Shown one piece after another: positions 1 through 64,000 of a stretch of DNA of 64,000 nucleotides (positions are counted from its first letter, which is position 1; each line of letters begins with the position of its first letter). The DNA comes from a virus: IMG/VR virus record IMGVR_UViG_3300027985_000891, positions 60,899 to 124,898 of that record. One strand, given 5' to 3'. Under the pieces are notes generated by a model that worked only from the letters and a program-made list of their open reading frames with translations, had not been told where the DNA came from and did no database searches. The position numbers were made by a program, and so were the translations under genes.

Positions 1-71
1 ACGCCTACACGTTTTCCATTGACAATCTTCCAGGCCGCACCCTGTTCGAGATATATTTTAGTATTACTCAT
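1..71 (-). CDS. Partial gene, N-terminus only
   Basis: An ATG at 71 on the minus strand opens a frame (MSNTKIYLEQGAAWKIVNGK, continuing) that runs off the left edge without a stop. It follows the 571-residue gene by 31 bases in the same direction, so it is probably the next gene of the structural operon. Too short to assign. Confidence 0.5.
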   Translation of the reverse strand, partial: MSNTKIYLEQGAAWKIVNGKRVG

Positions 72-102
72 CTCTTAAAAGTTTATGAGCCTGTCAGCCC
101 AA

Positions 103-1818
103 TTAAAGAATACGACCACCTCCTGCATTTGGATACTCAGCTTGACTAACTGTACCATCACCTGCCAACGTTTGTTCTACCTGATCCTGATCAGATGCAC
201 AAGTAATTGACCGTTTAATCGGACAACCAGTTGACAACAGATATGGATTCAGAATAGCTTCAAACTCCGTGCGAGTAACACTGTCTCCTGAAGGAATCAG
301 AATTACTGTTCTTCCTCGACTGGCATGCATGTTACCATGAATACCAATGTCATGTTTAGGAAGCGAATGCTCCAGAATGTAGCTACAGTAAGTTTCCTTA
401 CATACAGACTTGGTACTGTAAGCTCGAGATCCTCCATTGTAAGAACCTACTCCTGATCGCAGTGGTAAACCGAATGCTCCATGAGGATCGTATCCCCAAG
501 CATTATGATTTCTTCCACTACCACCATTATCCGTAGTATATTCTCTCCACTTCCACTCATAACCCAGGTTCTCTGGCAATTGAGCAGCTTGTGTTTTCTT
601 CACATAGGTAGATCCGCAAGCGAATCCAGAGCTTGGAAGTACACTAATACTTCTACCCAAATATCCTCGAACAGTGTCAGGTGGGAAGTCACAATTACAG
701 TCAATCTCTACTGGCTTGGCAATAAAGCGTAGACCTGCAACAGGAACATAAGCTCCATCTTCTGGTGCACTACAAGAAGGACAGTTATTAGGAAGTGTGA
801 TCGATGCAAATGGATCAGATTCTAAACAAGGAGTAATTTCTCCATCTTCATCATCGATCAACTGGAAGTCAGTCACACAGGTATTCACCTGTAAGTGATA
901 AGAACAACATGGTCGACCGGTACCAGACAAAGCAGAAGTAAATACTGCTGTTCCAAACTTTCCAAGAGCAGCATTGATCTGATTTACAATGCTAGGAAGT
1001 TGCGCCTGAAGCGACAATGTACCATCAGCAGGATTCAGTGAGTTATCAAATGTAATTGCTACAGCACCATCCACAGGATGAGTAAAGGTCAATCCTTTGA
1101 TACCTTCAATATTCAAACAGGTATTACAAGAACCTGCCACTGGATCCAAACAGTAGTCAATAGAAGCTCGAGCATGTCCTCCCCACAAACGAACTGCGTA
1201 GAAAGGCAGATTGGGCTTTTTCTTGGCCAACTTGCTAAACACTGATTGATTCCGAGGATTAGTCAGATAACCGGTGTTGTTAATTTGATCCAGTAATGCA
1301 CATGTCAGCTTGTCGGCATCAATGGCATTATCACAAGCATCACACTCGCAACAGTCAGTAGTTACACTGAAGTTGTAAGCGGAAGGTCGATTATAAGGAT
1401 ATTGATTTTGGGTAGTGTCATCCTCAACTGTCACTGTAACCCCAAAGGATTCATTGCAATGAACACACTTGTAGAACAAGTCTACGATGGGTTCTACTCC
1501 ACAACGAGGCGGTTCTGCCGTAGCAGCTTGAATATTGCAACCCCAAATAGAGTCCCCGTATGGTTTACGTAGAACATCTGCCAAACCATCACCATTAGTA
1601 TCTTCACCGATGGCAATTACGATTCGATCAGCGTCAGTCAGAGCATCACCAGGACCCATTGATACGTTGGTAGTATGATCATAAATGACCATTTGGCCAT
1701 CGAAGATCGTATTGAGGGTATACTGCCCATCCGAACCACAAACAAACACAGGCTTGTTTGCAGCGAACAAAGAGTAGTTTCCTCTTGCTACCAATACATT
1801 TTCACGTACCTTTCGCAT
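103..1818 (-). CDS. Cysteine-rich structural-type protein, 571 aa
   Basis: Large soluble protein in the head operon downstream of the capsid gene. It has about 26 cysteines, many in CxxC or CC pairs (KCVHC near residue 120, CCECDAC near 155, SCNTC near 235), which suggests metal sites or disulfides. The N-terminus (MRKVRENVLVARGNYSLFAA) looks globular, without signal peptide or membrane segment. A middle stretch around residues 270-300 resembles a beta-rich particle protein. No family recognised. Position and size make a virion component (head or neck decoration, or tail part) the best inference. The short Cys-rich genes at 11718 and 13281 in the same operon share the bias. Confidence 0.75.
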   Translation of the reverse strand: MRKVRENVLVARGNYSLFAANKPVFVCGSDGQYTLNTIFDGQMVIYDHTTNVSMGPGDALTDADRIVIAIGEDTNGDGLADVLRKPYGDSIWGCNIQAATAEPPRCGVEPIVDLFYKCVHCNESFGVTVTVEDDTTQNQYPYNRPSAYNFSVTTDCCECDACDNAIDADKLTCALLDQINNTGYLTNPRNQSVFSKLAKKKPNLPFYAVRLWGGHARASIDYCLDPVAGSCNTCLNIEGIKGLTFTHPVDGAVAITFDNSLNPADGTLSLQAQLPSIVNQINAALGKFGTAVFTSALSGTGRPCCSYHLQVNTCVTDFQLIDDEDGEITPCLESDPFASITLPNNCPSCSAPEDGAYVPVAGLRFIAKPVEIDCNCDFPPDTVRGYLGRSISVLPSSGFACGSTYVKKTQAAQLPENLGYEWKWREYTTDNGGSGRNHNAWGYDPHGAFGLPLRSGVGSYNGGSRAYSTKSVCKETYCSYILEHSLPKHDIGIHGNMHASRGRTVILIPSGDSVTRTEFEAILNPYLLSTGCPIKRSITCASDQDQVEQTLAGDGTVSQAEYPNAGGGRIL

Positions 1819-1855
1819 GATTATATGTTTAAAAATGTTATTAAATCAACCTGCT

Positions 1856-2581
1856 TTACTGCATATATAACTTATCAGTAAAGAGAATTTCCTTGAGTTT
1901 CGCTTCAAAATCATTCATCAACCCCAAGTCTCTCAAGGCATAAACTACTGCCACATCTACAATCTTTCTCCACAGGAACGTACTATCAATTATAAAGTCC
2001 GAATCCTGGCTTACCTGTTCGCCGGCAGCATTGGTATAAGACGAAGCTTGATCTAGTAACGAGGGTGCTGCAATATTATCCGGTTTAAACATGTAGTCCA
2101 TATAGAACTCCACGATTTCGTGTTCCGGTTTTTTATACACATAGTACCCGTCATTCCCCTCTTCTCCAAAGGTCTCTTCCCATTCAAAACTAGGCTCCCA
2201 ATAAGGATCTTTTAAAGACTCGTTGACATCATCTGTTTGAATAGTGAATACCCGAAGTCTTCTTTTCTTATCACAATCCTTGGTTTTAAATATGGCCCAT
2301 TGCGTTAATGCTCTATAGTATTTGTCCGGAAACTTAAATACTACACATTCACTTGTGGACCTGACCACAGAGAGTTTCTGTTTCTTTTTCTCCAATAACC
2401 GTAAATGATTACGGATGGTAGTATTGATTTCTGATAAAGCGTAGAAGTTCTCCAGTACGACTTCTTTAGCATGATTGAAGTAAGAATCCCGGGCGGCAAC
2501 CGATATTTTCTTGTTGTACCCTGAATCTATTCTATTAATCTGCTTGATGAACTCATAATGGAACTGCGTCGCTTTAATCAT
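1856..2581 (-). CDS. Structural operon protein, 241 aa (possible neck/ring adaptor)
   Basis: Mostly helical, highly charged protein whose start overlaps the stop of the 321-residue gene by 8 bases, so the two are translationally coupled. It begins MIKATQFHYEFIKQINRID, followed by a long helical stretch to about residue 75, and a C-terminal helical part (IVDVAVVYALRDLGLMNDF). In crAss-like phages genes just after the capsid gene encode head-to-tail ring proteins of about this size. That placement is the only ground for the guess and no signature residue was identified. Confidence 0.7.
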   Translation of the reverse strand: MIKATQFHYEFIKQINRIDSGYNKKISVAARDSYFNHAKEVVLENFYALSEINTTIRNHLRLLEKKKQKLSVVRSTSECVVFKFPDKYYRALTQWAIFKTKDCDKKRRLRVFTIQTDDVNESLKDPYWEPSFEWEETFGEEGNDGYYVYKKPEHEIVEFYMDYMFKPDNIAAPSLLDQASSYTNAAGEQVSQDSDFIIDSTFLWRKIVDVAVVYALRDLGLMNDFEAKLKEILFTDKLYMQ

Positions 2582-3539
2582 TTTCCAATGCTTTCTCTAA
2601 TCGGATCATTACTTCCTGGTTCGCAGGATCGTTGAAATACTCATAAAGTTTACCATCAGTAGTCGCTATAGGTGTACCAAAGAGTAAGTAACCTTGCGTC
2701 TTATGCTTTTTCAATTTTCCAGTCGCCTTTGCTTTCTGGATCTTATGTCGGATGTTTAGTTCTTCGGTGTCTGCCTGACACATTTCAATGAATGCTTTTT
2801 GCTTGGTCAGTTTGGTACCTCCCATCATTGTCTTGTTGTCCTGGCTGGCATCCCATAGAACTTCATCTATAATACCGCGTTCAACACTTTCATTCGAGAT
2901 CAATCCCAGGGCGAGGGCTATCTTCATCTTCTTAGCATCGTTTAAAGCTGCGTACAACTTCGTTGCTTCAACAGAGAGCGTTCTCGCCTCTTTCTTGATC
3001 TGAGTGTCAATGTTCTTATCAGTGATCACATACTTCACTCGTTGAGATAGAACCGGATTAATCTTCTCACCTCCATGTTGGAAGTGATGATCCGCATTCA
3101 TTCCCGCAAGAATGATCTTGTCAATCGGTCGACTTTTATCTAAAGAAGCTTGACCTTCATACGTAATCACCCTCAATAAAGGATGACTGAAGAATGGATC
3201 GGCAGAGTCATAGACATCGGCAGAAGTAATGTATTCTTTAGCCCTTGGATGTTTATCCGGATACTTCAGTTTACATGCTACTACCAGTTTGTCCAATTCT
3301 GCTTGCTTCTTTTCATCCATCGTTTCATAACCCTTCAACATCCACATTCGGCGTGAAGCAGACCAATTAGGTCTAAACATTTGTCTTGAGTTCGGAAAGC
3401 GCTCGGATTTATATTCTCCGGTAGCGCGATCCTCCTCATGATTGTTTTCAGTGATCTTCTGAAACTGTGTCATTAGACCATTAATAGCCTTGAAGCGTTT
3501 GCTTCCCTGCCTTGGTCTGATCGTGATTAATTCTGCCAT
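2574..3539 (-). CDS. Structural operon protein, 321 aa, unknown
   Basis: Basic, helix-rich protein starting MAELITIRPRQGSKRFKAIN, 17 bases after the capsid gene and overlapping the next gene by 8 bases. It contains Lys/Arg-rich segments near residues 255-285 (RHKIQKAKATGKLKKHK) and no membrane segment. The basic patches could bind DNA or the acidic scaffold. Its place directly after the major capsid gene suggests a virion or assembly role. Function not recognised. Confidence 0.7.
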   Translation of the reverse strand: MAELITIRPRQGSKRFKAINGLMTQFQKITENNHEEDRATGEYKSERFPNSRQMFRPNWSASRRMWMLKGYETMDEKKQAELDKLVVACKLKYPDKHPRAKEYITSADVYDSADPFFSHPLLRVITYEGQASLDKSRPIDKIILAGMNADHHFQHGGEKINPVLSQRVKYVITDKNIDTQIKKEARTLSVEATKLYAALNDAKKMKIALALGLISNESVERGIIDEVLWDASQDNKTMMGGTKLTKQKAFIEMCQADTEELNIRHKIQKAKATGKLKKHKTQGYLLFGTPIATTDGKLYEYFNDPANQEVMIRLEKALEND

Positions 3540-3555
3540 ATTTCAATAGTTTTAT

Positions 3556-5097
3556 TTAGTACTGTACAGCTGGTTTAAACCATGCAGTCAATGTCACGTC
3601 TTTTACGCGAAGACCGAATGTGTCAGCAGCATACAGTTGATAACTTCTCTGTGGTCCACCACAATTGAATCCTTTTCCAGCACGACTGTTGATAGGACCA
3701 GCGGGTGACCATGTACCACAATCGTAACTAAAGACCTCAGAATCCCTACGCTTCAGAAGCTCGATATTGGAACCTCCACCATTACCCATACCATAGTCAA
3801 GGATAATAAACTCGTAGGAAGAAAGTGGTAAACCAGTATCCGGGTGCGTTACCGAACCGTTCAACCAGGTACTGTCAAGAATGTTCCAGTGCTCTACTTT
3901 GATGGAACCAAATGGGAAAATGGTATACTCGGTAAAGTAAGCAGTTGGATATTTCAGACCTTTATAATTGGAAGGCTGGTAAGATTTACCAGGACCGGTA
4001 AAAGTATTGAAGTCAGACTTGATAGCACTAACATCATACTTCTCAGTAATCCAGTTATTCCATAAAGTCAAACCTCCCTGTCCAGTATAAACAGTGATGT
4101 TTCGTCTTTCCGGTGGTACCCGGTCAAACCATATAGACTGAAGATAGTCTACGAACATATCAATGGATCCACCATTGATTGGGTAAGGAATCACGTTTCC
4201 ATCTTCCAAGAACTCCAAGAGTCCCGGGCCGATTCGACGGTGGAATCCTACCGTATTGTCGATGATGTTTTTACCACCACTTCGACCATAGTAAAGCATG
4301 AGTTCTTTTTCCCATTTGGCTTGTGCCAGGAACTCGGCTTCCATATAAGAAATGATCTGATCCGGATAGGATTCAGTCATAGCCTTACCTGCAGCATCCA
4401 CGGCTTGCATTCTCAAGTTCAAGCTATGCGCCTTATTGGTTACTTCTATACTCTTACCCCAATCGGTAAGATCAGACTGAAACTCAATATAGCTCATACC
4501 TCCAAACTGAGTAGAACCGTATCCTCTGGAAGCTTCGGAATAGGCTGCACCTATCTTAATCCACTTCAGAGTGGGCTCCAGTAATTCGGGAGGAAAGTAT
4601 CCGTTAGGATCTGAGTCTACAATCTGTACCGGATAAAGGAAACCAGTTCCATCGGCTACAGGCAAACCCTGAATAACAACTTGACATTCCTTCGCTACAT
4701 CTGGTGCCAAAATATCCCCTTCAACGAACCATTCTACATCCAACTTAATGTTGAACTCAGTTCCTTGAACACCGGGACAATCAACGCCTGGGTGAACATT
4801 TTCAAGCTGAACAGCCTGTACTTCACCAGTACCTCGAAGTCTCCAACGGATCCAATCAGTATCGATTACTCGAGTTCTTCCAGAACCTTGTAAAAAGTCC
4901 TGCATGGGAGTACGCTTGTCCACCAACGACGGAGCGGCAGTAGAAATGTACTGCATTACTGGATCCGTAAGATCCATCCAAGGCTTTGCAAATGGGTGCG
5001 TCAACAAAAGGATGTTCTCACTGGCAAAATTTGCCCAGTACTTATCCTTTTTGGTTGACTCCTCATAAATCTTGAATTTACTTACATTCGGTCTCAT
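3556..5097 (-). CDS. Major capsid protein, HK97-type (putative), 513 aa
   Basis: Main shell protein, by position between the acidic scaffold-like gene and the small head genes, and by a length typical of crAss-like capsid proteins (about 490-520). Recognisable blocks: DTDWIRWRLRG near residue 80; FNIKLDVEWFVEGDIL near 120; a long helix with WEKELMLYYGRSGG near 260; GPGLLEFLED and IPYP near 290; SIDMFVDYLQSIWFDRVP near 310; and SSYEFIILDYGMGNGGG near 430. Several of these blocks recur in small genes at 12172-13284 and 17887-18270, which makes this protein the parent of a set of fragments. Fold assignment is inference from family context. Confidence 0.85.
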   Translation of the reverse strand: MRPNVSKFKIYEESTKKDKYWANFASENILLLTHPFAKPWMDLTDPVMQYISTAAPSLVDKRTPMQDFLQGSGRTRVIDTDWIRWRLRGTGEVQAVQLENVHPGVDCPGVQGTEFNIKLDVEWFVEGDILAPDVAKECQVVIQGLPVADGTGFLYPVQIVDSDPNGYFPPELLEPTLKWIKIGAAYSEASRGYGSTQFGGMSYIEFQSDLTDWGKSIEVTNKAHSLNLRMQAVDAAGKAMTESYPDQIISYMEAEFLAQAKWEKELMLYYGRSGGKNIIDNTVGFHRRIGPGLLEFLEDGNVIPYPINGGSIDMFVDYLQSIWFDRVPPERRNITVYTGQGGLTLWNNWITEKYDVSAIKSDFNTFTGPGKSYQPSNYKGLKYPTAYFTEYTIFPFGSIKVEHWNILDSTWLNGSVTHPDTGLPLSSYEFIILDYGMGNGGGSNIELLKRRDSEVFSYDCGTWSPAGPINSRAGKGFNCGGPQRSYQLYAADTFGLRVKDVTLTAWFKPAVQY

Positions 5098-5121
5098 CCT
5101 TTCATTATTTATTAATCAATA

Positions 5122-6264
5122 TTAAGCTCCATCGCTGGAGAATAAGTAAGCATTCTGACGAGCAGGTTGTCGACTACGGTTTCCACCATGTCTTTGATTG
5201 AGAAGATCCATAATGTCCTCATCACGCTCTTCTTTACCTTGCTCTTTAATCTTGTCAAGCTTAAAGCCATCCAGTAATAGTTTACCAAAAGCCATTTGCT
5301 TTTCAAGATCATTTTTAAACTCTGCCTCAAGCACCTGGTACTTGGTGAATCTTCGGGTTACAGTACCTCCTTTTCCATCAGGTACCTGCCTGATTTCAGT
5401 AGGCTCGAAATAAGCAGAACGGAGTTGTTCTTTTTCCGCATCCGTTAATTTCATACCCAAAATGTTTCCTCCATCAATGATCTTATTCATTGAAAGCGTC
5501 AACTGTTTCACCTGTTCAGCATGTGCCTGCTCCTGAGCTCGTCTTTGTTGAGTCTCATTCGCAAGACGTTCCTTTCGTTTTTTATCGAAATGTTTAGTAC
5601 TGGCCTGAGCTTTTTCATTTAGTTTTTTGGAAAGCTTGTGCGTTTCAATCAAGGATTCTGTTTCGTCTTTTCCAAGACCCAGATCCATATACATGGCGCG
5701 TACACTTTCCTCCAGTTGATCTTCAGTCGCATTTTCCAAATCCAGATCAGCATACTGTCCATCATTGATGGCATCTTTTAATACAGCAGGATCACCTCCT
5801 TTCATAAGAAAGTCAATGAAATCTTTGTACTGAGCCGTCTGTTCCAGGATATGCTCTCTACCAGAATCCAATGTTTTAGCAACATAACCATCCAACTGAC
5901 TAATCAGCTGTTTCCAATCCATCTTCTTGTCAATCTCTTCACCGAAGATATCCGGACGACTTTTAGCCAACTGTACTCCTACCAATGCTGCTTCACTATA
6001 TTCAGCATATTGTTCATCAATAGGTGGTGTTACTGTCTCTACTGGTGGCTCCTCTTCTTCCTCCTCTTCTTCTTCGTCTACAACCGGTGGAGTCGGCTCC
6101 GGTTCTGGCTCTGTAGATATCTGTACAACAGGTTTTTTATCATCTATCAAAGTGTCATCCTCCTCTTCTGGAGAAATGATGTCGTCCATCCGTGTCTGGA
6201 AAGAGATCGGACCTCCGACTTCTATTTCGGCGACTAAGTTGCCTTGTTCTTCTAATTCTGCCAT
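5122..6264 (-). CDS. Acidic scaffold-like protein, 380 aa
   Basis: Lies between portal and capsid genes, where tailed phages encode the scaffold or protease-scaffold. The first 85 residues are extremely acidic and proline-rich, with a run of nine glutamates near residue 65. Residues about 90-260 are predicted helical and coiled coil (KLSKKLNEKAQASTKHF). The C-terminus carries a basic tail (QRHGGNRSRQPARQN) that could contact the capsid protein. No protease motif was seen. The Ser-rich frame on the opposite strand is only the mirror of the glutamate run. Confidence 0.75.
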   Translation of the reverse strand: MAELEEQGNLVAEIEVGGPISFQTRMDDIISPEEEDDTLIDDKKPVVQISTEPEPEPTPPVVDEEEEEEEEEPPVETVTPPIDEQYAEYSEAALVGVQLAKSRPDIFGEEIDKKMDWKQLISQLDGYVAKTLDSGREHILEQTAQYKDFIDFLMKGGDPAVLKDAINDGQYADLDLENATEDQLEESVRAMYMDLGLGKDETESLIETHKLSKKLNEKAQASTKHFDKKRKERLANETQQRRAQEQAHAEQVKQLTLSMNKIIDGGNILGMKLTDAEKEQLRSAYFEPTEIRQVPDGKGGTVTRRFTKYQVLEAEFKNDLEKQMAFGKLLLDGFKLDKIKEQGKEERDEDIMDLLNQRHGGNRSRQPARQNAYLFSSDGA

Positions 6265-6346
6265 TATTCAAAAATATTTAATAGGTTACTCAATATTCTA
6301 TAGTTAAGTTATAGGCTCCGATAAAACTACATTGCTCTATAGCACA

Positions 6347-8881
6347 TTATGTAGTCTTCATACCTTTGAGCCTAATCTCTTTAGCCTTCAAGCGCATTTC
6401 ATCTTCATGTTTCTTAAGATCAAGTGCACGGTCTTTCTCATTCTGAATAGCCTCATGTTGTATTTTGATCCGATCACGCTCCTGAGCATCATTAATCTGA
6501 TTAAGGTTAATATCATGCTGCTGGGCGTAGCGAGTAGAATTGATCTCTGCCAGGATCATATCCACTTGAGCTTTGTGGTTCATCTTTTGCATCTCGAACT
6601 GTTGCATCATCTCTTGCATCTGCTTTTGAATCTGTGCTTGTTGCTGCATAAGCATTTGCTGATTTTGCACCTCTTCCTGTCGTCGGTCTGCTGCACCCTT
6701 CTCTGCACGTTCTGCAATATTGAGAATCTCAGCCCCATTGTTAGCCCACATTAAGCGTATCAATTCAGGCATAGTGATCAAGCCATTTTGTACCATGGCT
6801 TGGGCTACACTCTTGACGTTCATGATGTTGTTGTAGTCATCTGTGGAATTCCGCACTTTGACAGCCAATTCTGCTGGGCTCATTAGCTGCCAGTCTATTT
6901 CCAGCTCTGCTACCGACATATCGTCCAGAATATACGTTCGGGCAAATTCATTATCCTTGAATGCTACCCGGGTTATCTTCAACATATAGTTGAGCAGATT
7001 CTCTACTACCTTATTATGTGTAGAATAGATATCTTCTGTTTGGTATGAGGACTGTACAATAGATTGTTGATTGTTACTTACCGCAACATACGGCGCAACC
7101 TGCCCCAGGCGGGAGGGGTTATATGACATGGATAAAGCTGCCTGCTGACGGATAAACTCCAGGTACTGTAGTCTACCGGCTACGTCTGACATAGTACTCA
7201 GATCCATATCTTTGAATATCTGAGAGTCAATACCCGGGTTCCAATCTTCATTGGTAGTATCGATCGGAGCGATCTTACCATACTTCATCATCATGATCCA
7301 TTTACCCCAGCTCCATTCTTTGGGTTTGGCATTCATGGTTGTAAGTAAAACCTTACCGACATCCGTGGCCTCCATTTCATGGATCTTAGCCATCTGTACA
7401 TTATATTTGTACTGCCATGGTTTTCCTAGATCAAGAGGCGCAACATTTTTTGCGTTACCAAATAACCTTCCGTACTCTACTCCTATATATGGAAGCTTCG
7501 TGTTCCATGGGTTATCAACAGAAGCGTATTGATAAGGTATGGGACGCTTGTTCAAATATATCGCATCTGTTGTTCCAATTTTATCAACTTCCCAAACCTC
7601 GGGGACCCAGATCACCTTTTGAGATATGTCCCCTTTCGATTGATTATACTTATAGCTCTCGTCCAGCCAGTAATGTTTGATACCTTCCTGAGTCACTCGG
7701 GTCAAATAGATTAGCTTGCGAAGTGACTTCCATACAATATGTACATGACGAATAGATGAGTATCCATCATCATCTGATCCAAACCGTTGATATATGGCTT
7801 TGACATATTCCTGTCCTGCTTTGGTCCGAATATCCGGAGAGTTTTCAAATATCTTTCCTCCAGAGTGAGCATCCGCAGCACTGACTTCTGCTACCAGGCG
7901 AGACTGCATACTATCATAGGCAATATTGCTATCGGCAAATGAGTTGAAGACACCATCCAGTTTAGCTAGATCTGCAGACTCCATGATATCTCCAAACTTA
8001 TTATGTAAGTCAGAGAGATTGATACGTTGCTCATATTTAGCCCATTCACCATCTTCAATGAAGTGTGTATTCCGGGAGGAAGAGCTCATAAACCCTACAG
8101 GATTAACCAGCTCGATATGTGGCATATTATGTCTGACCGTGACATAATAGATTTCTTCTCCGGAGATAATGCCGTGTTTAAAACCTTGATCAGTCAGATA
8201 CTTGATATCATAATGACTCATAGCCCAGTCAACTAACTTCTGTCCCTGCATCTCTGAAGGACTCTTGTAGTCCTTTCGCATATAGTTATCGATCTCATCC
8301 GGAGTCATTAACTTACTTTCCTGATCTACCTGGGACATAAACTGATCCTGTTCCTCCGGGGACAGTGAGTACGGATCTGTAATCTTAAGTCGGTACATCA
8401 CATCCATCATGGCTTGCTGACGAATGGGTTCAAGATACTTTTGACTTAAGTATTGCTGGAAGAGTTTATTCCGGTGCATTTTACGCATATTCATGCTGTA
8501 CCCGGAAGCATCAATAGCCAGTGGTTTTAATGGTCGACGTTGTTGTTCTCCCACCATAGCCTTAGCTATCTGATCAATAAGTGGTAAATGTTGTATTTCA
8601 TCATAGCCGGCACTAAGTCCTTCTTCCTCCAACTCCGCACCCATGGTCGGTACATAAGCTCGCATAGCCTCTTCACCTCTACCATTGTATAGATTATAGT
8701 TGAGTCGAAGTCTTTTCATACGTTCACTATCATAGTAATACCCATAATAGTGATCATAGAAATCGGCACACCGTTCAGCCCATTGAAATCCTTTTGCCTT
8801 CTTTTTAGCCCAGGTTAATCGCTGCTGTGGATATCCTATTTCCTGCAGTACTTCAGAGTCTATGTATTTATTAGTAGACAT
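6347..8881 (-). CDS. Portal protein, 844 aa
   Basis: Dodecameric head gate through which DNA is packaged. It sits immediately after the large terminase gene, with an 11-base overlap, and its length matches crAss-like portals. The N-terminal third contains the portal-type segment IAKAMVGEQQRRPLKPLAID near residue 105. The C-terminal 130 residues are a long Gln/Met-rich coiled coil (QNQQMLMQQQAQIQKQMQEM) ending in a charged tail, as in the portal barrel. Identification rests on gene order, length and these features together. Confidence 0.87.
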   Translation of the reverse strand: MSTNKYIDSEVLQEIGYPQQRLTWAKKKAKGFQWAERCADFYDHYYGYYYDSERMKRLRLNYNLYNGRGEEAMRAYVPTMGAELEEEGLSAGYDEIQHLPLIDQIAKAMVGEQQRRPLKPLAIDASGYSMNMRKMHRNKLFQQYLSQKYLEPIRQQAMMDVMYRLKITDPYSLSPEEQDQFMSQVDQESKLMTPDEIDNYMRKDYKSPSEMQGQKLVDWAMSHYDIKYLTDQGFKHGIISGEEIYYVTVRHNMPHIELVNPVGFMSSSSRNTHFIEDGEWAKYEQRINLSDLHNKFGDIMESADLAKLDGVFNSFADSNIAYDSMQSRLVAEVSAADAHSGGKIFENSPDIRTKAGQEYVKAIYQRFGSDDDGYSSIRHVHIVWKSLRKLIYLTRVTQEGIKHYWLDESYKYNQSKGDISQKVIWVPEVWEVDKIGTTDAIYLNKRPIPYQYASVDNPWNTKLPYIGVEYGRLFGNAKNVAPLDLGKPWQYKYNVQMAKIHEMEATDVGKVLLTTMNAKPKEWSWGKWIMMMKYGKIAPIDTTNEDWNPGIDSQIFKDMDLSTMSDVAGRLQYLEFIRQQAALSMSYNPSRLGQVAPYVAVSNNQQSIVQSSYQTEDIYSTHNKVVENLLNYMLKITRVAFKDNEFARTYILDDMSVAELEIDWQLMSPAELAVKVRNSTDDYNNIMNVKSVAQAMVQNGLITMPELIRLMWANNGAEILNIAERAEKGAADRRQEEVQNQQMLMQQQAQIQKQMQEMMQQFEMQKMNHKAQVDMILAEINSTRYAQQHDINLNQINDAQERDRIKIQHEAIQNEKDRALDLKKHEDEMRLKAKEIRLKGMKTT

Positions 8882-11204
8882 GGAATGGTTTGTTTTGCGT
8901 TATATATCTTCTTCTTCTAGCCAGAAACTGATCCAGGTCTTTCATAGGCTTGATATCTGGTTTGTGTTCAAATGGTACCATGCGCTCCTGAGATAGCCAT
9001 AATACCAGTAACTTGAGTGCAGATACATGGTCAAAGTTCTGCTCCCGATCATAAGCAATCAGCTCTGATAATAGTCTCGGGGAATAGAATTTATCTATAT
9101 TGGTTAGTACACGTCCATCCTCACTGGTACCCCAGGTTTCCAATAGCCACTGTCGAATAAGAATCTCACAGTGAATATTAAGGCTCTTACTCATATGCAC
9201 ACCTACATCATACTTCTTCCCTGGGTTCTTTAATGCAGCACTGATCGCTTCATACGGAGAGATCTGCAATAGATGTTGTTTATTCTTCATCTTACAATAC
9301 CGGATAAAATCAGGAATGTTATTTTCTACCAAGATTTTGGCATTGTAGTATGTAGCCAACTGAATGGCAATATCATGTATATCATGTACCTGATCATACC
9401 GGCCTATATACTCTGCTACAATGGCATCCTGTAGACCACCATTCCACTGACCATCCACAAATCCTTTGTGAACCAGGATCGATGCTAGTGAGGTACCCCC
9501 ATTATCATCCTTGACCGGGTCATAGACTACCTTGTAGAGTGATTTTCTAAATGAAGGATTAGGTATATCTTCCGGTGGATGTTCATAAATCACCACACAT
9601 CCGGCAATATCTCCTTTATAAGAATCCAGGTTAAGTGTAGTAATGGGTTTTATTTTACGATGTACATCTTCCTGCCATAGGACAGCATCGCCGGCTTTGT
9701 TCCAATGCAACGCTCCAATAGAAGCATGCAACGGAAACAGTTCATGACTGAGTACTGTTGCTTCTCGTTGTCGAAGCTTGGCAGTAGGAAACACATTGGC
9801 CGTAGGAGAAAGAAACATTTCTGAAGGCACAATAGGACGTGCCATCATATAACCATCCAGGGCGGAGGATGTGGCTGCTTTTTCTCTGAGTTTACGTTGA
9901 TTCAGTTCTTCAGCCAGAGCAGCATCGAGATCGGTATTGCCCAGTTTATCTTTAAAGTCATTATCCACATAATATGCCGGCAAGAAAAATCCTATAGGTT
10001 TGATTCTATTCTCCCAGTAATCCTTATATGGTAAAAAGTTATAGGCTTCCGGATCCTCAAAAACTATTTTGGATTCAGTGATCTTTTCCATGTTACCACC
10101 GGTACCTATGTAAAAGCTGGATCCAAACTTATTTCGTCGGATCTGACAGGTTTCATTGGAAGCATGTACATCTAATAGATTAGCTAACAGACCAACCTCT
10201 TCTATGACCATGACCGTTGGACGAGTACCTACCGCGGCTTGCGGGTTCTCTGAAGTATAAACACCATGCTGTATTTTAGTACCGGTACCACCAGTCAACC
10301 AGGTATTTCCTTCCTGATATTTATACTCATGACGATAAGGAGATTTAGAATTGTTAGGTGTAAGTGTTCCGGAATAGTTGTTATGAAAGTAACCCGGGAT
10401 GAATTCCTCACCGGTTCCCCAAGAACCATAATGTTTGGTCAACCATTCCTGAGTGGTTGTAAACTTGGTCAATAAATCAGAGGACTTGGATGCCAATGCA
10501 GAACCTACAAAGATTTCTACCGGTGCCGGTCTGTTCAAATAACTCTCATCAAAGTACTTCTTACCATAGAAGTTATACTCATGACCAATTACTGCATTTC
10601 CACAAAAGAAAGATTTACCAAAACCCCGGGATCCCAGGACAAAGAAGTTCAGTGCTTGATTTAGAAAATAAGGTCTTCCAAGAGGCTTTTCATGTGTCTG
10701 ATATAGATATTCACGAGCTTCTATATATTTTTTATAGCCCTTACCATCCGGTAATATGATACTATCCTTAATTCGATCCAGTATCCGGAGTTCTTTATCA
10801 GACAAGGAAAGGATTCCTTGATCCTCCAATTTCTTTACCAATCGATGAGAGGTGTATTCAGGATCATCTTCAAATCCACTGAAACCTCGACAGGTCAACC
10901 AACCATAACTCATCAACCATTCTACATCCCGTAGAAGTGGTCTGATCTTACGAGTCGTATTGCCTTTCTCATCTTCATCGTCAATGATGCAAAAGTTGGT
11001 ATAGTAATAGAGAAAGCCTGGCATGTAGCGCCAGCCTCCTTCTACACCATTGCTATCATTTCCCCACTTTCCTTCCAGACAGTAACGTTCCTGTTCCTCC
11101 CAATGACGTTGATAGGCGGTTGAATCCGGGTGAAACTCCGGATGGGAGTTTACCACAAAATCATCAATATTATATAGTACTGGAAATAGCCTTACAGCTT
11201 TCAC
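8871..11204 (-). CDS. terL: Terminase large subunit, 777 aa
   Basis: ATP-driven DNA packaging motor with nuclease domain. Walker A is GSRGFGKS near residue 193 and Walker B is VMVIEEVG near 331, with the acidic pair ready for catalysis. The second half holds the RNase H-like nuclease region, with YKVVYDPVKDDNGGTS near 560 supplying one catalytic aspartate and VSALKLLVLWLSQE close to the end. Its start overlaps the stop of the upstream 171-residue gene by 4 bases. Length is at the upper end of the family. This is the most secure call of the structural half. Confidence 0.94.
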   Translation of the reverse strand: MKAVRLFPVLYNIDDFVVNSHPEFHPDSTAYQRHWEEQERYCLEGKWGNDSNGVEGGWRYMPGFLYYYTNFCIIDDEDEKGNTTRKIRPLLRDVEWLMSYGWLTCRGFSGFEDDPEYTSHRLVKKLEDQGILSLSDKELRILDRIKDSIILPDGKGYKKYIEAREYLYQTHEKPLGRPYFLNQALNFFVLGSRGFGKSFFCGNAVIGHEYNFYGKKYFDESYLNRPAPVEIFVGSALASKSSDLLTKFTTTQEWLTKHYGSWGTGEEFIPGYFHNNYSGTLTPNNSKSPYRHEYKYQEGNTWLTGGTGTKIQHGVYTSENPQAAVGTRPTVMVIEEVGLLANLLDVHASNETCQIRRNKFGSSFYIGTGGNMEKITESKIVFEDPEAYNFLPYKDYWENRIKPIGFFLPAYYVDNDFKDKLGNTDLDAALAEELNQRKLREKAATSSALDGYMMARPIVPSEMFLSPTANVFPTAKLRQREATVLSHELFPLHASIGALHWNKAGDAVLWQEDVHRKIKPITTLNLDSYKGDIAGCVVIYEHPPEDIPNPSFRKSLYKVVYDPVKDDNGGTSLASILVHKGFVDGQWNGGLQDAIVAEYIGRYDQVHDIHDIAIQLATYYNAKILVENNIPDFIRYCKMKNKQHLLQISPYEAISAALKNPGKKYDVGVHMSKSLNIHCEILIRQWLLETWGTSEDGRVLTNIDKFYSPRLLSELIAYDREQNFDHVSALKLLVLWLSQERMVPFEHKPDIKPMKDLDQFLARRRRYITQNKPFHVY

Positions 11205-11716
11205 GTCCGCTTTTCGCGCGACGACCTCTGAGCACCTCCTCTAAGAACCGATTTGTTCATTTTGTCGATCATGTTTTTCCGGACCTTATCCAGGCCATCC
11301 CAGATCTTTGGCAGCTTATCCATAATACGGATATACTTAGAGAGATCTGAATCGTCGTCACTAATCGTGAGCGTCCGGAGTATTTCAGTAAGCTGATCGA
11401 GCTTCTCTATTTGTATGTTGTAAAGAAATTCCTCTTTCTCCATACAATACTTACCATAGGTTTTTCCCAGAGCGGTGAACTGTTCCTCATCGAACTCTGG
11501 CCAATAATTGGTCTTAACCTCTAGTAACTTATCTTTACGCGGCATCCGGAAGATCTTGGACTTAGGATCCTCTATCATATAGAGTGACCACATAATCTTA
11601 CTGGCTTCTTCTTTTCCTCGCGTATCTATTAATGCCTTGAACTCACTGATGTATTTGAGTTCAGGATTCTGTTTGAAAAAATCTTGATCGGGATCCCCTG
11701 TTACAAATGCACTCAT
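11201..11716 (-). CDS. TerL-upstream protein, candidate small terminase, 171 aa
   Basis: Charged, helical protein coupled by ATGA overlap to the large terminase gene. It contains FFKQNPELKYISEFKALID near residue 12, then ASKIMWSLYMIEDPKSKIFR, and a basic C-terminus (GGAQRSSREKRT). Crassvirales genomes carry a similar gene just before terL whose role is unproven. A small terminase or DNA-recognition role is suggested by position only. Confidence 0.75.
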   Translation of the reverse strand: MSAFVTGDPDQDFFKQNPELKYISEFKALIDTRGKEEASKIMWSLYMIEDPKSKIFRMPRKDKLLEVKTNYWPEFDEEQFTALGKTYGKYCMEKEEFLYNIQIEKLDQLTEILRTLTISDDDSDLSKYIRIMDKLPKIWDGLDKVRKNMIDKMNKSVLRGGAQRSSREKRT

Positions 11717-11717
11717 C

Positions 11718-12008
11718 TTATACCCGTTTTAGGCAAGGATCATTATCTGGACATGTTTCTTTACAGCAACAGAAGTCCGTACTACTATCCTTACAGTTAA
11801 TTTTTACTACCTTGTTAGGCTTAGTGCTCGTCAGACCCCAGCAGGGAGGACGGCATGGTACACAATCGTAAGTGTATTTCTTTAAAGGCATATTCGTTAC
11901 ATGAGCACAGCAGTTCCCTACTTTCCCACAGATTTCGTACACCTCCGGATACTCTAATGGTACTCGCTTTAATGGGTTCCGCTGTGCCTTGTATATATGA
12001 ATAGTCAT
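11718..12008 (-). CDS. Small cysteine-rich protein, 96 aa
   Basis: Begins at ATG 12008 (MTIHIYKAQRN); a GTG three codons earlier is a weaker start. Fifteen or so cysteines are concentrated in the last 70 residues (GNCCAHV, DCVPCRPPCW, DFCCCKETCPDNDPC), so a disulfide- or zinc-stabilised fold is likely. It follows two tiny membrane peptides and ends one base before the 171-residue gene begins. Function unknown. Compare the Cys-rich genes at 13281 and 17887. Confidence 0.65.
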   Translation of the reverse strand: MTIHIYKAQRNPLKRVPLEYPEVYEICGKVGNCCAHVTNMPLKKYTYDCVPCRPPCWGLTSTKPNKVVKINCKDSSTDFCCCKETCPDNDPCLKRV

Positions 12009-12010
12009 GT

Positions 12011-12076
12011 CTAACACGTTTTAAAAAATGCAACTAGCAACATAAGCCCCAGGGTAATGAGGTAGCTAATTGTCAT
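12011..12076 (-). CDS. Tiny hydrophobic peptide, 21 aa
   Basis: MTISYLITLGLMLLVAFFKTC is a single membrane-spanning segment. Its ATG overlaps the stop region of the 39-residue membrane gene and its stop lies 2 bases before the next ATG. The tight packing argues that it is translated. Could be a membrane helper peptide; no family. Confidence 0.4.
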   Translation of the reverse strand: MTISYLITLGLMLLVAFFKTC

Positions 12077-12185
12077 GTCTCTTCTTTCTTTTTTCCTGCT
12101 CATACACCGTTATTAAAGATGCAATGACTGCTACAGTCCATGCAATACATGCAAAAACTGCCACTGCTATTTTATACCCTTCCAT
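12066..12185 (-). CDS. Small membrane protein, 39 aa
   Basis: One membrane segment (AVAVFACIAWTVAVIASLIT) followed by a charged tail (YEQEKRKKRHDN). The ATG at 12185 overlaps the end of the capsid-like 168-residue gene by 14 bases. Topology is holin- or spanin-like, but no lysis enzyme neighbours it, so this stays a guess. Confidence 0.5.
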   Translation of the reverse strand: MEGYKIAVAVFACIAWTVAVIASLITVYEQEKRKKRHDN

Positions 12186-12678
12186 AAAGCAACGTCATCT
12201 CTTGTTGTAATTGTAAGGACGATAATGCTTCCCACTCTTTATCACTTATTACACAGGATAGTTTTGACGATTTAAGACTCTCTAATATTTTTCTAGTTAT
12301 GTCATCTTTTATGGCCTCATTGTATTGTAGTGTATGCTCTGCTGACAATACTTGACCAGGCAGTATGTTACCTTTTAGACCAGGAATCCGATCATACCAT
12401 ATCTCATTTATATACTCTACCATCATATCGATACTATCTTTTTTACCAAATATCTTATGAGTAACTTTTTCCAAAGAATTTGGAAGAGGATAGGGTATTG
12501 AATCATCACCAGTAAACTCCATAAACCCGGGACCCTTTTTTCTAAAAGATCTCTTTAGGCCATCCAATATTTTATCGAACAGTGGTCGAACGCTTCGGAT
12601 GTGATATACCGGTGACGTCGTCCCGTCCTGATACGTCATAACTATCCCCATGTTGTATGTATCTCCTCTTAAGCTCAT
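12172..12678 (-). CDS. Capsid-derived fragment protein (middle part, rearranged), 168 aa
   Basis: Residues about 50-105 align by eye with the central part of the major capsid protein at 3556-5097: GPGFMEFTGDDSIPYP against GPGLLEFLEDGNVIPYP, and DSIDMMVEYINEIWYDRIP against GSIDMFVDYLQSIWFDRVP. The last residues, LQQEMTLLYGRV, match WEKELMLYYGRS, which in the full capsid protein comes before those blocks, so the order is permuted. The first 45 residues have no match. The frame is intact and packed between neighbours, which argues against simple decay. Confidence 0.7.
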   Translation of the reverse strand: MSLRGDTYNMGIVMTYQDGTTSPVYHIRSVRPLFDKILDGLKRSFRKKGPGFMEFTGDDSIPYPLPNSLEKVTHKIFGKKDSIDMMVEYINEIWYDRIPGLKGNILPGQVLSAEHTLQYNEAIKDDITRKILESLKSSKLSCVISDKEWEALSSLQLQQEMTLLYGRV

Positions 12679-12796
12679 TTAATATCTTTTGATCTATTTT
12701 ATAAAGTCTTACTAGTCTCCAGTCCGGCCACCCTCTAGGAGGTGGAGCTGAACTACTCGGTAGAGGTGTTTCCTCTATTAAATATCTATGGTTCAA
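12572..12796 (-). CDS. Small protein with Ser/Pro linker, 74 aa
   Basis: Frame opens with TTG at 12796, overlaps the previous gene's end, and overlaps the 168-residue gene by about 100 bases, so only one of the two starts may be right. The N-terminus carries PLPSSSAPPPRGWPDW, a Ser/Pro tract like that in the gene at 41313, followed by a helix (RLYKIDQKILNELKRRYIQ). No family. A frameshift joining it to the 168-residue frame is possible. Confidence 0.35.
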   Translation of the reverse strand: MNHRYLIEETPLPSSSAPPPRGWPDWRLVRLYKIDQKILNELKRRYIQHGDSYDVSGRDDVTGISHPKRSTTVR

Positions 12797-12941
12797 TAAA
12801 TGCTATTTTAGAGCGTCTCATTATATCCATCCATTCCTGATACGTATAACTCTCCGGTTTACTATGATTACCTATAACATTGATAATCACCGTTTCCTGT
12901 AAATATTCCTTTATTTTATTACCTAAGTCTTCTCGCCACAT
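12786..12941 (-). CDS. Small protein, 51 aa
   Basis: Starts at ATG 12941 (MWREDLGNKIKEYLQ) inside the end of the capsid N-terminal fragment gene and ends overlapping the next frame. Contains ESYTYQEWMDIMRRSK. It continues the chain of short overlapping frames. A longer start at 12971 exists but overlaps more. No recognised family. Confidence 0.4.
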   Translation of the reverse strand: MWREDLGNKIKEYLQETVIINVIGNHSKPESYTYQEWMDIMRRSKIAFIEP

Positions 12942-13284
12942 AATGAAAATGATCATACATGGGTTTAGCATATTCTTCTATAACTATTTGTCGACCGTTA
13001 CACTGTAATACATCTCCAGGATTAAACCAGTCAACATCCAGTCTAAGATTGAATACACTACCATTGATTCCTTGCAATGCTTCAAAAATCTTATTGATGA
13101 CATCGTCTTTATAATCAACTCTTCTTGGTACATAGTCATCCTCAATCGCACTGTATATCTTACGATACTCATTCCCTCTGTCATCTTTTGCCACTGCACC
13201 GCCTCTTAGTTTCCAGTGTACATAATCTTTATCTACTGGAGGCTCATATGATCCTTTTATGTAATTATACAATGGTGCTTTCAT
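12919..13284 (-). CDS. Capsid-derived fragment protein (N-terminal part), 121 aa
   Basis: Aligns by eye with residues about 66-150 of the major capsid protein: APLYNYIKGSYEPP then DKDYVHWKLRGG against MQDFLQGSGR then DTDWIRWRLRGT, and SVFNLRLDVDWFNPGDVL against TEFNIKLDVEWFVEGDIL. An insertion of about 40 residues (RKIYSAIEDDYVPRRVDYKD region) separates the two blocks. ATG 13284 overlaps the stop of the preceding Cys-rich gene (ATGA). It lacks the rest of the capsid fold, so it cannot be a complete shell protein; a decoration, cargo or regulatory role is conjecture. Confidence 0.75.
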   Translation of the reverse strand: MKAPLYNYIKGSYEPPVDKDYVHWKLRGGAVAKDDRGNEYRKIYSAIEDDYVPRRVDYKDDVINKIFEALQGINGSVFNLRLDVDWFNPGDVLQCNGRQIVIEEYAKPMYDHFHYVARRLR

Positions 13285-13496
13285 ACACATTGTCCATTTA
13301 TACATCGCTCACCTGGTTGACAATACGCATCGGTGTAACAACGTCTGGTTCTGTTTAATCCTGCTACTACTTTATTGGCTACTGCTTGAGGAGCTAAACT
13401 AATAGCATTTGCTTTTTCTCTTGCCTGTGCAATGAACGCTTCCTGTTGCTGCACAGACTGTTGTGTTACTTGTTTTTTACCACATCCACATCCCAT
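13281..13496 (-). CDS. Small protein with C-terminal Cys motif, 71 aa
   Basis: N-terminus MGCGCGKKQ, a Gln/Ala-rich helical middle, and a C-terminal CYTDAYCQPGERCINGQCV that resembles short disulfide-knotted repeats (CxxxxxCxxGxxCxxGxC). The gene at 17887 ends with a similar Cys module. Overlaps the capsid N-fragment gene by ATGA. Confidence 0.6.
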   Translation of the reverse strand: MGCGCGKKQVTQQSVQQQEAFIAQAREKANAISLAPQAVANKVVAGLNRTRRCYTDAYCQPGERCINGQCV

Positions 13497-13556
13497 AACT
13501 TTGGATTTAAAAGAAGAGGGAGCCCTTCGACTCCTCTCTCCGCTAATGAAAGAATG
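13497..13556 (-). terminator. Weak hairpin between small genes
   Basis: The 60-base gap holds GAGGGAG and CTCCTCTC arms around a short loop. On the minus strand this could be an attenuator or processing site between the DUF1573-like gene and the Cys-rich gene. No strong T-run follows. Confidence 0.3.
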
Positions 13557-13961
13557 TTATCCTAATGTCAATATGTTTTCTCCATGCACCTGCGGCTTAA
13601 GTAAAGCATAACCAATAAAGGTTATTTTTAACTTGGCCTTGTCAGGATTCAGAATCTGCTTATTGTTCTCATCGAGGATCCAAAGATCCAATCCATCTTT
13701 CAAATACACCCATATACCTTTGGTAATAGGCATCTTTCCACTCGGGTACCATTGATCCTTTTGATCCTGGCTAAGCTTTTCCGCATCACTTTCTGTGAAT
13801 TCTGCAATGAACTGCTGACCTTCCTTACGAATCTCAGCGGTACATCCGCAATCCGGTTGCCAGTGAATAATATCTTCCGGATCACCTAATATTTCCCAGG
13901 ATACTTGTACTTTTTGACCTGGAAGTATATTTCCTATGTCTGCCAAATCACTTTTAAACAT
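13557..13961 (-). CDS. DUF1573-like Ig-fold protein, 134 aa
   Basis: Beta-rich protein with the DUF1573-type pattern: a hydrophobic strand (QKVQVSWEILGD), then a cysteine pair in a turn (WQPDCGCTAEIRKEG near residue 37), then further strands to FIGYALLKPQVH. Such Ig-like domains are common in Bacteroidetes and their phages as surface or structural modules. No signal peptide here, so a virion role is more likely than export. Overlaps the neighbour at 13954 by 8 bases. Confidence 0.65.
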   Translation of the reverse strand: MFKSDLADIGNILPGQKVQVSWEILGDPEDIIHWQPDCGCTAEIRKEGQQFIAEFTESDAEKLSQDQKDQWYPSGKMPITKGIWVYLKDGLDLWILDENNKQILNPDKAKLKITFIGYALLKPQVHGENILTLG

Positions 13962-14295
13962 GCTTTTTATTTTTTGTTAATTGAAATCCTATACCTTCAT
14001 GCTCTTTAAACTTGTTCCAGCGATCTTTGGATTGTATGGGACCCCACTTAAGAGCAGGACACAAGTCAGTACGAACATGAGCCCTTGCCGGCATCTTACA
14101 TTTACAGTCACTATGCTGACATTCACCAGCTTTCATACAATCACTGCAAGTTAAATAGCGATACATAAACTGCTCTATTTCATGCACTTCGGGTGTCCAA
14201 TCGCTCTGATCCAGTCTTTTCAAAATTGATCTCAATATCCAGATCATAAAGCTTCTCCATCGAGAAGGCATAAAATAATACTTTAGTTTAGTCAT
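13954..14295 (-). CDS. Cysteine-cluster protein, 113 aa
   Basis: Central cluster LTCSDCMKAGECQHSDCKCK (residues about 48-68) followed by CPALKWGP, a zinc-binding-type arrangement seen in small phage proteins of Bacteroidetes. N-terminus basic and hydrophobic (SRWRSFMIWILRSILKRL), possibly membrane-associated. Coupled to both neighbours by 8-base overlaps. Function unknown. Confidence 0.65.
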   Translation of the reverse strand: MTKLKYYFMPSRWRSFMIWILRSILKRLDQSDWTPEVHEIEQFMYRYLTCSDCMKAGECQHSDCKCKMPARAHVRTDLCPALKWGPIQSKDRWNKFKEHEGIGFQLTKNKKHV

Positions 14296-14818
14296 TGTAC
14301 TTTGTCAAAATATACCGTTGGTTCAACAAAAAGGTAAAAGCATCTTCGGCCTCAAGCTTTTCTTTAAACTTGTTACCAACAAATACATCACCTTTCCAAT
14401 TAGCAACTACACCTCGAAATGCTTCAGGAGGTGCCATTTTATCTTTTAATCCGGGCTTCTCCAGAGTCAATGCCTGAAAATCTACCCATTCCTTATTCAA
14501 TTCCGATGCAGCAATATGATCCATTACGGTAACCAAGTCTCCTGGTTTTAATTTGTCCCATGGATCATTTACCCCATTTCCTACTGCCATTACTTTACCT
14601 ATGGGAAAGAGCTGCGATTCACGTTCGGATTGCAATGTTTTCTCTGAATCAAATCCTACATAAAGAGGAGTGTTTCTTTTTTCTGATCGATCTGCATCAT
14701 AATAATACAGTCTTACTAATATCTTATCTCCTAAAATCTCATACTTACTGAAGTCCTCCGGCACCGGTAAATTTCTCCAGTGATGGAAGTCTGCTGCTAT
14801 CTTCTCCTGTTTATTCAT
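14288..14818 (-). CDS. GroES-like co-chaperonin fold protein (putative), 176 aa
   Basis: Residues about 25-110 follow the GroES pattern: YEILGDKILVRLYYYDAD, then LFPIGKVMAVGNGVNDP, then KLKPGDLVTVMDHIAASE. Phage GroES-like proteins (for example T4 gp31) help host GroEL fold the capsid protein, which would fit this late operon. An N-terminal extension and a C-terminal tail of about 60 residues (FVGNKFKEKLEAEDAFTFLL) go beyond the family. Fold assignment is by motif only. Confidence 0.55.
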   Translation of the reverse strand: MNKQEKIAADFHHWRNLPVPEDFSKYEILGDKILVRLYYYDADRSEKRNTPLYVGFDSEKTLQSERESQLFPIGKVMAVGNGVNDPWDKLKPGDLVTVMDHIAASELNKEWVDFQALTLEKPGLKDKMAPPEAFRGVVANWKGDVFVGNKFKEKLEAEDAFTFLLNQRYILTKYND

Positions 14819-14993
14819 TTGTTACACCTAAAGTTTTATTAATAAATTTTTTCAAGTTTCTGATATCACTTATGTTATCTAGTGAATCCCGGACTATACC
14901 CTGATCTCCTCCTTTTTTATCCGGCTTGATCCGACCCTCTTGAAGGATCTCTAGGTACTTAAATGCCAGTTTCAGTTTAACCTCATTCTCCAT
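14811..14993 (-). CDS. Small helical protein, 60 aa
   Basis: Charged and helical (KLKLAFKYLEILQEGRIKP), overlapping both neighbours by 8-11 bases. Unknown. Confidence 0.55.
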   Translation of the reverse strand: MENEVKLKLAFKYLEILQEGRIKPDKKGGDQGIVRDSLDNISDIRNLKKFINKTLGVTNE

Positions 14994-15204
14994 TTGCTTG
15001 CTGTTTTAATTGTTCAATATCGACAATCGTAGGCACAACATATCTTTCACCTTTGTATCGGTACGTTAGTTCACCCTTTAGGAAAGCGGCCAAGGCTTTT
15101 CTTGCCATTGTTCTTTGGTTCAAGTTTGTCACCCGGTTGCCCTCCTTGTTCAGCTCGTACTTTGGTATAGTGCTGTAATCTTTTTGACCTACGAATTTCT
15201 TCAT
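14983..15204 (-). CDS. Small protein, 73 aa
   Basis: The C-terminal 41 residues, starting MARKALAAFLKGELTYRYKG and containing GERYVVPTIVD, look like a conserved small phage protein. An internal ATG at 15108 may be the true start, because starting at 15204 overlaps the HU-like gene by 134 bases. Function unknown. Confidence 0.5.
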   Translation of the reverse strand: MKKFVGQKDYSTIPKYELNKEGNRVTNLNQRTMARKALAAFLKGELTYRYKGERYVVPTIVDIEQLKQQANGE

Positions 15205-15481
15205 CTTCTCTTCTTTTTATGATTTTTCGATATCGCTCTATTAACTCAGGATCTTCAATATCATTCTTCTTTAACCGTTCAATCTCCCGGTCCAGTGTTC
15301 CCAACTTAACCATGAATGTACCAAAACCTTTCCATAGAATTTTGGGCATATCTGGGAGTTTCATCTTTTCTCTGGTAGACTTAAAAAGCGTATCTACCAT
15401 CAGGTTTACATCTTGATATGGAATATCCATTTCTTCCGATATCTTCTTGACGGTCCTAATTATTACAGTTGTACTATCCAT
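15071..15481 (-). CDS. HU/IHF-like DNA-binding protein (putative), 136 aa
   Basis: N-terminal helices (IIRTVKKISEEMDIPYQDVN), then KILWKGFGTFMVKLG near residue 48, which matches the conserved GFGxF turn of HU/IHF proteins. A highly charged C-terminal helix and basic tail follow. IHF-like subunits are a hallmark of crAss-like structural operons. The DNA-binding arm is shorter and more charged than in HU, so this is a divergent member at best. Confidence 0.6.
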   Translation of the reverse strand: MDSTTVIIRTVKKISEEMDIPYQDVNLMVDTLFKSTREKMKLPDMPKILWKGFGTFMVKLGTLDREIERLKKNDIEDPELIERYRKIIKRREDEEIRRSKRLQHYTKVRAEQGGQPGDKLEPKNNGKKSLGRFPKG

Positions 15482-15840
15482 TAGAAGTTTACTATTGTTT
15501 TGAACTGAAAGTTAAGTTTTTTCGGTATAGCTGAAAGTTTTAACCCATCTGGCAACACTAGCCTCTTCTCCTTTGTTTGAATCAAAAGACCTATGCTCTT
15601 CAACTTGCCCCGATAGGTATACACCTCATCTTTAACTTTAAACTTCATTCGATCCGATAGCTCTTCTACAGCATCAGGACTATCCAGTTCCCATCCATCA
15701 TTATACATCAACATACTTTCTACCAGGAACTCTTTAACCCTCTTTTTCGCTCTAATCTTTTCCGGAACATTCAATAATTGGAACACATCCACGTAAAAGT
15801 TAACGAAAGCTTTCTTGTCGTTAAAAACAAACTCACGCAT
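15481..15840 (-). CDS. First gene of the minus-strand operon, 119 aa, unknown
   Basis: Starts MREFVFNDKKAFVNFYVD at ATG 15840. The frame is open to 15963, but that would cross the divergent promoter region and the start of the nuclease gene. A TATATTTG box ends 2 bases before this ATG, implying a leaderless or nearly leaderless message. The protein has an N-terminal mixed helix segment and a beta-like C-terminal half (KDEVYTYRGKLKSIGLLIQT). No family. Confidence 0.65.
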   Translation of the reverse strand: MREFVFNDKKAFVNFYVDVFQLLNVPEKIRAKKRVKEFLVESMLMYNDGWELDSPDAVEELSDRMKFKVKDEVYTYRGKLKSIGLLIQTKEKRLVLPDGLKLSAIPKKLNFQFKTIVNF

Positions 15841-15842
15841 AG

Positions 15843-15850
15843 CAAATATA
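15843..15850 (-). promoter_or_regulatory. Bacteroidetes-type -7 box for the structural operon
   Basis: TATATTTG, a perfect TAnnTTTG match, reads on the minus strand 2 bases before ATG 15840. A second perfect match, TAGATTTG, lies at 15883-15890 on the same strand and would give a leader of about 40 bases. Confidence 0.5.
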
Positions 15851-15924
15851 TTTTTTCTATACCGTAAATATAGGTAGTTAGACAAATCTATAAAAATATT
15901 ATAGGATATTAATTTTACTTCGCT

Positions 15925-15932
15925 TATATTTG
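15925..15932 (+). promoter_or_regulatory. Bacteroidetes-type -7 box for the plus-strand genes
   Basis: TATATTTG reads on the plus strand 4 bases before ATG 15937, mirroring the minus-strand box. No good TTTG -33 element is present about 20 bases upstream. Together the boxes make 15841-15936 a divergent promoter region. Confidence 0.5.
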
Positions 15933-15936
15933 TAAC

Positions 15937-16752
15937 ATGTTGTTCTTCAAAGATTCCACACACACATACTATAATGTCAACGGCGTATACACTTCAGTAA
16001 CCGCCTTAATCGAACGATACAAGCAACCTTTTGAAGAAGACTTCTGGGCTACATACAAGGCCTTAGAACGACTAATAGGTGCCGAAGAGTTCAGAGATCT
16101 ACGAAGACACCGTGATTGGAAATCTCCAGCCTTTATTGAATGGGCATGCCTCTTTGTAGATCAACCTTTGCTTTTATCCACTATTAGTGAAATCAAAGCT
16201 GAATGGAGAGAAGAAAAGAATGTTGCTGCTGACCGGGGTACACACTATCACTCGGTTAAAGAGAAACAAGCATTGGCTAGTGGAAAAGCCATTAATCCCT
16301 TTGATGATAAGTTCTACGTTACGATCAAACCAACAAAGGCCCCAGGGAAGGACAAGGAGTCTATTCCGTCATTGGCTTCTCTTCTCGACGGTTATCACCC
16401 GGAACTTATCCTGTTCAATCACCGATTTAAGATTGCCGGCACTGCTGATAAAGTCTTTATTGAAACAATCGACGGTATTCGCTATATAGACATTGACGAC
16501 TTCAAGACCAACAAAACAATTAAGAAGACCAACTCGTTTCAAAAGATGAGACCTCCTCTGGACAAATTGGATGATTGCAACTACAATCACTATCGTCTCC
16601 AGATCTGCATCTATGCCTGGATGTTGGAGCAAGAAGGATATAAGGTACGAAATACTTCCTTTACCCATCTGAATGAGGTCTATAAAATTTCATACGGACA
16701 TACTCGAAAGTATATCGAGCCTATGCTCAATCACTTTTATCAAAATCAATAA
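15937..16752 (+). CDS. PD-(D/E)XK nuclease, Cas4/RecB-like, 271 aa
   Basis: DNA exonuclease fold typical of crAss-like phages. Catalytic pattern: H (RGTHYHSVKE near residue 100), D in AGTADKVF near 169, then IDIDDFKTNK near 186 supplying the D-x-K pair, and a C-terminal helix YRLQICIYAWMLEQEGYK near 220. The start begins MLFFKDSTHTYYNVNGVYTS, as in RecB-like phage nucleases. It is the first plus-strand gene and probably degrades host DNA or processes ends for recombination. Confidence 0.82.
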   Translation: MLFFKDSTHTYYNVNGVYTSVTALIERYKQPFEEDFWATYKALERLIGAEEFRDLRRHRDWKSPAFIEWACLFVDQPLLLSTISEIKAEWREEKNVAADRGTHYHSVKEKQALASGKAINPFDDKFYVTIKPTKAPGKDKESIPSLASLLDGYHPELILFNHRFKIAGTADKVFIETIDGIRYIDIDDFKTNKTIKKTNSFQKMRPPLDKLDDCNYNHYRLQICIYAWMLEQEGYKVRNTSFTHLNEVYKISYGHTRKYIEPMLNHFYQNQ

Positions 16753-16754
16753 TC

Positions 16755-17027
16755 ATGAGAATATCCACACCAGAAGGTATTGAACTTGACGGTCTTGGTC
16801 TAAACGACTATGCCATTAAGATTGATCACACCAACAAGACTCTCGAATGGAGAGAGAATGAGACTACCAACAAGCTATCCTATGTACAAAAGTTACAAAT
16901 GGAAGAAGCAGCAGAAAAGAAGTATCCCGGATACAACTGGATGCGAGAGTACAAAAAAGGAGATGTAACCGTTTGGGCTTCCAGTCAAGAAGAAGCCAAC
17001 AACGTATTCAAGCAAATGAATGTATAA
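16755..17027 (+). CDS. Small protein, 90 aa, unknown
   Basis: Follows the nuclease gene by 2 bases and overlaps the next gene by 8. Acidic N-terminus, central IKIDHTNKTLEWREN, then KKGDVTVWASSQEEANNVF. No signal or membrane segment. No recognised family. Confidence 0.65.
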   Translation: MRISTPEGIELDGLGLNDYAIKIDHTNKTLEWRENETTNKLSYVQKLQMEEAAEKKYPGYNWMREYKKGDVTVWASSQEEANNVFKQMNV

Positions 17028-17670
17028 AGTAGAGCAAAAAATATACCTATTATTCTATCATGATCGCACCATGATGACTAACCATTGGGAAACGGTGCGA
17101 AAGAACTTAACTTTGGAGAAAGCAAGAACTATTGTGAAGCGAAAACGAAAGGATCATCGTTATGTAGTCAAGGATTTCGGTGGCCGTATGGAGGTTACAC
17201 TCTATCGTTATCGTATCACTATGATGGTATTCTTAATGGTATTTAGTTTTGGATGCCTGATTGGTCAAAGTCGGCTCTTGACAGGGATGACCGCTTTTCT
17301 TAGTGGTGCAGCCGATGGCGTCAATCAGGCACTTTTGTTTCATTACGATGAAGTACAAAGAGTACATCCTAACATTAAAGATCAATGGTGGGATCCCGAT
17401 ATTTCCTGGAAGAACAAATATAAAGACTGGGATGAGGGAGATACTCGTGCAAGATTCCCTTTATCTAAAACAGCTTTCGTATCTTTAACAGACGGTTACC
17501 ACTTAACCCGAATGCTGAGTAATAAGTTACTAGGAACAGCAATAACCTACAATTTTTCCGGACCTCACAGAGACAAATGGTACATGTATGTCGTAGAAAC
17601 ATTAGCCATTTTTGCTGTGCGCTCGTTAGGATTTCACTTAACCTATACATTAGTCTATGGCCGCAATTAA
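17020..17670 (+). CDS. Membrane-associated protein with WWDP/TDGYH motifs, 216 aa
   Basis: A basic N-terminal 65 residues, then a membrane segment (MMVFLMVFSFGCLIGQ near residue 70), then a conserved-looking region with DQWWDPDISWKNKYKDWDEG near 125 and VSLTDGYHLTRML near 155, and a second hydrophobic stretch (VVETLAIFAVRSLGFHL). I associate the W-W-D-P and T-D-G-x-H pattern with an uncharacterised Bacteroidetes and phage family. Function unknown; the polar motifs could be an active site. Confidence 0.65.
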   Translation: MYKVEQKIYLLFYHDRTMMTNHWETVRKNLTLEKARTIVKRKRKDHRYVVKDFGGRMEVTLYRYRITMMVFLMVFSFGCLIGQSRLLTGMTAFLSGAADGVNQALLFHYDEVQRVHPNIKDQWWDPDISWKNKYKDWDEGDTRARFPLSKTAFVSLTDGYHLTRMLSNKLLGTAITYNFSGPHRDKWYMYVVETLAIFAVRSLGFHLTYTLVYGRN

Positions 17671-17890
17671 AAGAGAATGGCACTATGAAGTGTTTAATAC
17701 CTGCGATGACTTCGAAACCTGGCAGGCTGATTGTGCTTATGAGCGTAACATACAAACCATTCAGGTCATGGATCAATGCGAATGTGGTTCTGGTGGTGCA
17801 CAAAAAGTAATGGTAACATGGTGGGTCACTCCTCCTGGGTCTTGTGATCACGAAGGTGGAATGCCCAGCTCAATGGCTCCTCCATCATGA
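17657..17890 (+). CDS. Small protein with Cys motif and Ser/Pro tail, 77 aa
   Basis: Overlaps the previous gene by 14 bases and the next by ATGA. It contains VMDQCECGSGG and TWWVTPPGSCDHEGG and ends MPSSMAPPS, a tail echoed in the Ser/Pro-rich gene at 41313 and the frame at 12572. Function unknown. Confidence 0.6.
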   Translation: MAAIKREWHYEVFNTCDDFETWQADCAYERNIQTIQVMDQCECGSGGAQKVMVTWWVTPPGSCDHEGGMPSSMAPPS

Positions 17891-18270
17891 TCGATATTAC
17901 AGGTGTCATGCGATATATGTTACCTTCATGTATCAAAGGTACAGACGGAATTATTTGCTTCGATTCTGTGTATAAAACACATAAACATTTCCCGGACGAA
18001 CGTTTATTTGAACATCCTCTTAAACCTTTAGTGTCCTATTCTTTTATCGAATTCGACATGGGAATGGGCTCTGATATAAAAACTAAAATGATTGACTTAA
18101 CGAATATCATGAAAAGCTATCTGAGACAGAAGCTTAAACAGGTTGACACTGACATGTATGGCATGGAGTGTGTTGACGGAAAATGTGTACCGGTATGTAA
18201 TTGTTTGGAAGACTGTCCAGAAGGACAAGAATGTGACTATAAAGAAGGAATATGTGTACCCGCGATTTAA
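17887..18270 (+). CDS. Capsid-derived C-terminal fragment fused to a Cys module, 127 aa
   Basis: Residues about 40-65 match the capsid protein C-terminal block: HPLKPLVSYSFIEFDMGMGS against GLPLSSYEFIILDYGMGN. The match is to a part absent from the minus-strand fragments at 12172-13284. A helical linker then leads to a C-terminal Cys module (MECVDGKCVPVCNC, then CPEGQECDYKEGICVP), similar to the end of the gene at 13281. So pieces of one capsid ancestor sit on both strands either side of the divergent promoter. Confidence 0.7.
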   Translation: MIDITGVMRYMLPSCIKGTDGIICFDSVYKTHKHFPDERLFEHPLKPLVSYSFIEFDMGMGSDIKTKMIDLTNIMKSYLRQKLKQVDTDMYGMECVDGKCVPVCNCLEDCPEGQECDYKEGICVPAI

Positions 18271-18536
18271 ATAACGTTCTTAAAGAAGCAATTAAGAAAC
18301 AGGTATTTCCCCGGGGAATGCGTGTAATTGCAGAAAGAGTATCCAATGATGTGGTTTACGCATACAAGTTGACCGATATCATCAGCAAAAGAGTGATTGA
18401 AGCTCTATCAGAGAGAAACAGATTGTATGTCAATGTAGAGCCAGCGAGTTATGACTATAAGCAAACTGCTTATTATCCTCTTACTGATCTTGCCATTAAA
18501 TACTATGGTGGGCCAAGCTTACCAGGAACTAGTTAA
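18252..18536 (+). CDS. Small protein, 94 aa, unknown
   Basis: Overlaps the preceding gene by 19 bases and the following one by 86. Charged helical N-terminus (RDLNNVLKEAIKKQVFPRG), then beta-like segments, ending YDYKQTAYYPLTDLAIKYY. A distant likeness of that ending to capsid segment YPTAYFTEYTIF is too weak to claim. Confidence 0.5.
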   Translation: MCTRDLNNVLKEAIKKQVFPRGMRVIAERVSNDVVYAYKLTDIISKRVIEALSERNRLYVNVEPASYDYKQTAYYPLTDLAIKYYGGPSLPGTS

Positions 18537-19035
18537 GTTTAGAGACGGATGGATTTACGAACCTGAATTCGATTATACAGTATGTCCTTGGCAAACTTTT
18601 CGATTACAACCTTACTTGAGTTTACAAATAGATCTGGTCGCCGATCAGCAAGCTTTAGAAGTTCTTCAAGTAGAACCCTGGCTTTTTATGATTGATCTAC
18701 TGGACATTTACCATGGACACCCTTTTAGTTTTGACAGACTGGAATTAATTAGAAGGTGGAGTGAAGCTCCAAAAAAGTACACAGTACACATTCCCGGATT
18801 ACCGGTACCTTATGACGAATACTTTAGACTTGTGTCACCTTCTAAAGCATTAGACATAACCAAAAACGGAACCGGAGGATGGTACTACGAAAACAGTGGG
18901 GGGAAACTAGCATTGGCTATCAAGCAGCTTGGGCCAGCTTCCTATCAGATAAGCGCTGCATTATTTATGGAAGCAAAATCATTGCAGACCCAGGCTATAG
19001 TTACGCTAAAGAGTTTCATGTTGACATTCCCCTAG
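18451..19035 (+). CDS. Secreted protein with weak capsid-like segment, 194 aa
   Basis: A clear signal peptide (MTISKLLIILLLILPLNTMV) followed by a globular, Trp/Pro-rich domain. Residues about 110-175 show a loose resemblance to capsid residues 140-205 (YTVHIPGLPVPYDEYF against CQVVIQGLPVADGTGF, and LAIKQLGPASYQIS against KWIKIGAAYSEAS). The signal peptide argues for export, so the resemblance may be chance. Function unknown. Confidence 0.6.
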   Translation: MTISKLLIILLLILPLNTMVGQAYQELVKFRDGWIYEPEFDYTVCPWQTFRLQPYLSLQIDLVADQQALEVLQVEPWLFMIDLLDIYHGHPFSFDRLELIRRWSEAPKKYTVHIPGLPVPYDEYFRLVSPSKALDITKNGTGGWYYENSGGKLALAIKQLGPASYQISAALFMEAKSLQTQAIVTLKSFMLTFP

Positions 19036-19169
19036 AAGGATACATACGATTATTTGAAAAACTTGCACCACGCGATGACATCAGCTTTAATCATGTCGCA
19101 CATTTCATTGACGCCTTATGCTATGATATTTCACATATATTTCCAAGCGTTCCATATCATAATCAATGA
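18879..19169 (+). CDS. Frame overlapping the secreted protein, 96 aa
   Basis: Overlaps the previous gene by 157 bases, has only one ATG at its very start, and the non-overlapping end (LAPRDDISFNHVAHFIDALC) looks coding. Translation may start at an internal non-ATG codon. Boundaries are unsure. Confidence 0.35.
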   Translation: MVLRKQWGETSIGYQAAWASFLSDKRCIIYGSKIIADPGYSYAKEFHVDIPLEGYIRLFEKLAPRDDISFNHVAHFIDALCYDISHIFPSVPYHNQ

Positions 19170-19229
19170 GTATGATAACAAAGAGCTGGAAGAGAGTATT
19201 TCTTCTTTGTATTTTGTATTTTTATTCGG
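19170..19229 (+). other. Possible 49-aa frame, poorly supported
   Basis: An ATG at 19166 starts MSMITKSWKRVFLLCILYFY in a frame that continues into the next gene. It has a hydrophobic start, but the long overlap leaves it doubtful. Confidence 0.2.
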
Positions 19230-19514
19230 ATGACCATGTTTCCATACGACAGATATTATCACTACTACACTTTGATAGACAATCTATTCAATCCTCATGG
19301 CGAGGACGGATTTAACTTCATTGAACGTATCAATATGCTCTTCAATGGCGATGAAAGAGGTATAAAGTGCGTCCTGATGATTTACTATTTACATATCGAT
19401 ATTCGTAAAGCTTATGAACAAGCATATGCACGTCAAGTACAGTTTGCAAGAAAGGAAAGATTTCTCAATACCCTCTACAACAGTGTCTCTGATTCTATAC
19501 AATACATTGTTTAA
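19230..19514 (+). CDS. Microprotein-array member, 94 aa
   Basis: First and longest of the aromatic-rich small genes. N-terminus MTMFPYDRYYHYYTLIDNLF, then a charged helical middle and a C-terminal helix (KERFLNTLYNSVSDSIQYIV). No family; see the array finding. Confidence 0.55.
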   Translation: MTMFPYDRYYHYYTLIDNLFNPHGEDGFNFIERINMLFNGDERGIKCVLMIYYLHIDIRKAYEQAYARQVQFARKERFLNTLYNSVSDSIQYIV

Positions 19515-19518
19515 TAAC

Positions 19519-19695
19519 ATGCAAAATGAAATAGGAGACTACTTGGGACAAATGACACCTTTGTATCATGAAGATATCTGGGATGATGCTTATTTAAAAA
19601 TAGATACCTTATGTATTGACTTCAAAAACTATCTACAGAAACCTGTTAGTTTTAAAGATCACTGCGTGAGTGTTTACCAAAAAATGTTTAAATGA
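19519..19695 (+). CDS. Microprotein-array member, 58 aa
   Basis: ATG 19519 lies 4 bases after the previous stop. Acidic and helical (LYHEDIWDDAYLKIDTLCID). The stop overlaps the next ATG by 4 bases (AATGATAG context). Confidence 0.55.
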   Translation: MQNEIGDYLGQMTPLYHEDIWDDAYLKIDTLCIDFKNYLQKPVSFKDHCVSVYQKMFK

Positions 19696-19832
19696 TAGGA
19701 TATAAAAAAACCATGTACTGGTATTCCCGTATACTGGATATGTCAGCCTTTTACGACAAAAACTTTAGATATATCAAAGAATTAGATAGTTTAAGATACA
19801 TTATTGGAAATGGTCTCAGATACTTTTACTAG
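19692..19832 (+). CDS. Microprotein-array member, 46 aa
   Basis: Tyr-rich (KKTMYWYSRILDMSAFYDKN), basic, no membrane segment. Coupled to both neighbours by overlaps. Confidence 0.5.
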   Translation: MIGYKKTMYWYSRILDMSAFYDKNFRYIKELDSLRYIIGNGLRYFY

Positions 19833-20049
19833 ATACCCCAGGGAGAGGCTTGCACTGTACCTTTGCCTATTTCAAACCTTAGCTACATACGATGACATTG
19901 ATTCACTTGCTTACACCATTATCGTAGAACTAAATGAGATCTATGGATTCGAATATAACTATAAGCCCGTCGTCTTCTGGAGAGGTGAAAGGGATATCAC
20001 GGATGAGATCACAAGGCAAGCTCGAACCGGTATTCCATTCATACGTTAG
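19810..20049 (+). CDS. Microprotein-array member, 79 aa
   Basis: Starts at ATG 19810. N-terminal helix ERLALYLCLFQTLATYDDID and a second helix DSLAYTIIVELNEIYGF give the helix-turn-helix-hairpin layout of the array. A basic C-terminal extension. The dispersed CCCAGGGAGA motif lies within it at 19837. Confidence 0.55.
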   Translation: MVSDTFTRYPRERLALYLCLFQTLATYDDIDSLAYTIIVELNEIYGFEYNYKPVVFWRGERDITDEITRQARTGIPFIR

Positions 20050-20061
20050 AATATTCAGTAT

Positions 20062-20298
20062 ATGCGAACGAATCCTACGATTTCATTACGATCAGAAGAG
20101 CTTCAGTCCAGTAACACTGATTCAAGTAGATTTTCTTCTACTGGAGGACCAGATTTTGCGTTTTACATGAAAACTTATTATAAGATCGCAGATGTATTCC
20201 TTTACACTCCACTAGGCATTCATGACGTATTAAGAAACTTTATTCAAACTTTATATGCAGCTAAAAAACTATCAAGAACTACTACAGATCATGTGTAG
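20062..20298 (+). CDS. Microprotein-array member, 78 aa
   Basis: Polar, Ser/Thr-rich N-terminal 30 residues followed by the array-type segment YMKTYYKIADVFLY and a C-terminal helix DVLRNFIQTLYAAKKL. True start may be the internal ATG before KTYYK. Confidence 0.5.
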   Translation: MRTNPTISLRSEELQSSNTDSSRFSSTGGPDFAFYMKTYYKIADVFLYTPLGIHDVLRNFIQTLYAAKKLSRTTTDHV

Positions 20299-20401
20299 CA
20301 TACAAAATCAAACTACCTTCATTCTTAAGAGTCTCTATCCGGAAATGAATAACCTTAGACTGGTAATTTTTTATCATAAACATTTGGAATGGAATACATG
20401 A
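20291..20401 (+). CDS. Microprotein-array member, 36 aa
   Basis: Short frame MCSIQNQTTFILKSLYPEMN onward, overlapping the previous stop by 8 bases and the next start by 4 (ATGA). Confidence 0.4.
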   Translation: MCSIQNQTTFILKSLYPEMNNLRLVIFYHKHLEWNT

Positions 20402-20568
20402 AACAATACATACCACTCTTCGGTTTTATGAGAACAGCTTTCCTTAGTGAAGACAGAATTCTAACAAACCGTCTTGTTGTACTCACACTTCATCTTCAAA
20501 ATCAACCACCATGGCGAACCTTATCGAGGTTAGACGCTTTAAAAGATATCAATCCGTCTTTCACATAA
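20398..20568 (+). CDS. Microprotein-array member, 56 aa
   Basis: Starts with ATGA overlap. MKQYIPLFGFMRTAFLSEDR, then a helix NRLVVLTLHLQNQ. Last gene before the 265-base gap. Confidence 0.45.
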   Translation: MKQYIPLFGFMRTAFLSEDRILTNRLVVLTLHLQNQPPWRTLSRLDALKDINPSFT

Positions 20569-20833
20569 TACGAAAAATAGCCTTTCATAAAGAACTATTC
20601 ACATTAAGCAGTGAACTGTATTATCTACAATAGCCCTATACGCTACCTACCCTAGGATATATTTCCAGATCGATATGCCGGCATTATTTTGGGTACACTC
20701 ATTTAAGTCCCCCCCTTTATATGGATGTTAGTTCCTCTATATATGGATGTTAAGTTTAGTACCCTCTAATGCATGACCCCTTCAAAGTTATCCCCCCCTT
20801 CGTTGATTACTAACTTTCCTAAATTTATACATT
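20569..20833. other. Non-coding gap with C-tracts and a direct repeat
   Basis: Holds two runs of seven C (near 20711 and 20805), two copies of TATATGGATGTTA about 25 bases apart (near 20720 and 20745), and A/T-rich sequence before ATG 20834. Probably the promoter or regulatory region of the following isolated gene. Confidence 0.4.
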
Positions 20834-21187
20834 ATGTCTAAACTTGTCGGTAAGAAGGCTGACGCAGCTTTCAACGCTTTCGCATTCCGTTCTGAGATTA
20901 AGAAATCCAACGGAGATACGCAAGAAGTTTTCATGCTTGGGTTGTTCAAGGAACAACGTTACGATTCGAATGTCAGATCTGGTTGGATCCAACATTCTTC
21001 GCTTGTATCCGATCTCATGGACACGCTCTCATACGAGGAGCAAACCATTACTGGTACTGTCATGAAATCGGGCAAGCAGTTCGTTCTATACCTCGATCAG
21101 ATGCCTGCTGAGGTAGAGAATCGAGATGGTAAGCCTAGGTACGACTGTAGACCAGTTCGCATCGTTGGCTTCGAAATACCTGAATAA
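20834..21187 (+). CDS. Isolated soluble protein, 117 aa
   Basis: Unlike its neighbours: balanced soluble composition, stronger codon bias, its own upstream regulatory gap and its own strong terminator. N-terminus MSKLVGKKADAAFNAFAFRS, central beta-like strands (EQTITGTVMKSGKQFVLYLD). Likely an abundant early protein with an OB- or barrel-like fold, but no family recognised. Confidence 0.7.
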   Translation: MSKLVGKKADAAFNAFAFRSEIKKSNGDTQEVFMLGLFKEQRYDSNVRSGWIQHSSLVSDLMDTLSYEEQTITGTVMKSGKQFVLYLDQMPAEVENRDGKPRYDCRPVRIVGFEIPE

Positions 21188-21192
21188 AACCC

Positions 21193-21226
21193 CAGGGAGA
21201 GGAGAAATCCTCTCTCTGTTTTTTAT
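21193..21226 (+). terminator. Strong intrinsic terminator
   Basis: An 11-base-pair stem, CAGGGAGAGGA with TCCTCTCTCTG (one G-T pair), a GAAA loop, and a T-run at 21219-21224. The 5' arm contains the dispersed CCCAGGGAGA motif. Confidence 0.85.
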
Positions 21227-21266
21227 TGTGTGGGTGTGGCGGGTGGGATTATTCAATCAAACTAAC

Positions 21267-21428
21267 ATGACTAGAGAACAACTGGAACGATATTGGATGC
21301 TATATCAGCTTATAGGTAGTATAACTTCCTATCGTGGTGGTTATCTAAACTTGAGCACATGGCAAGCAGCTCGTGAATTACGTGACTTATGCGGTCATGC
21401 TATCTATTACTACACCCAGATGAAATGA
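21267..21428 (+). CDS. Microprotein-array member, 53 aa
   Basis: ATG 21267. Helices REQLERYWMLYQLIGSI and TWQAARELRDLCGHAIYYY separated by a Gly/Asn turn. The stop overlaps the next ATG. Confidence 0.55.
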   Translation: MTREQLERYWMLYQLIGSITSYRGGYLNLSTWQAARELRDLCGHAIYYYTQMK

Positions 21429-21589
21429 ACAGAACATACAAATACTACATACTCTTTAGGTCTTGCCGCAAGATCTTATGGGGAACACATTTCATTAACG
21501 TGGATCATGAGGTATGCTGGCAAACAGTTTATTCCATAACGGATATATTGGTCCGTGAAGATGCTAGACAGAATATTATTTGGCTCTAA
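21425..21589 (+). CDS. Microprotein-array member, 54 aa
   Basis: ATGA overlap with the previous gene. MNRTYKYYILFRSCRKILWG then WQTVYSITDILVREDAR. Basic N-terminal helix, amphipathic second helix. Confidence 0.5.
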   Translation: MNRTYKYYILFRSCRKILWGTHFINVDHEVCWQTVYSITDILVREDARQNIIWL

Positions 21590-21612
21590 GGCTATGTATA
21601 AACACTAACTAA

Positions 21613-21756
21613 ATGAACGATAAACCAAATAAAGTTTTGTTTGAACTGTATTTTGATATATTCCTGACTATGCATGAAGACACATTTCCAATAGGAGCTG
21701 GTATATACCTGTCACTATTTGGTATCATTGATCTGCTTGATAAACACAATAACTGA
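21613..21756 (+). CDS. Microprotein-array member, 47 aa
   Basis: KVLFELYFDIFLTMHEDTFP, then AGIYLSLFGIIDLLDKHNN. Same two-helix plan; acidic. Confidence 0.5.
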   Translation: MNDKPNKVLFELYFDIFLTMHEDTFPIGAGIYLSLFGIIDLLDKHNN

Positions 21757-21762
21757 TTAATA

Positions 21763-21873
21763 ATGAGCGAGTTATACTTCAATCTCTATGTGATCATGTA
21801 TGAATACTTCTATCCTTTAGAGTTTAATATCTACATGATCATAATCGACATCCTGGATGGAAACCTATTATAG
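21763..21873 (+). CDS. Microprotein-array member, 36 aa
   Basis: MSELYFNLYVIMYEYFYPLE then NIYMIIIDILDG; a shortened copy resembling the 47-residue neighbour (LYFDIF/LYFNLY, IIDLLD/IIDILD). Confidence 0.5.
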   Translation: MSELYFNLYVIMYEYFYPLEFNIYMIIIDILDGNLL

Positions 21874-22000
21874 ACTGTTTTCTGCGATACGTTACCACTA
21901 TCATTACCTTTATTGGATGTCCGATGCACAAATAGATGATGATACGTACTACTTACTTCATGATATCGTATTATTGTTAGATAATTATGTAAAACACTGA
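21857..22000 (+). CDS. Microprotein-array member, 47 aa
   Basis: METYYRLFSAIRYHYHYLYW, then YYLLHDIVLLLDNYVKH. Start overlaps the previous stop by 17 bases. Confidence 0.5.
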   Translation: METYYRLFSAIRYHYHYLYWMSDAQIDDDTYYLLHDIVLLLDNYVKH

Positions 22001-22087
22001 GTAAGAACGAGTTAAAGTGAAAAAGTATACCTAACCCCCTGATTTAGACCCTTTTGAACATACCCTCAAAACAAAAGTGCTATAATT

Positions 22088-22273
22088 ATGGTCTTTTATG
22101 ACAATCACTACAAATCCATACTTTCTTATTATTATCTCTATTTTACTAGAACCTTTAGATTATGTTATTGGAAAGCTGATATATTTTATAATGAAGAAAG
22201 AGATCGTTTTTTATACTATGCTCTATATGATATGATTCAGTTTATTAATACTTATCAAGTCCCAGGGAGATGA
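22088..22273 (+). CDS. Microprotein-array member, 61 aa
   Basis: After an 87-base gap without a start. SILSYYYLYFTRTFRLCYW then FLYYALYDMIQFINTYQVPG. Its end contains the dispersed CCCAGGGAGA motif and overlaps the next ATG. Confidence 0.55.
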   Translation: MVFYDNHYKSILSYYYLYFTRTFRLCYWKADIFYNEERDRFLYYALYDMIQFINTYQVPGR

Positions 22274-22401
22274 AGGTTTATATCCTCTTATTTAACTGTG
22301 ATATGTTCGCACATTCATATTATTTCTACTATAATGGCCACCCGGCAGATTATGTGTATGTCTCTTTACATAACCTATACGACTTACTAAAAGATGACTA
22401 A
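22270..22401 (+). CDS. Microprotein-array member, 43 aa
   Basis: MKVYILLFNCDMFAHSYYFY, then VSLHNLYDLLKDD. Overlaps by 4 and 8 bases. Confidence 0.5.
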   Translation: MKVYILLFNCDMFAHSYYFYYNGHPADYVYVSLHNLYDLLKDD

Positions 22402-22522
22402 ACTATATCCTCTTATCTTTCGATTGATCTGGATCAATTCTTATGTCTATTATGTATATGTTGATACTGAGGGCGAAGAGGTTTCTGATGCAGCACATAA
22501 ACTATACACTTTACTAAAATGA
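22394..22522 (+). CDS. Microprotein-array member, 42 aa
   Basis: MTKLYPLIFRLIWINSYVYY, then DAAHKLYTLLK, close in ending to the previous member (LHNLYDLLK). Confidence 0.5.
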   Translation: MTKLYPLIFRLIWINSYVYYVYVDTEGEEVSDAAHKLYTLLK

Positions 22523-22656
22523 CTCACTATCTTATCTATATTCGAACATTTCATGATCTTCTTATTCATGTAGAAACAGAGCATACCTTACGGGAACTTT
22601 CTCATGCTCTTTATCGTATCTATCTTCCTATCTATGATAACTATGTACAAGCGTAA
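22519..22656 (+). CDS. Microprotein-array member, 45 aa
   Basis: MTHYLIYIRTFHDLLIHVET, then RELSHALYRIYLPIYDNY. ATGA start overlap. Confidence 0.5.
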   Translation: MTHYLIYIRTFHDLLIHVETEHTLRELSHALYRIYLPIYDNYVQA

Positions 22657-22786
22657 ACCTTTCTATAAGCTCATCTTTCATATGTTGGACCTGTTTACTA
22701 ATAATCCTTATACTTATAATCCACCATATGAAGATGTCCGTAAAAGTGCTGTATTTTTGTTACATCATATCTACAATCATGAATGA
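22643..22786 (+). CDS. Microprotein-array member, 47 aa
   Basis: MYKRKPFYKLIFHMLDLFTN, then EDVRKSAVFLLHHIYNHE. Confidence 0.5.
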   Translation: MYKRKPFYKLIFHMLDLFTNNPYTYNPPYEDVRKSAVFLLHHIYNHE

Positions 22787-22949
22787 CTCTATCAACTATA
22801 CTTTACTCATCAATCTGACCCGCAAAGCTCTCAAATTGTATCTGGATGAGTACATGAAATTCGTTATTCCAGAGTCTCTACCAGCATTTATAGCCATGCA
22901 TCAACTGTATTATGTTTTACATTATGATCTACCCGATAACATACTCTAA
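22779..22949 (+). CDS. Microprotein-array member, 56 aa
   Basis: Ends AMHQLYYVLHYDLPDNIL, nearly the same as the end of the gene at 23351 (VYQLYHVLHYELPDVL), which proves paralogy within the array. Confidence 0.6.
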   Translation: MNDSINYTLLINLTRKALKLYLDEYMKFVIPESLPAFIAMHQLYYVLHYDLPDNIL

Positions 22950-22968
22950 GTTATTCAGACACTTCTAT

Positions 22969-23079
22969 ATGATTATTTATAACGATTCTCATAGTAGACT
23001 ATCAAGAGATGCAAATAGGACTTTATTTAGACTTGATATCTTACTACAAAGTACAAAGACTAACTTTCCTTTCACATGA
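22969..23079 (+). CDS. Microprotein-array member, 36 aa
   Basis: MIIYNDSHSRLSRDANRTLF, then RLDILLQSTK. Short, polar; ATGA overlap with the next gene. Confidence 0.4.
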   Translation: MIIYNDSHSRLSRDANRTLFRLDILLQSTKTNFPFT

Positions 23080-23222
23080 ACATTTATTATCTTATATGGA
23101 TCAGAAAATACTTCGCTGAGTATTGGCTTTTCTATCAGCTTCACTATGAGGTGTATAGCATTTTATATGAAATTATAACACTTCACGATGAATACTTTAC
23201 ATCACATGATCAGAAGTATTAA
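23076..23222 (+). CDS. Microprotein-array member, 48 aa
   Basis: MNIYYLIWIRKYFAEYWLFY, then VYSILYEIITLHDEYF. Confidence 0.5.
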   Translation: MNIYYLIWIRKYFAEYWLFYQLHYEVYSILYEIITLHDEYFTSHDQKY

Positions 23223-23358
23223 GGATTATCTGTTTCTTCTCTGGTTTGATACTAATGTGTATAATCCTGACTTCGACCAGCTCAGAACACTTCATTATCT
23301 TTGGGAAGAGTTCGCTTACCTTTCTAACCAATTTTATCGAATCAACTGTTATGTTTGA
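23188..23358 (+). CDS. Microprotein-array member, 56 aa
   Basis: MNTLHHMIRSIKDYLFLLWF, then LRTLHYLWEEFAYLSNQFY. Overlaps the previous gene by 35 bases and the next by 8. Confidence 0.5.
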   Translation: MNTLHHMIRSIKDYLFLLWFDTNVYNPDFDQLRTLHYLWEEFAYLSNQFYRINCYV

Positions 23359-23485
23359 TTTGATGCTAAGAGTTCTTACAACGTATTTGTATAACCAGTA
23401 TGAAGAACCATACTGTCTGCCAACAGTTCTATCTGTCTATCAACTATATCATGTTTTACACTATGAACTACCAGATGTACTTTAG
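23351..23485 (+). CDS. Microprotein-array member, 44 aa
   Basis: MFDLMLRVLTTYLYNQYEEP, then VYQLYHVLHYELPDVL; paralogue of the gene at 22779. Confidence 0.55.
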   Translation: MFDLMLRVLTTYLYNQYEEPYCLPTVLSVYQLYHVLHYELPDVL

Positions 23486-23621
23486 AAAGTTAAGATTGTG
23501 TTGCGGACATTATCTGCCATTATTGAATGTACATGATCACTTGTTGCTTATCCAGATATATAATGATATCGATTATCTGATTGCTATACACATGAGACAA
23601 TATGGTAAATATAATGCGTGA
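23475..23621 (+). CDS. Microprotein-array member, 48 aa
   Basis: MYFRKLRLCCGHYLPLLNVH, then IQIYNDIDYLIAIHMRQY. Basic. Confidence 0.5.
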   Translation: MYFRKLRLCCGHYLPLLNVHDHLLLIQIYNDIDYLIAIHMRQYGKYNA

Positions 23622-23787
23622 TGTTACAAGCTATTACAGCTATTACTTCATAGAGACCCCAGAGGGATGGATTCGTGATCTTCCCCAAGAATATTATGAT
23701 GTAGACAAAGTATGTAGAATGCTATATTTTATTCTTCATAATGAAGCATGTGCTTCTAAATTATCTTTCTATGATACTGAAGTTTAA
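23614..23787 (+). CDS. Microprotein-array member, 57 aa
   Basis: ATG 23614 overlaps the previous stop; an ATG at 23602 is an alternative. MRDVTSYYSYYFIETPEGWI, then DVDKVCRMLYFILHNEACA. Confidence 0.5.
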   Translation: MRDVTSYYSYYFIETPEGWIRDLPQEYYDVDKVCRMLYFILHNEACASKLSFYDTEV

Positions 23788-23986
23788 GATCTGTTTCCGG
23801 ATCATTCGCATGATGATTATTTATAATCATAAGTTTTTATTTTCTATGATAATAACATCTAGATACATTAATACTATTGGTAGTCTATCTTTTGAAGTAT
23901 CACCAGCTTTTCATCAAACTTATATTGAAGTACATAATGCATCAGTAAAACTCATTGACTGCCTCACTACACATTTTGAACCATGA
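23771..23986 (+). CDS. Microprotein-array member, 71 aa
   Basis: MILKFKICFRIIRMMIIYNH, a Ser-rich turn, then YIEVHNASVKLIDCLTTHF. Overlaps 17 and 4 bases. Confidence 0.5.
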   Translation: MILKFKICFRIIRMMIIYNHKFLFSMIITSRYINTIGSLSFEVSPAFHQTYIEVHNASVKLIDCLTTHFEP

Positions 23987-24141
23987 ATGAGAAGATTTAC
24001 ATCCAGTACTATTCCTGGTTTCTTAATATGATACTTCTCAAGGATACAGTAACCGGAGGAGGTGCTGTATTCTTCAAAGTACTTTCACTTAGAGACGATT
24101 TATCTCAAACAATTCAAAGAACTTATGGGCCTACCAATTAA
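23983..24141 (+). CDS. Microprotein-array member, 52 aa
   Basis: MNEKIYIQYYSWFLNMILLK, a Gly-rich turn, then VLSLRDDLSQTIQRTYG. Confidence 0.5.
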   Translation: MNEKIYIQYYSWFLNMILLKDTVTGGGAVFFKVLSLRDDLSQTIQRTYGPTN

Positions 24142-24301
24142 CTATTTACCTTCTTACTATGTCTGGCATGATACAGCAACTGTCTTTTTCTATTACTATG
24201 AGAATCGGTTTGACTTACAAGGACCAGAACTTACTGCTGTAGTTAATGCCATTTATAGTATGGGTCTTAGCGTGAGAATTCGCAAGCGCCGTTATGGATA
24301 A
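24125..24301 (+). CDS. Microprotein-array member, 58 aa
   Basis: Starts at ATG 24125. SYYVWHDTATVFFYYYENRF, then LTAVVNAIYSMGLSVRIRKR with a very basic end. Confidence 0.5.
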   Translation: MGLPINYLPSYYVWHDTATVFFYYYENRFDLQGPELTAVVNAIYSMGLSVRIRKRRYG

Positions 24302-24464
24302 ATATACTACAAATCTTAAACACTTTAAGACAGTTATAGATATACTTTATAAGTATTACTACTTTTATCTAAATCCTCATTCACGTATTCATATTGCCAT
24401 ATTTAGAATATCACTTAACTCCTTTTTAAATGAAAACAATAACATTAGATCATCAAACACCTGA
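24294..24464 (+). CDS. Microprotein-array member, 56 aa
   Basis: MDKYTTNLKHFKTVIDILYK, Tyr-rich centre, then IAIFRISLNSFLNENNN. Overlaps the next gene by 35 bases. Confidence 0.45.
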   Translation: MDKYTTNLKHFKTVIDILYKYYYFYLNPHSRIHIAIFRISLNSFLNENNNIRSSNT

Positions 24465-24630
24465 TGATACCATGGACATCCTGGAAAAGCTTAAAGCTAA
24501 TGGGCATACGGATGTTATTATTAGCTATAATGGAATAGCTAAAGTTTATAACATCGACGTTTATCTGGACATCCTAAACAACTACTTTGATGGACTTGAA
24601 AACATACAAGAGCATGCTGAACATGATTGA
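24430..24630 (+). CDS. Small acidic protein, 66 aa
   Basis: Differs from the array in composition: MKTITLDHQTPDDTMDILEK, then VIISYNGIAKVYNIDVYLD and an acidic end. Looks like a small soluble alpha/beta protein. Confidence 0.55.
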   Translation: MKTITLDHQTPDDTMDILEKLKANGHTDVIISYNGIAKVYNIDVYLDILNNYFDGLENIQEHAEHD

Positions 24631-24727
24631 GCAAATGATGTGGATAGCGACAAATAAGAGTGGATATCATGCTTGGAAAGCTTGCGATTCGCTACTTGTA
24701 ACTTTAAGAGAGCAGGTAAATATTTGA
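24614..24727 (+). CDS. Microprotein-array member, 37 aa
   Basis: MLNMIEQMMWIATNKSGYHA, then CDSLLVTLREQV. Ends inside an inverted repeat (arms 24709-24717 and 24757-24765). Confidence 0.4.
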   Translation: MLNMIEQMMWIATNKSGYHAWKACDSLLVTLREQVNI

Positions 24728-24749
24728 TAACTTTTGTAATACTATCAAC

Positions 24750-24902
24750 ATGAAAAACCTGCTCTTTTATTACTATATAATGCGTAGTATGAGATTATGT
24801 CTTTATATTGAATATGAGGATGGGAAACGTCAAGATATAGTCAAAGATGTTTGGTATCAATCTATTTTATTATCCAACTTTATATACCATGACCAAATTT
24901 AG
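24750..24902 (+). CDS. Microprotein-array member, 50 aa
   Basis: MKNLLFYYYIMRSMRLCLYI, then IVKDVWYQSILLSNFIYH. Its first codons lie in the second arm of the inverted repeat AGAGCAGGT/ACCTGCTCT, which could control its translation. Confidence 0.5.
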   Translation: MKNLLFYYYIMRSMRLCLYIEYEDGKRQDIVKDVWYQSILLSNFIYHDQI

Positions 24903-25050
24903 TCTTAAAGATCATACATATCTTCTTGGATGGGTCCGTGATCATTTAGCTCATAACATTATGAATGTGTATGAAGAAGAACATCCTTGGGTCTATGCAA
25001 TTTATTTAGTAGCTTGTATATCTAATCATGATCAATCTTACCCTTCTTAA
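24889..25050 (+). CDS. Microprotein-array member, 53 aa
   Basis: MTKFSLKDHTYLLGWVRDHL, then PWVYAIYLVACISNHDQ. Confidence 0.5.
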   Translation: MTKFSLKDHTYLLGWVRDHLAHNIMNVYEEEHPWVYAIYLVACISNHDQSYPS

Positions 25051-25285
25051 GTTATTAGTTAGCTCCTTTCTCCTGGGATCTGTATGTGATCCGGATAACT
25101 TTGATTTCGTCTGTACTACACCAGTTGGACTTCAAATCTTTGATGATCATATAAACGGTTGTCATGGAGCTAGATACATTCAGGTAACAAATGTTACTTC
25201 AGATTCTATAACATTATATGTTAAAGATAGTGTTGTTATCAACTCGTTTGAAGGTAACATCACAATTGAACTCCCATGCCATTAG
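25028..25285 (+). CDS. Small secreted protein, 85 aa
   Basis: Signal peptide MINLTLLKLLVSSFLLGSVC followed by a beta-rich domain with four cysteines (FVCTTPVG, INGCHGARYIQVTNVT, IELPCH), so export and disulfides are likely. Not of the array type, though it overlaps array genes on both sides (23 and 10 bases). Confidence 0.6.
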   Translation: MINLTLLKLLVSSFLLGSVCDPDNFDFVCTTPVGLQIFDDHINGCHGARYIQVTNVTSDSITLYVKDSVVINSFEGNITIELPCH

Positions 25286-25413
25286 AGACATATCTATCTA
25301 TCTTCAGAATGTTCAAAACAAGGATTGAAACATCTGCTGATACATTTGGATGCTACTATTGTACTCAGTCAATCATTAACGCATACTGGTATCATATAGT
25401 AAGATATAAGTAA
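25276..25413 (+). CDS. Microprotein-array member, 45 aa
   Basis: MPLETYLSIFRMFKTRIETS, then YYCTQSIINAYWYHIVRYK. Followed by a terminator. Confidence 0.5.
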   Translation: MPLETYLSIFRMFKTRIETSADTFGCYYCTQSIINAYWYHIVRYK

Positions 25414-25439
25414 TTTCCCCTTTTAAACACTCAGTCATT

Positions 25440-25463
25440 GGGAGGCCTTTGGGTCTCCCTTTT
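25440..25463 (+). terminator. Intrinsic terminator ending the main microprotein array
   Basis: GGGAG, loop, CTCCC at 25440-25459, then TTTT. A short stem but correctly placed after the stop at 25413. Confidence 0.65.
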
Positions 25464-25469
25464 ATAATT

Positions 25470-25634
25470 ATGAACGCTATAATATACTATCAACTTTTCT
25501 GTGCTGCTTATAACTTATTTGTTTCACATTATTGGCCTATAAGCTATAATTGTTCATCTATAGCTAACGATATTCAAGAGCTATCATGGAAATGTAGATA
25601 TCTGAAGTATCATGATATAACCACTATAAAATAA
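25470..25634 (+). CDS. Microprotein-array member, 54 aa
   Basis: ATG 25470. MNAIIYYQLFCAAYNLFVSH, then ANDIQELSWKCRYLKYHD. Confidence 0.45.
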   Translation: MNAIIYYQLFCAAYNLFVSHYWPISYNCSSIANDIQELSWKCRYLKYHDITTIK

Positions 25635-25640
25635 AAAAAC

Positions 25641-25814
25641 ATGAAAAAGACTATCGTATTCTTATGCTTTTGCATGATCATACTGATCTGTGCATTTGTT
25701 ATACATTTCCTGGAACCTATAATAGGACCAGGTGCAGCGATCTTTATTACCTTACCTGCTGCTGCAGTTATACTTATGAATGTAGCTATTAAAGTATATG
25801 ATCGCTATGGATAG
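25641..25814 (+). CDS. Small two-helix membrane protein, 57 aa
   Basis: Two hydrophobic segments, TIVFLCFCMIILICAFVIHF and AAIFITLPAAAVILMNVAI, with a charged end. Six bases after the previous stop. Possibly a membrane effector or holin; no family. Confidence 0.6.
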   Translation: MKKTIVFLCFCMIILICAFVIHFLEPIIGPGAAIFITLPAAAVILMNVAIKVYDRYG

Positions 25815-25870
25815 AAATTTTATGTGACAGAGTAAAAACACTGATTATTAACTTATTTAAAATATGAAAC

Positions 25871-26488
25871 ATGAATATTTTAGCATCACGTCCCATGGAC
25901 GTTATCAAAAGAAGAATCGTATTAACAGGTACAAAGGACATCATGTTCGACCGGTACGCCGGCGACAACAACACAAAGTTGGAACCAGCTCAGAAGTTAT
26001 ACCTGAAGCCAGAACCGGACGGAGAGTTGCCCAGTATTATACTACCGGCGGCCAATTTTATGAGCTTCTTATCCGCCCATAATACCAACTCTGCTCCAAA
26101 GAGGCTGAGGGATGCAAGAAAATATAAGGCAATAGCCAATGCTTGTTTATCATTTGTAGATATTGAGGAAGAGCATATTCCTTTTATGAGGAATGGTAAA
26201 CCTATTAAGTTTGATAGGTTTAATGCTGAAGAGATCGATACTGTCAGTGGATGTTATATCCATCGTAGTGTAGCAAGATTGGAAAAGGGTATACCTAATC
26301 CAAAAGTACGACCAGTGCTTCCTAAACCATGGAGTGTTGAGTTTACGATGGTTATTCATCCAAATAAGGAAATCAAAGAAACAGAGATCTACAACCTTAT
26401 TTCTGAAGGAGGTATTGCAATAGGTTTAGGTACCTATCGTGGTGTCTTTGGAAAGTTTGTTGTAGAAGCTTGGGATGAAATAAAGTAG
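25871..26488 (+). CDS. Conserved-looking soluble protein, 205 aa
   Basis: Starts MNILASRPMDVIKRRIVLTG and ends GIAIGLGTYRGVFGKFVVEA, a Gly-rich C-terminal block I associate with uncharacterised phage proteins. A middle segment reads CYIHRSVARLEKGIPNPKVR. No nuclease or helicase motif. It is followed directly by the first pentamer tract in its 3' untranslated region. Confidence 0.7.
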   Translation: MNILASRPMDVIKRRIVLTGTKDIMFDRYAGDNNTKLEPAQKLYLKPEPDGELPSIILPAANFMSFLSAHNTNSAPKRLRDARKYKAIANACLSFVDIEEEHIPFMRNGKPIKFDRFNAEEIDTVSGCYIHRSVARLEKGIPNPKVRPVLPKPWSVEFTMVIHPNKEIKETEIYNLISEGGIAIGLGTYRGVFGKFVVEAWDEIK

Positions 26489-27290
26489 GCAAGGTATGGA
26501 GGGGCTCTGATCGGTGTGGAGAGGAGGGGCGATGCAAGACGCTGCACTGCATAAGATAACTCTACCTGGGAAACTGGGTAGAGTTTTTTATTATAAACAT
26601 ATGTGCTTGGTTGAGCTTGGATCGGAAAGGAGTGGCAATGTAAGGATAGGCTCGGAAATGATAGGCAAGGATAGCTTTTTACCCAAAACTAAAAATATAA
26701 TCAATGCTAGGCTCGGCACGTCTCTGACTGGCCCTTCCTGGCCCTGCCTGGAGGGGCGGTGCTATGCTTTGATAGGCAAGGAATGGTTTTTACCCTGAAA
26801 CTGAAGATATAACGCGTAAGTGTGAGGAAGTGCTAGGCCCTGACAGGCGAGTCTCGGAGTGGATGGGATTGGTAAGGATTTGCTAGGCAAGATTTTTATA
26901 CCTAAAACTAAAAATATACTAAGAATAACTTGGATAGTCACGGACTGGACTGGAGGGGATTTGCTAGGACAGGCGGTGCTAGGATGGGATTGGCGAGGAT
27001 GGGCACTGAAAGGTAGTGAAAGGAGAGGCTATACAAGGCAAGGCTTTTACCCAAAACTAAAGATATAATACTCAGAAACATTGGCCGGGATGGGCATGGA
27101 TGGTCAAGGATGGGACTGGAGTGGAGGTGATAGGCACTGCAAGGATTGGTTTACCCAAAACTAAAGATATATTTTAGGCGGATCCAGGCTGGGTACTGCC
27201 CGGACCGGCTGCGATAGGAGTTGCCCGGATGGGAGGGGAGAGGCTCTGCAAGGAAAGGTCTTGCTTTGCTAGGCAAGGTTATATTATCGT
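26486..27290 (+). repeat. Degenerate pentamer (NNKGH) array with A/T spacers
   Basis: Seven G-rich tracts (26486-26550, 26602-26676, 26708-26787, 26819-26893, 26930-27044, 27081-27150, 27175-27279) divide exactly into 13, 15, 16, 15, 23, 14 and 21 pentamers. By my count about 107 of 117 have G at position 4 and none has G at position 5; positions 1-2 vary freely. Tracts 2 to 6 are each followed by TTTTACCCAAAACTAAAGAT or a near copy, then ATA-rich sequence. Tract 1 is followed instead by a terminator. No coding frame spans it sensibly, since a period of 5 is out of step with codons. Function unknown. Confidence 0.9.
26560..26590 (+). terminator. Intrinsic terminator after pentamer tract 1
   Basis: CTCTACC (26560-26566) pairs with GGTAGAG (26577-26583), followed by six T. 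It would end the transcript of the 205-residue gene and leave tract 1 in its 3' untranslated region. Confidence 0.75.
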
Positions 27291-27311
27291 TGTAACTAAA
27301 TAACTTGTTAT

Positions 27312-27452
27312 ATGAAATCTGTTACTATTTATCCGGATCCCATTGCCCAATTACTTGATAAGATTGATAAGGAGAATGAACAAAAGCATAAGAAAGAAAT
27401 GATTATGCCGGCATCTCACAAGATTACCTTGTTTTTCTTATCTCTTTATTAG
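27312..27452 (+). CDS. Small charged protein, 46 aa
   Basis: MKSVTIYPDPIAQLLDKIDK, then a Lys/Glu-rich stretch and a hydrophobic end (ITLFFLSLY). Short distance from the pentamer array and directly followed by a terminator. Unknown. Confidence 0.5.
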   Translation: MKSVTIYPDPIAQLLDKIDKENEQKHKKEMIMPASHKITLFFLSLY

Positions 27453-27459
27453 TTGTTCG

Positions 27460-27483
27460 AGGGGGTCGAAAGACTCCCTTTTT
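27460..27483 (+). terminator. Intrinsic terminator
   Basis: GGGGGTC, GAAA loop, GACTCCC, then five T. About eight pairs with one G-T. Confidence 0.8.
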
Positions 27484-27509
27484 ATCTGAAACTTTTAAAA
27501 TAAAACATA

Positions 27510-27734
27510 ATGGCAAAGAAACTGACATCTCAAACGGTGAACACTTTCATGAAAATTACTCATTTGTTTATCCATGATACTGAAATAGCAAAGAAGAAGT
27601 ATTGGGAGAACAATAAGAAGAGCTCTCCTCAGAGCGATTTCTATGATACAGCGCTAAGTAGAGCTAATGAGCTATTGGAGAAGTTACAGAAGCTCTATGA
27701 CTCTATCGTAAAGGATGAAAAGAAAGAAGTATAG
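27510..27734 (+). CDS. Small helical protein, 74 aa
   Basis: Lys-rich helices (IHDTEIAKKKYWENNKKS; RANELLEKLQKLYDSIVKD). Its end overlaps the next start by 20 bases. Unknown. Confidence 0.6.
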   Translation: MAKKLTSQTVNTFMKITHLFIHDTEIAKKKYWENNKKSSPQSDFYDTALSRANELLEKLQKLYDSIVKDEKKEV

Positions 27735-27915
27735 AGTCTATGCGTTCCCTAAGAAATACGCTAGAGTTTATATGCTTCTTTTTAGATCCATAATGTATGT
27801 AAACAGATTAAGAGCATCTAACTCATTTAGTAAATATGCTCTTTATGTAGATCTTAGAGTACTCATTTCGTTACTTAGACTGTATATTCGACATAAACAT
27901 GAGTATTTCGAATAA
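27715..27915 (+). CDS. Microprotein of the aromatic family, 66 aa
   Basis: VYMLLFRSIMYVNRLRASNS, then YVDLRVLISLLRLYIRHKH; the same two-helix plan as the array at 19-25 kb. Confidence 0.5.
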   Translation: MKRKKYRVYAFPKKYARVYMLLFRSIMYVNRLRASNSFSKYALYVDLRVLISLLRLYIRHKHEYFE

Positions 27916-28093
27916 GTTTCAATGGTACTTCTCTTTATTGGTATGGATGTCTCAACATATAACTAATAAGTTAAATCCTTTAGATCAGTATAATGAACAG
28001 ATGTATATTGCAGATGAGCTTATCAGATTAAGTAGTATAGCTTATCATATGTATCTTATTCATTTCAAAGAGAACACAAACCCCAGAGGGTGA
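27899..28093 (+). CDS. Microprotein of the aromatic family, 64 aa
   Basis: FQWYFSLLVWMSQHITN, then MYIADELIRLSSIAYHMYL. Ends in the variant motif CCCCAGAGGG. Confidence 0.5.
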   Translation: MSISNKFQWYFSLLVWMSQHITNKLNPLDQYNEQMYIADELIRLSSIAYHMYLIHFKENTNPRG

Positions 28094-28114
28094 GGATGAT
28101 ATGATTACCTATAA

Positions 28115-28312
28115 ATGAATATGGAACAGAGAACTATGTATCAACGCAGATTCTATCATTACTGCTATGACTTCTTTCATTGGCGTCTATTAATATGGGA
28201 TAGAGATATGCACGATTTCAGTAATGAGACTTTGAATATGATCTTGGAACTGGAAACTAAAGTGAGAGTTCTTTATCGGATGTTAGATGATTGTCCTCGC
28301 GCGCGTACTTAA
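28115..28312 (+). CDS. Microprotein of the aromatic family, 65 aa
   Basis: RRFYHYCYDFFHWRLLIWDR, then NMILELETKVRVLYRMLDD. ATG 28121 is an alternative start. Confidence 0.5.
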   Translation: MNMEQRTMYQRRFYHYCYDFFHWRLLIWDRDMHDFSNETLNMILELETKVRVLYRMLDDCPRART

Positions 28313-28511
28313 CTATACTATAATTATAGTTTATACTATAAAAAAGATATATGTTATATCTATTAGTATGTGTTCCTCTCCCTGGGATCTTGTCTATAGT
28401 TAGTGTATCTACTGTAAGTAAGTACAGTTAGTATACTTACTATAAGGGTCTAACAATCGAGGTACATAAAATGTTTTAAAAAAGTTTACTTATTGCTTAA
28501 AATATACAACG
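28313..28511 (+). promoter_or_regulatory. A/T-rich regulatory gap with palindromes
   Basis: Contains the perfect palindrome ACTATAATTATAGT, hairpins AGATATA-TGT-TATATCT and ACTGTA-agtaag-TACAGT, and a reverse copy of the dispersed motif (28377-28386). No frame of useful length. Could hold operators, a promoter for the gene at 28512, or a replication element. Confidence 0.4.
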
Positions 28512-28826
28512 ATGACAAAAATTCGTCCTGATCGTTACGATCTTGATAAAGTAAAAGCTGATATGGCTGATAATATTGTTAATTTGATATCAGTAGTAGT
28601 TCTTACCCTTATAGGTATCATAATACTATACTTTGCTATTTATGGTGCAGTAGTAAGAACTCAAATAGAATACTGGGAACAAGCACATAAAGCTAACTTT
28701 TTTGCTACCATGCATAAGTATAATAAGTTTCAATCCTGTCTTGAGTATCAGGATACCTGTTTATGTGCTTACAATCTTCCGGAATATGAACGAAAATGTT
28801 ACTGCGATGAACAAGAAACTCATTGA
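28512..28826 (+). CDS. Membrane-anchored protein with Cys-rich tail, 104 aa
   Basis: One membrane segment (LISVVVLTLIGIIILYFAIY, residues about 22-42) and a tail with six cysteines (FQSCLEYQDTCLCAYN, then KCYCDEQ). The tail is probably on the outer side of the inner membrane, by analogy with bitopic proteins. Unknown function. Confidence 0.6.
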   Translation: MTKIRPDRYDLDKVKADMADNIVNLISVVVLTLIGIIILYFAIYGAVVRTQIEYWEQAHKANFFATMHKYNKFQSCLEYQDTCLCAYNLPEYERKCYCDEQETH

Positions 28827-28971
28827 GATACAGTTTAGAGCTGTCAAGATTCTACATTATAAGTATGGAGAAAGATTAAATAGTGGGACTACATCTAAAT
28901 ATGATATAATCATATATAACTTTCTCAATACTGCTCGTAGGATACTGGCTCGATTAAAAAATCGAGTATGA
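28807..28971 (+). CDS. Microprotein of the aromatic family, 54 aa
   Basis: MNKKLIEIQFRAVKILHYKY, then IIIYNFLNTARRILARLKN. Starts inside the end of the previous gene. Confidence 0.5.
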   Translation: MNKKLIEIQFRAVKILHYKYGERLNSGTTSKYDIIIYNFLNTARRILARLKNRV

Positions 28972-29168
28972 AAAGTAGACATATTATTAGCATCTTAACA
29001 ATGTTTATGAAAATGAATATACAGGATGCTGATGCTAGAAATGCTGATGACATTGTAGTGCTCAACATGTCATATGATGAGATCATTAAAGTACTAGGTC
29101 ATGAGCAAAAGAAATACATTAGAAATCATGGATTACTCACACCTAAAGTAAATAACCGTTATGAATGA
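28968..29168 (+). CDS. Small protein, 66 aa
   Basis: SILTMFMKMNIQDADARNAD, then YDEIIKVLGHEQKKYIRNHG. Overlaps both neighbours by 4-8 bases. Confidence 0.5.
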   Translation: MKSRHIISILTMFMKMNIQDADARNADDIVVLNMSYDEIIKVLGHEQKKYIRNHGLLTPKVNNRYE

Positions 29169-29979
29169 TCCTCGTGTCCATGGAAATATCTTGGTACATA
29201 AACATTCTAAGAGAGCTTATTCTGTTGTTCATCCTAAAGTATTAGGACCAGACAGAATCATTAGAATAGGTGTAATAGATACTACGACCGGTGCTATTAT
29301 GTATATTCCTGAAGACGATGTTATAAACTTTGACATATATACCAAATCTGAGTGGAATAGACGTAAACAAGCAAAAGTAAATCCTTTTATTCCTACACCC
29401 AATAGAATAGTACGATGGGTACCTGAAACAGATGATCATAAAAATGTATCATCTACCAATGCTGTACCTAGTCAATCGCTATTTGATGTATTAGAAGTAG
29501 ATGATCTTATTAGTCACCGGGCTACAACTAATGGTAAGCATAATAATGTTTATCTTGTTACTTATATTGATAGAGTAACTCGATATGTCACTGTAAGTAG
29601 TAAAGATAATAATGAAGATATTTATCTGAGTATACCAGCTAATACGATTATTATGGAGTATACTCGGGTGGGTAAAAGGGAAGCTGCAAAGCCTCACATA
29701 CTAAATATTGTACGAATATTAGAAACTCGTATTTATGAGCATCTCTATTCTAATACTTGGTTAGACCGGTATTATCATCGATACTGTATAAAACGTGGTA
29801 GAGATATTCCCAGAGAAGAGCGAATTGAAGATGAAGAGCACATATTTGTAGCTCCTGGTGAGATATATCGTTATTTGAAGGAGAATATACCACTTGACGA
29901 TTTAAAAGCGCTTAAAAACGAATTAAATGCTGATCATGAACTGGAAGATATATCGAAAACTACTATGGAAGATAACTGA
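29161..29979 (+). CDS. Soluble protein, 272 aa, unknown
   Basis: N-terminal beta-rich part (VHKHSKRAYSVVHPKVLGPD; IGVIDTTTGAIMYIPEDD), repeated in a similar unit near residues 120-165 (NVYLVTYIDRVTRYVTVSS, then DIYLSIPANTIIM), so an internal duplication of a small barrel is likely. C-terminal charged helices. Position between microproteins; no family. Confidence 0.65.
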   Translation: MNDPRVHGNILVHKHSKRAYSVVHPKVLGPDRIIRIGVIDTTTGAIMYIPEDDVINFDIYTKSEWNRRKQAKVNPFIPTPNRIVRWVPETDDHKNVSSTNAVPSQSLFDVLEVDDLISHRATTNGKHNNVYLVTYIDRVTRYVTVSSKDNNEDIYLSIPANTIIMEYTRVGKREAAKPHILNIVRILETRIYEHLYSNTWLDRYYHRYCIKRGRDIPREERIEDEEHIFVAPGEIYRYLKENIPLDDLKALKNELNADHELEDISKTTMEDN

Positions 29980-30100
29980 ATACAAAAATTCATTTAGTGA
30001 TGACACATTGGATAGATATTTACTTGAAAACACACTTTATTATCAGGCTCAGATACTTACCAGATTAATAAGTCAATATGAAGCAGGTAGATTTCTATAA
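29936..30100 (+). CDS. Microprotein of the aromatic family, 54 aa
   Basis: MNWKIYRKLLWKITEYKNSF, then ENTLYYQAQILTRLISQYE. Overlaps the 272-residue gene by 44 bases. Confidence 0.45.
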   Translation: MNWKIYRKLLWKITEYKNSFSDDTLDRYLLENTLYYQAQILTRLISQYEAGRFL

Positions 30101-30185
30101 AAACTATGATTATTACTTATACTATCTAGAAGGAACTAAACATTCACATTATGGTCATAGCATTTGCATTCCATGGAGTCGTTAA
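30078..30185 (+). CDS. Very small Tyr-rich protein, 35 aa
   Basis: MKQVDFYKNYDYYLYYLEGT, then HSHYGHSICIPWSR. Overlaps both neighbours. Doubtful but packed like the rest. Confidence 0.35.
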   Translation: MKQVDFYKNYDYYLYYLEGTKHSHYGHSICIPWSR

Positions 30186-30495
30186 GCATAAAGAACAACC
30201 TATCAAAGGAGCCATTGATGCATTACGAGAACTTACTTATGATCATGCACTCGTGCTTGTATCAACATCATCTGAACCTGAACTTTACAATGAAGTCAAA
30301 TATCTCGCCGGCTATGGCATCAGCCTATTTGGTATCAACATTGTTCCTAATCAAACGATTAGCTCAATCAATGGATCATATTACGTCAACTATGAGATAC
30401 TAATTGATCCTAAAGCCATTGGAGCACCATTAGTTCCAGAAGGATATATCGATTGGATCCAAGTAAGAAAATTACTAAAAAACAAGCTATCTTGA
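30151..30495 (+). CDS. HAD-like protein lacking catalytic aspartates, 114 aa
   Basis: Follows the layout of small phage-type HAD hydrolases: a first strand (MVIAFAFHGVVKH), a helix with IKGAIDALRELTYDHALVLV, then NEVKYLAGYGISLFGINIVP, and LIDPKAIGAPLVPEG near the end. The catalytic DFDGT box is replaced by AFHGV, so both nucleophile and acid-base aspartates are missing. Probably a pseudoenzyme that binds rather than hydrolyses. Family assignment by pattern only. Confidence 0.55.
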   Translation: MVIAFAFHGVVKHKEQPIKGAIDALRELTYDHALVLVSTSSEPELYNEVKYLAGYGISLFGINIVPNQTISSINGSYYVNYEILIDPKAIGAPLVPEGYIDWIQVRKLLKNKLS

Positions 30496-30511
30496 TGGTC
30501 AAAAATAGACC

Positions 30512-31534
30512 ATGAAACACTTTTTGTTCATTTCAGTATTCTTATGTGTAATAGCTGATATCTATTCACAACAATGTTTTGTAACAGACTTCGAATATCA
30601 GTTCTATGTACCACCTGATCATAACCATCAGACTGATAGAGCATTACATACTCACTGTCTAACGATTTTTGCCGTAGTAGACTACTTTACTTATCTTGAT
30701 TTTAATGGCAATGAGCCGGCAATAGTACAATGGGTAGAAGATAACTGGAGTAATGTAAAAGAGGTCTTTGCTATTGAAAATGTTAGTGTGGATGTATCAG
30801 CTATTCACATTTATACAGAACCGGATTGGATCACATTGGGTACCTATAATAATATTCAAGAAGTACTTTATGATTTTGGTGGTTTCATTAAAGACGATGT
30901 CAATGGACGCTTCAAATGTATGATGACCACCTATGAATGGGGAGGTGGTATTGGTTGGGTAGGAGGATATAATACTCCTCGTAAACCGGTATACAATCAG
31001 AGTGGCTTATTAGGATACTATGGCGCATACAATGTGTGTGGTAACTTATCTAAAACAGTTACTGATTATCCTGCTTATTCATGGAATACAAATGTACTTG
31101 CTCATGAACTGGGACATAACCTTGGACTTGGACATACCCACGATGGTATATGGGGTCCTAATAATGATATGAGAGTTGACGATTGTGCAGGTAATCCTAT
31201 GACACCGGTTATTATGCCTATTGAATATAGTACTGCTATGAGTTATTGTCATCTTACATCTCATGGTATTGATCACACCAAAGGATTTGGTTTCTATCCT
31301 GGTGAACTTATGCGAGCTAACATCTTTGCTACTCCTATGTTGGAGATAGTCGATGGTACCTTAATTCTTCAAGGCCTTCTTCAAGGTTATGAGTATCAGG
31401 CTTCAGAGATTATTATTCCTAATGGTGGAAACAGCGCAAACTATTATCTTACTTTGAGAGCAGATGAAGTTACTATCGAAAATAACTTTATAGCTTATCC
31501 AACTTTTCAAATTTATCCCTCAGTGTGTAATTAG
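30512..31534 (+). CDS. Secreted zinc metalloprotease (metzincin, M12-like), 340 aa
   Basis: Signal peptide MKHFLFISVFLCVIADIYSQ, then a propeptide-like region. The zinc site is HELGHNLGLGH near residue 198 (HExxHxxGxxH), with a Met-turn candidate TAMSYC near 242, which together define a metzincin. Reprolysin-like proteases of this form are common in Bacteroidetes. For a phage it could act outside the host at release, or degrade surface layers. It stands 16 bases after the HAD-like gene; likely acquired from a host. Confidence 0.85.
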   Translation: MKHFLFISVFLCVIADIYSQQCFVTDFEYQFYVPPDHNHQTDRALHTHCLTIFAVVDYFTYLDFNGNEPAIVQWVEDNWSNVKEVFAIENVSVDVSAIHIYTEPDWITLGTYNNIQEVLYDFGGFIKDDVNGRFKCMMTTYEWGGGIGWVGGYNTPRKPVYNQSGLLGYYGAYNVCGNLSKTVTDYPAYSWNTNVLAHELGHNLGLGHTHDGIWGPNNDMRVDDCAGNPMTPVIMPIEYSTAMSYCHLTSHGIDHTKGFGFYPGELMRANIFATPMLEIVDGTLILQGLLQGYEYQASEIIIPNGGNSANYYLTLRADEVTIENNFIAYPTFQIYPSVCN

Positions 31535-31572
31535 CAACTGATGTGAGAAAAGTAACAAATAATTGAGACTTT

Positions 31573-31959
31573 ATGACTACTGTTGACAAGATAGGGAGGT
31601 TTCTTGCCTCTACTATGCATTACAAAATGGGTCTTACACAAGAATATCAATGGTTCTTTAAAGAAACTTCACTATATAGATATTTTCTCGGGCTTAATAT
31701 ATATGGCGACCGAATAGATGTAGATACTTTAAGTAGTACTCAACGACAAGAAATCATACTTACTATATTTCTTAATCAAATGTGGGAGTCTGATATTATT
31801 AGTAACCAAGAACATGAGACTTATCACTTGATGAATAAAAGTACTGATGTTGAAACGCAAACACTATTATCTGGTATTTTAGAAGTCTTGTATCCACAAA
31901 TGATTAAACTGTGGATCAAAAAACATGGAAAGATACCTTGGGTAAAAATACACTCATAA
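31573..31959 (+). CDS. S-D-x-E-T family protein, 128 aa
   Basis: Helical protein whose C-terminus reads HLMNKSTDVETQTLLSGI then LEVLYPQMIKLW, the module seen repeatedly at 53.8-61.9 kb. N-terminal half (GLTQEYQWFFKETSLYRYFL) not recognised. It is the only copy far from the main cluster. Confidence 0.6.
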   Translation: MTTVDKIGRFLASTMHYKMGLTQEYQWFFKETSLYRYFLGLNIYGDRIDVDTLSSTQRQEIILTIFLNQMWESDIISNQEHETYHLMNKSTDVETQTLLSGILEVLYPQMIKLWIKKHGKIPWVKIHS

Positions 31960-32004
31960 CTCTTAGAAACGAATAATTTTTAACTTTACGCTAAATCCAC
32001 TAAA

Positions 32005-32796
32005 ATGGCAAACGATAAGCTTTATGGACTGTTAGCAGTCACTGATTCTTTAGCTGTTTCTTTTAAGAATATGCTTAAGGATTATATCAACTTTTTCAAA
32101 AATAATCAAGGAGCATTTACTGGAGAAAAGAAAACATATACTCCAGCCGGTGATGCTGTTGATGAACCTAAACACCGCGGTAACAGACTTGTTCAAACTA
32201 CTGTAGATGAAAAGTTTGAATGGTTTGTTGAAAATACGGAAAAGTACTTAAAAACACTGTTTGATCAAGAAGCTACCAATGCATCTGGCATGGCAGTAGC
32301 TGATCTAATTGTTGATGGTAAAGACTTTGGAACATACAGTTCCCTCGAATTACTGAGATTGAAAAGTATCCTGGAGAATGGAGATCTCTTAGCAATGTAC
32401 GGTTTAATACCGGTTCGCTCTGATGCAGAAGAATGGAACAAAACTGTTGAAGAAAATTACAAAGATAGGGCGATATATGAGAATCCAATGTTATCTTGGG
32501 ATAATAAAACTACTGAAAAGGAGAGTTACATTCTAACAGATCCTAACTTGGATAAAATAGGAGATAAAAACTATACTCCACAATTAGGAACTAAGAATAC
32601 AACACGCCTCCTGGGGCATGGTACCACTCAAAAATTTAGTGGTGAATGGTCTCAAAGACAACGAGCTACTGCACTGAAAAGAATTAAACTGTTTCACATA
32701 GGAGTAGTAGAAGCTTTGAAAAAAGCCAATGATGTAGAAATACGTAGCTCTGTATTTGATCCGAAAAAGTTCTTTGATTATATTAATCAAGGATAA
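32005..32796 (+). CDS. DUF7873-like protein, 263 aa
   Basis: Matches from memory the layout of an uncharacterised family found mostly in actinobacteria and phages: an early KKTYTPAGDAVDEPKHRGNR block near residue 47, DQEATNASGMAVADLIVDGK near 88, then LEDGDL-like segment LENGDLLAMYGLIPV and SDAEEW near 140. A TAACTTTA box precedes ATG 32005 by about 30 bases. Function unknown. Confidence 0.6.
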   Translation: MANDKLYGLLAVTDSLAVSFKNMLKDYINFFKNNQGAFTGEKKTYTPAGDAVDEPKHRGNRLVQTTVDEKFEWFVENTEKYLKTLFDQEATNASGMAVADLIVDGKDFGTYSSLELLRLKSILENGDLLAMYGLIPVRSDAEEWNKTVEENYKDRAIYENPMLSWDNKTTEKESYILTDPNLDKIGDKNYTPQLGTKNTTRLLGHGTTQKFSGEWSQRQRATALKRIKLFHIGVVEALKKANDVEIRSSVFDPKKFFDYINQG

Positions 32797-32910
32797 AGAT
32801 ACCTGTAGCTTAAGCTTTATACTTACAGTAAACACCGTTGTGCTAGACATTAAGCATTAGTGTTGAGGTATAGACTTAGGCTTATGTTGATTGGTTGGAA
32901 AGATCAGGTA
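32797..32910 (+). other. Upstream part of the permuted RNA locus
   Basis: No frame. Contains hairpins CTGTA/TACAG around AGCTTAAGCT (near 32806-32828) and TAAGC/GCTTA. Probably the 5' leader that precedes the 3' tRNA half, possibly a processing or splicing domain. Confidence 0.35.
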
Positions 32911-33047
32911 GTATAATATTCCCCGTCGCGAGTTCGAGTCTCGTCCCGGCCTCGAAAGTTTAGGTGTCGTAAAAAACCGTATAACGGTCCCGGGTCTAGG
33001 ATCCGGGTTTTACGGTCGGGTAGTTTAACAGGTAAAACCGGAGGAAT
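32911..33047 (+). tRNA. Circularly permuted tRNA-like gene
   Basis: The 3' half comes first: T stem GCGAG/CTCGT with loop TTCGAGT (32928-32944), then acceptor CCCGGCC (32945-32951). A 62-base linker follows, and then the 5' half: acceptor GGTCGGG (33014-33020), TA, D stem GTTT/AAAC with loop AACAGGTA (33023-33038). The acceptor strands pair over all seven positions (one G-T). GGAAT after the D arm can pair with ATTCC before the variable loop, as an anticodon stem. The linker folds into ACCGT/ACGGT and CCCGG/CCGGG hairpins enclosed by CGTAAAA/TTTTACG. No second partner half was seen upstream or downstream. Anticodon and CCA are not visible. Confidence 0.65.
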
Positions 33048-33095
33048 TAATATAGCATTAGCATAAAGCTATCTGAACATCGATTACAACACAAG

Positions 33096-33138
33096 CCCCT
33101 CGCACCCGAAGGATATTGATCTGCGAGGGGTTCTTTTT
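33096..33138 (+). terminator. Intrinsic terminator of the permuted RNA locus
   Basis: CCCCTCGCA (33096-33104) pairs perfectly with TGCGAGGGG (33122-33130), followed by TTCTTTTT. Confidence 0.85.
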
Positions 33139-33158
33139 CTTACTTTAAATAACACGTT

Positions 33159-33617
33159 ATGTATCACTTTAATAATTTTTGTTATGGTATAGAAGTCAAT
33201 AAAAACAAGAAGTTACTATCATTACTGGAAGAATATGACGTAGAATATCAATGTATCGTTTATATTCCTGGTAAATGGTCAACAAATCCTAGAGAAAATG
33301 GTCCACTTACATTTGAAATATCTACATGGTATCATGGATCATGTGATCAGGATTATTATCCTGGCGTTTTTGGTTTTATCATCACAGATGATGATCATAA
33401 TCCTGAGTATGCTACTATTGTACGTGAAGCAAACGAGGAACGTTACAAAGAAGCTTTTAAATATGGCTTAGAAATGTTTCTTAAGTCTGAGAAAGAAGAC
33501 TTAGAACGATTAAAGGATACAAATGAATATAAAGACTTTGAGCGTCATATAAAAGAACTCGAAGAGATTATAATTGAAACGCAACCTTGTTTTCATATAG
33601 TAAGTGCAACATCATGA
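33159..33617 (+). CDS. Soluble protein, 152 aa, unknown
   Basis: MYHFNNFCYGIEVNKNKKLL, aromatic beta-like centre (STWYHGSCDQDYYPGVFGFI), then a long charged helix (KSEKEDLERLKDTNEYKDFE). No family. Confidence 0.65.
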   Translation: MYHFNNFCYGIEVNKNKKLLSLLEEYDVEYQCIVYIPGKWSTNPRENGPLTFEISTWYHGSCDQDYYPGVFGFIITDDDHNPEYATIVREANEERYKEAFKYGLEMFLKSEKEDLERLKDTNEYKDFERHIKELEEIIIETQPCFHIVSATS

Positions 33618-33862
33618 TACCATTTAAATGGCCTAAAATAAAGACTGGTGATAAGTTTACTAGAAGATCTAAATCGTTTAACTTGATTCGATCACATGTA
33701 AACATGAAGCGTTCCCTGGGAATATTTCAGGTAATACCAGATGAACAACGCATACAAGAAATGACAAAACAGTATAACGAAGTATCACATAAGAAGGTTG
33801 GATATCGACCGATGCGTGACGCGAACAAAGAGATTATTGGTTATGAAATCTATCCATTATGA
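33614..33862 (+). CDS. Small basic protein, 82 aa
   Basis: ATG 33614 overlaps the previous stop (ATGA). Basic N-terminus (KWPKIKTGDKFTRRSKSF), later YNEVSHKKVGYRPMRDANKE. Likely nucleic-acid or protein binding; unknown. Confidence 0.6.
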   Translation: MIPFKWPKIKTGDKFTRRSKSFNLIRSHVNMKRSLGIFQVIPDEQRIQEMTKQYNEVSHKKVGYRPMRDANKEIIGYEIYPL

Positions 33863-33891
33863 GCATATTACAAGATTTAGGTTTAAAATAA
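33859..33891 (+). CDS. Ten-residue leader-like peptide
   Basis: MSILQDLGLK starts in the previous stop (ATGA) and ends 8 bases before the Leu-type tRNA. May be spurious or a coupled leader. Confidence 0.25.
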   Translation: MSILQDLGLK

Positions 33892-33899
33892 GCTAGTTT

Positions 33900-34016
33900 G
33901 CGCAGGTGGTGGAATTGGCAGACACGTTGATTTTTGAGGAGTCAATATCCTTTTATTTAAGGCGTTCTGTTTTCTAGCGACACGAGCGTTTGCAGGTTCG
34001 AATCCTGCCCTGCGCA
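33900..34016 (+). tRNA. Aberrant Leu-type tRNA, 117 bases
   Basis: Acceptor GCGCAGG pairs with CCTGCGC at the end, discriminator A. D arm GTG/CAC with GAATTGGCAGA is the Leu type. T arm GCAGG/CCTGC with TTCGAAT. The stretch between D and T arms is about 33 bases longer than in normal Leu tRNAs. Two anticodon arms are possible: TTGAT/GTCAA with a nine-base loop holding GAG, or GAGGA/TCCTT with loop GTCAATA holding CAA. The rest makes two extra hairpins (CCTT/AAGG and CGTTC/GAGCG). A small intron or an enlarged variable arm would explain it. Confidence 0.7.
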
Positions 34017-34041
34017 CGGAGATATATTAAACTAAAAAAAA

Positions 34042-34062
34042 AGGAGGTAAACTATGAAATAA
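34042..34062 (+). other. Two-codon minigene ATG-AAA-TAA with perfect Shine-Dalgarno
   Basis: AGGAGG (34042-34047), six bases, then ATG AAA TAA (34054-34062). Nearly all genes here lack a Shine-Dalgarno. Minigenes such as lambda bar act by trapping peptidyl-tRNA; a like role or an anti-Shine-Dalgarno decoy is inference. Confidence 0.45.
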
Positions 34063-34096
34063 GCAAGATAAAGGTTTATATAGTTATACTTAACTT

Positions 34097-34121
34097 AAAG
34101 GGGGCTTCGGTCCCTTTTTTT
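34097..34121 (+). terminator. Intrinsic terminator of the tRNA/minigene unit
   Basis: AAAGGGGG, CTTCGG-type loop, TCCCTTT followed by a T-run. Confidence 0.8.
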
Positions 34122-34143
34122 ATTTAAACTAAACTCACTAGAG

Positions 34144-34527
34144 ATGGTGTTTCATAAAACAAATAAGGACTTCAAGAAAGCTCTTGAAGAATTTGCTTAT
34201 AAGTGTCAGGAAAGTGACAAAGAAAGTATTAAAAGTAAGGCCAATTACTTTTATCTAAAATGGAGACATATAATAAAGGATAAATCAGAAGATGGTTTTG
34301 AACTATACTGTTTAAGAAAACTTGTTAAGACTCTAAAGTCAGGTAAATATTGCAATATTCCTTTATCACAAATAGTCACTATAACACGTGCTGAACAGCT
34401 CAAAGATAAAGATTCTAAAAAGGCCGACTATGGTACTATGGCTCTACTTAAAAGTGGACAAGTCGTAAGGATTAAACCTACATTAGATGATCCTTCCTTT
34501 CGTGATGTAAACGAAGTTCTTTTTTAA
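34144..34527 (+). CDS. Basic protein, 127 aa, unknown
   Basis: Lys-rich helical N-terminal half (NKDFKKALEEFAYKCQESDK), followed by LSQIVTITRAEQLKDKDSKK. No motif recognised. Confidence 0.6.
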   Translation: MVFHKTNKDFKKALEEFAYKCQESDKESIKSKANYFYLKWRHIIKDKSEDGFELYCLRKLVKTLKSGKYCNIPLSQIVTITRAEQLKDKDSKKADYGTMALLKSGQVVRIKPTLDDPSFRDVNEVLF

Positions 34528-34537
34528 ACTATTTTAT

Positions 34538-34942
34538 ATGTCAAAAGAAAAAACATTAGGAGTAGCATTAGTTAAAGAAGCTTGCCCTTTATGTGGTAAA
34601 CTTCAAGATGGTCCCATTATTATGAATAAGATTCTTTCTGAAACAAGAGCCCAGGAGGTGGAGAATCTTCATGGAAAGACCATTGGTTACATGGAAAAAG
34701 CCTGTCAAGAATGTCAGGATCATATGAAACTTGGTATTAAGTTAGTAGTTATCGATGGCAAAAAGAGTGAACCAGGTAATGTCTGGCGTACCGGTCATCA
34801 ATATGTAGTTACGGAAGATTTTATCAATAAAGTTTTTGCGGATTCTGTACGTGAAGATATACTTAGTAAAAGAGCATCATTTATACCCATTGAAGTGGAA
34901 GAAGCTTTAAAATTAAATACTGCTTTATCTGAAGAAGAGTGA
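34538..34942 (+). CDS. Zinc-ribbon-like protein, 134 aa
   Basis: CPLCGKL near residue 13 and CQECQDH near 52 give two CxxC knuckles, typical of a zinc ribbon. Acidic C-terminus. Likely a nucleic-acid or protein interactor; no family. Confidence 0.6.
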   Translation: MSKEKTLGVALVKEACPLCGKLQDGPIIMNKILSETRAQEVENLHGKTIGYMEKACQECQDHMKLGIKLVVIDGKKSEPGNVWRTGHQYVVTEDFINKVFADSVREDILSKRASFIPIEVEEALKLNTALSEEE

Positions 34943-34950
34943 TATATTTG
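34943..34950 (+). promoter_or_regulatory. Bacteroidetes-type -7 box
   Basis: TATATTTG just after the stop of the zinc-ribbon gene, 36 bases before ATG 34987. Confidence 0.35.
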
Positions 34951-34986
34951 TATTATATCACATATGTTAACCTTTAAACTCAGACT

Positions 34987-35211
34987 ATGTATAACAGATA
35001 TAAAGATACTTTAGTCATGAAGGAACTTAAACGTAAATTACGTGAAATCCGACACATGACTGATAATGGTGTACTTAAAATGGATGAGGTTAGTAAACTG
35101 TGTGATCAAATCATCGAACACAAATCCGTTTTAGAATGCATAAAAAGTTTACCACCTACTACAGCCGGCTACAATCCGTGGCACTCAGCTGTGAAACCCG
35201 GGAGCACATAA
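34987..35211 (+). CDS. Small helical protein, 74 aa
   Basis: KELKRKLREIRHMTDNGVLK, then DEVSKLCDQIIEHKSVLECI. A helical, coiled-coil-like piece before a regulator gene. Confidence 0.55.
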   Translation: MYNRYKDTLVMKELKRKLREIRHMTDNGVLKMDEVSKLCDQIIEHKSVLECIKSLPPTTAGYNPWHSAVKPGST

Positions 35212-35513
35212 AAGCTTTCCGGAACTTGCAAAACTTGCACAACCAATATTTTTATCGTAACTGCTCACAGGACCCAAAGGTACATATTGAACATTCTTAT
35301 CAGAATGGTATCATAGAAGGTATTATTTTATCAAAAACAAAACATCATGAAAAAGTATGTAACAGAATGCGGTCCAACTCCGATGCTGGAGTCACAATAC
35401 AATGTCAAGCGATGGAAGGAAGCTCAGTTATTGTTTCGGACCTTGAACAACCCAAAGATAAAGACCTTATTGGAGCTATTTTTGGAGAAAGGAGGTCCTA
35501 TAACCGTTACTGA
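35136..35513 (+). CDS. Doubtful frame, 125 aa
   Basis: Fills the 135 bases between the 74-residue gene and the ArsR-like gene but overlaps both (76 and 167 bases). The part up to HHEKVCNRMR looks acceptable; the rest is out of phase with the well-supported ArsR-like gene. Confidence 0.25.
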   Translation: MHKKFTTYYSRLQSVALSCETREHIKAFRNLQNLHNQYFYRNCSQDPKVHIEHSYQNGIIEGIILSKTKHHEKVCNRMRSNSDAGVTIQCQAMEGSSVIVSDLEQPKDKDLIGAIFGERRSYNRY

Positions 35514-35673
35514 TATTTATATTAAACTTCGTTGGGAGCAATCAGTAGCTTCACAGTATTTGAGCATTATGAGAAAAGCAAGACTTGTTTTAACTGACCG
35601 ACAAGGTAAGTTTATTTACTATTCGATCAATACTGATCGGTTAGATGCAATTGATTCATTACTTAAAACATAA
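35347..35673 (+). CDS. ArsR-family winged-helix regulator, 108 aa
   Basis: Winged-helix DNA-binding fold: ALLFRTLNNP-type opening (AQLLFRTLNNPKIKTLLEL near residue 26), then VTDIYIKLRWEQSVASQYLS (recognition helix near 53-72) and a wing RQGKFIYYSIN near 85. No metal-binding cysteine pair at the usual alpha-3 site, so sensing is unclear. Probably controls early or middle transcription. Confidence 0.8.
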   Translation: MKKYVTECGPTPMLESQYNVKRWKEAQLLFRTLNNPKIKTLLELFLEKGGPITVTDIYIKLRWEQSVASQYLSIMRKARLVLTDRQGKFIYYSINTDRLDAIDSLLKT

Positions 35674-35676
35674 TAT

Positions 35677-36024
35677 ATGTCGAAAGTTAAGCCTATTAAG
35701 AAACTTGTCACCTTCCCTTCATATGTGTGGCAAGACGTTACAAGCTATGTGATGAAGAAATATCACTTAGTAGTACCGAAACACAACTTTGATATTTCAA
35801 AGTTTATTTACTCTACTAGTTTTGACTATAGAAAATTTGTAGTGCAGATTAGTGAAAAACAAGCTATGCTTCTATTCACATTAATCTGTAAGAAGCTGGG
35901 AGTAGCGTTTATACCTGATTCTCAAGGATGGAAGGTAGTTACTCTCGAAGAAACAGCAGATCAACTTCTTGAATATGCTAAACGTATTGTCGTAGATGCA
36001 GAAGAAGTTGAACAACATCAGTAA
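35677..36024 (+). CDS. Protein 115 aa, unknown
   Basis: MSKVKPIKKLVTFPSYVWQD, central KFVVQISEKQAMLLFTLICK, acidic C-terminus. 3 bases after the ArsR-like gene. Confidence 0.6.
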   Translation: MSKVKPIKKLVTFPSYVWQDVTSYVMKKYHLVVPKHNFDISKFIYSTSFDYRKFVVQISEKQAMLLFTLICKKLGVAFIPDSQGWKVVTLEETADQLLEYAKRIVVDAEEVEQHQ

Positions 36025-36051
36025 TCATTAGTTAACTAAAACAAATAAGTT

Positions 36052-36612
36052 ATGTCTAAACAACCAAAATTGTCAGTTGCTACAGCTGACCTACCAGATG
36101 CAATTAAACAGTCTTTAGCTATCCCGGAAAATGCGATAGCTTCAAAAGTCGTAATAGGCTTAGTTGGAGACGAGTATACCTCCAGAGATGGAAGGCATAC
36201 TTTTGTACCTGTTACTCTGTTTCAGAACCGAAAAGATGTTACGGTCGGATCTCAAGTGGTTACCGATGCTAACAAGTTCTTCAGAGGATGGGATTACAAT
36301 ACTGTACTTCGATGTACTGAAAACGTGGACAAAAACATCTATGATAAGATGAAGTTCAAAGAGGGAGTTATTATTGAAGGTGCGAACCTGGCAGTTGATT
36401 ACTCTTTGACTCCATTTTATGATGATCAAGAAGGAGTTCTCAATCCTCGTACCGGTGAATATCTCCAATCAGGAGGTGAGCCAATCTACAGAAATGTACG
36501 GTTTGGATTCGGTGAGGTTGAGCATACCGGTTTAGATATCCCAAGAGATAGTTCTGAACTGGAAGAAGTGGCTGATTCTTATTCTCTCGAGAATGAAGAA
36601 GCAACCTTTTAA
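36052..36612 (+). CDS. Single-stranded DNA-binding-like protein (putative), 186 aa
   Basis: A beta-rich middle (KVVIGLVGDEYTSRDGRHTF; VTLFQNRKDVTVGSQVVTD) and an acidic C-terminal tail rich in E and S and ending ATF, as in many phage SSBs that end with an acidic tail and a terminal Phe. No family could be assigned with certainty. Confidence 0.5.
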   Translation: MSKQPKLSVATADLPDAIKQSLAIPENAIASKVVIGLVGDEYTSRDGRHTFVPVTLFQNRKDVTVGSQVVTDANKFFRGWDYNTVLRCTENVDKNIYDKMKFKEGVIIEGANLAVDYSLTPFYDDQEGVLNPRTGEYLQSGGEPIYRNVRFGFGEVEHTGLDIPRDSSELEEVADSYSLENEEATF

Positions 36613-36626
36613 AGTTGAGCCAGTAG

Positions 36627-36656
36627 GAGGAGAATACTATGTGTTCTCCTCTTTTT
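36627..36656 (+). terminator. Intrinsic terminator
   Basis: GAGGAGAA (36627-36634) with TTCTCCTC (36644-36651), then five T. Confidence 0.85.
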
Positions 36657-36679
36657 ATTATCTTGCTATAGTAGATATC

Positions 36680-36793
36680 ATGGAAAAAGTAGTATCTAGA
36701 AGGATTTATACTGATTTAACCTGTTTTGTTCTTATTAGTAAACTTGTATTTCTCTTTCATGGAAGTGTACGCCGGAATATTTCAAGCATTTAG
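36680..36793 (+). CDS. Microprotein of the aromatic family, 37 aa
   Basis: MEKVVSRRIYTDLTCFVLIS onward, overlapping the next start. The longer frame from 36593 would include the terminator hairpin, so the later ATG is preferred. Confidence 0.4.
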   Translation: MEKVVSRRIYTDLTCFVLISKLVFLFHGSVRRNISSI

Positions 36794-36953
36794 ATATCGT
36801 GTAGTAGATTACTGGGTTTCAGACATTGTTGAGATAACTCCCTATAAAGAACAGTATTCAACATTAATGGGTATCATCCAAATACTGGAAGATATCTCAA
36901 TGGCCCTTACAAAAGACTCTAATGTAACTCCTGAGTTATTTGACTTTATATGA
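36759..36953 (+). CDS. Microprotein of the aromatic family, 64 aa
   Basis: MEVYAGIFQAFRYRVVDYWV, then YSTLMGIIQILEDISMALT. ATG 36759 chosen over the start at 36726. Confidence 0.5.
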   Translation: MEVYAGIFQAFRYRVVDYWVSDIVEITPYKEQYSTLMGIIQILEDISMALTKDSNVTPELFDFI

Positions 36954-36974
36954 TTAGCTTTGTTAAAAAAGCTG

Positions 36975-37946
36975 ATGGAAAATTTATTTAGTGATGACCG
37001 AGCGGAAACTCCACCATATGTAGTGCTGGATGATGCTCCTATAATGCCATTCAGTCAGACGATTGACTGGGGTCTTCAACAAATGAGAATAACCGAGCTC
37101 CACTCCCTGGGGCTTACAGGACAGGGAATCAAAGTAGCTGTCTTGGATACTGGAGTAGATACAGATCATCCTGATCTAAAAATAACAGATGCTCTTGACT
37201 TTACCAGATCCGGAACTGTAGAAGATACAGTAGGTCATGGTACACATGTAGCCGGTATCATAGCAGCACAAGGAAATGAACAAGGAACTTTAGGAGTAGC
37301 ACCTGGTGTGAATATCTATTCTTATAAAGTATTAGCAGATGGTAGTGGTAATCTGGTGGATGTGGCCAATGCTATTAAGCATGCTGCAGATAATGGTATT
37401 GATGTTATCAATATGTCATTGGGATCACCTTCTAATGCTGCTTACTTGGAACAAGCATGTTCTTATGCTGCTTCAAAAGGAGTAATTATTGTTGTGAGTT
37501 CTGGAAATTCCGGAAAAGAGCAGAAGTTTTATCCTGCCAGTTACTCGGCATGTTATTCAACTGGAGCTTCAAATATACATAAAGCCATTAGTGGTTTCTC
37601 TTCATTTACTGACGCTCTTGAATGGGCTGCACCAGGTGAACGAATCCTTTCAACATACTTAAAAGGTGGCTATGCCGTTCTTTCAGGTACTTCTATGGCT
37701 GCTCCATTTGCTACCGGTTGTGTAGCTTTAATGAAACAAGCTGGTGTTAGGATGGAATACAATATACTAACCCAATCCACGGATGATATTCTTACCCCTG
37801 GGTTTGATAAGAAAAGTGGATATGGTATTATTAACCCTCATAAAGCCATTAGTGATTTAAAAAAACCCGAACAACCTAGCCCATCACTCAAAGACGAGTT
37901 ACTAAAGATGAAGGCGCTGCTAGATCACATCCTTGAGTTGGTCTAA
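36975..37946 (+). CDS. Subtilisin-like serine protease (S8), 323 aa
   Basis: Complete triad: VAVLDTGVDTDHPDL (Asp near residue 60), VGHGTHVAGIIAA (His near 89) and LSGTSMAAPFATG (Ser near 239), with the oxyanion Asn in SSGNSG near 178. No signal peptide, so it acts in the cytoplasm or inside the virion, perhaps in head maturation or host protein cleavage. A TTG at 36960 would add five residues. The C-terminal 40 residues are a helical extension. Confidence 0.92.
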   Translation: MENLFSDDRAETPPYVVLDDAPIMPFSQTIDWGLQQMRITELHSLGLTGQGIKVAVLDTGVDTDHPDLKITDALDFTRSGTVEDTVGHGTHVAGIIAAQGNEQGTLGVAPGVNIYSYKVLADGSGNLVDVANAIKHAADNGIDVINMSLGSPSNAAYLEQACSYAASKGVIIVVSSGNSGKEQKFYPASYSACYSTGASNIHKAISGFSSFTDALEWAAPGERILSTYLKGGYAVLSGTSMAAPFATGCVALMKQAGVRMEYNILTQSTDDILTPGFDKKSGYGIINPHKAISDLKKPEQPSPSLKDELLKMKALLDHILELV

Positions 37947-37980
37947 GCGTTGAGTTAGGATTTGTTTACTAAGTTCTTGA

Positions 37981-38006
37981 GAGAGGTCCCTATGGCCTCT
38001 CTTTTT
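37981..38006 (+). terminator. Intrinsic terminator
   Basis: GAGAGG (37981-37986) with CCTCTC (37996-38001), then TTTTT. Confidence 0.8.
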
Positions 38007-38018
38007 ATCTGAAGTGAC

Positions 38019-38258
38019 ATGATAACTAAAAGAATCACCCAAGATTTATCAATCATTGTAGCTCCACCCCTTAAGTTTACCGTATATACGAACCATTACT
38101 ACATGTATGTAGATATAGAAATTTTAGAGAAAGGCAGCAAAAATAACTATAAGTTTCTAAAATCAAGAAAACATGATATTACTCCCAGAGTATTTCGAAG
38201 ACCCATCATAACTATTGAACAAGTTGTTCAAGAAGAACTTCAAAAGCTTAAAGAATGA
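38019..38258 (+). CDS. Small protein, 79 aa
   Basis: ITKRITQDLSIIVAPPLKF, aromatic centre, basic end. Overlaps the next start (ATGA). Unknown. Confidence 0.55.
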   Translation: MITKRITQDLSIIVAPPLKFTVYTNHYYMYVDIEILEKGSKNNYKFLKSRKHDITPRVFRRPIITIEQVVQEELQKLKE

Positions 38259-38548
38259 CGTTAGAAGATATCAAACAAATCAAAAAGGAGATGGACGATG
38301 TCCGTCAACAAGTTTGGGAGACTAAAGTCAAACCAAGCATGATCAAGCGTATGAAGACGCTTAGAATTACTAAAATAGAGTATCGAATGGGCGTTCCTTT
38401 CTTTACTTTACAAGATGGTAACACGTATGCAGACGATGACTTTATTGCAATGACAGCACCGAAAAAAGAATTTTATGACATCTACATTGATCCCTGGCAT
38501 GAATACGGATACCCGATCGACTATGATGTCGATCTTACAGAAAAATAA
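38255..38548 (+). CDS. Protein 97 aa, unknown
   Basis: Charged helix (EMDDVRQQVWETKVKPSMIK), then TKIEYRMGVPFFTLQDGN and an acidic end. Coupled to the LuxR-type gene by a 23-base overlap. Confidence 0.6.
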   Translation: MTLEDIKQIKKEMDDVRQQVWETKVKPSMIKRMKTLRITKIEYRMGVPFFTLQDGNTYADDDFIAMTAPKKEFYDIYIDPWHEYGYPIDYDVDLTEK

Positions 38549-38768
38549 CTTATCTCTCTTAGATATATCGATACTCTATAATATGGCGATGGGATATACA
38601 ACAGAGCAGATAGCTTCGATGTTACATTTATCTCCTGATGCTATTAAAAGTCGTAGAAAAATTTTGATGCGTCGTTTTCATGCGATTAATGCTCCTAATC
38701 TGATTTACAAAACTAGAGTACTTATTCTTGCTTATGAAATCTACCTCTTTAACCCTCCATCTAAATAG
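38526..38768 (+). CDS. LuxR/GerE-type HTH protein, 80 aa
   Basis: The GerE helix-turn-helix is clear: LSLLDISILYNMAMGYTTEQ then IASMLHLSPDAIKSRRKILM. Only the DNA-binding domain is present. Start ATG 38526 (or 38523) is preferred over 38475, which lies inside the neighbour. Likely a stand-alone transcription regulator. Confidence 0.8.
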   Translation: MSILQKNNLSLLDISILYNMAMGYTTEQIASMLHLSPDAIKSRRKILMRRFHAINAPNLIYKTRVLILAYEIYLFNPPSK

Positions 38769-38796
38769 ATCCTACTATTATGGATATTTTACCATT

Positions 38797-38943
38797 ATGT
38801 GGCAAATACTAACTAAATCTAAAGGTGTTCATAGTAAACCTACTACAAATACTCATCGACTATTAAATTTACTTGTAAATATTGAGGCTTATGGTTTAAC
38901 AAGAGGCATGTCTTTTATTCTTAACAAATCATATAAACACTAA
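38797..38943 (+). CDS. Small basic protein, 48 aa
   Basis: MWQILTKSKGVHSKPTTNTH, then LLNLLVNIEAYGLTRGMSF. Start 38797 is a choice among several ATGs. Confidence 0.45.
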   Translation: MWQILTKSKGVHSKPTTNTHRLLNLLVNIEAYGLTRGMSFILNKSYKH

Positions 38944-38945
38944 AC

Positions 38946-39584
38946 ATGAAGAACTTTATTAGATGGTTTAAAAACCTACTTGCGCCGGTTCTCTATACCA
39001 AATGGAAAATCAGCAAAACGATTTGGCCACATGATCCCGGCTATGGAACTGTTCGTAAAAACAGGCTTACAGGTAAAGGTGTTATATTAGATACCGGTCT
39101 TACTCGTATGAATGCTGAAGGTACAATAAGATTACTGAATAGACATCCAACTATTACAACCAATCAGTTGGAGGATATAGTGAATAAAAGAATAGCACAG
39201 TACAAGAAAAATGGGTATCATCTTGGTACTGGTTTAGAATACTATTTATCCAAAGCTCTTGAGCTGGATAACTTTGAACAAATGGCAGATATTACTCAAA
39301 TGACTCATATGCAACTTAGAGAGATCTTTGGTGATCCTCATTATAATCATGTACAAAAAGAAAGTCGTATACGATGGTATTTATGGTTTGTATACTATCA
39401 GAAAGCAGAATATATTATATGCTCTAGTAAGAAACGTACTGCTTTTTATATTTATGATAAACATAAGATTCATCCTCCACATGCTAAAGACTTCGTTAAA
39501 GAGTTACATTCATTATTAACAGTGATGAAAAAGCATTATGAGTTGTATGAAGACCCCAGGGGAAGGCTCCCCCGTAACTTCTAA
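38946..39584 (+). CDS. Protein 212 aa, unknown
   Basis: Basic, Trp/Tyr-rich protein (IRWFKNLLAPVLYTKWKISK at the start; VQKESRIRWYLWFVYYQKAE near residue 140). The end, YEDPRGRLPRNF, is encoded by a variant of the dispersed motif. Could be membrane-peripheral. No family. Confidence 0.65.
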   Translation: MKNFIRWFKNLLAPVLYTKWKISKTIWPHDPGYGTVRKNRLTGKGVILDTGLTRMNAEGTIRLLNRHPTITTNQLEDIVNKRIAQYKKNGYHLGTGLEYYLSKALELDNFEQMADITQMTHMQLREIFGDPHYNHVQKESRIRWYLWFVYYQKAEYIICSSKKRTAFYIYDKHKIHPPHAKDFVKELHSLLTVMKKHYELYEDPRGRLPRNF

Positions 39585-39591
39585 AAAAAGA

Positions 39592-39618
39592 AGAGGGTCT
39601 GGAAGCTTTAGACCCTCT
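39592..39618. terminator. Bidirectional terminator between convergent genes
   Basis: AGAGGGTCT (39592-39600) pairs with AGACCCTCT (39610-39618), preceded by an A-run and followed by TTT, so it serves both strands. Confidence 0.85.
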
Positions 39619-39656
39619 CTTTAGGCAAATTCCGTAGTATATGGAAAGAGTATTAG

Positions 39657-40331
39657 TTAAAGTTGACCAACTGCAATTACTCCAATTCGGAGTACGCCGT
39701 CAAAGTCTTTCTTAAATGGTTGTAAATATTCAGCCAATACTCCCAATCCCTTGCTGATAGGTACAATAGCTGTAAGCTCTAAAGCTGCAGTATTCTCTGT
39801 ATCAGCATCATGTATAAGCATTGCAGGAGCTACTGAAATAGTCGTTGGAAGTGAAGTTGCATCTTTAAATAGATGGACTTCTACTCCAGCTGACAATTTA
39901 AACTGAGTTTGTAGATCCAAAGAATCACTACCAGGTATAACTTTATATCCGGCACCACCATGGACAATTATCCTGCTTTTCTCCCCGGAAGAGGCGATAT
40001 AGTAAGGATAAATACCTCCGTTAACACCTGATTCATTGGAAAACAAGTCATTACTACCCAGTCCGATGGATCCGTAGATAGGAATAGCAAACCGGTCACT
40101 CTCTAAGAGCATGCCCGTAGCCTTACCTGCGAAAATAAAGTTATTTTCAAGACTACCATCCAAGTCCCGTACTGCAAAGCTTAGTTTAGCTCCTACCTGC
40201 CATGGATTGGCAGCACTAGGACCAAATGGCTCTGCATTGTTTAATGGTCGTATCGCTCGTATTTGAGTCGGTGACTGACCAAAAACCGTTAAACTAATTA
40301 TGCTCAGTAGAGCAATCAATAAGTGTTTCAT
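39657..40331 (-). CDS. Outer-membrane beta-barrel-like protein, 224 aa
   Basis: Signal peptide MKHLLIALLSIISLTVFGQS, then alternating beta strands with aromatic and Gly/Ser turns (WQVGAKLSFAVRD; VGAGYK-like HGGAGYKVIPG; FKLSAGVEVHLF; ISKGLGVLAEYLQPF), typical of outer-membrane barrels. In a phage this may change the host surface (superinfection exclusion) or act in lysis. Gene on the minus strand inside a plus-strand region, with its own promoter region shared with 40732. Confidence 0.65.
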   Translation of the reverse strand: MKHLLIALLSIISLTVFGQSPTQIRAIRPLNNAEPFGPSAANPWQVGAKLSFAVRDLDGSLENNFIFAGKATGMLLESDRFAIPIYGSIGLGSNDLFSNESGVNGGIYPYYIASSGEKSRIIVHGGAGYKVIPGSDSLDLQTQFKLSAGVEVHLFKDATSLPTTISVAPAMLIHDADTENTAALELTAIVPISKGLGVLAEYLQPFKKDFDGVLRIGVIAVGQL

Positions 40332-40342
40332 TAGCAATAATT

Positions 40343-40642
40343 TTAGTTGACTTCTTCAATCTCAACTGTATCATCAGAAGCTTCAGCCTCTACTTTTTCT
40401 ATAGATCTGATAACTCCTGGTGTATGTACTGTAATCGCTTTCTCCTTGCTATCGGCTTCTATTAAGTCAGTTAATGCTTTTATCTGACCATATATTTGTG
40501 CTTCCTCTTGTTCTTTTTGTCTTATAAATGACTGAATCTGAGCCATTTGCTGTCGATACTGATTGAGTTGATTTCTCACAAGTTGAAGTGTACCTTCATA
40601 CCCTTTAAGATGTGATTTTACTGTTTCTGATAATGATGACAT
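40343..40642 (-). CDS. Coiled-coil protein, 99 aa
   Basis: MSSLSETVKSHLKGYEGTLQ, then a long Gln/Glu-rich coiled coil (NQLNQYRQQMAQIQSFIRQK) and an acidic tail. Upstream of the barrel gene in the same direction. Confidence 0.65.
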   Translation of the reverse strand: MSSLSETVKSHLKGYEGTLQLVRNQLNQYRQQMAQIQSFIRQKEQEEAQIYGQIKALTDLIEADSKEKAITVHTPGVIRSIEKVEAEASDDTVEIEEVN

Positions 40643-40731
40643 GATATTGAAGATTTCTATAAAAAAGTGCAATGTAGTACTTTTATCTCTAAACTTTTTA
40701 TAGTTAGATTATTAACCTTTAAACATAAAAC

Positions 40732-41244
40732 ATGAAGCTAAAAGATATTCAAGTAGGCGATCAATTTATGGTAGCTACTCCTTTTATGGAAAAGAAAGTA
40801 CATTTAGTATGTATATCTATTAATGAATGCCCGAAGTATCCATTCACTTCAGACGAAGATGATCCTAAACATCGACGAAGATCTTTAGGTCAAGGAGAAG
40901 GACAAGTACAATTTGTAAGTGCTGAATCAGAAGGATGTACTGGTAACGAAACAATACCTGATCTCATGTTTGCAGAAGTAGAACCCAATATGGGACTTAC
41001 ATTAAGTATTCGAGAGGAAGAACAACTGAAGTCTTATGGCTTTGAACAAATAAGCGAAGATGATGAACATTTTGATCAAGATACTAAGGAACAGGCTATT
41101 CAGTACTTTGAAACTATGAAGAACTTCTTTCAAGACAAGCAAGAAGACATATTTGAAGATGCTGAAGTGCAAGATCTCATTGAACAAATAAAAGCTACTC
41201 AAGGACCCGGTGACTCTTTTATGATTCTTGGTGATAAAATATAG
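40732..41244 (+). CDS. Acidic protein, 170 aa
   Basis: A beta-like N-terminal domain (MKLKDIQVGDQFMVATPFME; HLVCISINECPKYPF) and an acidic helical C-terminal half (FFQDKQEDIFEDAEVQD). Likely a protein-binding factor. TTAACCTTTAAAC precedes the start, as it does near 34965. Confidence 0.65.
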   Translation: MKLKDIQVGDQFMVATPFMEKKVHLVCISINECPKYPFTSDEDDPKHRRRSLGQGEGQVQFVSAESEGCTGNETIPDLMFAEVEPNMGLTLSIREEEQLKSYGFEQISEDDEHFDQDTKEQAIQYFETMKNFFQDKQEDIFEDAEVQDLIEQIKATQGPGDSFMILGDKI

Positions 41245-41257
41245 GGAGTTAGTAATG

Positions 41258-41293
41258 GCTACAGAGGGGGCAGTAATTGCCCTCTACTGTAGC
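41258..41293. terminator. Large inverted repeat, probable bidirectional terminator
   Basis: GCTACAG, AGGGGGCA, loop GTAAT, TGCCCTCT, a single A, CTGTAGC. It separates the convergent genes at 40732 and 41313, supporting the minus-strand gene, though no strong T-run is present. Confidence 0.65.
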
Positions 41294-41312
41294 ATATTTG
41301 GCAGAACATTTA

Positions 41313-41528
41313 CTATTGACTTGATGATGCTGGTGGTCCAGAGCTCGAAGGTGGTGGCGTACTACTCGATGCAGGTGCGCTACTCGAAGGAGGAGCACTG
41401 CTTGACGGCGCCATACTACTCGAAGGCTCAACAGGACTTACTACCAGGGGATAGATACAGTTCAGTGTATTCTGTATCTGACGAAGTTGGGCGAAAAGAT
41501 TATTCTTTTCTTGCTGTGTAAAACTCAT
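41313..41528 (-). CDS. Small protein with Ser/Pro-rich tail, 71 aa
   Basis: N-terminus MSFTQQEKNNLFAQLRQIQN, then PLVVSPVEPSSSMAPSSSAP and a low-complexity Ser-Pro-Ala tail. The tail resembles linker-type segments of virion or surface proteins and the pieces at 12572 and 17657. The bidirectional hairpin downstream supports transcription. The plus-strand frame across the same bases is its mirror. Confidence 0.6.
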   Translation of the reverse strand: MSFTQQEKNNLFAQLRQIQNTLNCIYPLVVSPVEPSSSMAPSSSAPPSSSAPASSSTPPPSSSGPPASSSQ

Positions 41529-41566
41529 AAACCTTTAGTTTAGACACTCCTGATGGAGGATATATG

Positions 41567-41598
41567 TTTGTAAATTTATATGCAAAAGTTTATCTTCG
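41567..41598 (+). promoter_or_regulatory. Promoter-like pair before the replication genes
   Basis: TTTG (41567-41570), 20 bases, TATCTTCG (41591-41598), close to the Bacteroidetes TTTG-TAnnTTTG pattern. A similar TATCTTCG lies before ATG 61930. Confidence 0.35.
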
Positions 41599-41650
41599 AG
41601 GCTAGTTACATATTATGGTAGGTAAAATGTATTAACCACTATAGCCAATT

Positions 41651-41977
41651 ATGAAGAAACACTATCGATGTCCTACAGAAACGGACTTCGGAGTGGGAAG
41701 CATTGCTGATATTTACGAAGACTTTAGAAACTTACAGAATTATCAGGGTAGAGCAAGACTAATATGTGAGCTTGACGCGAACACACCACAACATCAGAGG
41801 CAGTACATTAGAGCAGAGATAGGTAATCCTAAAAAGCAAGCCCCACATACGGTTATATGGACTTGGAAGCGCTGGAAAGTAGAGTTCATAGACGGTCCCA
41901 ATAAAGGTTTTATTACAGCCAGAAAAATAGCTTATTTTGTCGCAGTAAGTAATAATTATGACTCAGGAACAAACTAG
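41651..41977 (+). CDS. Protein 108 aa, unknown
   Basis: Polar, Tyr/Arg-rich (KKHYRCPTETDFGVGSIADI; VIWTWKRWKVEFIDG). Three bases before the polymerase gene, so probably a replication-operon leader gene. Confidence 0.55.
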   Translation: MKKHYRCPTETDFGVGSIADIYEDFRNLQNYQGRARLICELDANTPQHQRQYIRAEIGNPKKQAPHTVIWTWKRWKVEFIDGPNKGFITARKIAYFVAVSNNYDSGTN

Positions 41978-41980
41978 AGT

Positions 41981-43915
41981 ATGACCATAAATCTTTACGA
42001 CTTAGAGGTCTTAGGCAACCTTTTTGTCGGAGTTTTCAAAGAACCCAAGAATAAAGAATACTTTGTTTTTATCATCTGGAATGATGGTGTCAAGACTATA
42101 GATGATCGAAATTCTATGCGTAGTTATCTAAAAGATAAACTATTAGTAGGTTTCAATAACCTGTCATTTGATGCTCCTGTACTAGATTATGTACTATCAG
42201 ATGATCGTCCGGATGTATATCAAATAAAAAGATACGCCAATGAGTGTATCGACGCTAAGTGGCCTCTAAAACGAGAAGAGCAACTAAAAATACCCAACCT
42301 AGATCTACTTAAGATCCATCACTATGACAATAATGCTAGACGTACTAGCTTAAAACAACTGGAGTTTTTCTTTCAGTTGGCTAATATAAAAGAGCTACCA
42401 TTTGCTCACGATGCTATTATCAAGACAGAAGCTCAGGTTAAAAAAATAGTTAGTTATTGTAAATATGACTTGAAACCCACTGAGATATTCTTTGAGAAAT
42501 CCCGGGAACATATTTTACATCGACAAGATGTTACACGGATGTTTAATATGTCTGCAATGAATATGTCAGATTCATCCATTGGTGAAAATATGGTGTTATC
42601 TGTTTTGTCTAAAGAGCTTCAAATCCCCAGGGAGAAGCTTGACAAGATGCGTACTCAGTATGATGAGATTGAAATCAAAGACTTAATCTTTTCATACATA
42701 TGGTCCTCTCCCTGGGTCCTGGATGCTAAGGAAAATTATTTTAACCACTTACACTTAAAATCAACTGTTTCAGATAAAGGCAATAAAGTATTTGACATAA
42801 AAAGTCAACAAGACTTTACTCAGATACATTTCAATAATGGACTACAACTTACAATCACTTATGGTTTAGGTGGTATTCATGGATGTGTACCTAAAGGAGT
42901 ATATGAATCTGACCAGGACTATATTATTATGTCTTGTGATGTTGCAGGAGAGTATCCTAATGTCATAGCTGCTAATCAACTTTATATTCAACACTTTGGA
43001 CCACAGTTTACTCAGATCTATAAAGAACATATTGTAGATGAAAGAAAGAAATGGCCTAAGAGTACCCACAAAAGATTAAACAAGAGCTATAAGGATGCCG
43101 GTAACTGTGTATTTGGAAAAACCGGTAGTGAATATAGTGCACTGTATGATCCTAAAGTAATGTTGACAATTACGGTTAATGGACAGCTTATGAAAGCTCT
43201 TTTAGGCAATCTGCTTTCATTGATCCCGGACAGTAAACTACTAATGTTAAATACGGATGGTCTTGAGATTAGGATACCAAGAAAATACAAACATTGGTAT
43301 CACTTAATTTGTGCCAGATGGGAAAAATTAACTAACTTAGATCTGGAGCACGATGAGTACGAGAAGCTGGTTATTAATAATGTTAACAACTACATTGGCT
43401 TCTATACCAATGGAAAAGTAAAGCGAAAGGGTTTATTCTGTTTACGAGAGGATTTGATTGCTAATGAGCAGTATCACAAAAATCCATCTTCCTGTATTAT
43501 TCAAGAAGCTATTTTTAACTATTTCAAGGACGGTACACCAGTTGAAACGACAATTAAAAACTGTCAGTCACTGCATGATTTTGCTATTGGTGTTAAAAAG
43601 CAAAAAGGGTTTGATTTTGGTCTTCTGATTGCTGATCATAATCGAAGTGTATCCATCAAAAAGAATAGTGATAGATTACTTAGGTTTTATGTAGCAAAAC
43701 ATCAAGGTCTACCTGATGAAAAATATGAAACAGGAAGTCTAGTTAAATTTTGGCATGACAGTAGAATAACAAGCATCTTAAAAGATCATACTGTCAATAT
43801 TATTCAACGTATAGTAGGTAAAGATCTATCTCGATACAAAAACATAGATTATGACTACTATATTTATGAAGCATATAAAATCATTTCCGACATAGAAGGA
43901 ATGGAATTAGCATGA
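41981..43915 (+). CDS. DNA polymerase, family B, 644 aa
   Basis: Exonuclease motifs: Exo I DLEVLG at the N-terminus, Exo II GFNNLSFDAPVL near residue 57, Exo III YCKYDL near 158. Polymerase motifs: A as SCDVAGEYPNVI near 318, B as KSYKDAGNCVFGKTGS near 367, and C as MLNTDGLEI near 424, where the usual first Asp of YxDTD is Asn, the form I know from crAss-like polymerases. Short for the family (about 640), with no protein-priming insertions evident. Followed directly (ATGA) by a helicase gene. Confidence 0.93.
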   Translation: MTINLYDLEVLGNLFVGVFKEPKNKEYFVFIIWNDGVKTIDDRNSMRSYLKDKLLVGFNNLSFDAPVLDYVLSDDRPDVYQIKRYANECIDAKWPLKREEQLKIPNLDLLKIHHYDNNARRTSLKQLEFFFQLANIKELPFAHDAIIKTEAQVKKIVSYCKYDLKPTEIFFEKSREHILHRQDVTRMFNMSAMNMSDSSIGENMVLSVLSKELQIPREKLDKMRTQYDEIEIKDLIFSYIWSSPWVLDAKENYFNHLHLKSTVSDKGNKVFDIKSQQDFTQIHFNNGLQLTITYGLGGIHGCVPKGVYESDQDYIIMSCDVAGEYPNVIAANQLYIQHFGPQFTQIYKEHIVDERKKWPKSTHKRLNKSYKDAGNCVFGKTGSEYSALYDPKVMLTITVNGQLMKALLGNLLSLIPDSKLLMLNTDGLEIRIPRKYKHWYHLICARWEKLTNLDLEHDEYEKLVINNVNNYIGFYTNGKVKRKGLFCLREDLIANEQYHKNPSSCIIQEAIFNYFKDGTPVETTIKNCQSLHDFAIGVKKQKGFDFGLLIADHNRSVSIKKNSDRLLRFYVAKHQGLPDEKYETGSLVKFWHDSRITSILKDHTVNIIQRIVGKDLSRYKNIDYDYYIYEAYKIISDIEGMELA

Positions 43916-44994
43916 GTAAAGATCAGATACAATCAGAAGTAGTAGACGAGATTATTAAACATAATGGTCATGGAGGTCTACAAATAGCAACAGGAGTAGG
44001 TAAAACAAAGATAGTTATCGACTATATTAAGAAAGCAGAGATCAAAAGTGTGCTCTGGATGGTACCTACGATTAAATTACGAGACAAAACTATTCCTGCA
44101 GAGTTTAAGAAATGGGATGCAGAAGACATATTCAAAGACTATATCCAGACTATATGCTATAAGAGCATAAATAAACTACACGATGAAGAATATGACCTTA
44201 TCGTTATGGATGAGGGTCATAATATCACGCAGATCAGTTCAATGTTTTTCTTTAAAAATAAGTGGAATCGAATACTATTCCTAAGTGCCACTTTTCCCAG
44301 GTATGGTTTTAAGTATCGTTTCATGGAAAAACTTAAAATTAACTTGATTCGAACTATAACTGTAGATGATGCTGTAGAGGATAACCTGATATCCGCTTAT
44401 ACGATTTTTGTTATTAATACAAAGTTAGACACTCAAAAAGTAATGAGTGGTTACGGATTTCCAACAAGTGAACAATCTACATACGACTACTATACAAAGA
44501 AAATTGCAAGCTATCCATTTCAGGCGCCTCAGCAGCTATATTTACAAAGGATGCGTGCAATCTATGACTCGAAAAATAAAGTACGAGCAGCCAAAAAAGT
44601 TTTATCTACTATGGCGCCCAGTTTAAGAGTAATCATTTTTGCTTCAACTATTAAAGCTGCAGAAAGCTTATGTGAATACACTTATCATTCGAAAACAGAT
44701 GATCATCATTATGCTCTTTTTAACGAAAAGAAGATTAATAGATTAGCTGTAGTCGACGCAATTAATGAAGGTGATAACTTGGTTGATATTGATGTCGTAG
44801 TTATTGTACAGGCCAATAGCAATGACCGAAAATACATCCAAAGACAAGGGAGAGGTTTACGATGGCGATCAGATCACTTAGCTACTATTTACATTATCCA
44901 GGCAATTAATACTGTTGATGTTGATTGGGTAAATAAAAGCTTAAGTTCAATCTCCGCTGATAATATTTTTCACCTTAATGAAGATATTTTATGA
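43912..44994 (+). CDS. SF2 helicase, 360 aa
   Basis: ATP-dependent translocase: Walker A QIATGVGKTK near residue 25, DEGH box VMDEGHNI near 98, SAT in FLSATFPR near 125, motif IV-like RVIIFASTIKAAES near 240, and motif VI RQGRGLRWR near 310. Most like UvsW or SSL2-type helicases in phages. Coupled to the polymerase by ATGA and to the next gene by ATGA. Confidence 0.93.
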   Translation: MSKDQIQSEVVDEIIKHNGHGGLQIATGVGKTKIVIDYIKKAEIKSVLWMVPTIKLRDKTIPAEFKKWDAEDIFKDYIQTICYKSINKLHDEEYDLIVMDEGHNITQISSMFFFKNKWNRILFLSATFPRYGFKYRFMEKLKINLIRTITVDDAVEDNLISAYTIFVINTKLDTQKVMSGYGFPTSEQSTYDYYTKKIASYPFQAPQQLYLQRMRAIYDSKNKVRAAKKVLSTMAPSLRVIIFASTIKAAESLCEYTYHSKTDDHHYALFNEKKINRLAVVDAINEGDNLVDIDVVVIVQANSNDRKYIQRQGRGLRWRSDHLATIYIIQAINTVDVDWVNKSLSSISADNIFHLNEDIL

Positions 44995-45362
44995 GTTTCT
45001 TTAAAAAAAGATTAGAAGAAGTAGAAACACCTACTATTCATGAAGACTGTATTCCTCAGATCATTCCTAGTAGAATTGATCAAGAAACAGAAAGACAACT
45101 ATTTTATATGTTTTATCGAATCAAGGAGGCTAAAATGGATGATGCTCTAATCCATATTGAACCTTCACTTACCAAGTGGTGGGATGATTTATGGAAAAGA
45201 TATGATGATGCAGTACGTAGATCAAAATTACTTGATCGATTAAACGGAGTACTTGAAAACGAATTTACTTCACAGGAGCTTGAAGATTTGTCACAACTGG
45301 ATAAGTTTAAAATTAAAGCTCACGAAAAATCACCACATGATCTGGGTGAAACTCCATTTTAA
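44991..45362 (+). CDS. Protein 123 aa, unknown
   Basis: Charged, helical, Trp-containing (LTKWWDDLWKRYDDAVRRSK). ATGA-coupled to the helicase and to the next gene, so probably a replication accessory protein. Confidence 0.65.
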   Translation: MSFFKKRLEEVETPTIHEDCIPQIIPSRIDQETERQLFYMFYRIKEAKMDDALIHIEPSLTKWWDDLWKRYDDAVRRSKLLDRLNGVLENEFTSQELEDLSQLDKFKIKAHEKSPHDLGETPF

Positions 45363-45826
45363 TGTTAAGACGAGATATAGAGAAGTTGATCAGAATTATT
45401 GAACCTCAAGTTATTAGTATCTTGAAGGCTCATGGTCTGATAACAGATCCGAAAAAAAAGATGAAGTATGGAAGTGTCGTATTGACACAGAAAGGTAAAG
45501 CATTAATTGGTCTCAGTGATATCCCTATTACAGAACAATGGTTAACATCGTGGATGGAATTATGGCCTGTTGGTTTTAGAGGATCCCGGGCTACTATTCG
45601 TGATAAACTAAATCGATTTCTACAAGAACATGATTGTTCCCTGGATGAGATTATAGAATCAACAAACCGGTGGTTACAAGATAAGAATACTCCATATCAT
45701 GGAAGTGCTCATCATTTCTTCTACAAAATGGAAGGAATAGACTCGGAGATATCCCGGTGTGAGGAGTATTTGGATATTATTCGTAGTCCTGATAAGAAAT
45801 CAGATAGAAACTTCTTTGTAGAATGA
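45362..45826 (+). CDS. Protein 154 aa, unknown
   Basis: N-terminal helix MLRRDIEKLIRIIEPQVISI, then SLDEIIESTNRWL and a C-terminal segment rich in acidic residues. Sits between helicase genes, a possible helicase loader by position only. Confidence 0.6.
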   Translation: MLRRDIEKLIRIIEPQVISILKAHGLITDPKKKMKYGSVVLTQKGKALIGLSDIPITEQWLTSWMELWPVGFRGSRATIRDKLNRFLQEHDCSLDEIIESTNRWLQDKNTPYHGSAHHFFYKMEGIDSEISRCEEYLDIIRSPDKKSDRNFFVE

Positions 45827-46752
45827 AGCGTATTGATCAAGTATTTGACGAGGAGCTTCTTTATATAGAGGCTCGTATGAAAGGCCTGATCAAGTCCATG
45901 TTAACTCCATGGCCGACGATCAATAAGGCAGGAATTCAAGGTTGGGAGTGGGGTACTATTAACACCATAGCAGCAATGTCTGGTGTTGGTAAGACTGCAG
46001 CTGTCAATCAACTTGTTACTGAGACCCATGGCTGTAACCCGGGTGAACCCATCTCAATATTATTCTATACGATGGAAATGGCAGCTACTAAGCTGATAGC
46101 CCGAACTATTTCGCACGATATTAAGTGGACAGTACAGGATATCTACACTAATATGGATCAAGCGAAATTAGACTATATTAAAACTAATATTAAAGTAAAC
46201 CATGATCAAAAGGATATCTTTTACGAGGAGATACCTAAGACATCTTTTGCTACCAGGAACGAAATAGAAGCTTTTATTAAAGCACGCCCCAGGAGGAAGG
46301 TGTTAGTTATCTACGATCATGCATTACTCGTTAGAAGCGATAATCAAGATTCCGAAAGAGAACGACTGATCCAATTGATGAGTCACTTTAACGACCTCAA
46401 AAAGATCTATCCCAATAGTATGTACATACTTCTTGCCCAGTTAAACCGGGATTTAGAGGATATGAGCCGGATACTTAAACCTATGTTACAGTTTCCTAAG
46501 AAAGGAGACATATTTGGATCCGATGCATGCTTTCAGTTTAGTGATGTCGTTCTGGTTCTACATGATCCCTATAAGCTAAATATTGTACAATATGGGCCAA
46601 ATAAGTGGCCTACGAGAGGATTTGTGTTTGGACACTTACTTAAAGTAAGAGAAGGAATTCCCGATAAAGTGGTAATGTTTCATAACAAGCTGGAACATAA
46701 CCGGTTAGTAGAATTGACTCAGCAAGATTTAACAAACTTTGGTTTTAAATAA
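45823..46752 (+). CDS. DnaB-type replicative helicase, 309 aa
   Basis: RecA-fold motor domain without an N-terminal DnaB domain: Walker A AMSGVGKTAAVNQLV near residue 47, ILFYTMEMAATKLIARTI (H1a-type) near 78, Walker B VLVIYDHALLV near 160, then LLAQLNRDLEDMS near 208. Opens the fork ahead of the polymerase. Confidence 0.9.
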   Translation: MKRIDQVFDEELLYIEARMKGLIKSMLTPWPTINKAGIQGWEWGTINTIAAMSGVGKTAAVNQLVTETHGCNPGEPISILFYTMEMAATKLIARTISHDIKWTVQDIYTNMDQAKLDYIKTNIKVNHDQKDIFYEEIPKTSFATRNEIEAFIKARPRRKVLVIYDHALLVRSDNQDSERERLIQLMSHFNDLKKIYPNSMYILLAQLNRDLEDMSRILKPMLQFPKKGDIFGSDACFQFSDVVLVLHDPYKLNIVQYGPNKWPTRGFVFGHLLKVREGIPDKVVMFHNKLEHNRLVELTQQDLTNFGFK

Positions 46753-46758
46753 GCACAC

Positions 46759-47379
46759 ATGCAGCTTAATTCAACAGTAGGCTATCATATACCCAATGAT
46801 GAGGTTGCCAAAGAAATCATCGTACAGTCACTCAAGAAGGATGTTACCAACTATGGTATCTGTATTATGAATCAGAAAAAACTCAGGGTATATGAAAGCA
46901 TGGTAGAGAAAGCAGAAGATCTCTACTTTATTTCAGCGTACAAGTATAACGAAGAGAGAAGATATGATTTGTATCCCAATAAGCTTACCATTTGGAAGCT
47001 ACCTAAGCACATATTAATGAGCTGGGACAAGCATATGATTGAACGTCATCCAGAGAAGAAGATCATCATCTTTCCTCCAAATCTAGCTATTATGGTATGG
47101 CAATTAGGTCAGGGTATTATTCCTGAACCGGTTCAACCACAAAGTACTGTAGGTATCAATGACTTCGGACATGTTTATAAAGTTCCTCTTCCCACGGGAG
47201 ATGAAGAAAGCTTTACTATCCGGGACAAAGCATGTATGGCCTTAAAAGTACCCAGAAGTGAAAAGGAGTGGCTGAATACACTAATTATTGAGGCTAGACT
47301 CAATGAACGAAAAGATCATGAATATCTTATTAACACATTAGTAAAAGCATATTACGAATATGATAGAACTACCGAGTAG
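46759..47379 (+). CDS. Protein 206 aa, unknown
   Basis: Mixed alpha/beta. Begins QLNSTVGYHIPNDEVAKEII, central RYDLYPNKLTIWKLPKHIL, C-terminal helical LINTLVKAYYEYD. Overlaps the ATPase gene by 20 bases, suggesting a shared complex. Confidence 0.6.
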   Translation: MQLNSTVGYHIPNDEVAKEIIVQSLKKDVTNYGICIMNQKKLRVYESMVEKAEDLYFISAYKYNEERRYDLYPNKLTIWKLPKHILMSWDKHMIERHPEKKIIIFPPNLAIMVWQLGQGIIPEPVQPQSTVGINDFGHVYKVPLPTGDEESFTIRDKACMALKVPRSEKEWLNTLIIEARLNERKDHEYLINTLVKAYYEYDRTTE

Positions 47380-48148
47380 CCAAGAGGCAAAACCTACTAC
47401 TGTTAGATCAATGATTATTATCAGTCGCCCCAAAGTGGGTAAAACTGAAGCATTACTGAAACTGCCAGATAGTATACTTTTTGATCTTGAGAACTCAGCT
47501 CATCTGTATGGAGGCACCTATGTGAACATTGATGATGAGTGCAGAAAACTAAAAAGTGGCCCGATTAATGTTTTGCTACAATATGCCGAACTTATTAAGA
47601 AAGAAAATGAAAACTTGGGTCATTTTAAGTATAAATTTGGTATTATTGACACTATATCTGCCCTTGAAGAATACTGTGATGCATATGCTACGTATTTGTA
47701 TACCAAAAGTCAACAGGGTCAGAATTTTAAAGGCAAAAGCGTTGTTACCGAACTAGAGTACGGCGCAGGGTATAACTGGCTACGAACCGCATTCGATATG
47801 GTATTATCTCCATTCTTTCACCTGTTTGAAACCCTAATCTTGACTTCTCATGTCAAGGATAGTTCTATAACAATTAGAGGAGTAGTAACACCATCGATCG
47901 ATATCAATCTGACCGGTAAACTCAAGTTAATTACTACTGCCAAAGTAGATGCTATTGGTACAATGTTCCGTGATCCGGATAAAGACAATACCAATATTCT
48001 AAGTTTCAAGACTATGAGTACTGATGTTGTATGTGGTGCTCGACCTCCTCATTTAAGTAATAAGGAGTTTGTGATCTCTGAGAAAGACCCAGTTTCTGGA
48101 GATCTTAGAACGAACTGGGATGGCATTTTTCCAACTAATTTTTCTTAA
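47360..48148 (+). CDS. RecA-like P-loop ATPase (Sak4-like), 262 aa
   Basis: Walker A IIISRPKVGKTEALLKL near residue 22 and Walker B FKYKFGIIDTISALEEY near 97, followed by LILTSHVKDSSI near 160, match the AAA_24/Sak4 group of phage single-strand annealing or recombination ATPases. The next gene looks like its single-strand binding partner. Confidence 0.8.
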   Translation: MIELPSSQEAKPTTVRSMIIISRPKVGKTEALLKLPDSILFDLENSAHLYGGTYVNIDDECRKLKSGPINVLLQYAELIKKENENLGHFKYKFGIIDTISALEEYCDAYATYLYTKSQQGQNFKGKSVVTELEYGAGYNWLRTAFDMVLSPFFHLFETLILTSHVKDSSITIRGVVTPSIDINLTGKLKLITTAKVDAIGTMFRDPDKDNTNILSFKTMSTDVVCGARPPHLSNKEFVISEKDPVSGDLRTNWDGIFPTNFS

Positions 48149-48165
48149 TCATAACATGTTATCAT

Positions 48166-48807
48166 ATGAAATACGGTTTTAGAGAAGATCAGGTTAACAC
48201 TGGAGGTCCTAAGTTTCCAATAGGACCGGCCATTGATAATGTTATACTTGAAAAGGTAGAATATGTATCTGGTCAAGACAAGAATGGGTCATCTTTTGAA
48301 GCAGTTGACTTTTATTACCAACGAGAAGATGAGGCCGGAGTTGAACAAAAGATCAAGGATAGACTTTTTACCGTAAATGAGTCTACTTTGCAGCCTAAAC
48401 CTAATATGACATTAGAAGATGTCACTAAGAAGGCATATGAGGTCTTCAACACTAAATTGCTCCGAGTAGCGGAAGCATGCAATATCGGCAGAGAAGAAGT
48501 ACAAGAACAATGTGCTAATAGCTCTACTTTTCGAGAGCTTATTGAAACGTATGCTGAAATCATTAATAGTCGGGCAAAGGGTAATTTCTTTTGGTTGAAA
48601 ACCCTGCCTGACAATAATGGATATACCCGGGTAGCAGCATTCACAGACTTTATACAAAATATGTCTGAGAGTACTTGTAGACTCATGTATACCAAGTATG
48701 AACAGGATAAGATAGCTAACATGCGTACAGCACCAGCTGCTGGCGTGCATGAAGAAGCAGGAGCTCCGGGTACAGACTGGAGCAATGTTTCGGAAAGCAA
48801 GTTCTAA
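48166..48807 (+). CDS. SSB-like or recombination partner protein, 213 aa
   Basis: Located directly after the Sak4-like ATPase gene as in many phages. Beta-rich N-terminal part (AIDNVILEKVEYVSGQDKNG; EAVDFYYQREDEAGVEQ), then helices, and an acidic C-terminus ending SNVSESKF (terminal Phe). Suggests a single-strand DNA-binding protein, but the fold is not demonstrated. Confidence 0.6.
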   Translation: MKYGFREDQVNTGGPKFPIGPAIDNVILEKVEYVSGQDKNGSSFEAVDFYYQREDEAGVEQKIKDRLFTVNESTLQPKPNMTLEDVTKKAYEVFNTKLLRVAEACNIGREEVQEQCANSSTFRELIETYAEIINSRAKGNFFWLKTLPDNNGYTRVAAFTDFIQNMSESTCRLMYTKYEQDKIANMRTAPAAGVHEEAGAPGTDWSNVSESKF

Positions 48808-48823
48808 TCATTTAAGGGTCGTA

Positions 48824-48855
48824 AGGTCTCAGACAAAGTGTCTGGGGCCTTTTTA
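48824..48855 (+). terminator. Intrinsic terminator
   Basis: AGGTCTCAGACA (48824-48835) pairs with TGTCTGGGGCCT (48839-48850) with two G-T pairs, loop AAG, then TTTTT. Confidence 0.85.
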
Positions 48856-48862
48856 GTTTTAG

Positions 48863-49876
48863 ATGATGAAATACAACTTTATCAACATTCACGTTTCAAG
48901 TAAAGCACACCTCAACCAGACAGTGTCAGATGAGGATATTATTTACTTCTGTTATGGTGATTTTGATTATAACGAGTATTTAATAAGCCCCAGAGGAGAG
49001 AGGGATCCATCACTAATATTTGATATCTATAATGGCGAACTTAAGTGGAGAGACTTTGGCCGGTCTCCTTATCCACGAGATGCTGTCGAATTCTACATGT
49101 ATTGTGAGGAAATCAACAACGATCGCAATATCAGCTATGGAAGAGCACTTAACGAGATTAAGTATAAGGTCAAACCAGGCATATGTCCTCAGACCAACTA
49201 TAAAACTAAAACAGAGGCGATACCCGCTCTGAAGTTTAGAAGAACCTATTATTCCTGGGAACTCAAGTATTGGGAAGACTATCATATCCAATATAGCACT
49301 CTAAATCATTTTGATGTTTATCCGGGAGAGTTATGGGTCAATAAGATCTTATGGCATCGATCTACAGAAGGAGATCCTATGTTTGTATACTTATTTGACC
49401 AAAAGAAGTCGATATGGAAAGCCTATCGCCCCCACGCTCCCTGGGAAATTGTTAAAGGTAAAAATCAGCGAAAACGCTTCTATACAGAAAACACTACACA
49501 TCACATCCAAGGATATAAGCAAATACCAGAAGAAGGAGAAATACTCTTCATTACCAAGAGTATGAAAGATGTGATGATATTCTTTGAACTAGGATTACCC
49601 GCTATAGCACCACACTCGGAAAATGATTTTATACCGTTATCCGTGTTAGAAATATTAAGGAACAAGTATACACATATCATCGTTAATTACGATAATGATT
49701 ACACTGGAATTAGTCGTAGTACTGCAATAACTCAAGAACACAAATTATTACACTGGAACGTTCCTAAAGGCTATATCGGCAATCCCAAGGATCCATCTGA
49801 CTTATCAAAAAGTCATGGATTGAAAGAAGTCGAGTTACAAGTAAATAATCGACTTAGATACTATAGTATCATATAA
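48863..49876 (+). CDS. DnaG-type primase with TOPRIM domain, 337 aa
   Basis: N-terminal DnaG-like part (EYLISPRGERDPSLIFDIYN, then ELKWRDFGRSPYPRDAVEFY) and TOPRIM region: EGEILFITKSMKDVM near residue 225 (Glu/Lys pattern) and HIIVNYDNDYTGISRST near 270 (D-x-D). No zinc finger was seen. Makes primers for the polymerase. Confidence 0.87.
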   Translation: MMKYNFINIHVSSKAHLNQTVSDEDIIYFCYGDFDYNEYLISPRGERDPSLIFDIYNGELKWRDFGRSPYPRDAVEFYMYCEEINNDRNISYGRALNEIKYKVKPGICPQTNYKTKTEAIPALKFRRTYYSWELKYWEDYHIQYSTLNHFDVYPGELWVNKILWHRSTEGDPMFVYLFDQKKSIWKAYRPHAPWEIVKGKNQRKRFYTENTTHHIQGYKQIPEEGEILFITKSMKDVMIFFELGLPAIAPHSENDFIPLSVLEILRNKYTHIIVNYDNDYTGISRSTAITQEHKLLHWNVPKGYIGNPKDPSDLSKSHGLKEVELQVNNRLRYYSII

Positions 49877-49917
49877 ACTTTTTTTATTATATAAACTCAC
49901 ATAATTTTTGGAATTTT

Positions 49918-50619
49918 ATGGGGTCCGAATATTTAAACAATATTTTTGGAACCTGGCTCGATCCGCTAACTCGTTGGGGTATGGCTTTTGGTTTTGGCAA
50001 AATGATTAAGTCTTTAGATGAGGCTTACAAAACTGACGTTATTTATCCTCCTAAAACTAAAGTGTTTCGAGTTTTTCAGGTAACACCTTTCGATCAGGTT
50101 AAAGTGATCATGCTTTTACAGGATCCATATCATGATGGTAAAGCTACCGGCTTGGCAGCAGCAAATGAACTAGATCCCAACAGTGAGATCACACATATGT
50201 CACCTTCATTACAGGTGATCTATAGAGAGTGGCAGAATGATCCTGCTACTACGGCTAGTGAAGAGTTTGATCCTACATTTATATCCTGGGCAAATCAGGG
50301 AGTAATGATGTTAAATGCAGCACTTACTGTAAAGCAAGGAACACCTACTTCACACCTATCTATCTGGAGACCATGGACTGAAAAGTTTCTACTCTCATTA
50401 AGTCAAGAGAAACCTAATCTAGTATACGTATTGATGGGTCGTAAAGCTCAAGAATGGAAAAGTTACATTATTAATGGAAGAATTATCACTGTACCACATC
50501 CGGCAGCTGAAGTTTATGCTGCACGCTTCAACAAGGAAGCTGGATTTTACCAGTCACGCATTTTTTCTAAAGTTAATGAAGCATTATCTCTATTTAAACA
50601 GGAACCTATATCATGGTAA
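49918..50619 (+). CDS. ung: Uracil-DNA glycosylase, family 1, 233 aa
   Basis: Motif A VIMLLQDPYHDGKATGLA near residue 62 (QDPYH with the catalytic Asp) and motif B VPHPAAEVYA near 195 (HPSP-like). Excises uracil from DNA. The motif B change SP to AA is mild. A standard gene of crAss-like phages. The box TAATTTTTG lies shortly before ATG 49918. Confidence 0.93.
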   Translation: MGSEYLNNIFGTWLDPLTRWGMAFGFGKMIKSLDEAYKTDVIYPPKTKVFRVFQVTPFDQVKVIMLLQDPYHDGKATGLAAANELDPNSEITHMSPSLQVIYREWQNDPATTASEEFDPTFISWANQGVMMLNAALTVKQGTPTSHLSIWRPWTEKFLLSLSQEKPNLVYVLMGRKAQEWKSYIINGRIITVPHPAAEVYAARFNKEAGFYQSRIFSKVNEALSLFKQEPISW

Positions 50620-51089
50620 AAGGTAATGCATTAACGGAAGTACATGAGAAAAGAATCGCTAGACTATTTCATATGTTCTCTGACTTTAATGTAGATATAG
50701 CAGGGAATCCTAACTATCCCATGATCGTTATTGATCGGGTGAAACTATTACATACTTATATTAATAACTTCGATCTATATTTCCTAGAAAAAATGAGTAT
50801 CAATGGGGAAATACCGCCTACAATCTTTCAGCATAAGTTACGCCAAGGGACAAAAGTTTCTAAGTCTCAACTCGAAGAGTATGTGGAGACCTACGGATTT
50901 CGAAGAGTGTATCCTATTAAACTATATGGAACTGACCTATTTTTGTCTGGTTGGAATTTCAAAGATCGACACAGAGGCTTGCTTAAGTACCCTGTCTTTG
51001 CTAGGTACCGTTGTCACTACTTCTTCAGTCATGAAATCGTAGATAGTATTATTGAAGATTATCCTGAATATAAACTGTTAAAAATATGA
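50613..51089 (+). CDS. Protein 158 aa, unknown
   Basis: Overlaps the glycosylase gene by 7 bases. Helical N-terminal part, then VYPIKLYGTDLFLSGWNFKD and a Tyr/Phe-rich end. No family. Confidence 0.6.
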   Translation: MVKGNALTEVHEKRIARLFHMFSDFNVDIAGNPNYPMIVIDRVKLLHTYINNFDLYFLEKMSINGEIPPTIFQHKLRQGTKVSKSQLEEYVETYGFRRVYPIKLYGTDLFLSGWNFKDRHRGLLKYPVFARYRCHYFFSHEIVDSIIEDYPEYKLLKI

Positions 51090-51181
51090 GCTTAATCCTT
51101 TTTATCATTTGTACAACTATCTTTCTAATAGTATTCTTTAGTATGATAGAAAACATTGTCAAAAAATATAGAAAACCATGA
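51086..51181 (+). CDS. Tiny membrane peptide, 31 aa
   Basis: MSLILFIICTTIFLIVFFSM, then a basic end. ATGA overlap with the previous gene and with the VWA gene. Confidence 0.45.
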   Translation: MSLILFIICTTIFLIVFFSMIENIVKKYRKP

Positions 51182-52428
51182 ATGTACTCGCAGATCTTGC
51201 ACGCATAGGTAGACAAATTATTATTCGTCACTCTTACTATGGTATCTTTTTGTCTACACTTAATAGAAAAGTAGACAATGATCCTCAAAGATGTCCTACT
51301 GCTGGTGTATCCAAGAATGGATTGAACACTCAGATCGCAGTGAATGAAGAGTTTTGGTACAAACTATCCCAGGGAGAGAAGATGTTTGTTCTCATCCACG
51401 AACTACTACATATATGTCTGTTCCATATTACTATGAGACAGTCTTATCGTGACTATATTATGTTTAATATAGCAGCTGATCTTGAGATCAATCAGTATCT
51501 ATTTGCCATGGACGATGTAGACAATTTAGCCGGTGCACTCAAGCTGGAAGACCATGGCTTTGATCCTAAAAATGAGGCGCTTAAGGGTACCCGATATTAT
51601 TATGAGAAACTCATGCAAAAGAGGGAAAAGAATCAACTACCTAAAGGTACTCAACAATTATATGAAGCCATGGCTAAAGGTGAACAAACTATATGTTCTC
51701 ATAAAACCTGGAATGAGTTTGAAGGTTTAACAGAGAGTGAAAAGCGTGTCATTGAAGAACAGATACGTAGCCAAATGAAAAGTTCATGGGAGAACGTAGA
51801 TAAAAGTCGAGGTAACATTCCTAATGCATTAAAAGGTATACTCGATGAGATTCTAAAACCTAAGAAAGCTATCTTTGATTGGCGTAGAACGATACGTCAG
51901 TTTACCGGTGCATATTCTAATGAGATCTTTACCAAAAAACTTCGAAGGAAATACAACAAAAGATTTCCTGCTATGCCCGGGCTCAAGATTAAGAACCAAA
52001 AGAGTTTACTTTGTGCAGTAGATACATCTGGTTCAGTATCTAAAGATGAGTTTATTGAATTCATGAGAGAAATCGATGTTGTCCGTCGTGCTGGTGTACA
52101 TGTTACTGTTGTTGAATGTGATGCATATGTAGACAAAGAAAAGGGTGTATATAAATTCACCGGTCTAAGCTCTATTCAAGATCGTAAAGTAACCGGTGGA
52201 GGTGGTACCTCATTCGATCCGCCTATTGAATTTCTTAACGAAGAAGCTAACAAGTATAGTGCACTTATTTATTTCACGGATGGATATGCTCCATGTCCGG
52301 ATACCATTCCTCGTCGTCCTGTGATGTGGGTCATCTCTCAAAGTGGTGACAGCATTCAGCACTTAAAAGAGCAGGGTTTTCCTGGAGTTATCATTCGTAT
52401 TCCTGAAGAAGAAAATTTTCATTCATAA
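51178..52428 (+). CDS. VWA and metallopeptidase-like protein, 416 aa
   Basis: N-terminal metallopeptidase-like motif VLIHELLHICLFHITMRQ (HExxH near residue 74) and C-terminal VWA domain: CAVDTSGSVSKDEF near 281 (MIDAS DxSxS), then VTGGGGTSFDPPIEF near 335, YFTDGYAPCP near 360. The architecture is that of COG3864-type proteins paired with MoxR ATPases. Probably a chaperone-like or regulatory complex. Confidence 0.85.
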   Translation: MNVLADLARIGRQIIIRHSYYGIFLSTLNRKVDNDPQRCPTAGVSKNGLNTQIAVNEEFWYKLSQGEKMFVLIHELLHICLFHITMRQSYRDYIMFNIAADLEINQYLFAMDDVDNLAGALKLEDHGFDPKNEALKGTRYYYEKLMQKREKNQLPKGTQQLYEAMAKGEQTICSHKTWNEFEGLTESEKRVIEEQIRSQMKSSWENVDKSRGNIPNALKGILDEILKPKKAIFDWRRTIRQFTGAYSNEIFTKKLRRKYNKRFPAMPGLKIKNQKSLLCAVDTSGSVSKDEFIEFMREIDVVRRAGVHVTVVECDAYVDKEKGVYKFTGLSSIQDRKVTGGGGTSFDPPIEFLNEEANKYSALIYFTDGYAPCPDTIPRRPVMWVISQSGDSIQHLKEQGFPGVIIRIPEEENFHS

Positions 52429-52442
52429 CTTAACATTAAAAC

Positions 52443-53705
52443 ATGGGTAAAAAACAGAAGCAATCAAAAGATGACGGCATGATTCAATTTGATATCGATG
52501 CTGCAAAAGGTATTGTTAAGTATCTGATTCAGAACAACAGAGACAATGCAAAGAAAGGTATCAAGAAGAAGGTAGCCGTTGAGTTAATAGGTGATGCCGG
52601 TCTAGGTAAGACTAGTGCATTACTCCAGGTCGCCGATGAAATGAACATGGAGATGTGTAAGATAAATCTGGCACAGATTGAGGAGATAGGTGACATCGTA
52701 GGTTTTCCGGAAAAGAAACACTTCATTCATCGTAAGAATGATGAAGGTAAAATCGAAGAGAAGTGTATCAGTGAACCTCAGTTACCTGCATGGTTTGCTG
52801 CAGGTTGGGAGCCAATGGATAAAGATCCGGTAATGAGTTATGCTGCACCGGAATGGATTTCTAATCGTGGTCCATCAGGTATCCTCTTATTGGATGACTG
52901 GACTCGAGCAGATCAAAGATTCATTCAGGCAGTCATGGACTTAATTGACCGGGGTGAATACATTTCCTGGACACTGCCGCATGACTGGCATATTGTGTTG
53001 ACATCTAACCCAGCTAACGGTGAGTATATCGTTAATGAAACAGATGATGCACAAGCTACCAGATTTCTATCGATGGGCATCAAATACAACGAGAAGATCT
53101 GGGCAGAATGGGCTGAACATAATCACATTGATTCAAGATGCATTAACTTCATGCTCTTTAATCCAGAGGTGGTAACAGGTGCCAAGGATAAGGATAACAA
53201 CCAGCGAATACCTGCCAATCCAAGACAGTGGGTGAATTTCTTTCATACTATTAACAATCTTGATGACTATCAACAAAAAGATAACCTGCGAAGGATCGAA
53301 ACGTTGGGTCAGATGGCATTAGGTAATGAGTTGATCACCATGTTCCTTGCCTTTATTCATAATAACATGGATAAGTTACCGGACCCAGAGTTTATGATCA
53401 AAGAACCTTCTCTTGATAAAGTATTGTTTCAGATCAAAGACTGTGTAGGTACCGGTGCGAAGTACAGAAATGATATAGGTAGTGTATTATCGATTCGATT
53501 TGCTAACTATCTAATCAAGTATGCAGATGAGAATCCTGTGACTAGTAGAGTCATAGACAGGGTTCATGATATTATTGTTAACGAAGTATTTGGTGCTGAT
53601 TTAAGTTATACAATTGCCAAAAAGGTATACTTTAAACACAGGCAGAAGTTTGTATCTTTAATTAGTAAGCCAACCTTCATGAAGTATATAACAGTAACTC
53701 AATGA
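52443..53705 (+). CDS. MoxR-family AAA+ ATPase, 420 aa
   Basis: Walker A ELIGDAGLGKTSALLQV near residue 51, Walker B ILLLDDWTRAD near 151, sensor-like HIVLTSNPANGEYIVNET near 190. Forms the MoxR half of the MoxR/VWA pair with the gene just upstream (14 bases). Ends at a terminator. Confidence 0.87.
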   Translation: MGKKQKQSKDDGMIQFDIDAAKGIVKYLIQNNRDNAKKGIKKKVAVELIGDAGLGKTSALLQVADEMNMEMCKINLAQIEEIGDIVGFPEKKHFIHRKNDEGKIEEKCISEPQLPAWFAAGWEPMDKDPVMSYAAPEWISNRGPSGILLLDDWTRADQRFIQAVMDLIDRGEYISWTLPHDWHIVLTSNPANGEYIVNETDDAQATRFLSMGIKYNEKIWAEWAEHNHIDSRCINFMLFNPEVVTGAKDKDNNQRIPANPRQWVNFFHTINNLDDYQQKDNLRRIETLGQMALGNELITMFLAFIHNNMDKLPDPEFMIKEPSLDKVLFQIKDCVGTGAKYRNDIGSVLSIRFANYLIKYADENPVTSRVIDRVHDIIVNEVFGADLSYTIAKKVYFKHRQKFVSLISKPTFMKYITVTQ

Positions 53706-53740
53706 GAACTATTAAATGTTTTGATGTTAATAGTACATAT

Positions 53741-53767
53741 GGGGCGTCTATTGTGACGCCTCTTTTT
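53741..53767 (+). terminator. Intrinsic terminator after the MoxR gene
   Basis: GGCGTC (53743-53748) with GACGCC (53755-53760), extended by two outer pairs, then TTTTT at 53763-53767. Confidence 0.8.
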
Positions 53768-53794
53768 ATTTGGCCTGACCAATACGAACGCATC

Positions 53795-54889
53795 ATGTCT
53801 TTTAACGTAGGTACTGTCTCCAAATTGAAAGAAGGAGATAAAGTATTTTTTCCTAATCATATTGATTACCCGAGAGTTAAGTTTCGCCAGTGGGCAGAAG
53901 AAAGAGGCATTGCTATTGCCAAGTTTCCTAAGAATGCTAACGTTACTATCGTTGATACAGATGTAATGGATAATATACTCAAGTCCATAAAGAAAGTAAC
54001 GATTCATAAACGAGCTATCAATGCTATTGATATGCCTATGGTATATAGCGATTACTATGAATCATTTACAGATCAAACTATTTACTGGATAGGAACCCTT
54101 GATGGAGCGTATGCTGCTTCTGGAAGACATTATCCCAAACTTGAACCGGATGTATCAGTAGAACTATACATGCTCTATGATCCTTTAGTTAAAGATGAGA
54201 AAGCTCTTGAGCAGTTCGATCTATTGATCAACAAATACATCTCTTCGAAAGAGATGAATGTCATATCCTGGTCTGATTTTTATACTCAAGTATCCAGTGA
54301 TCTCAAACTGACTCCAGAAAACTTTTGGAACATTCATGCGATGTTATGCAGTGAAGACCATGAGACAAGGGAATTAGGAGTAGAAATGATGACAAACTTT
54401 GACCCTAGTCATTCTGTTTTTCTATTTGATCTGCTTTTCTTATTAAGAAACACTACAATCAGATCGTCTATAACTTACAACAAGGTCACTTTTAAACCAT
54501 TACGTAACATGTTAGGTAATTTGTACACAGACAATAGTCGTTATGGTAATGACTATGATTATCAAAGTGGCTACTTTTTACAAAACATATTTACATATAT
54601 GGTTAAGTGGTACAAAGAGCATAAGTTAGGTCATATGATTCCAAGTGATTTTATCAAAGATCTTTATAGAAGGATACTCGATAAAGTAGAGACACCTGCT
54701 GAAACAATCAAATGGTTACCTGGTTTAAAAGTACATAGTATTATCTTTGATTTAAATCCTGAGTATTTTCCTAATCAAGTATCTAACTATCTAAAAGATG
54801 AGCAAGAGGAACAGACAGGCGGGACATCAGTGGGAGAGGTCGTGCATGAGTTTACTGAAGAAGATCTTTCCGAATATAGTAACAAGTAG
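53795..54889 (+). CDS. S-D-x-E-T family protein, 364 aa
   Basis: Start chosen at ATG 53795 because the frame from 53702 would cross the terminator. It carries MLCSEDHETRELGVEMMTNF near residue 188 in mid-protein, then VFLFDLLFLLRNTTIRSSI, so the module is not always terminal. The rest is unknown; the module in longer form resembles segments I recall from crAss-like proteins. Confidence 0.65.
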   Translation: MSFNVGTVSKLKEGDKVFFPNHIDYPRVKFRQWAEERGIAIAKFPKNANVTIVDTDVMDNILKSIKKVTIHKRAINAIDMPMVYSDYYESFTDQTIYWIGTLDGAYAASGRHYPKLEPDVSVELYMLYDPLVKDEKALEQFDLLINKYISSKEMNVISWSDFYTQVSSDLKLTPENFWNIHAMLCSEDHETRELGVEMMTNFDPSHSVFLFDLLFLLRNTTIRSSITYNKVTFKPLRNMLGNLYTDNSRYGNDYDYQSGYFLQNIFTYMVKWYKEHKLGHMIPSDFIKDLYRRILDKVETPAETIKWLPGLKVHSIIFDLNPEYFPNQVSNYLKDEQEEQTGGTSVGEVVHEFTEEDLSEYSNK

Positions 54890-55169
54890 ATCCGAGTCCA
54901 GATCACGAGATAATATGAAGGTGGATCTGATGAATAAGGATGAACATATATATGGTCAGCTCCCTCTTCACTTTCAATGTAAGACTTTAAGTAAAGGAGC
55001 TAATTACCATAAGCTGCTATCTGAGATGCCGACACCTGGGTGTATTTTACATAAGCTTACCTCTAAATCAGAAGGAGGTAAGTTTATGCCCCAGGGAGAG
55101 TATGCGATCATGCATGTAGAAACACTTCTTAATCTTTTATACAAAGCTTATGGAGAGAAAGAAGATTGA
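54798..55169 (+). CDS. PD-(D/E)XK nuclease, resolvase-like, 123 aa
   Basis: Compact nuclease core: Glu in GHQWERSCMSLLKKIF near residue 14, D in SRDNMKVDLMN near 44, QCK in LPLHFQCKTLSKGANY near 60. Fits a Holliday junction resolvase or small restriction-like nuclease. Contains the dispersed motif at 55090. Confidence 0.75.
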   Translation: MSKRNRQAGHQWERSCMSLLKKIFPNIVTSRSESRSRDNMKVDLMNKDEHIYGQLPLHFQCKTLSKGANYHKLLSEMPTPGCILHKLTSKSEGGKFMPQGEYAIMHVETLLNLLYKAYGEKED

Positions 55170-55530
55170 ATTATCAAGAGTATATGATGTATCCTATCTC
55201 AGTAACCATATATTTATAAGAAACCTTGCTCGAAACGATTCTTTTCATTATCACATCATAAAAAAATATCCTATGTATTTATTACTTGCTAATCCTGAGA
55301 CCTTTGAAGTACATCAAGTTCAAGAAAACAAACAAGATTATAATGAGTTCACAACAATAGTTCAACTCAAACCTCCACCCAATAGTGGTAAGGATGTATT
55401 TCATATCACTGAACTTACTACCATTGAAGGTCTTAACTTCGAACAGATCATGAATATGATGTACTCCGAAGATGAAGAAACCAAAACTTTAGTAGAAGAT
55501 ATTCTACTTAACTATCAGAAACAAGATTAA
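55150..55530 (+). CDS. S-D-x-E-T family protein, 126 aa
   Basis: Ends with EQIMNMMYSEDEETKTLVED then ILLNYQKQD. The N-terminal 90 residues are unrelated to other members. Overlaps neighbours by 20 and 1 bases. Confidence 0.65.
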   Translation: MERKKIELSRVYDVSYLSNHIFIRNLARNDSFHYHIIKKYPMYLLLANPETFEVHQVQENKQDYNEFTTIVQLKPPPNSGKDVFHITELTTIEGLNFEQIMNMMYSEDEETKTLVEDILLNYQKQD

Positions 55531-56147
55531 TGCTATTAGAACAGGTATGGTCATCCACCAATGCAAGTACGCTATTGGTATTACCACTGTTTAATGATTT
55601 AACTGCAGGCATCAAGACAAAAACAGAACCGCAAGTAGGTTTTCCATTTATTCTACTTGCGTATGAGTATGGGCTACAACGTGCCTATGTATTCCGTAAA
55701 GAAGATCCGAAGTTCCATGTTTTATATTTAGTTTTCAATATGTTAGTGTTAGAAGACTTAGGATATACGAGTAGTCCATACTATTCTTTGAATGAACTAA
55801 TTGTTGACTCTAATGTTTGTATAGATGTTGAACATATCAACGAAAAAGTTCTTTACTCTTTACAGATACCTGCCCAGTTTCTACCAGACATTGAACTGAT
55901 TATCCAAGGAAAGTATAGTGCTGTCAGTTTACAATATAAAGAGGCAGTACGTATCAAATATAAAGTAGTCCCGAAGTGGAAAAACTTATTAGGTTTCTAC
56001 TTATGCCAGGAGAATATGGCATTTGCAGTAGTCAATAAGTCAGACCGGCTTCGACTGGACATCGAAAAACATATCGGTGCTTCTGTAAGTAAGACTCAGG
56101 AGTATTACGAAGTCTTCTCTACCATAAAGGAGACATGTTTTATTTAA
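55530..56147 (+). CDS. Protein 205 aa, unknown
   Basis: Hydrophobic N-terminal half (STLLVLPLFNDLTAG; FILLAYEYGLQRAYVFRKED) then a charged C-terminal half. The stop overlaps nothing; a terminator follows. Confidence 0.6.
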   Translation: MLLEQVWSSTNASTLLVLPLFNDLTAGIKTKTEPQVGFPFILLAYEYGLQRAYVFRKEDPKFHVLYLVFNMLVLEDLGYTSSPYYSLNELIVDSNVCIDVEHINEKVLYSLQIPAQFLPDIELIIQGKYSAVSLQYKEAVRIKYKVVPKWKNLLGFYLCQENMAFAVVNKSDRLRLDIEKHIGASVSKTQEYYEVFSTIKETCFI

Positions 56148-56160
56148 GTTAGTAAGTGAG

Positions 56161-56192
56161 GGAAGATCCATACGGGTCTTCCTTTTTTTTTA
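56161..56192 (+). terminator. Intrinsic terminator
   Basis: GGAAGATCC (56161-56169) pairs with GGGTCTTCC (56174-56182), followed by eight or more T. Confidence 0.85.
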
Positions 56193-56229
56193 TCAGTGTT
56201 TTGCTTATTTTGTAGGCAAAATATGTATT

Positions 56230-56577
56230 ATGATTCAAGTAAATAATGTTCAACTGAAACACAACGGTTTACTTACCGACAACACTACCAAACTTACACT
56301 CTATCTTCCGGAATGTACTGAAGAACAGGATGTGGAACTCATTAAGATGTCTAAGAAAAGAACAGTAGGCATCATCATTGTAGATCCTGACATGCTTTCT
56401 GATATACAAGAGCTTATAGCACAGATGAAAGATTTGTTACCTGAAAAAGAAGTACTACCGGAGCCTATCGAACGTCACAAATATGAGGAATGTGTGGATC
56501 CTCTTCCCTTATTTACACAGATGGCTCGAGGAGAATTACAATCATATGCACCTGAAGTCGATGAAGAGCAATTTTGA
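56230..56577 (+). CDS. Protein 115 aa, unknown
   Basis: MIQVNNVQLKHNGLLTDNTT, then VGIIIVDPDMLSDIQELIA and an acidic end. Overlaps the next gene by 17 bases. Confidence 0.6.
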   Translation: MIQVNNVQLKHNGLLTDNTTKLTLYLPECTEEQDVELIKMSKKRTVGIIIVDPDMLSDIQELIAQMKDLLPEKEVLPEPIERHKYEECVDPLPLFTQMARGELQSYAPEVDEEQF

Positions 56578-56812
56578 TCCTATGCTCTCACGTCTGGAGA
56601 CCTTCAACATTATATCTTCAGATGTTCGTAGTCAACTCGAGGAGATGATTAAGAGCGACGACATGGAAACATATGTAATGGCTCGGGATTTTATTGTCAC
56701 GCATTACTATGATACTATGAGTGATGAACGTAAAGACCATTCCTATAATATTATTACAGACGTAGAAAAGTTTAAACGTGCACTACAAAAAGGTGTACCT
56801 GTCATCCCTTAA
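56561..56812 (+). CDS. S-D-x-E-T family protein, 83 aa
   Basis: Starts MKSNFDPMLSRLETFNIISS at ATG 56561; contains LEEMIKSDDMETYVMARDFI near residue 24, then VTHYYDTMS. One of the shortest members. Confidence 0.6.
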   Translation: MKSNFDPMLSRLETFNIISSDVRSQLEEMIKSDDMETYVMARDFIVTHYYDTMSDERKDHSYNIITDVEKFKRALQKGVPVIP

Positions 56813-57080
56813 CTTCGATGAGGAGGATTTTATTCCTTGCGAAGTTTGCAGGTCAAGAGCAGTTGATATACATCATATCGATTGCCGCGGTATGGGAGGT
56901 AGTAAGCTAAAAGATTACATAGAAAACTTAATGGCACTGTGTAGAGCATGCCATAATGAATATGGAGATAAGAAACAGTACATGACTTATCTTCTGGAAA
57001 TCCATTTAACTTATTTAGTTACCAAAAAAGTTATATCCAATGCCGACAAGCACTCAATACTTCAAGAGCGAAACGCTTAA
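56778..57080 (+). CDS. HNH endonuclease, 100 aa
   Basis: Zinc-type HNH: CEVCRSRAVDIHHIDCRG, then NLMALCRACHNEYGDK near residue 55. Start may be GTG 56778. Overlaps the previous gene by 35 bases. Could be a homing-type endonuclease or a packaging-linked HNH, but it lies in an early/middle operon. Confidence 0.85.
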   Translation: MHYKKVYLSSLNFDEEDFIPCEVCRSRAVDIHHIDCRGMGGSKLKDYIENLMALCRACHNEYGDKKQYMTYLLEIHLTYLVTKKVISNADKHSILQERNA

Positions 57081-57678
57081 GTTCTTTACAAAATACATTA
57101 CTAGTGATGACCTTATTCTGGACGTAGGATGTGGAACAGGAACCTATTCTGATTTACTCCGTCCAATGGGGTACAATAACATACATGGTGTAGAAGTATT
57201 TCCGGACTACATCGCTAATTATTCTCTCAAGGATAAATATGATAGACTTTATCATGATAATATACTAGAGCTTCCTTCTTCTATTTTAACTATTTATGAT
57301 GTAGTAATCATGGGGGATGTATGGGAGCATTTATCTAAACCTGATGCTGATAAACTATACAAATCATTCATGAGGCATCAGACTGTGATTATTGCAGTAC
57401 CGTTTAATGCACCCCAGGGAGAGCACTTCGGTAATAAGTATGAAATACATCTCCAGCCTGAACTAACTCATGATAAAATGATGGAGTATTATCCGGATCT
57501 TATTCCCTTGTGTCTACGATATGACTACGGTGTGTATATCAAGACAGCCAAACAACTATTTGAACCTCTCTATGTATTACATTTGGGAGGTGAGATGTTG
57601 AACCGATTATTAGATGAAGGTAAAACATTAGTCAAAGCCAAACATGAGTATAAAAGCGCGTCTCCTACAGATTGGTAA
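57040..57678 (+). CDS. SAM-dependent methyltransferase, class I, 212 aa
   Basis: SAM site ILDVGCGTGTYSDLL near residue 28, HGVEVFPDYI acidic loop near 52, YDVVIMGDVWEHLSKPD near 87. Substrate unclear. The dispersed motif at 57413 encodes APQGEH. Confidence 0.85.
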   Translation: MPTSTQYFKSETLKFFTKYITSDDLILDVGCGTGTYSDLLRPMGYNNIHGVEVFPDYIANYSLKDKYDRLYHDNILELPSSILTIYDVVIMGDVWEHLSKPDADKLYKSFMRHQTVIIAVPFNAPQGEHFGNKYEIHLQPELTHDKMMEYYPDLIPLCLRYDYGVYIKTAKQLFEPLYVLHLGGEMLNRLLDEGKTLVKAKHEYKSASPTDW

Positions 57679-58264
57679 GCTCATTGATGAAGCTCTTAAG
57701 GAGCTGGAAGAAGAGCGAATACAAAACTACTACACAGTATACATCAATATTAACACAAAGACTAACTCACGGATCAGTAATCTGTCCATGAGTATGCGTG
57801 GCAACTATGATGTGATTCTCTCCCTGGGGTCTTCGAGAGAAGTAATCCTGGACACTACAGAGTTCTGGGAAAAAGTATACAAACAAGCCCTAGCTGATAA
57901 GAAGTACACCGATGTACATATCTACAGCAAACCATTGAAAGTATCAAGGAAGGAAGTTAATATGGAGACATTCATCCTAGTAACTAACCCGGAGTTTCCC
58001 TGGAAGGACATGCCGATACCAGTACTGAGTCTTAATCATAGAGCTATAACTACAAAGAGCAGAAGATTTGTACCTAACGGATGGGAAAGATGTCTGTATG
58101 CCGGTAGTTGTATACCCTTTGAAGACCTGGTATTTCTACTTGAACACATCTCATCTCTTGATGGCTTTCATTTCAGAGGATCAAACTATACAGACACACA
58201 ATGGAGATATCTTACTGATTTATTAAATAACTTTAAAGTCAAGAACCCAATATGGACACAATGA
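57644..58264 (+). CDS. Protein 206 aa, unknown
   Basis: MSIKARLLQIGKLIDEALKE, central SSREVILDTTEFWEKVYKQA, and a C-terminal segment SLDGFHFRGSNYTDTQWRYL. Overlaps both neighbours. Contains a reverse copy of the dispersed motif (57819-57828). Confidence 0.6.
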   Translation: MSIKARLLQIGKLIDEALKELEEERIQNYYTVYININTKTNSRISNLSMSMRGNYDVILSLGSSREVILDTTEFWEKVYKQALADKKYTDVHIYSKPLKVSRKEVNMETFILVTNPEFPWKDMPIPVLSLNHRAITTKSRRFVPNGWERCLYAGSCIPFEDLVFLLEHISSLDGFHFRGSNYTDTQWRYLTDLLNNFKVKNPIWTQ

Positions 58265-58797
58265 GGCTAGAAGAATATAAGCATATTTTTGATGAGACAG
58301 CAGTTTATCCAGCAAGAGTAGACAAATTTGATTTGTGCTATCTGTATCTGGGCTTAATAGATGAGCTCCATGAACTTTATGATGCAATAAAGGTAGGACA
58401 TCCTATTAGAGTACTGGACGAAGCTGGTGATGTTTTCTGGTATACAAATGGTATTGATATTGTCACTGGTATTGATAAGCTTGCTGATATGATTACCTAT
58501 GGTGCAGTTAGTAGTGGTTTTCCTACTTATACATTGCAAGGAGCCATACTTGAAGACATTAACAAATGTATCTTATCTATTACTAAGCGTGCAGGTAAGC
58601 TTAAAAAATATTATAGAGATGGTAGACCCGATATTTTTGGTGAAGTTAATCCTATTATGGAAGAAGTAATAGGTGCTTTGGAAAGAGCATTGAGCCTGTA
58701 TAATTTTTCAGTTGAAGAAGTACTTCGATATAACCATAGTAAGTTACTGGAAAGAAAGAATCAGAATACTTTACACGATATTGATCGTCATGAATAA
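58252..58797 (+). CDS. MazG-like nucleotide pyrophosphohydrolase, 181 aa
   Basis: Helical catalytic core with LIDELHELYDAIKVGHPIRV near residue 34, then DEAGDVFWYTNGIDI near 52, the E-x-x-E and E-x-x-D pattern of MazG-type enzymes, which cleave nucleoside triphosphates, including (p)ppGpp-related signals. Confidence 0.82.
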   Translation: MDTMRLEEYKHIFDETAVYPARVDKFDLCYLYLGLIDELHELYDAIKVGHPIRVLDEAGDVFWYTNGIDIVTGIDKLADMITYGAVSSGFPTYTLQGAILEDINKCILSITKRAGKLKKYYRDGRPDIFGEVNPIMEEVIGALERALSLYNFSVEEVLRYNHSKLLERKNQNTLHDIDRHE

Positions 58798-59074
58798 TAT
58801 TTTCTGGAGAGCAATAGGAGAAATATTCAGAAAGTTTGCTGCCATTCGTAATGGCATGTACGAGAATGCTGGTATGATTATCCGTTATGAAGAGATGCAT
58901 TTTATTGCCGGCAAGTTTAAGATAACTATCATCGCAGAAGAAGTCATTGAAGACTTACAGAGCGCCATTAAGAAAGCCATAGAAGATGAAAACTATGAGC
59001 TGGCCGATCAGTTAACCAAAAGATTAAACAACATTAAAAATCAGAACGATGAAGATAGAACTGGAAGCATTTAG
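58789..59074 (+). CDS. Small protein with UVR-like motif, 94 aa
   Basis: Central EDLQSAIKKAIEDENYELAD then QLTKRLNNIK, matching the UVR (UvrB/UvrC) helix-hairpin pattern. Short hydrophobic N-terminus. Likely protein-protein interaction; precise role unknown. Confidence 0.6.
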
Positions 59075-59537
59075 ATCTAAGAACGGTGAGATCATTATCG
59101 CCGATGAGATCATAGATCTTAAACCAAAGTTTTTTGTTAGTCCTACAGTATCACACAGGCGTGCAGACATGAAGTTTAAACATTTGACAGATGAAATGCC
59201 TGATGCCGACTATGAAAGAGATACTGTCACTATTGTATTCAATGGTGATACACAGGATCCTCCTAAGAAAAAAGAACTGGATATTAGTAAATTAACACCT
59301 GCAGGTACAGCACAAATTCATCCTAACTTACCACCTGCACCCGCTTTCAAGGATGAAAAGGAAGATGGTGTATTTCAACACACTGCAATTCTTTATAACA
59401 ATCGATCTTATAATCGTATCCAGTGTCCCAATCAGATTAAAGAGATGATGGCAGGAAGTGATCCGGACGCAAGCGTTATGGCTTATGACCTACTCAAACA
59501 TCACAGCCAAGAACTTGCTGGGTTTATACGCATCTAA
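59049..59537 (+). CDS. S-D-x-E-T-like family protein, 162 aa
   Basis: A degenerate copy of the module at the end: IKEMMAGSDPDASVMAYDLL then KHHSQELAG, with DA in place of ET. N-terminal domain is basic and beta-like (SPTVSHRRADMKFKHLTDEM). Confidence 0.55.
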   Translation: MKIELEAFRSKNGEIIIADEIIDLKPKFFVSPTVSHRRADMKFKHLTDEMPDADYERDTVTIVFNGDTQDPPKKKELDISKLTPAGTAQIHPNLPPAPAFKDEKEDGVFQHTAILYNNRSYNRIQCPNQIKEMMAGSDPDASVMAYDLLKHHSQELAGFIRI

Positions 59538-59544
59538 GTTAGGG

Positions 59545-59877
59545 ATGGATGGAGCTTTACTGCTTGTTACGAATGCTAAGATATTAAACATTCATGCATT
59601 TGAAGCATCAGTACAGCCCCTCATCCTGGGGCGTGTATTATCTAGTACCGAGCTAACAAGAACGTTCATTATTATAAACAACGATCCTCTCCGGATATCT
59701 ATGACCAGTCATGATATACAAGACTACGGTTTTATCAAATTAAATATTCCACAACAGGTTTTAGACATGCTTACTTCAGATGACGAGGAAACAGTAATCA
59801 TGGCCGCAGACTTATTTATAATACATTATGGATCCTTCATACCGGAAGACTATAAAGACTCTATTGCCAAACCGTAG
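59545..59877 (+). CDS. S-D-x-E-T family protein, 110 aa
   Basis: ATG 59545 (8 bases after the previous stop). Ends QQVLDMLTSDDEETVIMAAD then LFIIHYGSF, the clearest copy of the module. N-terminal beta-rich domain (LLLVTNAKILNIHAFEASVQ). Confidence 0.65.
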   Translation: MDGALLLVTNAKILNIHAFEASVQPLILGRVLSSTELTRTFIIINNDPLRISMTSHDIQDYGFIKLNIPQQVLDMLTSDDEETVIMAADLFIIHYGSFIPEDYKDSIAKP

Positions 59878-60205
59878 TTGGCATAAGGGAGTCTTTCGTG
59901 AAGTATACTTTATAAGAAAGGTAACTTTTAACTCTATGGATCATGCAGTTTTACTTTCCTACGATAAGTATATAATATCATTTGACATGGATAAAAAAGA
60001 AAGGGCTAAAAAAGTTAGCAATACCATACTTGTGAATGTGGACTTTGAAAATAGTATACCGGGTTATGTAGTATTTAATGGCTGGCCCAGGGTATTATCC
60101 GCACTGCATTGTGATGCATCTATCTGTGAACAACTGCAATACGCTGACGAAGAGAACACGATTTTTTTAATCGATATAATTATTGCTCATGAACATTACA
60201 CTTGA
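59828..60205 (+). CDS. S-D-x-E-T-like family protein, 125 aa
   Basis: Ends QLQYADEENTIFLIDIIIAH, with DEEN replacing the S-D-x-E-T core. N-terminal beta strands resemble those of the neighbour (YVVFNGWPRVLSALH). Overlaps by 50 and 17 bases. Confidence 0.55.
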   Translation: MDPSYRKTIKTLLPNRSWHKGVFREVYFIRKVTFNSMDHAVLLSYDKYIISFDMDKKERAKKVSNTILVNVDFENSIPGYVVFNGWPRVLSALHCDASICEQLQYADEENTIFLIDIIIAHEHYT

Positions 60206-60584
60206 CGAAGAGGAAATGAAGTTATCGATTGATGACTTGAGTAACTCCTTCATGCTCATAGAATATAGTACAGCAGAATATATATTTCTTATGAGTGAAC
60301 ATAAATCCAATCCCGTGTACCATGGAGCAGGACAGTGGTTAGTTGACATACCAGGTATTATGATCTTAGAAGATGGATATTCTGAAAGTGCAACATTAAC
60401 ATTAATATCATCTCGCTCGGTTAAATATGGACAGATTCAAGATGAACCATTAAGACAAATGTTATTGTCAGATGATCAAGAAACGCGAGCAATAGGATAT
60501 GGTATTGCATCTGTTAAATACGCTTCAAAAAAATTACTATTAAACGCTCCCAAACAGGAAGGATCTTTGTATACTCAAAAATGA
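60189..60584 (+). CDS. S-D-x-E-T family protein, 131 aa
   Basis: ATG 60189 chosen over TTG 60183. Ends LRQMLLSDDQETRAIGYGI, then a basic tail. Confidence 0.6.
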   Translation: MNITLDEEEMKLSIDDLSNSFMLIEYSTAEYIFLMSEHKSNPVYHGAGQWLVDIPGIMILEDGYSESATLTLISSRSVKYGQIQDEPLRQMLLSDDQETRAIGYGIASVKYASKKLLLNAPKQEGSLYTQK

Positions 60585-60591
60585 AAGTACT

Positions 60592-60915
60592 ATGAAAGTA
60601 ATATACTGTCAGGCAATGCCTAGTGTCTGTTTCTTATTTAAAGAGTTAAAGGATGAAGGGAGATATGATACTGAATGTATCATGGTTACCGAAGAAACTG
60701 GTGCTGAAGAATGTAAAGTTAGTGTATCTAAAATAGATCATACATACTATGTAGTTAGAACATTTCGATCAGGATCAAGTGTAGAATATGTTAATACATG
60801 GGTAGGTAGAAATATTCACAAGAAAGTAAGCAAACAAATAATAGATATGGTACAATCATCTGATCAAGAGAGTGTTGTCTTAGGTATGGCTATGCTAAAA
60901 GAACTTATATGCTAA
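60592..60915 (+). CDS. S-D-x-E-T family protein, 107 aa
   Basis: Ends KQIIDMVQSSDQESVVLGMA then MLKELIC. N-terminal part CQAMPSVCFLFKELKDEGRY unrelated to other members. Confidence 0.6.
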   Translation: MKVIYCQAMPSVCFLFKELKDEGRYDTECIMVTEETGAEECKVSVSKIDHTYYVVRTFRSGSSVEYVNTWVGRNIHKKVSKQIIDMVQSSDQESVVLGMAMLKELIC

Positions 60916-61262
60916 TCTATCCTATCCAGAAAAAGATTAAAGGCAGTCATCATCATAAAGTAGAACCGAAGCTTGAACTATTAGGATATATTCTAACAGA
61001 TGAACACTATTCTAAAAAGTATATCATAGTAAGAGTTTTCCATCTAGCCATTGATTTTGCCTATGCAGATTATAGTAAAGATCATTCCGGACTGACCATA
61101 ACCAGAGTGAGAGTATTGCATTTTCCAAACGGTATGTTCTGCGATTCACTTAAAAGTGAATTAAACTTTCTAACTATATGGGACATGATTGTATCAGAAG
61201 ATATAGAAACTAAAGTAATGATCAAAGACATGCTATATGGATACTTCAAAGAACTTCGATGA
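60909..61262 (+). CDS. S-D-x-E-T family protein, 117 aa
   Basis: Ends FLTIWDMIVSEDIETKVMIK then DMLYGYFKEL. N-terminal basic domain (KIKGSHHHKVEPKLELLGYI). Confidence 0.6.
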   Translation: MLIYPIQKKIKGSHHHKVEPKLELLGYILTDEHYSKKYIIVRVFHLAIDFAYADYSKDHSGLTITRVRVLHFPNGMFCDSLKSELNFLTIWDMIVSEDIETKVMIKDMLYGYFKELR

Positions 61263-61482
61263 TCTGGTATTAACCTATATGGGTCTCTATGCTCGCTTTT
61301 ATATATTCTATACTTTTCCTCCACCTCGTTTACGATCAGATGTTTATCGAGCATTGAATGCAGTACATGATCACTTAAAAAAATTTATCAGTGAAGGCGT
61401 ATCACATCTACAAGCAGAGAAAGACAAAGGGAAGTTCCCGGCCTCTCCGTATTCTAGCAGGCGTTGGAATTATACGAGATGA
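61237..61482 (+). CDS. Microprotein of the aromatic family, 81 aa
   Basis: DLVLTYMGLYARFYIFYTFP, then RALNAVHDHLKKFISEGV; the two-helix plan of the 19-25 kb array, here inside the S-D-x-E-T cluster. Overlaps both neighbours. Confidence 0.5.
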   Translation: MDTSKNFDDLVLTYMGLYARFYIFYTFPPPRLRSDVYRALNAVHDHLKKFISEGVSHLQAEKDKGKFPASPYSSRRWNYTR

Positions 61483-61882
61483 ACAGTTGCTCATTGTTCC
61501 TATCTTTCCTATGGAAACCCTCATCAGACGACAATCAATATCAGAAACGTGGCATCCTTATAGTAGTATAATAGAACGCTATTATGAGATTGATAAACTA
61601 TATGGATATGAAGCTCCCCGAATAATAAGGTACACAGACAACAAAAGATTAGGTACTATTCTCTACAATAATTTTACCGGTTTTCAACCCAGACGTCGAG
61701 CTACTCAGATATTACAGAACATTCAGGTTGATGTCGTTCCTATGCTTTCTTCTTTTGATATGGAAACCCGGTTACTTGCCCATGGTATTTTAGTAGAACA
61801 TATGCTAAAGCCTTTATTGAAGGATTGGCGTAAGTTCAACCTCAATCCTGTCAACAAAGTAAGTAAGAAGTACAAATCATAA
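61391..61882 (+). CDS. S-D-x-E-T family protein, 163 aa
   Basis: GTG start at 61391 is uncertain. Contains VDVVPMLSSFDMETRLLAHG near residue 116 then ILVEHML, and a basic C-terminus. The first 30 residues may be non-coding. Confidence 0.55.
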   Translation: MKAYHIYKQRKTKGSSRPLRILAGVGIIRDEQLLIVPIFPMETLIRRQSISETWHPYSSIIERYYEIDKLYGYEAPRIIRYTDNKRLGTILYNNFTGFQPRRRATQILQNIQVDVVPMLSSFDMETRLLAHGILVEHMLKPLLKDWRKFNLNPVNKVSKKYKS

Positions 61883-61929
61883 CTAGGGGTTTAAATAAAA
61901 TGATGTACATATCTTCGTAAAAAAAAGAT

Positions 61930-62352
61930 ATGGCGAGTTTTAATAAGTTTCAACAATTTGTCGAGGATCTGGCCAAAGGAGTTCATAATTTCACTTCGGA
62001 TGCCACCTGTTCTGTAACTGTAGCATTGACTAATAATGCCAATGCACCTGTAGCTACTAATGCTGTACTTGCTGATCTTACTGAGATAGCTTATACGAAC
62101 CTTTCATCTAGGATCATAACAGGTATCACAGCAGAACATACTACAGGTACGGTTACATTCACAGCAAACGACTTAGTGTTAACTGCTTCAGGTGCTGTGG
62201 CTACATTCAGATATGTGGTTCTCTACAATGATGATCCTACTAGCCCGGCGGATCCTTTGATTGGTTGGTATGATTATGGTTCCGACGTGACGCTGGCGAA
62301 CGGAGAAACCTTTACAATTGACTTTACTACAGGGTTTGCAACCTTAACGTAA
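61930..62352 (+). CDS. Phage virion-type protein, 140 aa
   Basis: Matches a widespread family of small phage particle proteins that I recall from marine phages: MASFNKFQQFVEDLAKGVHN at the start, then APVATNAVLADLTEIAYTNL near residue 45, VLYNDDPTSPADPLIGWYD near 98, and a beta-rich end. Abundant beta structure and Thr/Ala/Asn bias suggest a head decoration or similar. Preceded by TACATATCTTCG, promoter-like. Confidence 0.75.
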   Translation: MASFNKFQQFVEDLAKGVHNFTSDATCSVTVALTNNANAPVATNAVLADLTEIAYTNLSSRIITGITAEHTTGTVTFTANDLVLTASGAVATFRYVVLYNDDPTSPADPLIGWYDYGSDVTLANGETFTIDFTTGFATLT

Positions 62353-62885
62353 TGCTCACTATCGATAAATATGATGAGTCATATTTTGAGGGTAGAGAAG
62401 CTGAGTATGCACATAATGCAGGGTATAGTTCCTATGTAGATCAGAAGATTAATGTAGAGGAAGTAGCTAGGCGAATACATGAGCATGGTATTCTCTCTCC
62501 CAATGATCTCATTTTGGATGCCGGATGTGCATATGGTTTTGCTGTAGAAAAGTTTAGAGAACTAGGCTATGAAGCCTGGGGATGTGAAGTGTCTGACTAT
62601 GCACTTAGTCAGAGTACTTCACCATACCTGTTTAAGATGGATATCTTTGATACTCCAATAGAACCCTTCGATGTGATCTTTACATCCAGGGTACTTCCTT
62701 GTATAGAGAATATTGAAGAACTGATCCTTCATCTTAATCAAACCTATAAGAAACAGATACATGTAATAGATACATCAGGCAATGCTAAGTTCTATAACAT
62801 TCAACCTATAGAATGGTGGAGAGCATTACCGTTTCAGAATACTATCTTAATAGATAGGGGACATATGCAAAAACTATGGCAGTAA
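62352..62885 (+). CDS. SAM-dependent methyltransferase, class I, 177 aa
   Basis: SAM loop LILDAGCAYGFAVEKF near residue 56, then WGCEVSDYAL acidic loop near 78 and DVIFTSRVLPCIENIEEL near 104. Overlaps the previous gene by 1 base and the next by 10, so it may modify a virion or glycan component. Confidence 0.82.
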   Translation: MLTIDKYDESYFEGREAEYAHNAGYSSYVDQKINVEEVARRIHEHGILSPNDLILDAGCAYGFAVEKFRELGYEAWGCEVSDYALSQSTSPYLFKMDIFDTPIEPFDVIFTSRVLPCIENIEELILHLNQTYKKQIHVIDTSGNAKFYNIQPIEWWRALPFQNTILIDRGHMQKLWQ

Positions 62886-64000
62886 CAGTTGTAGCGGGTG
62901 GTTCGGCTCCTCATTGTAGACCGATGCGTAATTCAAGTGGCATCCCTTATGTCGTTGTCAATGTAAGTGGTAATATCCGAGTCTACAAAGGTAATTCCGC
63001 AACCCCTTCTTCTTTTTCTGAACAAGACGCTGGTAATGCTCCTGATGCTTCAACCTATTTGATACATAGTGCGGCTATTGACTCTACAGGAGTTATTCAT
63101 ATTCCATATGTAGATGTAAACGGGAAAAGTACTGCACTGAGATACGTTACCTTTTCTACCTCTACCGATACTTTCTCAGGAGATACTTCAGTCCATGATA
63201 TTGGTGACGCTTCCCCAGCCAGTAATTATTACGGGTGTCGTGTTGCTATTGATAGCCATGATATTCCACATGTAATATGGTCTGATGTCATCACTTCGAT
63301 GGGAACAGATATCCAAACCCCACACTATACTAATAGGAACGGCGGTTCGTGGAGTACCCCTTTTACAGTTTGGATTTCAGGAGATCATCAGGTAGAAGAT
63401 ATATGGTTCATTGACAGTACTGAGCTGGTTAATATGTCTACCGTACGAAATGCGGCTGGAGATGACAATCTATACCAGCATTGGTGCAATAATAACTACC
63501 CTACAGCGGTAAATTCTAGTGGTTCTCTAGACAATATAGAAGATGTAGACGCTACCTCGCATGCTAGTGTGGCTATGAAATCTGATGGCGATGTAGTCAT
63601 CGCATATAGAGGGGCCTCTGCTGATTCTTTTGCTATATTAGTACAAGAGCAATCCCCACCATCCGGACTTGCTAACTGGGGTTTTAATAACCCCTCTAGT
63701 AACGTCGGTAAACTGGCTAGCACTGTTTGCGTAGGTACGGATATTTATGTTTTCTACGTAGACGATAATGATGATCTGGTTTACAATTATTACAATGGTT
63801 CTTCTTGGGCAGGTGAGACATCGCTAGTAACAGGGACTATCACCCAACTTAATGCTAAGTGGGCCAGATTTGCAAATAGAGGTTCAGATGGTTCATTGTA
63901 TGAAAACTCTAATTCTGGTATACCCGAAATAGATTATACTTACTATGATGGTACAAATCTTGTTTGGGATACATTCGAACTGTCTTCTGGTGCTTTTACA
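62876..64000 (+). CDS. Beta-propeller-like virion protein, partial
   Basis: ATG 62876; runs off the right edge with no stop in 375 codons. Repeated beta-blade-like units: GIPYVVVNVSGNIRVYKG, VIHIPYVDVNGKS, IPHVIWSDVITSM, and later DIYVFYVDDNDDLVYNYYN. This fits a sialidase-like or BNR-type propeller in tail fibres or adhesins. Domain is inferred from repeats alone. Confidence 0.6.
   Translation, partial: MAVTVVAGGSAPHCRPMRNSSGIPYVVVNVSGNIRVYKGNSATPSSFSEQDAGNAPDASTYLIHSAAIDSTGVIHIPYVDVNGKSTALRYVTFSTSTDTFSGDTSVHDIGDASPASNYYGCRVAIDSHDIPHVIWSDVITSMGTDIQTPHYTNRNGGSWSTPFTVWISGDHQVEDIWFIDSTELVNMSTVRNAAGDDNLYQHWCNNNYPTAVNSSGSLDNIEDVDATSHASVAMKSDGDVVIAYRGASADSFAILVQEQSPPSGLANWGFNNPSSNVGKLASTVCVGTDIYVFYVDDNDDLVYNYYNGSSWAGETSLVTGTITQLNAKWARFANRGSDGSLYENSNSGIPEIDYTYYDGTNLVWDTFELSSGAFT

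Follow-up and report, generated by a model that had tools for sequence, protein, structure and literature searches.

Organization of the locus

At the locus described here, a gene for a 205-aa protein (vipr) is followed, downstream and on the same strand, by seven tracts of phased pentamers (Table 1), with the features named after the parts of VIPR (Viral Interference Programmable Repeat), a phage-against-phage system reported in a preprint (bioRxiv 2026.04.26.720920; PMC13142463). The locus lies in a 64,000-nucleotide window (positions 60,899 to 124,898) of the IMG/VR record IMGVR_UViG_3300027985_000891, whose phage nature is seen from a terminase and a major head protein, and which has a GC content of 37.7%. 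The terminase is nearest to that of Cellulophaga phage phi14:2 (36%), while the head protein matches those of Flavobacterium and Bacteroides phages. Judged by its sequence, the source is a crAss-like phage, and its host is probably a Bacteroidota bacterium, since the terminase and head protein both have their matches in phages of such hosts. Elsewhere in the window, a run of short ORFs upstream of vipr (21100-25650; 60-85 aa) is Y/H-rich, with similar endings, and resembles a set of diverged paralogues. Moreover, the phage encodes a reprolysin-like (M12) metalloprotease (30512-31534) and a subtilase (S8; 36960-37946), and Rfam, but not ARAGORN, calls a tRNA (33900-34016; 117 nt, 42.6 bits) whose stretch from anticodon arm to T arm is unusually long.

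Table 1. Features of the vipr locus (window coordinates).
Feature	Position	Strand	Basis
vipr, 205-aa RAMP/Cas7-like protein, putative guide-RNA partner	25871..26488	+	PHROG 4652, PDB 36pp profile match, AF2, Foldseek
vrRNA 1 (predicted), 13 pentamers, starts at vipr stop codon	26486..26550	+	periodic HMM
Hairpin then U run after vrRNA 1, intrinsic-terminator-like	26551..26591	+	fold -19.2 kcal/mol, z -6.4
vrRNA 2 (predicted), ~15 units	26601..26674	+	periodic HMM
3' tail of vrRNA 2, TTTTTACCCAAAACTAAAAATATAAT	26675..26701	+	alignment
vrRNA 3 (predicted), 17 units	26702..26786	+	periodic HMM
3' tail of vrRNA 3	26787..26812	+	alignment
vrRNA 4 (predicted), 16 units	26813..26891	+	periodic HMM
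3' tail of vrRNA 4	26892..26918	+	alignment
vrRNA 5 (predicted), 23 units, longest	26929..27045	+	periodic HMM
3' tail of vrRNA 5	27045..27069	+	alignment
vrRNA 6 (predicted), 14 units	27080..27149	+	periodic HMM
3' tail of vrRNA 6	27150..27171	+	alignment
vrRNA 7 (predicted), 19 units	27184..27278	+	periodic HMM
Diverged tail of vrRNA 7, retains TATC..AACTAAATA	27279..27303	+	alignment

Tracts 2-6 pass directly into a near-identical sequence, TTTTTACCCAAAACTAAARATATA, and because this is contiguous with the tract before it and lies at a variable distance from the one after, we regard it as the 3' tail of the upstream tract. Its TACCY..AAACT core recurs in alignable form behind every one of the seven tracts, near identical in five cases, with UACCC..AAACUAAA as the predicted RNA tail; in the hairpin after tract 1, the corresponding UACCU..AAACU motif is found on the loop side. 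For the tails of tracts 2-6, no fold beyond that of shuffled sequences was predicted. Most tracts close with AGGM-AAGG right before the tail, which suggests that their last units are constant and non-addressing.

Periodicity of the pentamer tracts

A periodic HMM (hard-EM) resolved seven in-phase tracts of 13-23 units each between positions 26486 and 27278, amounting to about 117 pentamers. Across these, position 3 is mostly G or T (85 and 30, respectively), position 4 is G in 107, and position 5 is A, C, or T (51, 58, and 9) and never G, while positions 1-2 are near random, with an entropy near 2 bits. In fact, the model reproduces the tally of an earlier sequence-only reading of the window, which had counted 117 units in tracts of 13-23, with about 107 Gs at position 4 and none at position 5. 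Of the NNKGH form proposed there, the K, the G, and the exclusion of G from position 5 stand, though position 5 is more narrowly M (A or C in more than 90%) than a general H, and the consensus of the array is NNKGM.

The period of 5 that this reading had put forward is likewise borne out, with the autocorrelation of G at lag 5 reaching 0.429 as against 0.00 (sd 0.036, maximum 0.129) in 1000 dinucleotide shuffles, or 12 sd above. Exact runs of at least 4 units hold 93 pentamers versus a mean of 0.65 in the dinucleotide shuffles, and the longest such run is 18 units versus a shuffle maximum of 6. The pattern is confined to the + strand of the array and does not recur in the rest of the 124,898-base record. 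As had also been argued from the sequence, a period of 5 fits no reading frame, and a coding role is thus rejected, with the ORFs that overlap the array being due to chance. Simple tandem expansion was discarded as well, since the units are not copies of each other at positions 1-2. A G-quadruplex was also rejected, because T occupies position 3 in over a quarter of the units and because a quadruplex would not call for the constraint seen at position 5.

Related arrays and the adjoining protein family

Before VIPR was known to us, IMG/VR was searched for exact runs of fourteen KGH units, which gave at least 120 stretches; joined by four relatives of the gene beside the array and by our own locus, these yielded at least 95 loci with non-tandem arrays, a count biased by the query pattern. 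The first two positions of their units vary widely, and the last three keep a fixed triplet, mostly GGC or GGY. When all nearby ORFs were clustered, one family of ~203 aa was present in 77 of the 95 array loci among the matches listed, at a median of 9 nt from the tract and, in 74 of the 77, on the array strand; the next commonest family near the arrays reached nine loci among the matches listed. Having been blind to the preprint, this recovery of a protein from a repeat independently supports the link between the two drawn in PMC13142463. NNGGY tracts also adjoin the gene in named phages with the family (wV8, LittleE, Trine, and LESphi2). BLAST searches against named phages, with either the array or the window vipr as query, found no match.

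Apart from spurious overlapping frames, vipr is the only gene that the window shares with 17 loci of its clade, which include IMG/VR contigs, Paraburkholderia and Candidimonas genomes, and Methylococcaceae and Patescibacteria MAGs. Because nothing else is held in common, the gene and its array appear to move as a unit between unrelated phages.

Identity of the vipr product

The vipr product is assigned to PHROG 4652, as are all 53 of the 53 aligned family members. A profile of the 53-member family matched PDB entry 36pp ('SUSP1 Vipr protein') with an E-value of 1e-36. So that this signal would not be borrowed from other family members, the search was also run with the profile of the window's own clade (A2) alone (1.6e-7) and with the window protein alone (0.001), for which 36pp was the sole PDB match. 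Moreover, profile-profile alignment (hhalign) with the Vipr of named phages gave an E-value of 4.7e-12. The AF2 model of the 205-aa protein has a pLDDT of 95.6, and its best Foldseek matches are Csm/Csm3 RAMP chains (best E-value 7.7e-6); on this model the match to the RAMP fold is clear but loose, as the TM-score is only ~0.45. Taken with the 36pp profile, these matches describe the product as a Vipr, that is, a RAMP homolog with an RRM core and a G-loop. Four residues (Gly181, Gly185, Arg190, and Gly194) are invariant in the 53 family members. The reading frame in the window is intact, and its protein departs at two residues (Ile16 and Asp115) from positions that are 90% conserved in the clade.

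Assignment to VIPR

According to the preprint (PMC13142463), VIPR consists of a phage-encoded Vipr and of vrRNAs with 9-16 YNNGG repeats and a constant 3' tail, whose NN pairs recognize double-stranded DNA by a 1-nt-skip rule so that transcription is repressed, the targets being competing phages, satellites, and prophages. The triplet is given as GGY 'or a related consensus' (fig. S17), and an accessory gene, vap, is typical though not universal (PMC13142463). In our locus, the array occupies the intergenic region flanking vipr of a phage genome, its tandem pentamers have the period and the variable NN, and the TACCY..AAACT tail follows all seven tracts. Against this fit, three tracts are longer than 9-16 units, and strict GGY is departed from at position 3 (T in 27% of complete units) and position 5 (A in 44%). 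Also against it, no vap was recognized and the searches for a natural target described below gave none.

A different account would have the tracts serve as sites for a TRAP-like ring protein that binds phased triplets with 2-nt spacers and regulates an mRNA, in which case NN would carry no information. A TRAP site is made up of (G/U)AG triplets with 2-3 nt between them. While a period of 5 and a keto first base are common to both, and the arrays adjoin the partner gene on the mRNA strand, the partner is a RAMP with homology to SUSP1 Vipr and no TRAP ring, the central base is G rather than A, and in SUSP1 it is the identity of NN that sets the DNA target (PMC13142463), all of which makes this account very improbable.

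We hence regard the locus as a VIPR system of a crAss-like phage with seven predicted guides, at a probability of roughly 0.93. VIPR is then the counterpart that the sequence-only reading had believed to be lacking for its pentamer code, and the idea of an addressable array, one of several raised there, was the right one, as in VIPR the address lies in the two variable bases of the pentamer (PMC13142463). What the analysis itself establishes is the arrays, the protein family with its fold, the linkage of gene to array, and the common 3' tail. By analogy with the preprint's other members, from which expression of the RNA, binding, the 1-nt skip, and repression are all taken, Vipr would polymerize on each of the seven transcribed tracts with one subunit per five nucleotides, holding the KGM triplet and presenting the two variable bases for pairing. 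Reading by a tract of n units would follow the pattern NNxNNxNNx... on double-stranded DNA, each step passing over one base, and once bound the filament would keep a gene of a competing phage or satellite from being transcribed. That a divergent member with a relaxed triplet works like other VIPRs, and that the array architecture carries this function over to a crAss-like phage, is what we infer from the same analogy.

Two observations made in other phages concern parts of the system. In Escherichia phage wV8 (L216), 58-bp direct repeats (1550-1607 and 2943-3000; DR_4 in GenBank) lie on both sides of vipr and probably represent the 3' tails of vrRNAs in a Felixounavirus VIPR. A second family, of ~161 aa and with the motif HxxFxWDxxxAAxxxRxxQAR, is found within ~15 nt of arrays in nine loci (e.g., L103 (rc) 11386-11868 and L033 (rc) 8572-9042) and is a candidate for vap. 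In the window no vap was recognized, the small neighbors of vipr having no Pfam match, and by elimination the locus could be of a vap-less type in the preprint's scheme.

A relaxed triplet

Among the 112 complete units, the triplets are GGA (39), GGC (28), TGC (18), TGA (8), GGT (7), and others (12). A keto base fills position 3 in 110 of them (A or C in the other 2), G fills position 4 in 104 (93%; A in 2), and 103 have an amino base at position 5, where G never occurs. A maximum-likelihood tree of 73 Vipr proteins places the window inside a clade with good support (99/97), in which the six other members have strict GGC, and KGM occurs in no other of the 73 loci compared, among the matches listed. 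A Paraburkholderia relative has GGC/GGA (GGM) triplets. As only Ile16 and Asp115 depart from conserved positions of the protein, the triplet shift has no obvious explanation in its sequence.

With GGA as the commonest triplet, the array might be thought a sponge RNA for CsrA/RsmA or an anti-Shine-Dalgarno sponge, as the sequence-only reading had guessed. This we find scarcely credible, because nearly all relatives of the array have GGC, others have GGY, and GGA is near zero among them; the array is constantly linked to the RAMP gene vipr; and CsrA, which binds hairpin loops, would not require that as many as 23 units stay in strict 5-nt phase, with the GGAs here found in no hairpin context. 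A decayed VIPR, in which ancestral GGC arrays are eroding in an AT-rich genome and have ceased to function, would agree with the strict GGC of the nearest relatives and with the nature of the changes (T for G at position 3, A for C at position 5) at 37.7% GC. Yet the drift is limited to these two substitutions, with position 4 still G in 93%, A or C at position 3 in 2 of 112, and no G at position 5, while phase is kept over 23 units and the vipr frame is intact with its two departures from the 90%-conserved clade positions, and so decay seems improbable. Since decay alone would also give transitions, which are nearly absent, the sequence argues that constraint on the triplet persists.

The relaxed triplet would distinguish what the protein truly recognizes (keto, G, amino) from what is simply kept constant in GGC systems. 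We would suggest, though only as a tentative and rather doubtful proposal, that Vipr here has shifted from GGY to a keto-G-amino triplet, and that the VIPR triplet alphabet is evolvable. Other arrays differ in triplet as well. The VIPR array L128 (13439-13789) is almost pure NNGGA (94%), with a constant 23-nt linker between tracts, and L104 (1009-1206) is pure NNGGT. In two viral contigs, L027 (4414-4740) and L127 (rc; 5795-5868 and 6953-7029), NNTGC arrays lie opposite the vipr strand (GCA on the vipr strand); their vipr products both belong to PHROG 4652, and these are possibly divergent or different-triplet VIPRs. Were the proposal true, then together with the GGA-only, GGT-only, and TGC arrays several mutually orthogonal VIPR codes would exist, which would let competing phages use guides without cross-loading.

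Search for guide targets

When the seven guides were compared with their own 124-kb record, a 1-nt skip gave nothing above other skip lengths, and for 299 guides of relatives plus the seven of the window against 1.4 Mb of DNA, a skip of 1 was no better than 0, 2, or 3. Exact 8-9-unit seeds from guides 1, 4, 5, 6, and 7 had 0-33 matches in IMG/VR, none extending convincingly. Guides of the Paraburkholderia and Candidimonas relatives, searched in 121 and 201 genomes, gave one 3-mismatch match, fewer than the reversed-pattern control. Under the published skip rule these searches gave no target beyond chance. The negative results weigh little, since the searches had no guide with a known target as positive control, the seeds were exact, and five of the seven guides were used in IMG/VR.

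Read with a 1-nt skip, units 4-11 of guide 1 (26499-26533) spell GSSVEG[DE][NK], a conserved tape-measure motif (GSSVEGDN). The match occurs in 22 IMG/VR contigs, in frame and with the skip at the wobble base, though the three 5' units mismatch. We rejected this motif as the target of guide 1 and take the match as chance on an abundant motif.

Comparison with known systems

TRAP (MtrB) sites resemble the array in their phased triplets and 2-nt spacers, but the protein is unrelated, the triplet is (G/U)AG, and the spacers hold no address. With the backbone RAMPs of class 1 CRISPR-Cas (Csm3/Cas7), the likeness is in the fold, the glycine-rich loop, and the proposed coating of RNA by one subunit per step; here, however, the period is 5 instead of 6, and the guide would read DNA non-contiguously. 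Moreover, the window has no CRISPR array of 20-50-nt direct repeats, the tandem periods found being 3-18. VIPR has itself been proposed as the ancestor of CRISPR effectors.

The closest likeness is to VIPR of Escherichia phage SUSP1 (type II; 36pp). As there, the phage encodes a RAMP-fold protein of ~200 aa next to tandem pentamers in which two bases are hypervariable, the locus holds several guides, and a constant 3' tail follows. Our locus differs in having KGM in place of GGY, guides of 13-23 rather than 9-16 units, no recognizable vap, and arrays only downstream of vipr; and whereas the tail in the SUSP1 clade is structured as a pseudoknot, the tail here has no predicted structure. The main text of PMC13142463 makes no mention of crAss-like or Bacteroidota phages. 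VIPR is a newly reported form of RNA-guided DNA recognition, and a member with seven guides in a crAss-like phage of a probable Bacteroidota host would widen its range.
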